Of a stretch of 22,855 bases of DNA, positions 1 through 22,855 are shown in pieces (positions within the stretch are counted from its first letter, which is position 1; every line of letters starts with the position of its first letter). Position numbers and translations under genes: made by a program. The notes under the pieces were generated by a model, which was not told where the DNA came from, ran no database searches, and saw only the letters and a list, made by a program, of their open reading frames with translations. The stretch covers positions 6,700 to 29,554 of the IMG/VR virus record IMGVR_UViG_3300030109_000386. One strand, written 5' to 3'. This DNA is from a virus.

Positions 1-2391
1 ATTGCCATCATCTGCTCTATACAATAAAACAGATGTTATTCTTCTTGAAATCTTTTTTTGTTCTCCTTCAATAGCTTCTTCTTCTATTTCTATAGGAACT
101 TGTAAACCTTTTGCAAATGCTGTACCACTCTCGTGATAAGTTTTTGGTGAACCTATTAATGCTGACTCTTGAAATCCGTCATATAATAAAGCACATTTGT
201 AAAATACTTTTTTAACAGCACTACCACCTATCCAATCTTTACCTGAATTTTGAGTTACTGTATCTATATTAAACCAAGGACTAGCACTTGCTATATCATT
301 AGCAACTGCACTTGTAGTGCCAACTGTTTGTGGAATCAACTCATCAGTTTCATCACCTATTTTATTTATTAAGTTAACTAATGTAGTAGGTAGTGCAGTA
401 TTGTTAGCAGGTGTAGTTTGTATTTCTCTATCTGATAAAACATACCTATTATCATCTTCTGTAGTAGGTAATGAAGCTTCAGTGCGATTAGTTGGTAAAG
501 TAGCACTATAAGCTGAACTATAACCATCAAACGTAGTATATGCAGTTGCGTTAGCCTGAGGAAACATACTTACATTACTTGTTAATGAAGTACTATCTTT
601 TATAGACCTTACTTTACATACACCTTCTGTTCTAGATAAATAATAAAAACCAACTCTTTGTCCATCGTCAGACTCACCATAACACATTAATTTTTGATTG
701 CTATTCATATTAGCAGTATGAGAAAATAAAGGATATTGAGATGGTTTTGGCATTCCACTAACATTTAAAACTGATATGCTCCAACTTTTTGTATGTCCGG
801 TAGTACCTTCTGATTTCATATGAGCCATCATATGACAAGGATTTCTACCACTACTGTCTCTAGGTATAACATAAGTTACCCAACTAAATTCCCAGTATTT
901 ATATCCATCCCACCAAAAAGGATGTGCTTCAGCACTTTCATATCCACCATAATCATCTTGTGAAGAATCTTCTTGCACTGTAGGGCTTTTTAATTTAACA
1001 GTTATTCCTATTTGTGGATTTTGTCCATTAGAATCATAACCCATAAAAGTTAAACAACTTCTTTGTATTATAACTGGATGATTTTTATAGGGTATTATGT
1101 TAACATTTCCATTGTGGCTATCTAATCTTACCCACATATGAGCACTTACACTTGATTCTCCTTCGTAACTATTTTGTGGAGAAGTAGGTATATAATCACC
1201 AGCTTCTATATTACCACCATCACTTCCAGAAAAATCACTTTCATTATAATTTTTAAATTGTTCTACTTTAAATACATATCCATCTTTAACATTGTTACCA
1301 TCACTTGTATGCCCTGCGGCTAAATACAAATCAAATATATTAGAGTTACTACTAATGTCTTCTATTCTAGGTACAATTAAAAAATCAGAAAATTTTCTCA
1401 AGTCAGTATTACCAGAAGGTGCTTCTAGATTAAAAGATTTTTTAAAGGTTACCACTGTTCCATCATCACTTATTTCATAAGTCTGAAAGAAGTTTACATA
1501 ACCACCATTGATACTTGCCATTAGTATAGCTATACCTGTAGTTTTACCACCAGTTTGAATAAAAGGACAAGTTCTAATTGCTAACGGAGCACCGGGTAGT
1601 TCTCTTCTATAAACTTTATTAGTGTTTCTATTGTAAACATAAAAAGAAGATTCAGTATCATCAACGTCAAACCCTATTGATAAATGAGGAGCGTTTATAC
1701 TACTACCACCACCTTGTAATTGAACTGCGTCTGTAAATACTTTATGTGCAGTAGAAGATATAGAAACTTGTTGATAAGATTTTTCTTGAACTTTTTCAAA
1801 CTCTTCAGCACTAGTAATTCCCCAGTTATTATTTTTAACATAACCTACAACTTGAGATGCTTTGTCTCTACCTAATCCAACAAAAGCTAACTTATTATTT
1901 ACAACATAATCAACATAACCATTTTCTTTAGCAGGTATTGAACTTGTTTGTATTATATTGGGGTCATCTGAATTGTAATTTTCTATATAAGCAGTTTCTC
2001 CTGACCTAGAATTAATAGCAATAAGGTGTTGCTCGTCTTCTTTATCTATTGGAATTAACCTATCAAATGAATTAGATGTATCATTAGGTGCTAATCTATA
2101 GTCAGGTGCTACATCAAATATCCAAGTATCTCCAGCTAAGTAAGTTCCTAAACTATTTCTAGTAAAAGTTACTGACATACCTAATGTTATTAAATATGCT
2201 GTATTAGCACTATGACTAGTAACTGTTGTTTCAGAACTCCAAGCATCTTGACCAGCTTTAGTTTTCCATTTAAAGCTAGTACCACTACTGTTATTTATTT
2301 TAATATAAAATCTAGTAATTTCTGTTCCAGTAAATGTACCTGTTAGTGTACAATACTGTTTGTTATTAGGGCTGGAAGTAGTTATTGCCAT
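1..2391 (-). CDS. Large tail (nozzle-like) structural protein, partial
   Basis: The reading frame opens with ATG at 2391 and stays open for 797 codons to the left edge without a stop, so the C-terminus is missing. The first ~95 residues look like a beta-sandwich seen inside many phage tail proteins: a TFTGTE start, an FYIKI strand, SFKWKT, then MSVTF and GDTWIF near its end. After it come motifs such as RLIPIDKEDEQHLIAINSRSG, which resemble the repeating strands of T7 gp12-type nozzle proteins. There is no signal peptide or membrane segment. The start shares one A with the stop of the 90-residue gene upstream (TAATG) and has no clear Shine-Dalgarno, so translation probably depends on coupling. 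The upstream cistron looks like the missing N-terminus of this protein. The structural role is inferred from composition, size and context; the exact tail position is unproven. Confidence 0.75.
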   Translation of the reverse strand, partial: MAITTSSPNNKQYCTLTGTFTGTEITRFYIKINNSSGTSFKWKTKAGQDAWSSETTVTSHSANTAYLITLGMSVTFTRNSLGTYLAGDTWIFDVAPDYRLAPNDTSNSFDRLIPIDKEDEQHLIAINSRSGETAYIENYNSDDPNIIQTSSIPAKENGYVDYVVNNKLAFVGLGRDKASQVVGYVKNNNWGITSAEEFEKVQEKSYQQVSISSTAHKVFTDAVQLQGGGSSINAPHLSIGFDVDDTESSFYVYNRNTNKVYRRELPGAPLAIRTCPFIQTGGKTTGIAILMASINGGYVNFFQTYEISDDGTVVTFKKSFNLEAPSGNTDLRKFSDFLIVPRIEDISSNSNIFDLYLAAGHTSDGNNVKDGYVFKVEQFKNYNESDFSGSDGGNIEAGDYIPTSPQNSYEGESSVSAHMWVRLDSHNGNVNIIPYKNHPVIIQRSCLTFMGYDSNGQNPQIGITVKLKSPTVQEDSSQDDYGGYESAEAHPFWWDGYKYWEFSWVTYVIPRDSSGRNPCHMMAHMKSEGTTGHTKSWSISVLNVSGMPKPSQYPLFSHTANMNSNQKLMCYGESDDGQRVGFYYLSRTEGVCKVRSIKDSTSLTSNVSMFPQANATAYTTFDGYSSAYSATLPTNRTEASLPTTEDDNRYVLSDREIQTTPANNTALPTTLVNLINKIGDETDELIPQTVGTTSAVANDIASASPWFNIDTVTQNSGKDWIGGSAVKKVFYKCALLYDGFQESALIGSPKTYHESGTAFAKGLQVPIEIEEEAIEGEQKKISRRITSVLLYRADDGN

Positions 2392-2663
2392 TATGCTGAA
2401 CTAGGTGCTGGTGGTGAATAAGCATAGCTAGAACTTTGACTTTGATGCCTAGAACCTTGGTCCCAAGAAGTTAATGTTACGCTGTTTTCAAATCCTGTAG
2501 ATTTTAACGCTTTGTCTTTTTTAATACCAGCAAGTTCCCCGTCTATCGTTGGGTCGATATTAAGTGAATATGATGCGGCATCTGTTGGTATGTCCCTTTC
2601 GTCTTGAGGGTTAGCCATTATACCTGCACTAAAATTCTTTATTTCAAAATTAGACTTTGGCAT
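2391..2663 (-). CDS. Short N-terminal piece of a nozzle-type tail protein
   Basis: 90 residues. Residues 8-48 (IKNFSAGIMANPQDERDIP, later SYSLNID and GELAGIKKDKAL) match the usual opening of podovirus tail-nozzle or stabilisation proteins, in which an NF-x-GG/AG-I start is followed by an N-x-D strand and a Gly-rich turn. Such an opening is normally fused to a protein of several hundred residues. Here it ends after a Ser/Pro-rich tail (SSSYAYSPPAPSSA), and the next cistron starts on the same TAATG. The start at 2663 lies inside the end of the phosphoesterase gene (14-base overlap), with a GGGGGAAAGAG Shine-Dalgarno-like stretch upstream. It could be a separate subunit that assembles with the downstream protein, or the result of a gene split. 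The family assignment is by recall of motif style. Confidence 0.7.
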   Translation of the reverse strand: MPKSNFEIKNFSAGIMANPQDERDIPTDAASYSLNIDPTIDGELAGIKKDKALKSTGFENSVTLTSWDQGSRHQSQSSSYAYSPPAPSSA

Positions 2664-3444
2664 TTATCTCTTTCCCCCATAAGGAAGTTCGCCCGTCAAT
2701 AATATTGACAATATGGACTGTAAAATTTCCATCAGCAAAGTAATCAACAACAGCAAAAGCGTGTGCCCAGTTTGTTTTACGATTACCAAGCCATCCATTA
2801 GCTTCATCTGACATATCCTTTAAACATCCTAGACTCCAAGCACTCTTTGGTCCATCTATATGCGTTACTGAGTGCATCTGTAAATCGTGATGGTGTCCAT
2901 ATATTAAGTTGCAACCTAACTTCATTACGTGATTTCTTGCGTGTGCAACTCCTGAATAATGATTTCCGTGATAGTACCATAGGTTACCTAGCTTTAAGTA
3001 TTTTCCGTTTGGGTAGTATTCAAAACCACGTTGTTTAAGTAACAATGCGTCTGGGACCGTAAGACCTTGTAAATAGGGGTTTTCTTCAGCAAACGAGTTA
3101 AGCCATTGTTCGTGGTTCCCTTCACAGAAATATTTCTCTTTACATCGTACCTTATCAAGGGCTTCATCAATAATATCCATACCCTCATTAACAGCTCCGA
3201 TGTCTTCATATACTCTCGGAAGTTGATACTCCAACGGAGGACGTTTGCGTTTTTTCCATTGCCAGTGTGAAACGCTACTAAATTCTCCAGTATCCCCGAG
3301 GTCAACGTAAAAGTCTGGCTTAATGATGCGAATCGCTTGGCAGACCACATCGACTGCTTCTTTGCTATGTAACGGAAAATGTTTATCTGGCGTAATGATT
3401 CCACGTTTAATTACACCCTTATCTAATTTGGTGGTTGTTGGCAT
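2650..3444 (-). CDS. Calcineurin-like metallophosphoesterase
   Basis: 264 residues from the chosen ATG at 3444, which is preceded by GGAG at a 5-base spacing. A longer frame from 3543 exists but would overlap the zinc-ribbon gene by 121 bases and adds a basic, unconserved-looking stretch. The metallophosphoesterase signature is complete and in order: D20-x-H22 (PDKH), G50-D51 (DLGDTGE), G109-N110-H111-E112 (EGNHEQW), H159 (YYHGNH) and G183-H-H-H186. These residues bind two metal ions and support hydrolysis of a phosphoester. Phage homologues are often found beside structural or lysis genes; the substrate is not known from sequence. It overlaps the zinc-ribbon gene by 22 bases and the next tail gene by 14 bases, so it belongs to the late operon. 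A nucleotide or nucleic-acid substrate is possible; a protein phosphatase cannot be excluded. Confidence 0.85.
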   Translation of the reverse strand: MPTTTKLDKGVIKRGIITPDKHFPLHSKEAVDVVCQAIRIIKPDFYVDLGDTGEFSSVSHWQWKKRKRPPLEYQLPRVYEDIGAVNEGMDIIDEALDKVRCKEKYFCEGNHEQWLNSFAEENPYLQGLTVPDALLLKQRGFEYYPNGKYLKLGNLWYYHGNHYSGVAHARNHVMKLGCNLIYGHHHDLQMHSVTHIDGPKSAWSLGCLKDMSDEANGWLGNRKTNWAHAFAVVDYFADGNFTVHIVNIIDGRTSLWGKEINAKV

Positions 3445-3686
3445 ATAGTCTCCATCCCTTCTAGGTCGATAAATAAGCCTTCGGTTTTCTTTAAATGTTT
3501 TACAGTAGTTCGTTTTGTAAACCTTAACATCTTTTCTCCACATCCATCACATTCCCAAAACAAGGGTCCATTATACGCACAAAGTACTTCTATGCCTGTA
3601 ACATCTTTACATCCACAATAAGGACACTTATCTGGTGCTTTGTTACGCCACCTTTTAGTACCCTTAATATTAAGGTTGTTAAACAT
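3423..3686 (-). CDS. Small zinc-ribbon protein
   Basis: 87 residues from ATG 3686, which lies two bases after the endolysin stop and follows an AGG-containing Shine-Dalgarno. A longer frame from 3725 would run back into the endolysin gene. Two CxxC knuckles, C21-P-Y-C24 and C46-D-G-C49, with a CG after each, form a typical zinc ribbon; a further Cys at position 26 lies close by. The region after residue 50 is basic (KMLRFTKRTTVKHLKK). Proteins of this shape bind zinc and often nucleic acid or a protein partner. In related phages such small zinc-ribbon genes sit beside terminase or phosphoesterase genes, but no specific job can be read here. The C-terminus overlaps the phosphoesterase start by 22 bases, which suggests coupled expression. 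Confidence 0.7.
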   Translation of the reverse strand: MFNNLNIKGTKRWRNKAPDKCPYCGCKDVTGIEVLCAYNGPLFWECDGCGEKMLRFTKRTTVKHLKKTEGLFIDLEGMETICQQPPN

Positions 3687-3688
3687 AT

Positions 3689-4165
3689 CTATACCTGTAA
3701 CGCTCTTCGATACCATCCGAACCAATACTTTTCCAAACTAGGTTTTCTTCCTATTAAGTCTGCATAGTATTTAACTCTGTAACTACGTAACCTATCTGGT
3801 TCTAAACCAGACTTTAAGGCATTGCTAATTGTCTTAGGACCTATACCTCCATCAACTTCAGTCTTGACACCTTTAGCTGTAATAGCTTGTTGTAGTATCT
3901 TAACTGCTCTTGACTTTCCCATATTAACTACCATATCAAAATATATCATACGTAGTTCTTCAGGTACTTTAGACACTTTGGCTTTTAACCAATAGTCTTT
4001 GAAGTATATATCTTCAGCATCTTTTTTAGTTAGTTCCTTAATATTAAGATAGGGATATGCTTTTTTGCTAATGCCCATATTAGTTTCCCCACCCGGGTCA
4101 ACAGGGTCATTAACATATCCCCCTTCGTGTTTAAGGATAATCTTTACTGCATCCTCGAAAGTCAT
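3689..4165 (-). CDS. Endolysin, GH108-type muramidase
   Basis: 158 residues, a normal length for the family. The N-terminal GH108 signature is clear: H13-E14-G-G-Y-V-N-D-P, then DPGGETNMGIS at residues 23-33. E14 is the expected catalytic acid of the N-acetylmuramidase, which cuts the glycan backbone of peptidoglycan at the end of infection. The second half has the peptidoglycan-binding layout common in this family (VDGGIGPKTISNAL near residues 104-117). There is no N-terminal signal peptide, so export should need a holin; several small membrane proteins lie just upstream (4390-4539, 4993-5310, 5322-5612). The ATG directly abuts the TAA of the previous gene. This is one of the safest calls in the window. 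Confidence 0.93.
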   Translation of the reverse strand: MTFEDAVKIILKHEGGYVNDPVDPGGETNMGISKKAYPYLNIKELTKKDAEDIYFKDYWLKAKVSKVPEELRMIYFDMVVNMGKSRAVKILQQAITAKGVKTEVDGGIGPKTISNALKSGLEPDRLRSYRVKYYADLIGRKPSLEKYWFGWYRRALQV

Positions 4166-4390
4166 TTACTTTTTAAACATACCTTCAATAATATCAGTAA
4201 CTACATCAACGCACTTTTCAAAGAAGATTTGTTCTTTATCTTCTGATACGAAAGGTATGTCAATTTTCTTATTGATTGCAGAAGCTATCTTAGAAGCCAT
4301 ATCTTCACTTCCTAGCTCTTCAACCATCTTGTCTTTCATAGCGTCAGCTTGTTTTTCAGCTAACTCTAACATCATCCCTTTTAAATCCAT
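4166..4390 (-). CDS. Small acidic helical protein, unknown
   Basis: 74 residues from ATG 4390. This start shares its A with the TAA of the upstream 49-residue gene and has AAGGAA five bases ahead, so it is preferred over an upstream ATG at 4423 that would lie inside that gene. The product is Met- and acid-rich and probably alpha-helical (MDLKGMMLELAEKQADAMK at the start, DVVTDIIEGMFKK at the end). There is no membrane segment and no recognisable motif. It ends immediately before the endolysin start, so it belongs to the lysis block. It might act as a lysis regulator or be a minor virion protein, but nothing in the sequence decides this. Confidence 0.6.
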   Translation of the reverse strand: MDLKGMMLELAEKQADAMKDKMVEELGSEDMASKIASAINKKIDIPFVSEDKEQIFFEKCVDVVTDIIEGMFKK

Positions 4391-4539
4391 TATGATTCCT
4401 TTATCTTTTTTGTTTTTAACCATAGGTAGTATATGTTAATACAAAACATTAAACACATTAACACTCCAGATATAATGTCCGTATAGTATACCATACCTAA
4501 TCCTGTACTTATTCCACTTACTCTTAAACTATCCATCAT
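4390..4539 (-). CDS. 49-residue single-pass membrane protein, holin candidate
   Basis: A short frame: ATG 4539, stop TAA at 4390-4392. The start overlaps the TGA of the upstream gene as ATGA, and the stop overlaps the downstream start as TAATG. This two-sided coupling is the main evidence that it is real. It encodes a short N-terminal head (MMDSLRVSGISTGLGM), one hydrophobic stretch of about 20 residues (roughly residues 21-41, including SGVLMCLMFCINIYYLW) and a basic tail (KTKKIKES), which predicts an N-out, C-in single-span protein. Two genes downstream is the endolysin. A small pinholin, antiholin or other lysis accessory fits, but no family is recognised. Confidence 0.6.
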   Translation of the reverse strand: MMDSLRVSGISTGLGMVYYTDIISGVLMCLMFCINIYYLWLKTKKIKES

Positions 4540-4685
4540 TTTTTCTTCCGTTTAGGTAACCTTTTAATTTTTCCGTTATGAGTTCTTGCAAATCTATGTG
4601 TAGCAGTTTCCATACTAGGTATTAATGTCCCACTATATTTCTTACCACCAAACATCCAACTTATTAAACCACCTTTTTTAGCCAT
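4536..4685 (-). CDS. 49-residue basic protein, unknown
   Basis: A short frame: ATG 4685, TGA at 4536-4538. GAGGAA lies just upstream of the start, which shares its A with the TAA of the 102-residue gene (TAATG). The product begins MAKKGGLISWMFGGKKYSG and ends in a strongly basic tail (KIKRLPKRKKK). There are no Cys pairs and no membrane span. It could bind nucleic acid or be a minor capsid-internal protein, as small Lys-rich phage proteins often are. Function is not recognised; the call rests on coupling at both ends and on the good ribosome-binding site. Confidence 0.55.
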   Translation of the reverse strand: MAKKGGLISWMFGGKKYSGTLIPSMETATHRFARTHNGKIKRLPKRKKK

Positions 4686-4993
4686 TACTTCCTCAACTTC
4701 TTTGCTTTACTTACAGCACTAGCTTTAGATGAAGAACCACATTTACAGTTCCATTTACGTAATGCTTTATTAATTCTTGAATTTGGGTCTCTAGCTGTTT
4801 TAGCACTAGTAAGTCTTCTTTTCATTCCACACATTCTAGCACAGAATGACTTACGTCTAGCTTTAGCTTTACCCTTTGGGTTCTTTTGTGTTACAGGAGC
4901 TTTTAATGTACCTTTAGAGTAACTAGCTCTGCCTTTTGCATTTAAGCCACCACTAGGTGACTTGCCTTCTTTTCTTGTCCAAGCTTCACTCAT
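4685..4993 (-). CDS. Small basic protein of a marine-phage type
   Basis: 102 residues, about a quarter Lys and Arg. The N-terminus, with WTRKEGKSPSGGLNAKGRAS, has the W-x-R-K-E-G ... GGLN-x-GR pattern of a small basic family that I recall from cyanophages and other marine phages (annotated there as a conserved domain of unknown function). The middle carries SFCARMCGM and the C-terminus SSSKASAVSKAKKLRK. Four Cys (two in CARMC, two in NCKC) could bind a metal. Its start shares an A with the upstream stop. In relatives these proteins lie among structural genes and may be DNA-binding virion components; that role is inference. Confidence 0.7.
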   Translation of the reverse strand: MSEAWTRKEGKSPSGGLNAKGRASYSKGTLKAPVTQKNPKGKAKARRKSFCARMCGMKRRLTSAKTARDPNSRINKALRKWNCKCGSSSKASAVSKAKKLRK

Positions 4994-5310
4994 TAGTGTT
5001 TACCGTTTATCCTACTTAATGAGCCATCTATACGAGACACTTGATTATCTAAATCATTTATCTCTTTTATAACAGCATCAAACTTTCTATCAAGCTTGTC
5101 ATCTGATTGATTCCAACGCCCAATAAGTTTAATGACCATACCTTCCATATTCTCTAATGTCTCAGATTGACCCTTGTTTTCTACTTTTAAATTTTCCAAT
5201 GCTTGAGCCTGTTCAGTAGCACGTTTGTTCATACTGTACACCATATAGACAAACATAGCTCCGACTACGCCAATCATTCCTGCTTCTGAATATACTGCTA
5301 AAAAGTCCAT
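4993..5310 (-). CDS. Membrane-anchored coiled-coil protein, holin-like candidate
   Basis: 105 residues. An N-terminal span at about residues 9-27 (AGMIGVVGAMFVYMVYSM) is followed by a long charged helix with heptad-like spacing (ALENLKVENKGQSETLENME, then KLDRKFDAVIKEINDLDNQV). This span-plus-coiled-coil design matches BhlA-type phage holins and several holin-like proteins. ATG 5310 has GGGGAAAT directly upstream. The stop couples as TAATG to the next gene. The endolysin is four genes downstream. An alternative is an inner-membrane partner of a spanin, but there is no lipobox protein nearby to complete such a pair. Confidence 0.65.
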   Translation of the reverse strand: MDFLAVYSEAGMIGVVGAMFVYMVYSMNKRATEQAQALENLKVENKGQSETLENMEGMVIKLIGRWNQSDDKLDRKFDAVIKEINDLDNQVSRIDGSLSRINGKH

Positions 5311-5321
5311 ATTTCCCCGGA

Positions 5322-5612
5322 TTATTTATTTTTACGCCCCCATTTAAGAGGATTTAGTTCAAGTGATTGTTTATACCATTTCTCAATTTCTTCTATTTCT
5401 GCTTCGTGCTTCGCTTCTAATTTAGTAATTCTTTCTGATAGATGCTCAAGCTCTCTTGCAATATTGCTAAGTTGTGTTTCAATACTAACGTATGTATACA
5501 CAAGCGTACCTGTAAGAACAAGCAACTGAATAAGCCACTTAATATTAAGATGGACGCTAAAGTTATCATCAATTCTGTTAACCTTGTACGACCTCGCAAG
5601 GTCCTCATTCAT
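5322..5612 (-). CDS. Second membrane-anchored coiled-coil protein
   Basis: 96 residues. A polar N-terminus of about 24 residues leads to one span (IKWLIQLLVLTGTLVYTYV, roughly residues 24-42) and then a clear coiled coil (IARELEHLSERITKLEAKHE). It ends with a basic patch, KWGRKNK. The topology is like that of its downstream neighbour, suggesting a holin/antiholin pair or an i-spanin-like protein. The ATG at 5612 overlaps the end of the 56-residue gene by 8 bases. A competing frame from 5608 is shorter and lacks the regular heptads, so it was rejected. Function is inferred from topology and proximity to the lysin. Confidence 0.65.
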   Translation of the reverse strand: MNEDLARSYKVNRIDDNFSVHLNIKWLIQLLVLTGTLVYTYVSIETQLSNIARELEHLSERITKLEAKHEAEIEEIEKWYKQSLELNPLKWGRKNK

Positions 5613-5775
5613 CTTTAGGTATTTCTAAACCTAAGATACCTCTCATAATAGTCCATATTTTTTGCATATCTTCTAGTTTAATATCGCCGTAGCTTTTATT
5701 ATCTATCAAGTCGTGGGCTTCTTTACACTTATCTTCAGTGTCCTTTTTCCACGCTTCTAATTCTGCTTTTAACAT
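5605..5775 (-). CDS. 56-residue charged protein, unknown
   Basis: A short frame: ATG 5775, TGA at 5605-5607. AGGAG sits 5 bases upstream of the ATG, giving one of the better ribosome-binding sites in the window. The start is only seven bases after the stop of the collagen-like gene. The product is charged and helical (MLKAELEAWKKDTEDKCKEA, later KLEDMQKIWTIMRGILGLEI). There is no membrane span. It fills an otherwise empty 170-base gap exactly and overlaps the next gene by 8 bases, as is usual here. The function is unknown; small helical proteins behind fibre genes can be fibre-assembly chaperones, but this is only a possibility. Confidence 0.65.
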   Translation of the reverse strand: MLKAELEAWKKDTEDKCKEAHDLIDNKSYGDIKLEDMQKIWTIMRGILGLEIPKDE

Positions 5776-5782
5776 ATAACTC

Positions 5783-7696
5783 CTATTTAAATCCTGTTAC
5801 TAAACCATTAGTTACATCTATTGATTTTGTTGCCCCTTTACTATTAATAAGGAATGACTGACTTCCAGTAAAACTACCACTACCTGCTGGTCCTGTAGGT
5901 CCCGGTGGTCCCGGTGGTCCGTCTGCTCCTGCTGAACCCGAGGGTCCTGCCGGTCCGGCTGGTCCTGCTGGACCTGCTGGTCCTGCACTTCCAGTACTTC
6001 CTTTAGCTCCTGCACTACCAGTACTACCCGTATCACCTTTTGGACCTGCTGGTCCCGGAGGTCCGGGCGAACCATTACTACCATCTGCACCTGCTGGTCC
6101 AGTTCCACCAGAGGGTCCAGTACTACCTGTATCTCCCTTATCACCTTTTGGTCCAGTGCCACCAGAAGGTCCGGCTGGTCCGGGTGGTCCTTGTGCTCCT
6201 GTAGCACCATCATCTCCATCAGCTCCTGCTGGACCTGTACCACCGGATGGACCCGGAGGTCCTGCTGGACCTTGGCTACCAGTTGAGCCTTTTGCACCTG
6301 TATCTCCTTTAGCTCCAGTAGAGCCAGTAGGTCCCGGAGGACCTGCTACGGTACTAGCGGCACCTGTTGGACCTGTAGGTCCTGCAACAGTACTATCAGC
6401 ACCGGGAGAACCTGTAGGTCCGGCAGGTCCTTGCGAACCTGTACTTCCCTTAGGTCCGGCTGGACCTGTTGCTCCTGTGTCACCTTTAGGTCCTGCTGGT
6501 CCTTGTGAACCAGTGTCCCCTTTGTCGCCTTTAGCTCCATTAGTCCCGTTACTTCCTGCTGGTCCTTGAGCACCAGTTGGTCCAGTCAATCCTGACAACT
6601 GACTTGATGTAAAATCTGAATAAACAAAAGCTGGTCCAGTTGGTCCTGTAGGACCAGTACTTCCAGTAGAACCTTTTGGTCCTGCAACACCTTGTGGACC
6701 TGTAGGTCCTACGGGTCCTGCTACTGTGCTATTTGCACCGGCTGGTCCAGTTGAACCCGTATCCCCTTTTAAACCTGTATCTCCTTTTACGCCCTGTGGT
6801 CCGGTTGGTCCGTCATCACCTTTTGCTCCAGAAGGACCTTGAGAACCTGTATCACCTTTATCACCCTTGGCTCCAGTTGGACCAACAACACCTTGAGGTC
6901 CTTGAATACCTTGAGGACCAGTACTTCCAGTCGGTCCAGTAGGACCTGTATTACCTTTAGCACTTAATACTGACCAATAAGTTGCATTAGGTGGTGTATG
7001 ATTTTTACTAGTTTTTATACAAATGTATGAAGTTCCACTATAAATAACAGCATCATCTACTGTGTAAGTTGTAGCACTACTCCAAGTTCCTTCCCATATT
7101 AAACCTTCTGGACCTACACTTCCGGTAGGACCTGTAGCACCAGTAGGACCAGTCCCTCCTGTAGGACCTGTTGGACCTGCTATTCCTTGAGAACCCGTAC
7201 TACCTTTGACTCCTTGTGGACCTGTTGGACCTACTGCACCAGTGTCCCCAGTATCACCCTTGTCACCTTTAGCACCAGCAGAACCATCTGTACCCGGACT
7301 TCCTGTAGAACCCTTAGGACCTGCTGGACCTTGTGCTCCGGTATCGCCCTTTAATCCTTGTGGTCCTTGAGGACCTTGGGGACCTGCTGGACCCTGAACA
7401 CCAGTAGTGCCTTGAGGACCTGTTGGTCCTGTACTATCCCATTGTTCAGATTCTGCTGTTCCAAAAGCATTAAATAACATTTTATATACGTGATGTACAT
7501 CATCATATAACTTATTAAAATCAACTCTTAACAACTCTACAGCGTCCATTACGTTGTGTGTAATAGGGTCTAGTGTTGAGTCTGACTCCACATCATTAGA
7601 ATCAAATAAGTGTGGCAACCTAGCTTTACTTTTAAGCGTAGCTGGTTTACTTGTTAACTCTCTTAAATTTGCGTCTGATAATCTTTCTTTTGCCAT
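5783..7696 (-). CDS. Collagen-like virion fibre protein
   Basis: 637 residues from ATG 7696, which shares an A with the upstream stop; a 21-residue N-terminal extension from 7759 would lie inside the upstream gene. Residues 1-88 are a mixed globular and helical head ([20 protein letters not shown]), a likely virion-attachment domain. Gly-X-Y triplets run over about 90-198, 248-355 and 372-608. The first break (198-248) is a carbohydrate-binding-like module with W-x-[15 protein letters not shown] and an Ala-Thr-Tyr-Trp end. The second carries FTSSQLSGL. Two GA-x-STVAGP linkers occur later. The C-terminal 30 residues end [13 protein letters not shown]. Collagen-like repeats form triple helices and are common in phage tail fibres. 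By hand count, about 20 Lys and 9 Pro occupy the Y position, the positions hydroxylated in animal collagen. Confidence 0.92.
5873..7429 (-). repeat. Gly-X-Y coding repeat region
   Basis: Triplets coding Gly-X-Y, mostly [18 protein letters not shown] and GST, are repeated across three blocks. The repeats are degenerate at DNA level (all four Gly codons are used), which limits slippage. On both strands they create long false open frames. Confidence 0.9.
6953..7105 (-). other. Carbohydrate-binding-like module inside the collagen gene
   Basis: It encodes about residues 198-248 of the collagen-like protein. The pattern W-x-GTW, Tyr, DDAV-x-Y-x-G-x-SYI, PPN and YW, ending in KG, matches the small CBM5/12-like module often set between collagen repeats in phage and bacterial proteins. 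It may bind host glycans. The assignment is from motif pattern only. Confidence 0.6.
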
Positions 7697-9384
7697 TATA
7701 TTGCCGCTAGTTTTAAATACGCACCGTATAAACGATGTGCTGTTGAAGTTGGATTCCATTTAAGTATTATATAACGACCATTGGTAGTGTCAGCCGCTAT
7801 CCCACTTGATGGATTTGTTGCATTATTTGTATTAGTATACAGAGCTGTTACTTGTGCACTTGTTGCAGTAGCTGTTGTAATATCACTATAATAAATATCA
7901 CAAGCTACACTAGCCGTACCATTCATTCTAAAATGAGTAACTTTGTAATTAGCAGGTATAGGTATGTTTGCATATAGTTCTAAGCTAGTAGACATAACCC
8001 TTGCTTGAGCACCATTATCTACCATAGCCGCATTAAAGTAAGAGTTATCATCATTAGGCATAAACTGAGATGGCATTACCCATATATAACCTGCACCTGT
8101 AGAAACACTAGTTCCATAAGTAAGATTTGGTATAGTAGGTTTGCCTTCTAAATCACCATACTGAATACCTGTTGTACTACCATCAATTTGCACATCGCTT
8201 TCAAAAGTACAATCATTTACCACATCTAATTGTCCAGTGATATAAGCGTTTGTCATTATATCTACACCACTTGTTTTTACTTTCATTTTAGAAGCATTTT
8301 GACCTCTAAATTCAGTAATATCACCAGATGAGTTACCTCTATTAAATCTTGTAACGCCATTGTCCACATCTAATTTATAACTATCGCTAGGTGCAGTATT
8401 TATACCTAAACTTCCATCTTTAACATAAACGTGTTTATTAGTACCATCACTACCAAATGTAAAACCACTTACTGTTTTACTATTAGCAAAGAAACCTGTT
8501 TTACCATCTGGGTCAAAAGACAATACCCTTTCAGGGTGTGGAGAACTGCCAGAATAACCATTTCCATTATGTATCCAGAATTGGTCGTTGTCTACAGTAT
8601 GACTTACTCCTATACCAAACTTGTTTGTAGTAGCTGTTTGGAATAATATTCTTGCTTGATTACCTGTACCACCTCTTCTAATAAAAAGTGTTGATGTACC
8701 AAGTGGATTAGTTCCCCCAAGGTCAAATGTAGGATTAGCTCCCTGTACTTCTACTTCAGCTTGACCTGTGCCATCACCTTTTAATACAATTTTTGAATCA
8801 CCATTAGGGTCTTGATTAATAGTAAAGTTACCTTTACAATTAACAGTACCATTAGCTAGTGCTTGAAATTCGTCATCAGCTATTTTAAGATTACCAGAAC
8901 TATCTACTGCAAAAGGATATACACCACTTGCTGGAGTACCAATACTTAATGAGCCACCTACCATAGTTATAGAACTATTACCATCAACAGCATCTTTAGC
9001 GGCAGTGGCTTTGTCTTTTACATCTTTAGCATTGCTTCCGTCAATCTTACCTGTAAAGTCACCTGTACTAGCAGTAAATACCGTTGTTCCGGATGAATTA
9101 GTAATGTCTCCTTTAAACTTACCAGCAGATGTAAATAAACTATTATCTACATTACCTAAACCAACACTTGCTTTAGATAAGCCAGTTGCAGTACCTGTAA
9201 ACGTGGGACTAGCAAACATAGTAGCTTTAGACTCATTAGTTACATTACTAAGACCTACGTCAGCTTTACTAGGTTTATTGCTAGTAGTATATACATTACC
9301 AACAGCTACATTATTAACTTTACCAGTAACATTACCAGAAAAATCAGCATCAGCTCGTTGTAGTTTTTTCCAAACTTTAGCCAA
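7696..9384 (-). CDS. Tail fibre protein with receptor-tip-like C-terminus
   Basis: 562 residues. The start is TTG at 9384: AAGGTG lies 6 bases upstream, and the N-terminus [17 protein letters not shown] matches the ATG-started paralogue at 11514. Residues 42-79 hold one copy of the fibre module [18 protein letters not shown]. Next come beta-rich repeats ([30 protein letters not shown]) and a [17 protein letters not shown] motif common in fibre shafts. The last ~140 residues change character ([15 protein letters not shown] onward, ending [13 protein letters not shown]) and could form a receptor-binding tip. No chaperone-type autocleavage domain is visible. It lies directly upstream of the collagen-like fibre with TAATG coupling. 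Function is by family resemblance; the receptor is unknown. Confidence 0.82.
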
Positions 9385-9577
9385 CTACTTCACCTTCTTC
9401 TACTTGTGTGTATTCAGGGTCAGCTTCTGCCGCCTCTTCAAATGCTTTTTTAAATTTTGTGTGCATATCAAATATCCATTTGCCTTCTGCAACTTTAACT
9501 TCTACTCCAGATAATAAAGTACATACTGCCTCTATTTCTTGAGTTGTGCATTTAACTATTTTCAGTTTCTTCTTCAC
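9377..9577 (-). CDS. 66-residue protein, unknown
   Basis: GTG start at 9577 with AGGAGA five bases upstream, inside the end of the 81-residue gene (26-base overlap). Its end overlaps the TTG of the fibre gene by 8 bases. The product starts MKKKLKIVKCTTQEIEAVC and ends in an acidic tail ([20 protein letters not shown]). It looks like a small alpha/beta domain without a known motif. Its place between two fibre-related genes suggests a fibre accessory or assembly role, but this is position-based only. Confidence 0.6.
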   Translation of the reverse strand: MKKKLKIVKCTTQEIEAVCTLLSGVEVKVAEGKWIFDMHTKFKKAFEEAAEADPEYTQVEEGEVVG

Positions 9578-9797
9578 TTTGCTCTCCTTGCTCTAGCATT
9601 GTTTTAATAAACTTTATTTTTAAATAAGTGGTTGTAGCTTGTTCAAGTTCACGTCCCCTATATGTTCTTTCTATCATTAAGTCGTTTATATAATTTATAT
9701 CAGACAACTCTAATTTTGAAAGTTTTGCTTGTAAGTCTACAACTTCTTCTTTTTGTTCAGTAACTACTGCTCCTTTAGCTTTCTCCCAAAAACCCAT
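9552..9797 (-). CDS. 81-residue helical protein, unknown
   Basis: ATG 9797 shares its A with the stop of the ParB-like gene and is preceded by AGGGAAG. The product is probably helical: an amphipathic first segment (MGFWEKAKGAVV), then VVDLQAKLSKLELSDINYI and LKIKFIKTMLEQGEQSEEE. It ends acidic. I do not recognise a family. Small helical proteins placed between fibre genes are often fibre-assembly factors; this is a weak inference. Confidence 0.6.
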   Translation of the reverse strand: MGFWEKAKGAVVTEQKEEVVDLQAKLSKLELSDINYINDLMIERTYRGRELEQATTTYLKIKFIKTMLEQGEQSEEETENS

Positions 9798-10285
9798 TAA
9801 GACTTCCCTGCATCTATTTTTTCTCCAGCAGAGTTTTTTATATCGTAATCGTACCCAGCAATGTTAGGTTTCTTTTTATGTCTAGCTACAAGATTTGGAT
9901 AACCATTTAATACAGCAGTTTGTGCTATTTGTTTTTTTGGTGTTCCAATATTGCCCTTACTGTCTTTACCGGGAAAGTAATCTTTAACATTAAGAGTTGC
10001 TACTAAACTTGCATCAAATTCAGCTCTAGTCCATATTTCACAAGCAATTTCTGTTGATTGGTCCATAGACATATCTTTTTGCATAAGCCAAACTCTACGA
10101 CCACCATATAATACTTTACCATCAGATTGTACTGCAATGTAATCATAGTCTTCTGGTTTATAACCTTTATCAATCAAAGATTGTTTTAAATCAGAATAAT
10201 CATATGGAAGATTCTCATACTGCCCCTTTTCAGGGACAGTACAAGTTAATTCACTTAGTTTGAACTTTTTTATTTCCTTTGCCAT
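9797..10285 (-). CDS. ParB/Srx-like N-terminal-domain protein
   Basis: 162 residues, with AGGATG upstream and a start sharing its A with the fibre-gene stop. The first half follows the ParB-like layout: FKLSELTCTVP strand, a helix DYSDLKQSLIDKGY, a strand YIAVQSDGKVL, then GGRRVWLMQK, which fits the phosphate-binding G-x-RR box of ParB/Srx folds. The usual DG-x-HR is replaced by YGGRRVW. The second half (KDSKGNIGTPKKQIAQTAVLN, then VARHKKKPNIAGYDYDIKN) is unassigned. ParB-fold domains bind nucleotides or DNA, and some act as nucleases or CTPases. A place inside a fibre block is odd. Fold recognition from motif order is tentative. Confidence 0.5.
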   Translation of the reverse strand: MAKEIKKFKLSELTCTVPEKGQYENLPYDYSDLKQSLIDKGYKPEDYDYIAVQSDGKVLYGGRRVWLMQKDMSMDQSTEIACEIWTRAEFDASLVATLNVKDYFPGKDSKGNIGTPKKQIAQTAVLNGYPNLVARHKKKPNIAGYDYDIKNSAGEKIDAGKS

Positions 10286-11514
10286 TATACATCCTGCACT
10301 ACATAGAGTTCATCGTTATGTATACCTTGAACTCCAACATCTTCTGAAGGTGTTGAAGTTGGGTCACTTATAGTTACTGGCTTTACTGCTTTAGTTGCGA
10401 TACTTGTTGTAATCGTACTATTAAAACTAGCATCATCGTTAAGTGCGGCGGCTAACTCATCAAGAGTGTTTAGAGTACCCGGTGCACTACCAATAATGTT
10501 TGTTTCTGCTGTTGATACTGCGGCAGACTTAATAGTATCTTTACTATCTCCACCTACTGTTTCAGCATCTATTGTTTGTGCTGTACCATCAAGTTTTATT
10601 TTACCACCTGCAACTGTTACTGCTTGGTTAACAACACTTCCTAATCCAACGTGACTTTTAGAAACTCCTGCTACCGTTCCTGTGAACGTAGGAGACGCAA
10701 ACATATCTGACTTAGATTCATTTGTAACATTTCCAAGTCCAACGTGTGTTGCACTAACACCTGCTACCGTACCACTAAAAGTTGGAGATGAAAACATTGT
10801 TGACTTGCTTTCATTAGTTACGTTTCCTAAACCAACGTGAGCCGCATCAACTTCAGAGTTTTTCAATGTTGCTGGGGCGTTAGCTACTTTAATAATTGGG
10901 TCAGAACCACTAGTGTCAAAAGCACTTATTACTGTTGCACCACTTGCCGCACCCGAAGCTACTGTAGAAGCGGCTGTACCACCAACTGTAGCTGAATTAG
11001 CAACTGCACCAGTTAATGTTCCACCTAATATAGTAGCTGTTGAATTATTATCTACGTTACCTAATCCCACGTCATCTTTATCTACACCAGTAATACTACC
11101 AGTAAAGGTTGGTGAGGCAAACATTGTAGACTTACTTTCGTTAGTAACATTGTTTAATGACATTGTAGTTTTTAATGTACTTGGACTCTCGTTTGCTACA
11201 TTTGCTAAACCTACTGCCGCTTTACTTACACCTGCAACTGTACCTGTAAATGTCGGCGATGCAAACATATCTGCTTTAGATTCGTTCGTTACGTTACCTA
11301 ATCCAACATCAGTTGCTGTTGTATTAGAGTTAATCATACCTGCTTGAGCGTTTGCTGTTTTTAGCTTTGTATCGCCATCAAACGCCGCATCAGTTATTGT
11401 TTTTGCCGCTGTTCCAGCGACTGCTCCTGTTTTAACGTCACCTGCCGAGGTACCGTCTATAGTACCCGTGAAGTCACCGTCTGCACGTTGGAGCTTCTTC
11501 CAGACTTTAGCCAT
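10285..11514 (-). CDS. Repeat-built tail fibre protein
   Basis: 409 residues, ATG 11514 with GGAGA upstream. It begins [20 protein letters not shown], a shared virion-attachment start with the 562-residue fibre. Four copies of the module [24 protein letters not shown] occupy about residues 69-99, 118-148, 227-257 and 258-288, with two weaker copies between. Residues 344-375 carry the collar-like APGTLNTLDELAAALNDD motif widely seen in phage fibres. The end is short (ELYVVQDV), with no obvious receptor-tip domain, so it may be a proximal fibre segment joined to another fibre protein. The module also occurs once in the 562-residue paralogue. The family is recognised from the repeat sequence; partner and receptor are not. 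Confidence 0.85.
   Translation of the reverse strand: MAKVWKKLQRADGDFTGTIDGTSAGDVKTGAVAGTAAKTITDAAFDGDTKLKTANAQAGMINSNTTATDVGLGNVTNESKADMFASPTFTGTVAGVSKAAVGLANVANESPSTLKTTMSLNNVTNESKSTMFASPTFTGSITGVDKDDVGLGNVDNNSTATILGGTLTGAVANSATVGGTAASTVASGAASGATVISAFDTSGSDPIIKVANAPATLKNSEVDAAHVGLGNVTNESKSTMFSSPTFSGTVAGVSATHVGLGNVTNESKSDMFASPTFTGTVAGVSKSHVGLGSVVNQAVTVAGGKIKLDGTAQTIDAETVGGDSKDTIKSAAVSTAETNIIGSAPGTLNTLDELAAALNDDASFNSTITTSIATKAVKPVTISDPTSTPSEDVGVQGIHNDELYVVQDV
10648..11310 (-). repeat. TNESK fibre-module repeats
   Basis: Four strong copies, plus weaker ones, of a ~31-residue coding unit ([22 protein letters not shown]). DNA copies differ at many third positions, showing old duplication under protein selection. 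One further copy lies at about 9148-9261 in the paralogous gene. Confidence 0.85.
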
Positions 11515-11523
11515 AGCTATCTC

Positions 11524-11865
11524 CTATTCTTCTACGGACACCAATAGACTACCTTCAGAACTATTGTAATAAAGAGTTCCTTCAGAATTGTCACTAGGTG
11601 CCGATGTTCTTGGTTTTAAATGAACAGCTCCTTGGTAGTCAACCGAGAATACCTCTGTGCTGTTATTAAGTATTTGAAACAAGTCTCCAGATGATACTGT
11701 GCTACTTGTTTGATGTTTTAAAATATTTCCAGATATTAGCTGTGGTAGTACCTCTACATCAGAAGTTCCATTATCTCTATAAAACTTACCATTAGATGTA
11801 TTATACCAAACTAATTTCGTGTATACGTCTTTTACTAAATTAGGACTCGATAAACTACCTGCCAT
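11524..11865 (-). CDS. Small fibre-associated virion protein
   Basis: 113 residues. ATG 11865 shares its A with the previous stop. The sequence has the style of fibre or baseplate surface proteins: KLVWYNTSNGKFYRDNGTS near the start, VFSVDYQGAVHLKPRTSAPS in the middle and GTLYYNSSEGSLLVSVEE at the end. The A-P-S...GTLYYN pattern is frequent in fibre proteins of marine phages. There is no membrane segment. It sits between the TRV-repeat protein and the first fibre gene, and is probably a virion component. The evidence is compositional, so the exact role stays open. Confidence 0.6.
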   Translation of the reverse strand: MAGSLSSPNLVKDVYTKLVWYNTSNGKFYRDNGTSDVEVLPQLISGNILKHQTSSTVSSGDLFQILNNSTEVFSVDYQGAVHLKPRTSAPSDNSEGTLYYNSSEGSLLVSVEE

Positions 11866-12074
11866 TATTGTACCCTCGAATATGTTGGTGCTGTTGGTTC
11901 AGCAACTCTAGTTGAAACTGTAAGTACTGGTTTAACAACTCTAGTTAATATCGGTTTAGTTGGCAATACAACACGAGTTGTTTGAGTACCTTTTATTAAT
12001 GTTAAAAGTATATTATTAAAAGGATAAACTATCTTATCAAAAGCTAGACTAATTTTATCAAAAGCTACTGACAT
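11865..12074 (-). CDS. 69-residue protein of 7- and 11-residue repeats
   Basis: The start and stop are both coupled as TAATG. The product is made of two repeat types. The N-terminus has heptads (AFDKISL, AFDKIVY, PFNNILL at residues 4-24), probably an amphipathic helix. From residue 33, an 11-residue unit begins TRV: TRVVLPTKPIL, TRVVKPVLTVS, TRVAEPTAPTY, then a partial SRVQ. The Pro-rich part is likely an extended strand. There is no known enzyme motif. In this position it could be a short virion linker or fibre-attachment peptide. The repeat structure is seen directly; the function is inferred from context. Confidence 0.65.
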   Translation of the reverse strand: MSVAFDKISLAFDKIVYPFNNILLTLIKGTQTTRVVLPTKPILTRVVKPVLTVSTRVAEPTAPTYSRVQ

Positions 12075-12538
12075 TAGAAATCCATTGGTGCTATACTTTG
12101 TTTAGAACCATCTCTGCCTCTATAAGAATAATTTCTTGCTTGTTTTAAACCTGCCTCATATTTCATCATAAAGTGTTGTGCTAGTGGTATTGTTTCAGCT
12201 TTTCTTTCATAACCATTTGCTATAACTCTTGCAATAAGAGCTTCGTGAAATTGTTCTGGTATTTCACATACTTGATTTAAATAAGTAGCTTCTGTTACTT
12301 GCCCACTACTATCTAGCGTAGTTTCTAAGTAAGTATCCCCTGAAGAAAAACCATCTCTTTCTGGTCCTTCTCCGGGAATTAAAAATTTATCGGGTCTTTG
12401 TATATATAATAAGTTTACTGTAACTGCATCTGTTGGAGTAGTAAACTTGTCTAAGTTAGCATCATAATATGCAATAAGAACAGAATCACGTTCTGTCCAC
12501 CATAAGTATTGACTAAGATTAAAGTTACTTCGTTCCAT
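12074..12538 (-). CDS. Head-tail adaptor-like protein
   Basis: 154 residues. ATG 12538 shares its A with the stop of the 87-residue gene and has AAGGGA upstream. The layout fits podovirus adaptor proteins: short beta strands at the start (YLWWTERDSVLIAYYDAN, then VNLLYIQRPDKFL), followed by a conserved-looking helix, ICEIPEQFHEAL in style (here VCEIPEQFHEALIARVIANG), and a C-terminal amphipathic helix (AQHFMMKYEAGLKQARNYSY). Such proteins form a ring beneath the portal. The N-terminal helical part expected of this family may be the separate upstream 87-residue cistron. The assignment rests on pattern and position between head and fibre genes. Confidence 0.55.
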   Translation of the reverse strand: MERSNFNLSQYLWWTERDSVLIAYYDANLDKFTTPTDAVTVNLLYIQRPDKFLIPGEGPERDGFSSGDTYLETTLDSSGQVTEATYLNQVCEIPEQFHEALIARVIANGYERKAETIPLAQHFMMKYEAGLKQARNYSYRGRDGSKQSIAPMDF

Positions 12539-12801
12539 TACGTTAGGTCCCTTTCTTTGGGTCTACCTATTAATTTTTTAATTGTTTTGCCGTTATAATC
12601 TACACCTTTAACTTTAATAATATGCTTTTTTAATGGATATACTCTTTGATTTGCAGTTGTTGTAAATTGGTCTATCGACTCTACCATCTCTGCTCTAAAT
12701 CCCATATCGTTCATTCCATCATTTAACGACCTTACAATTTCAACTACTCCCATATCTGGATGATGTTGCTGTACTCTTTCAATCATCTCTTTTAGTTTCA
12801 T
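12538..12801 (-). CDS. Small connector-type protein (possible adaptor N-terminus)
   Basis: 87 residues. ATG 12801 overlaps the TGA of the upstream gene as ATGA. It starts with helices (MKLKEMIERVQQHHPDMG, VEIVRSLNDGMNDMGFRAEM), followed by strands (RVYPLKKHIIKVKGVDYNGK), and ends RPKERDLT. The helix-then-strand order matches the first half of single-gene adaptors, whose second half resembles the next gene. The two frames differ by -1. No proper slippery heptamer was found in frame, so translation coupling is the simpler reading. It may be a genuine two-subunit adaptor. Confidence 0.55.
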   Translation of the reverse strand: MKLKEMIERVQQHHPDMGVVEIVRSLNDGMNDMGFRAEMVESIDQFTTTANQRVYPLKKHIIKVKGVDYNGKTIKKLIGRPKERDLT

Positions 12802-13847
12802 ACTTGCCTCTCGTTAGTGTCAAGTTTTTTAGGAGTTATATTTAATTGTATAAACTCTTGTTTCTTGCTAGTTATTAATTGTAGTTGTTGAGTCATCCAT
12901 TGATAATCAACTTGTATCTTTTGTATAACTGTATTATATAGCTGTATTTTTTTAGCTAAGTTAGCTTGGAACTCTGCTAAAGCCTGTTGCTTTTGTGCAG
13001 ATTGTCCACCAAGCTCTGCATTAAATTCACTTAATATAACATTCGCTCTACTTAATTCTTGTGCGGCAGTAGCTAGTGTTACTTGTACCATATCTTCATC
13101 TTCATCGTTTAACCAATATTGTACACTTTCATTTTCTGTATCACCACCCATTGTAGTGCCATCTATTAAATTTTGAGCTTTTGTTATTGCATCATTAAAA
13201 TCACTTGTAGGAAATGTGTAACTAATACTAGCTGATACGTCAGCTATTTCATCAAATAAAGTTGTATTACCATCTAAGTCTGTTGGTAATGTACTAGCAA
13301 AGTTAGATAACTTTTCTATTAATAAAGTTTCAGATGCGTGTAGTACTACTAATTCATTAAATTGAATAGGAAATCCACTTTGAGTACTAGCATCTCCATC
13401 TGAATTATAAATCTTTTCATTGTTGTCATTAAAACTATATCCATTAATATTCTGAACTACTTCTAACTTTATTTCACTACCTGAACCAGCAATAGGGCTC
13501 ATATATATTTTAGCACCTTCTAAATAATAAGCTGGAGATAATGCAGTTGCAAAATGTATACTACTGCTGTCAGCTATTCTATCTTTTACAGAGGCTGATA
13601 CTTTTCTAGCTTCTCTAAAAACAGAACCATCTTTTCTACTTACATTTAATAAATAAAGTCCCTTAACATCTGTTTGCCAATTTATTCCATTAGCAACCGA
13701 TTCTAATGTTGTTGAAAAATCTTCTAACAAAGCAGGGTTTTGCCCTATAAGAGAAAGAGTATATTCTATACCCTTTTCAAGTGCTTGATTTAAATCTAAA
13801 CCCGATATTGAATGTAGATTCTGTTGTAATCTAGTAGTAAATGACAT
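12798..13847 (-). CDS. Virion structural protein after the capsid gene
   Basis: 349 residues, ATG 13847 with AAGGAAAA upstream. The first ~200 residues look beta-rich (GLYLLNVSRKDGSVFREARK, YYLEGAKIYMSPIAGSGSE, then FPIQFNELVVLHASETLLIE). The FP-x-x-x-x-LVV-x-x-A segment is typical of phage head-completion or adaptor proteins, in which a strand region is followed by helices. The last third (about 255-340) is a long helical stretch (ANVILSEFNAELGGQSAQ, AEFQANLAKKIQLYNTVIQK). Position right after the capsid gene supports a neck or head-completion role. It is separated from the capsid gene by a very stable RNA hairpin that may set its expression relative to capsid. Confidence 0.6.
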   Translation of the reverse strand: MSFTTRLQQNLHSISGLDLNQALEKGIEYTLSLIGQNPALLEDFSTTLESVANGINWQTDVKGLYLLNVSRKDGSVFREARKVSASVKDRIADSSSIHFATALSPAYYLEGAKIYMSPIAGSGSEIKLEVVQNINGYSFNDNNEKIYNSDGDASTQSGFPIQFNELVVLHASETLLIEKLSNFASTLPTDLDGNTTLFDEIADVSASISYTFPTSDFNDAITKAQNLIDGTTMGGDTENESVQYWLNDEDEDMVQVTLATAAQELSRANVILSEFNAELGGQSAQKQQALAEFQANLAKKIQLYNTVIQKIQVDYQWMTQQLQLITSKKQEFIQLNITPKKLDTNERQV

Positions 13848-13858
13848 CTATATTTTCC

Positions 13859-13886
13859 TTATGAGGGGTCCGAAGACCCCCCATAA
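13859..13886 (-). promoter_or_regulatory. C(UUCG)G stem-loop after the capsid gene
   Basis: In the transcript the arms are UUAUGGGGGGUC and GACCCCUCAUAA, pairing over 12 base pairs with one G-U, closed by a UUCG loop on a C-G pair. This is the extra-stable tetraloop class. No U tract follows; the next bases are the GGAAAA ribosome-binding region of the downstream gene. It could be an attenuator, an mRNA 3' end protector or a processing site. Confidence 0.75.
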
Positions 13887-13903
13887 TATACCTAATCCGT
13901 TGA

Positions 13904-15229
13904 TTAAGACCACTTCATAACTGCGTGGGTTTCAGGTAGACTGATTTCTAAACCGGCTTCGGTCATAACCATATCTTTTCTTCCATCCACATTGTTATTC
14001 TGTATGTTTGTCAAGATGTGAGTGTCTCTTGATACACCATTACCTTGTAACGGTCTATACTTAACATTAGCTAAGTCAATAGCTATTGCAAGATTCTCAT
14101 CCTGACCTCTGAACAATGGTTCTGCTACGAAATGCAAGTTACCAAAGATTGTATTAATCTTAGTTACTTGGTGTCCGAAAGCACCTTGAATGTTCTGAAC
14201 ATCTAACTTATAAGAGCTAGAAGAGACAGTGTTATTCAAGAAACCATTAGAGCCTAGCTTATTTAAGTAAGCTAAGACCTTACGAGAAGCAAGTACTAAC
14301 TTGTCTCCACTATTTCCAGACTCTGGTGCGTAGAAATCTTTCATCGCATCAATAAAGTCATCATAAGTAGAGGAAGCATAAGTAAAATTAAAAATCTTAC
14401 CATTTGCTTCAGTGTAAGGTACAATACCGTGAGAGTATCTAACTGGTCCACCAGCGGCGGCTTCGTCAGATTTACCAATGCCAAACAACATAGCGTGTTC
14501 AATATCCATCTTATGTTGCATTAGGCAGTCAGCCCAAACTCTACGATATTCATCTGGTCTTCCTCTGTAACGAGTAGCTAAAGAAGAACCACTAAAGAGC
14601 TGAATAGCTGTCTTAAAAATCTGACAGTATCCTTCTCTAGAGTAAAGCTCATCTTTCCAGCCTTCTGGGTCAGTAGACCCTTCAGCCCAAGCACTTCCAA
14701 TTACTTGACCTTTCGCTCCGACTTCAACGTCTGCTTCAGCAATAGCTTCTAAAGCTGTACAAACTATTTCAGAGTGAGTTGTTGCGTCACCAGTAGAGTA
14801 AGTTCCAGCATTACCATCACCGATTGTAACACCAGTGATTTTAAGTGCTTTCCCATTTACTCTAATTACTTGTCCAACAAGTAAGTATTGAGGTGCCGCT
14901 GTACTTGACCCACCACCTAAGGTGAGGTCGTTACCGTATTTGTCGTAATCAGCTACGACATCATAAGTAACTGAGGCATCCTTTGCAGTTGCCGCTCCGT
15001 CTGTCTTAACAATAAAGTTCCTACGTTGCCATTGATGACGCTGTTCAAGAAATTTGAATACGGGGTCATCCGTAGCCTCTTTTGCAACTTTGCTTAGATA
15101 GACAAAAAACGGTGACTGTTGAGGAGCTAACTCAGATACTCTTTCGCCAAAATTAAAAATTCGGCGGGAATCATTGATACTGATGCCCTGTGGGGCTACG
15201 CCAGTATCATTACTAAAGACATTTGCCAT
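13904..15229 (-). CDS. Major capsid protein
   Basis: 441 residues, ATG 15229 with GGAGATA upstream. It lies right after the scaffold-like gene, where the capsid gene is expected. Features: an N-terminal GVAPQGISINDSRRIFNFGE segment, then VSELAPQQSPFFVYLSKVAK, RHQWQRRNF, a central KDELYSREGYCQIFKTAIQL, MQHKMDIEHAMLFGIG and GIVPYTE. The C-terminus (QNIQGAFGHQVTKINTIFGN, then NNVDGRKDMVMTEAGLEISL, PETHAVMKW) closes with the typical P-domain-like strands. This pattern resembles the SU10-type capsid family with the HK97 fold. The product should be the most abundant structural protein, which agrees with the strong hairpin following it. The subfamily is from recall. Confidence 0.85.
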   Translation of the reverse strand: MANVFSNDTGVAPQGISINDSRRIFNFGERVSELAPQQSPFFVYLSKVAKEATDDPVFKFLEQRHQWQRRNFIVKTDGAATAKDASVTYDVVADYDKYGNDLTLGGGSSTAAPQYLLVGQVIRVNGKALKITGVTIGDGNAGTYSTGDATTHSEIVCTALEAIAEADVEVGAKGQVIGSAWAEGSTDPEGWKDELYSREGYCQIFKTAIQLFSGSSLATRYRGRPDEYRRVWADCLMQHKMDIEHAMLFGIGKSDEAAAGGPVRYSHGIVPYTEANGKIFNFTYASSTYDDFIDAMKDFYAPESGNSGDKLVLASRKVLAYLNKLGSNGFLNNTVSSSSYKLDVQNIQGAFGHQVTKINTIFGNLHFVAEPLFRGQDENLAIAIDLANVKYRPLQGNGVSRDTHILTNIQNNNVDGRKDMVMTEAGLEISLPETHAVMKWS

Positions 15230-15265
15230 TTTAGTATCTCCTAGTTACACCCACCGACTAACAAG

Positions 15266-16228
15266 TTAACCGAATGGGTTTCGTTTTTTATAGTCATTTA
15301 TCATAGAATCCATCATAGTGTCTTGACCGTTTTGCTGACTAGAACTTTGTCCGGGTACTACACCCATAGGTGTAGGTACAGATTGTGCTCTTTTTCGTTG
15401 CTCAAAACTTTCACTTTGTGCAGTTTGGGTCATTGGCTGTACAGCCTGAGTACCATTTTGCATCCTGTAAAGTTGAAATAAGTTGTCTACAGTAATATTC
15501 TTAGGGTCATCCATCACCTCTACAAACTTAGCTACTTCTTCATCAGATGCTTGATAAGTTTGTTGTAAATGTGATTTCATATTCGTCATATTACTATTGT
15601 ATTCTTCTCTTTCAGCTTGAGCCCTTTGAATTTCTTTCTGTTCTTCGTGTATTCGTTGTCGTTCCTCAACCATTACTGCTTGAGTGTATTGTTGATGTAA
15701 GCGATTATATTCATCCATATCATCACGCCACTTATCAACAGTGTCTAAATAACGAGCACTTTCAGAACTCGGGTCATCCAATGCGTCAGCTCTGCTATAT
15801 CCTGCCGGTTTCCCCGGTTTTGCTGGGGGGTCAGGAAAAGTCAGTTCTTCTTCAATAGGTTCTAATGTTTCTGGCTGTGGCTGAACAGCTTGATTTTCTA
15901 ATGCTTCAAGGCGTTTTGCCATTTCTGCATTTTCATTTCTAGCCTTATCTGCCTCACTTTGCCAGTATTGATAACGCTTGACATCATTATCAACGGGTGA
16001 TTCCCCCTCCGTAGCTGTTTCTGTAGGTACTTCAACTGGTGAAGGCTCATTTACAGCTTCAGATGGAACATCGTCCATCTTATTTGCACGAAAAAAGTCA
16101 TCTATCAATGTACCTTTATCCTGAGTTTGGTCAAACGCCGCTTCAGGTGTCATAGGTGCATCTTGAGGAACGCTTACTGCTGGTTCAGGGGTAACCGGAG
16201 CTTCCGGTGCCATTACTTCTTCAGTCAT
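15266..16228 (-). CDS. Capsid scaffold-like protein
   Basis: 320 residues, ATG 16228 with AAAAGGAGAA upstream, a strong site. The N-terminal ~75 residues are acidic and Pro/Glu-rich (PEAPVTPEPAVSVPQDAPMT; LIDDFFRANKMDDVPSE). A charged helix follows (RYQYWQSEADKARNENAEMA), then a Gln/Glu-rich coiled-coil region (MVEERQRIHEEQKEIQRAQA) and a helix SDEEVAKFVEVMDDPKN. The C-terminus is basic (DYKKRNPFG), as scaffold tails that touch capsid often are. Size, charge pattern and the position between portal and capsid fit a scaffold that is lost during maturation. No protease gene is seen in the window. Sequence alone cannot show removal. Confidence 0.75.
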   Translation of the reverse strand: MTEEVMAPEAPVTPEPAVSVPQDAPMTPEAAFDQTQDKGTLIDDFFRANKMDDVPSEAVNEPSPVEVPTETATEGESPVDNDVKRYQYWQSEADKARNENAEMAKRLEALENQAVQPQPETLEPIEEELTFPDPPAKPGKPAGYSRADALDDPSSESARYLDTVDKWRDDMDEYNRLHQQYTQAVMVEERQRIHEEQKEIQRAQAEREEYNSNMTNMKSHLQQTYQASDEEVAKFVEVMDDPKNITVDNLFQLYRMQNGTQAVQPMTQTAQSESFEQRKRAQSVPTPMGVVPGQSSSQQNGQDTMMDSMINDYKKRNPFG

Positions 16229-16260
16229 TTGTTCTCCTTTTCTTGATTGCGTAGGCTCTG

Positions 16261-18426
16261 TTAGGACTCAGAGGTGCTACTTTTTTTATTATCAGCGATT
16301 GTTCTACGAACTTCACTTTTAGCTTGTCCTAAAGCATCATCAAGGCGTTTCTCGAACATCTTAGCAGACGCTTTACTTTGTGTGCTAGTCTTGTCGAGTT
16401 CCGTCTTAAATTTTTCTATTTCAGCTCTTTGCTTAGCGTGGTATACTTCTCTTTCACGAGTCTGCATATCACCTTTTAATTTTTTAATCTGCTCTTCTTG
16501 TGCTTGGAGTTTTTGTTGTAATTGTCCAACTACATCAGTTCTTTCCAATACACCTTCCATATCAAATACTTCTGTCTTCTTTAATACTTCTTGCTTATCA
16601 ATAATTCCATTCTTATAAGCATCCATATACAACTCAAGTTGTGCATATCTATTTGTTGGTAATGTAGAGCCTGTAACTACTACAATATCAAAACTGCCTC
16701 TAGAAATATCGTTCATAACGCTTATTTCACCAGTTTTATCATCATATATCTTTTTATTAATTGCTATTTCTGATAAACTATTATTAGGTTGTACAATTCT
16801 TACAATCTTTTCAGCTTGGTATAGTTCCTGCATAAGAGGTATAGCTACCTTTGCCATTCTAACTAATCCAGATTCTATATCTTGTAATTTAGATTTAATC
16901 TTTCTTTGTCCAAATTCATCAAGTGATACTGTAGCCTTGTATGTGTGAGGGGCGGCTTCAGCATTACCTTGCATAAGTTCATATAAACCTAATGCGTGGT
17001 CTATGTCTGTTTTAGCTACTTGTTCATTTTGAAATAAAGTATTAGGTAATGGTGTGGGCTGTACCGGTTGTGGAGCACCAGAATCCATATCAACCTCAAT
17101 AGCCACACCCGGTTGTGCCCAACGCTGTTCAAAATCTTGCATATCAACAGAACCACTTGGTATTAAAATCTTTGTATTCGTACTTGTTGTAGCGTGGGCA
17201 ATTATAAGAGACCGTGTCTTATTGATATATTCTTGCATATCCTTTACCATCCTAACGTCAGAAACCGGGTAGGGTGTTCTAGTATGTATATTCATAAACA
17301 ATACAATAGGATAGTGTTCCGTGGGTAAGATACGGGAATACAAGTATTTGTCTCCCATTATGACGCACATCTTGACCCTTTGTACTGGAACCGACACGGT
17401 CTCTATAAGACCTTCTTCTACTAAATCGGCATAAGTTAATTCCTCTATTTTTGGCATTTCTGGTTCTGGTTCTTGCTCCATTTGAGCTTTTTGAACCATT
17501 TGTTCATATTGTTGCATTATCTGTGCAATCAAAGCTTCTGCTTTTTTAGCATCTGTAATAGGCTGACCATTTATCTTAACTGCTGGTCTAGCTAAGTATT
17601 CCTGCATAGCTTCTTGGTCAAAGACTTCTTCAACCTTATCTATATTGTTTTTTACGTGGAATCGTTTAACCCATACTTTATAGTAACGCTCGTAACCTCT
17701 TATATATTCAGAGTTCTCGCCAAAGTTTAAATCTGTTTTTGTTGCTGTATCTTCTGGAAATACTATACCTCTATCATCTACTCTTTGTGTAGTAGGTCTG
17801 TCTGTGTGTAAATCTGATGTGGCGTTTTTAATTGCAGTCTCATATTGAGGATACATCTTCATAGCTTGTTCTTTAGTGAACATTCTACTTATAATAATAT
17901 TCTCTGCATCGTCACCTAATCTATCTCTAGCATTAGGGTCTATATAAATATCTAATGGGTCAACATCGTGAAAACATACTTCACCTCTACCAAAGTCCTT
18001 GAGAGGGTCAATATACACCATCATAGCACCGAGTCCCATTGTATAATAGTCGTCTATCGCATTACGGATTGCCTGTGTTCCGTCCGATATATACCACATA
18101 TATTCAAGTAGTCCATTAAAAATCTGAGCTACTTTGTTATCGCTATCTTCTCGAGGTGATACTCTGAATTGTGGTTTGCCTGAAGTAAGTAAAGCCTTGG
18201 CGGCTTCAACTGCTGGATGGATTCGGTTTACTACTAGTGGAGCTTGTCCCCTCTCAAGTAAAACTCTTTGTTGTTCTGCTGTCCATTGTCTACCTAATCT
18301 AAATTCAGCGTCTTCTTGAGCTTGTTGTGCCCAAGTCTCACGCTTGTTACTATAAGATTTCCATAATTGTTGGGTAGTATCGACAATATCCTCAGGGATA
18401 GAGTCTTCCCGTTCTTCGTACGCCAT
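16261..18426 (-). CDS. P22-type portal protein
   Basis: 721 residues, the usual size for this family. Seen: WKSYSNKRETWAQQAQEDAE with FRLGRQWTAEQQRVLLERGQ near residues 21-62, the Asn-Arg segment VVNRIHPAVEAAKALLTSGK, and the Asp-Pro block CFHDVDPLDIYIDPNARDRL. Later segments are PIVLFMNIHTRTPYPVSDVR, a helix QEYINKTRSLIIAHATTSTN and a long C-terminal coiled coil (about 640-700). The portal is the dodecameric ring at the capsid vertex through which DNA enters. The Gln-rich coiled coil is a barrel-type extension also seen in P22. ATG 18426 lacks a clear Shine-Dalgarno. It sits directly after TerL, as expected. Confidence 0.9.
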   Translation of the reverse strand: MAYEEREDSIPEDIVDTTQQLWKSYSNKRETWAQQAQEDAEFRLGRQWTAEQQRVLLERGQAPLVVNRIHPAVEAAKALLTSGKPQFRVSPREDSDNKVAQIFNGLLEYMWYISDGTQAIRNAIDDYYTMGLGAMMVYIDPLKDFGRGEVCFHDVDPLDIYIDPNARDRLGDDAENIIISRMFTKEQAMKMYPQYETAIKNATSDLHTDRPTTQRVDDRGIVFPEDTATKTDLNFGENSEYIRGYERYYKVWVKRFHVKNNIDKVEEVFDQEAMQEYLARPAVKINGQPITDAKKAEALIAQIMQQYEQMVQKAQMEQEPEPEMPKIEELTYADLVEEGLIETVSVPVQRVKMCVIMGDKYLYSRILPTEHYPIVLFMNIHTRTPYPVSDVRMVKDMQEYINKTRSLIIAHATTSTNTKILIPSGSVDMQDFEQRWAQPGVAIEVDMDSGAPQPVQPTPLPNTLFQNEQVAKTDIDHALGLYELMQGNAEAAPHTYKATVSLDEFGQRKIKSKLQDIESGLVRMAKVAIPLMQELYQAEKIVRIVQPNNSLSEIAINKKIYDDKTGEISVMNDISRGSFDIVVVTGSTLPTNRYAQLELYMDAYKNGIIDKQEVLKKTEVFDMEGVLERTDVVGQLQQKLQAQEEQIKKLKGDMQTREREVYHAKQRAEIEKFKTELDKTSTQSKASAKMFEKRLDDALGQAKSEVRRTIADNKKSSTSES

Positions 18427-18443
18427 TGGGGCGAGTTTACATA

Positions 18444-19958
18444 TTACATAGTCAACCAGTCAAGAACTTTTCTGGGTTTTCGTTTATAATCGGGGTCCCA
18501 TTCTTTTTTTCTTGCTGGTTTAGCTCCATCGAGTGCATAATAGATACCATCTAGAATATCATCGTGTTTTCCTCTAGGGTAAGATAGAAACTCTTGTTGT
18601 GCGTGTATATCATTTGGTCTAAAATAAAACTCGCCTCTTGCTAGTGGAGCAACCAAGGACAACAATCGTTCGGATTTCTTTTGTCTTGGTTTTATGCCTT
18701 TTTCGAGTCCCGGTATATACAGGTTCTCATCTAGCATCTGTTTTCTTACGTTACTCCTCAGTGCCTCTTGGTAGCCCACTGTTTCTATCTTCATTCTTTT
18801 TGGTCTATATTTTTTATAAGTCTTAATAATAGTTTCCGGCTGGATTGCAGGGTCGAGCTTGTCTCTGAGTATATCCACAATATATTTATTACCATCATTG
18901 TCAAGAGCCATAGTAGCAATAACAAAAAAGTCGCTACGAGCAGAAAGACTACTAGCAGGGTCAATCCCACAATATATCTCAACTGGTTTACGCTCTGTCT
19001 CACCATCGACAGTACGGACCAGTAAATTTTGCCCATTCTCTCTTTTGTACTCATAATGATGTAGTTTTATATATTCTGGCTTAAATGGAGCATTGTCTGG
19101 AGATTGTGCCTCATTCATATACTCTTGATAAAAGCCATTTAAATTACCTACAGATTCAAACTCCTGTTTTATTTGTTGTATTCTCTCTTCAGGAAATCTT
19201 TCTTCCCATATACTCTTACCATCGTCATTGTATATAGAGAACCATAATACATTCCAAGCTGGAGATTCTTTAGCCCAATATAAGAAACAATCCTCTGATA
19301 TAACAGTTCCAATCATAACTACCCTTCCCTCGTCAGAAAGTGATGGTATTACAGCTTCAGTTATCCATTTCCTATTTTTAGCACGTCCTTCTGGTGTTGA
19401 CGCATTTAATTCTGATTCGTAGTCATCTACGATAATGAGATTAGGACGAGTATCACCTTCAATAAACCCCCGTACACGCTGACCAGTACCAACAGCCACA
19501 ATACGAGCACCATTATGTAGTACGATGTCGTTGTTTGTCCATCGCTTAGCTGTTGTGGGTCCATAATCCCCAAACATTTGCTTAAAGTTATTAGAATTTT
19601 CAAGATGGTATTTTATCCTTGATAGAAAGTTAATACTCTGTGTTTGACTTTCCGATATAATTACCATAAAGAGGTCCTCGCCCGATGGCTTAAAGGCTAT
19701 CTTGTGAAGGGGTAGAATCAAGGAGGTCACAGTACTCTTAGCAGTTCCTCTCGGAGCCGCAATGAGTACACGCCTTAGAGTCTCATCGGACAAGGATTTA
19801 TAAATTTCGTGATGGAAAGGGGGTACTTCTTTATTTAGAGCAGTGGGGAACATTGTCTTACCAAATAAGCCAATATTCGACTTCAGCTTTTTCAAAGCAT
19901 TCGTCTGTGCCCACTTCTCCTCAAATGTATCTACCTGAACGGCTGACCCGATATCCAC
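18444..19958 (-). CDS. terL: Terminase large subunit
   Basis: 504 residues with both domains. ATPase: Walker A A68-P-R-G-T-A-K-S-T76, Walker B LIIVDD at 174-179 with E181, and coupling motif MIGT near 215-218. Nuclease (RNase H-like): D333 in GIDPAS, E392 in KIETVGY and D466-D467 in KHDDILDG. The enzyme pumps DNA into the procapsid through the portal and cuts it at the end of packaging. The start is GTG at 19958, with GGGAGAG nine bases upstream; the first internal Met is at residue 36, which would remove part of the N-terminus. It overlaps the oxygenase gene by 28 bases. The length is normal. This is a secure call. Confidence 0.95.
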   Translation of the reverse strand: MDIGSAVQVDTFEEKWAQTNALKKLKSNIGLFGKTMFPTALNKEVPPFHHEIYKSLSDETLRRVLIAAPRGTAKSTVTSLILPLHKIAFKPSGEDLFMVIISESQTQSINFLSRIKYHLENSNNFKQMFGDYGPTTAKRWTNNDIVLHNGARIVAVGTGQRVRGFIEGDTRPNLIIVDDYESELNASTPEGRAKNRKWITEAVIPSLSDEGRVVMIGTVISEDCFLYWAKESPAWNVLWFSIYNDDGKSIWEERFPEERIQQIKQEFESVGNLNGFYQEYMNEAQSPDNAPFKPEYIKLHHYEYKRENGQNLLVRTVDGETERKPVEIYCGIDPASSLSARSDFFVIATMALDNDGNKYIVDILRDKLDPAIQPETIIKTYKKYRPKRMKIETVGYQEALRSNVRKQMLDENLYIPGLEKGIKPRQKKSERLLSLVAPLARGEFYFRPNDIHAQQEFLSYPRGKHDDILDGIYYALDGAKPARKKEWDPDYKRKPRKVLDWLTM

Positions 19959-20503
19959 GATACTATACTCTCCCTAGTTCCAGAAACAACTGGTTCAACT
20001 TTGTGGTTAACCCAAGAAGGAAAGAATACTGCATCTCCTTCATCTAGTTGTATTGTTATATCTTCATTACCACATCTAAATAACAAATTACCACCTTCTT
20101 CTGGTTTCTTTAATAAAATTGTAGAGCTAATCTTTCTATGGTCTATCCCTTTACCACCGAAGTCAGTATGCCAATCATAATGCCCACTCGGAGCATCATA
20201 AAAAGTATATTGCAAACTATCTTTCCAACCTGCAATCTCAAATCCCCAGTTGTCATCATTAGCTATATTAGCCCATTTCCATATTCTGTTGTATAACCAT
20301 TTATATTCACTTGTATCACAGTCTGGCAACCACTTTACCCAACTATCTCTATAATTGTCTCTATCACCTATAGTCTTAGCAGTTGATAAACCTATTGTGC
20401 TTACTAATTCTTTTACTTCATCAATCTCTTCTATATGTAGCATTCTCCTAACTATATACCAGTTAGCAAAGCTAGTCTTCCTCTTTGGTGCTGTTAGTTT
20501 CAA
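19931..20503 (-). CDS. 2-oxoglutarate/Fe(II)-dependent oxygenase, prolyl 4-hydroxylase-like
   Basis: 190 residues. The double-stranded beta-helix core is complete: H112-T-D114 (DWHTDFGG), the distal H167 (VNHKVEPV) and R177 (SGTRESIVSW) for 2-oxoglutarate. Between them lie ISSTILLKKPEEGGNLLF and GDAVFFPS, typical of P4H and PKHD-type hydroxylases. The family hydroxylates Pro, Lys or other targets using O2 and 2-oxoglutarate. TTG is chosen as the start because a perfect AGGAGG lies 6 bases upstream; an internal ATG at 20443 would remove 20 residues and has a too-close site. It lies between the TerS candidate (32-base overlap) and TerL (28-base overlap). A natural target inside this genome is the collagen-like fibre at 5783-7696; that link is inference. 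Confidence 0.85.
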   Translation of the reverse strand: MKLTAPKRKTSFANWYIVRRMLHIEEIDEVKELVSTIGLSTAKTIGDRDNYRDSWVKWLPDCDTSEYKWLYNRIWKWANIANDDNWGFEIAGWKDSLQYTFYDAPSGHYDWHTDFGGKGIDHRKISSTILLKKPEEGGNLLFRCGNEDITIQLDEGDAVFFPSWVNHKVEPVVSGTRESIVSWISGQPFR

Positions 20504-21254
20504 CTGGGACCTCCTGCTTCCTTGTTGCTATTAACTTATTCTCTTCTTGATTAATATTGTCAATTAAAGCTCTGGTTTGGACTGCTTCTATCTTATCAGT
20601 AACCGTTACTGTTTCTTTATCCTTCATTCCGTGTATTTCCATACCATCGTTAACAAAACCCCTTATTCCATTAACATCTTCTTTCTTTAGTGCAATATCA
20701 ACCCCTTGTTTCATTAAATCAATAAAATAATCTGCATCCATCATATTATCTGATAATAACTTTTGTGCTTCATCTCTTTTCATTGTTTTAAATGCCTCCG
20801 TTCGCATATGTCGTTTTAGTTTTCTACGCTTACCAGTACTAATGCTACCATAAACCTTGTCAATAGCAACATCTCTGTTTTCTGTTACTGCCGCCCAGAA
20901 AGCTAAATCTTGATAATCATTACTACCACATCTAACCTCTAACCAGCTTTTACCAGTCATAGTAGTGTTAGTAACTCTACCACCACAATTAAGTTTCTTA
21001 GTGGGGTATTTGCTATCCCACATAATATAGCCAAAAGGAAACCTAAAATAATAGCTATTTCTACCATCTTTAGCTTTGTATTCCTTTTTCTTTATAAGTC
21101 GTGCTACAAAGTCATCATCTGTAAGAGCATAATCACCTTGTTCTACCTTCTGCCAGTGTCTAAATGGTATCTTTGCTTTTAATGCCTCATCTTTAGTATA
21201 GATGATATAGTCAGTAGGACCTTTATCTTTATGGTTAATCGTTACTGAAAACAA
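20472..21254 (-). CDS. Terminase small subunit candidate
   Basis: 260 residues from a TTG at 21254. No ATG is in frame before residue 79, and the upstream frame is closed by a TAA. The N-terminus has DYIIYTKDEALKAKIPFRHW, followed by a beta-rich middle (RNSYYFRFPFGYIMWDSKYP; KSWLEVRCGSNDYQDLAFW). The second half is helical and basic (KRRKLKRHMRTEAFKTMKRD), and residues ~190-245 (DVNGIRGFVNDGMEIHGMKD; VTVTDKIEAVQTRALI) resemble the C-terminal part of small terminases. Position just ahead of TerL supports that. An ATG at 21276 in another frame opens a 13-codon peptide only, so a frameshift or a weak start near here should be considered. Function is not proven. Confidence 0.45.
   Translation of the reverse strand: MFSVTINHKDKGPTDYIIYTKDEALKAKIPFRHWQKVEQGDYALTDDDFVARLIKKKEYKAKDGRNSYYFRFPFGYIMWDSKYPTKKLNCGGRVTNTTMTGKSWLEVRCGSNDYQDLAFWAAVTENRDVAIDKVYGSISTGKRRKLKRHMRTEAFKTMKRDEAQKLLSDNMMDADYFIDLMKQGVDIALKKEDVNGIRGFVNDGMEIHGMKDKETVTVTDKIEAVQTRALIDNINQEENKLIATRKQEVPVETNSTKEED
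20510..20515 (-). promoter_or_regulatory. Perfect Shine-Dalgarno for the oxygenase TTG start
   Basis: AGGAGG, six bases before the TTG at 20503, lies inside the coding end of the upstream gene. It decides the start choice against the later ATG at 20443. Confidence 0.75.
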
Positions 21255-21301
21255 TATAGTCCCAAGATGTTGACATTACTGATTTATTAAAATAAGTGAT
21301 A

Positions 21302-21922
21302 CTAGGCTTTAGTATAATCATAACACATACTCGCTTTATTTACGTTAATATATCCAACTTTCTTAATCTTTTTGTCCTCATACCCACCAAAATGGCTGTT
21401 TCTAGGCATTTCCCTGTCTTCCCACTTAATTTTACCTAGTTTATGTATGTTAAATACGTATATATGTGGATTTACAGCTACAATGTACAAAAAATGCTTA
21501 CCTTCTATGTCGGCAACACCCTTATTAGCCATATACTTGTCAAATTCTATGAGACAATCTGCGTAATGTTTGTTACGTATCTTTATTTCAGCTATATATC
21601 GTGGTTCTTCTGCATCATATGTACTATACTTGTCTTCAGCTAGGGTAAACTTAGTCCCTGCTTTAGAGTTTATGTACTTTATGATGTTAGCTTCTGATAA
21701 AGTTCCTTTAGATAGAACTCCATCTTTAGAATCCAGAGCCTTATCCACAGTTCTATTATCCTGCTGAGCCTTATAAGTATTGAACGCATTGCGTACCTCC
21801 TCAAACCTAATTCCTCTACGTACTTCTGCACGGAATCCCGTCATCTGTGACAGTTCCTTCCATAAGTTTTCGTAGCTTAACTTGCCTTCTTCGTTAATAT
21901 AATCTTCTATCGTTACCGACAT
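21302..21922 (-). CDS. PD-(D/E)XK nuclease-fold candidate
   Basis: 206 residues, ATG 21922. The N-terminal ~50 residues are helical (KLSYENLWKELSQMTGFRAE; RFEEVRNAFNTYKAQ). The second half has a restriction-nuclease-like core: a helix SEANIIKYINSKAG with E77, a strand carrying D103, then E112-I-K114 (YIAEIKIRN), then a helix IEFDKYMANKG and strands FLYIVAVNPHIYVFNIHKL. The E-x-K with an upstream acidic residue is the catalytic core expected of a metal-dependent nuclease. In a packaging module such an enzyme may process DNA ends or resolve branched DNA before packaging. The motif is short, so this is a fold guess, not a family match. Confidence 0.45.
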   Translation of the reverse strand: MSVTIEDYINEEGKLSYENLWKELSQMTGFRAEVRRGIRFEEVRNAFNTYKAQQDNRTVDKALDSKDGVLSKGTLSEANIIKYINSKAGTKFTLAEDKYSTYDAEEPRYIAEIKIRNKHYADCLIEFDKYMANKGVADIEGKHFLYIVAVNPHIYVFNIHKLGKIKWEDREMPRNSHFGGYEDKKIKKVGYINVNKASMCYDYTKA

Positions 21923-21970
21923 TCAGAAAGTTACCCCTTAATAAATAAATCAGAACAAAATATTGAAAAA

Positions 21971-22000
21971 AATATAAAACCCTTTATATACAAAGTGCAA
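21971..22000 (-). promoter_or_regulatory. Possible promoter upstream of the packaging genes
   Basis: On the minus strand TTGCAC is followed after 17 bases by TTATAT, or after 18 by TATATT. The -10 fits well and the -35 only in its first three bases. The whole 22000-21940 stretch is AT-rich. A phage late-promoter motif (TATATAAAG) is also present in the spacer. Which one is used cannot be told here. Confidence 0.3.
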
Positions 22001-22037
22001 GAGTTACTATTTCCTTTAACGGAATGCGTTTAATTCT

Positions 22038-22280
22038 TTAATTATTAAGAGATACAGCTTCTGTACTATCAGACTCTTCTTTACGCCTGTAACTTGAGTT
22101 GACAATCCTAACATTCTCCCACTCATTATGCAACCAACACCAATTATCACCCTCTCGGATGTCTATATACTGGTGCTTTCTGTCGTCATTAGATGCAGTT
22201 ATAATGCCAAGAGCTGTCTCGTCATTAGAATCCTGTTTAAGTAACACAGCTAAAATCAGTAATATTCCTACTTTTTCCAT
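22038..22280 (-). CDS. 80-residue protein with hydrophobic N-terminus
   Basis: ATG 22280, in an AT-rich context without a clear Shine-Dalgarno. The first ~14 residues are hydrophobic (MEKVGILLILAVLLK), too short for a typical full span; they may be a weak signal or an anchor. The rest is hydrophilic (GDNWCWLHNEWENVRI; YRRKEESDSTEAVSL). It has no known motif. It is the first minus-strand gene after the divergent intergenic region, with 115 bases to the next gene, so it may be separately regulated. The call rests on a clean open frame with minus-strand codon use like its neighbours. Function is unknown. Confidence 0.5.
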   Translation of the reverse strand: MEKVGILLILAVLLKQDSNDETALGIITASNDDRKHQYIDIREGDNWCWLHNEWENVRIVNSSYRRKEESDSTEAVSLNN

Positions 22281-22517
22281 ACAAAAAGCTACATAAAAAA
22301 AGTTTCAAAAAATACTGTAGAATGGGAGTACGTGATACACATTGCACCGTACCCCGTCCGTTTTCACTCCTAGGGGGGTCGGCTAGGTTGACTTCGTCCC
22401 TAGTCACCCTAACCTCCAGCCTCCCTGCGTCCTGAAATACTCCGGGCTACTATGGTGCCTCTGCCCCTGCTTACTTTGGCAATCTTATAACATAACATAA
22501 AGGACATAGCATAGCAT
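22281..22517. other. Divergent intergenic region with a GC-rich core
   Basis: 237 bases between the minus-strand operon and the plus-strand gene. The left 50 bases are A-rich on the plus strand. 22340-22480 is strongly GC-rich, with a G6 run at 22374-22379 and a possible hairpin (CTAGG and CCTAG arms around 22383-22402). The right end has short direct repeats (CATAACATAA, CATAGCATAGCAT) just before the plus-strand ATG. No tRNA cloverleaf was found. It probably holds promoters for both directions. Confidence 0.5.
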
Positions 22518-22832
22518 ATGAATATTAAACAAGCCATATCCAAGTTGTCCTCTGCATTGCAGTGGGCAAAACAGTCGTACACCGACAAAGCTGGTACTGA
22601 ACAAGTTAAGTACTGGCTTGACGGCGATATCGACTCCACTGCAATCAGCCTACTTGACCCACACTCCGGTGGGTCGGTCAGTATACAGGGCAAGCCCTAT
22701 ATCCTGTCCATCCGTAAGGCTGGTAGCGAGTACACGGATGCCCGTGGCTACAAGCAACAACGCAAGTCCCACAGTGTCGAACTCCGTCCGAACACTCGTG
22801 TGTACTCTGACGTTGCTGGTCTAATCGACTAG
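22518..22832 (+). CDS. 104-residue plus-strand protein, unknown
   Basis: The only convincing plus-strand gene, reading away from the late operon. It starts MNIKQAISKLSSALQWAKQS, continues KYWLDGDIDSTAISLLDPHS and SVSIQGKPYILSIRKAG, and ends RPNTRVYSDVAGLID. The first helix and the following beta-rich stretch look like a compact soluble protein; no family is recognised. AAAGGA occurs 13 bases before the ATG, which is farther than usual. The DNA is clearly GC-richer than the rest of the window, with C/G in many third positions. It could be the first gene of the early module, or a region of different origin. A minus-strand frame (22409-22693) covers part of the same DNA but looks like a shadow. 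Confidence 0.6.
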   Translation: MNIKQAISKLSSALQWAKQSYTDKAGTEQVKYWLDGDIDSTAISLLDPHSGGSVSIQGKPYILSIRKAGSEYTDARGYKQQRKSHSVELRPNTRVYSDVAGLID

Positions 22833-22855
22833 CCACTCTCATAACCGTGCTTCGG

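Follow-up and report, generated by a model that had tools for sequence, protein, structure and literature searches.

A collagen-like tail fibre and a candidate prolyl hydroxylase encoded at opposite ends of a late gene cluster in an uncultured marine phage

Does a phage that carries a collagen-like tail fibre also encode the enzyme that modifies it? The question is raised by a 22,855-nucleotide stretch of DNA (positions 6,700 to 29,554 of a 29,554-base IMG/VR record of an uncultured marine phage; hereafter referred to as the window), which contains genes for a Gly-X-Y repeat protein and a 2-oxoglutarate (2OG)-Fe(II) oxygenase. A preliminary description placed both genes in the same operon and proposed that the phage modifies its own fibre, with lysine as likely a target as proline. 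Our sequence comparisons suggest, with a probability of roughly two in three, that the oxygenase hydroxylates peptidyl prolines and that the phage encodes its substrate as well, namely the collagen-like fibre, in which it would act mainly at Gly-Pro-Y triplets.

The two genes lie on the minus strand within one co-directional late cluster. The preliminary description gave no strand, and a plus-strand reading of 5783–7696 and 19931–20503 was rejected because both translations contain stops throughout. They are the first and last of 16 successive minus-strand genes, spaced by −28 to +56 nt, among which are the terminase, portal and capsid genes, and terminator-like sites within the cluster show no excess over chance. 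The previously described operon corresponds to this single same-strand series, and co-transcription of the fibre and oxygenase genes is what we infer. The features relevant here are as follows.

5322..5612, minus strand: small holin-like protein (a working label), placed by synteny; downstream flank of the collagen slot
5783..7696, minus strand: collagen-like tail fibre, 637 aa, with an N-terminal domain, five G-X-Y runs, a CBM_5_12-like insert and a 30-aa C-terminal tail
7696..9384, minus strand: 562-aa fibre-like protein, assigned from sequence; its gene lies upstream of the collagen gene
10285..11514, minus strand: tail-fibre-like protein with VGLGNVTNESK repeats, 409 aa, with PHROG tail fibre matches
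13904..15229, minus strand: major capsid protein, PHROG 1328; the query for collecting relatives
18444..19958, minus strand: terminase large subunit, Pfam Terminase_6C and PHROG 38
19931..20503, minus strand: 2OG-Fe(II) oxygenase, P4H/PiuC-like, 190 aa, TTG start; proposed fibre prolyl hydroxylase
20472..21254, minus strand: 260-aa protein upstream of the oxygenase, forming the other flank of its slot, with conserved synteny and a 32-nt overlap; possibly the small terminase subunit

The ATG that opens the collagen-like gene, at 7696, overlaps the stop codon of the fibre gene before it, and the frame remains open to a further ATG at 7759, giving 658 aa. The protein contains 146 G-X-Y triplets in five runs (37, 25, 10, 22 and 52) and matches Pfam Collagen (PF01391) over 8 stretches (E = 1.1e-59). 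The X positions are occupied mainly by Pro (63), Ser (28), Ala (19) and Asp (17), and the Y positions by Thr (50), Ala (24), Lys (21), Gln (19) and Pro (9), in agreement with the earlier hand count of about 20 Lys and 9 Pro in Y. Of 120 viral contigs drawn at random (994 kb), about two contain a real collagen run, so the run in the window is not a chance occurrence. Given its G-X-Y repeats, its position in the late structural cluster and the adjoining fibre genes, we regard the protein as a collagen-like phage tail fibre, and propose from its sequence that it would form a trimeric triple helix in the virion. The fibre-like protein encoded at 7696..9384 and the 10285..11514 protein have a terminus in common (13 protein letters, not shown).

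The oxygenase gene starts with TTG, preceded by AGGAGG, and its product carries the core noted in the preliminary description (H112, D114, H167 and R177), which is invariant across 15 relatives. It matches PF13640 (E = 2.9e-14; 54 bits, the cut-off being 27) and PHROG 61, and an AlphaFold2 model (pLDDT 87) predicts a double-stranded β-helix. Together with the HxD...H iron triad and the 2OG-binding arginine, these features place it in the 2OG-Fe(II) oxygenase superfamily. A Foldseek search of the PDB returned Pseudomonas putida P4H (4iw3, E = 2.6e-10), PHD2, PiuC, an algal P4H and the chlorella-virus collagen P4H 5c5t as the best matches, and the best 50 matches comprise prolyl hydroxylases and PKHD/PiuC proteins, with no lysyl hydroxylase among them. 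A fold search of BFVD returned mostly cyanophage and uncultured-phage 2OG oxygenases, alongside P4Hs of giant viruses and a single phage protein that carries the annotation procollagen-lysine dioxygenase. In a profile alignment, R123 coincides with an arginine of Bacillus anthracis P4H, which we take to be the substrate-binding arginine of P4H, located ahead of the next strand after the HxD motif. The predicted fold and this arginine are those of a collagen-type P4H. By sequence and profile (PDB and NCBIfam), PiuC is the nearest relative and scores above P4H, with bit scores of 47 against the 143 required by one PKHD PiuC/YbiX equivalog model and 21 against the 399 required by the other.

The oxygenase might instead act on DNA or nucleotides, as AlkB and TET enzymes do, or on free amino acids. 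Its slot adjoins the terminase genes, and it has a match to a PHROG family labelled DNA endonuclease, at only E = 0.004, and a weak match to a DNA 6mA demethylase profile (E = 0.04). However, no AlkB or TET family was matched in Pfam or NCBIfam, the fold matches are peptidyl-prolyl hydroxylases and PKHD proteins, and the family is linked to collagen genes, as described below. We consider such an activity highly improbable.

Using the capsid protein as a query, we collected some 80 distinct near relatives, mostly fragments, in which the gene order is strongly conserved. The oxygenase slot lies between the 260-aa gene and the terminase large subunit gene, which shares 28 nt with the 3′ end of the oxygenase gene, and the oxygenase is either present or absent there; the collagen slot is bounded by a fibre gene on one side and the holin-like gene on the other. 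Many contigs stop at or near the collagen gene, presumably because its repeats break assembly, and only contigs reaching the slot were therefore counted. The collagen fibre is present in 10 of 10 informative oxygenase-bearing relatives (G000, G002, G003, G006 with a partial fibre, G011, G020, G025, G062, L141 and L143/L144). Oxygenase-bearing G004, G010, G019 and G023 were left out, as their contigs break at the slot and the missing collagen is not evidence of absence. Among oxygenase-lacking relatives, G018, G024, G026 and G027 retain the fibre, so the enzyme is not obligatory for it, and G005, G029, G030 and G031 lack both genes. This strict table, with four verified genomes lacking both genes in place of a looser set of seven, yields a Fisher p of 0.023, or 0.077 without the two lineages in which the genes are adjacent, values that are only indicative because the phage genomes are related. 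The co-occurrence that the preliminary description had asked for across related phages was thus found.

The adjacent lineages are L141, whose capsid is 57% identical to that of the window, and the more distant L143–L145. In these phages, the oxygenase (43% identical to that of the window) comes after the collagen gene, from which one or two small genes separate it, and just before a homologue of the holin-like gene; unlike in the window's lineage, it does not adjoin the terminase. In the distant phages L148 and L160, Lys-rich collagens are encoded 2–5 kb from oxygenases of 30–33% identity. A tree of 82 oxygenases places those linked to collagen genes in four distinct clades.

The enzyme has also been lost. 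In L061, L063, L066 and L068, the last 8–9 oxygenase codons (WIS...) are fused in frame to a small peptide, the end of which precedes an intact oxygenase gene in L065 and L058; this scar indicates that the clade lost the enzyme. L025 and L165 show a separate decay, in which the last 24 codons are left.

The composition of the fibre follows the enzyme. Pro occupies 38–63% of X positions in collagens of oxygenase-bearing phages (n = 9) and 11–23% in those of oxygenase-lacking phages (n = 4), without overlap (p = 0.003), although recombination of fibre alleles may confound this comparison. The Pro content of other structural proteins does not differ between the two groups (p = 0.32). The fibre N-terminal domains are common to both groups, indicating that the same fibre gene is being compared, and the C-terminal tail differs between some members. 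Two independent sister contrasts, the only ones among these related genomes, point in the same direction: X-Pro is 38% in L057 with the enzyme and 11% in L055 without it (capsids 92% identical), and 46% in G025 with the enzyme but 12, 23 and 20% in L063, L066 and L068 without it (capsids 88–94%), the scar polarizing the latter contrast as a loss. For reference, a review puts X-Pro at 19% over all bacteria and 31% in Gram-positives (PMC8968730). Pro in the Y position was rejected as the main target, as it is rare (2–8%) save in L141 and in the bacterial contig L292 described below.

The same comparison bears on lysine. A lysyl hydroxylase acting on the 21 Y-Lys residues of the window fibre, perhaps for subsequent glycosylation, would resemble PLOD and mimivirus L230; the Y-Lys-rich collagens linked to the enzyme in L148 and L160 (33–47%), and the GT17 glycosyltransferase and further oxygenase-type genes nearby in L148, are consistent with such an activity, and a different mix of modifications may operate in these two phages. 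By contrast, Y-Lys is 10–21% in oxygenase-lacking and 0–16% in oxygenase-bearing phages, and falls to 0–3% in the oxygenase-adjacent collagens of L141 and L144. Y-Lys thus does not track the enzyme, being if anything lower where it is present, and, given also the absence of lysyl hydroxylases from the best 50 fold matches, this specificity is very unlikely. The link between oxygenase and fibre proposed in the preliminary description gains from co-occurrence, adjacency and the bacterial pairing below, but its equal weighting of lysine and proline is not supported: the fold matches are prolyl hydroxylases, and it is X-Pro that changes according to whether the enzyme is present or lost.

Searching bacterial genomes with a profile of the phage oxygenase, blind to collagen, yielded 47 loci. 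At some 16 of these, in sphingomonads, the oxygenase lies 0.1–4 kb from a gene for a (Gly-Pro-Thr/Ser)n lipoprotein, the repeats of which contain no Y-Lys, a further point against lysyl hydroxylation; opposite-strand collagen calls on sphingomonad genes were discarded as frame artefacts. In the two sphingomonad loci tested, a ShlB-type transporter gene lies upstream of the oxygenase. Cultured carriers of the cluster include Sphingobium jiangsuense and Novosphingobium resinovorum. As a Sphingomonadaceae-wide sample had too few oxygenases (3 of 121), we sampled the genus Novosphingobium, searching for the lipoprotein by its repeat-free C-terminal domain. Among 150 genomes, 11 have both genes, 2 the oxygenase only, none the lipoprotein only and 137 neither (p = 5e-15), although physical linkage in bacteria can keep the two genes together even if the oxygenase does not act on the lipoprotein. 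Thus, as would be expected of a collagen-type P4H, the oxygenase occurs with a collagen-like candidate substrate in 11 of 13 Novosphingobium bearers as well as in the phages. On L292, an Acidimicrobiales contig, the gene for a collagen-like surface protein overlaps an oxygenase-family frame; here Pro is in Y (40%), not X.

The oxygenase family extends beyond collagen. 2OG oxygenases abound in marine phages, and 351 of 50,697 phage records contain a match to the window oxygenase. No collagen was found in the genomes of P-SSM7, S-SM1, S-SCSM1, HTVC008M and Mosig, cyanophages and pelagiphages with family members, and the surroundings of the homologue in a 735-kb uncultured phage and in two marine single-cell virus records were likewise free of it; Gly-rich proteins of L151, L157 and L158 proved not to be collagen. 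Other substrates therefore exist in the family, and our proposal is limited to the subfamily of the window. The same genomes would fit an enzyme that modifies another phage or host protein, such as EF-Tu, the target of P. putida P4H, or that serves host takeover, with the collagen association arising from hitch-hiking in the late module. The closest fold is the P. putida P4H structure solved with EF-Tu, and in the window's lineage the oxygenase adjoins the terminase rather than the fibre gene. Such a target would not, however, lead one to expect adjacency to collagen genes in both phages and bacteria, the nearly exclusive co-occurrence in Novosphingobium or the shift in X-Pro upon enzyme loss, and we consider it unlikely.

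If the enzyme is a fibre prolyl hydroxylase, it would use Fe(II), O2 and 2-oxoglutarate in the infected cell to hydroxylate prolines in nascent, unfolded Gly-X-Y chains, before three chains fold together. Its main targets would be X-position prolines, as in Gly-Pro-Thr, Gly-Pro-Ala and triplets like them. Hydroxylation would be expected to make the triple-helical fibre stiffer and raise its stability, or else to provide a site for further modification. 4-Hydroxyproline in X can stabilize Gly-Hyp-Thr helices; in most contexts, it does not.

Several known systems share parts of this arrangement. The virus-encoded vCPH of Paramecium bursaria chlorella virus 1 (5c5t) has the same short, single-domain P4H fold (E = 2.6e-8), but belongs to an algal virus and is only 18% identical, whereas the present enzyme is phage-encoded with a candidate tail-fibre substrate in the same late cluster. 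PiuC/YbiX proteins (3dkq, 9ghl and 9qn1) are the best sequence and profile matches in the PDB and NCBIfam, yet the window oxygenase falls far below their equivalog cut-offs and its relatives are collagen-linked in phages and sphingomonads. B. anthracis P4H (3itq and 5hv0), which hydroxylates (PPG)n at X and Y alike (PMC8968730), matches by profile over residues 21–190 (E = 0.001), but the window oxygenase belongs to a different subfamily. Mimivirus encodes both collagen and a collagen-modifying 2OG oxygenase, L230 (PMC5802723), the combination proposed here for the phage, but it is a giant amoebal virus, and its enzyme has lysyl specificity and is not among the structural matches listed. In EPclA–D of EHEC prophages, G-X-Y repeats form trimeric phage fibre shafts, and the authors stated that the prolyl hydroxylases needed are absent from bacteria and viruses (PMC3368898); in the window, the fibre genes are accompanied by one for a P4H-like protein.

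Viral use of prolyl 4-hydroxylase has been called cryptic (PMC9301287), and in the open-access literature we found no paper tying phage collagen to a phage-encoded prolyl hydroxylase. Our comparisons raise, with the chances evenly balanced, the broader proposal of an undescribed prokaryotic family of collagen prolyl hydroxylases, distinct from known P4Hs, that acts on X-position prolines (Gly-Pro-Thr/Ser) of phage tail fibres and sphingomonad lipoproteins, with fibre composition co-evolving with enzyme gain and loss. The loss of the enzyme together with X-Pro constitutes a natural experiment, which gives one subfamily a concrete, testable substrate and calls into question the view (PMC3368898) that hydroxylation never occurs in phage collagens. 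The sphingomonad clusters carry the question of hydroxylation into culturable bacteria, and a small, soluble Gly-Pro-Thr hydroxylase could serve as a tool for recombinant collagen.

In the phage clade represented by the loci L061, L063, L066 and L068, an in-frame scar left by deletion of the oxygenase gene lies between the 260-aa gene and the terminase gene, and is fused to an ORF encoding a small membrane peptide. The collagen gene or its vicinity is a recurrent contig end in the related IMG/VR records G002, G006, G010, G019, G022, G025 and G027; because contigs stop in or near this gene, co-occurrence counts that are blind to contig ends are biased.

Within the fibre itself (window 5783-7696), a CBM_5_12-like insert at residues ~204-241 of the 637-aa form separates the collagen runs (E=8e-5, under the Pfam cut-off). 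Two further window genes are listed below, the second of which we provisionally call a phosphoesterase, a working name suggested by motifs in its own sequence.

3689-4165, minus strand, glycosyl hydrolase 108 endolysin with a peptidoglycan-binding domain
2650-3543, minus strand, lineage-conserved 297-aa protein

In sphingomonad bacteria, a ShlB/FhaC-type transporter, a 2OG oxygenase and a (Gly-Pro-Thr/Ser)n collagen-like lipoprotein are clustered at L303:8162-12401, L310:8148-16117 and about 14 further loci; Pfam comparison of the L303 lipoprotein returned no match. Among phages, Lys-rich collagen is encoded at L160:2-10567 and in record G057 by several long frames (1,266-1,387 aa), together with an oxygenase of the same family as that in the window. 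The phage locus L148:1-7473 contains a collagen gene with 33% Lys at the Y position; genes nearby encode a GT17 glycosyltransferase and an oxygenase of the window family, as well as one protein each of the 2OG-FeII_Oxy_4 and DUF6445 types. This gene group is possibly a fibre-modification island.
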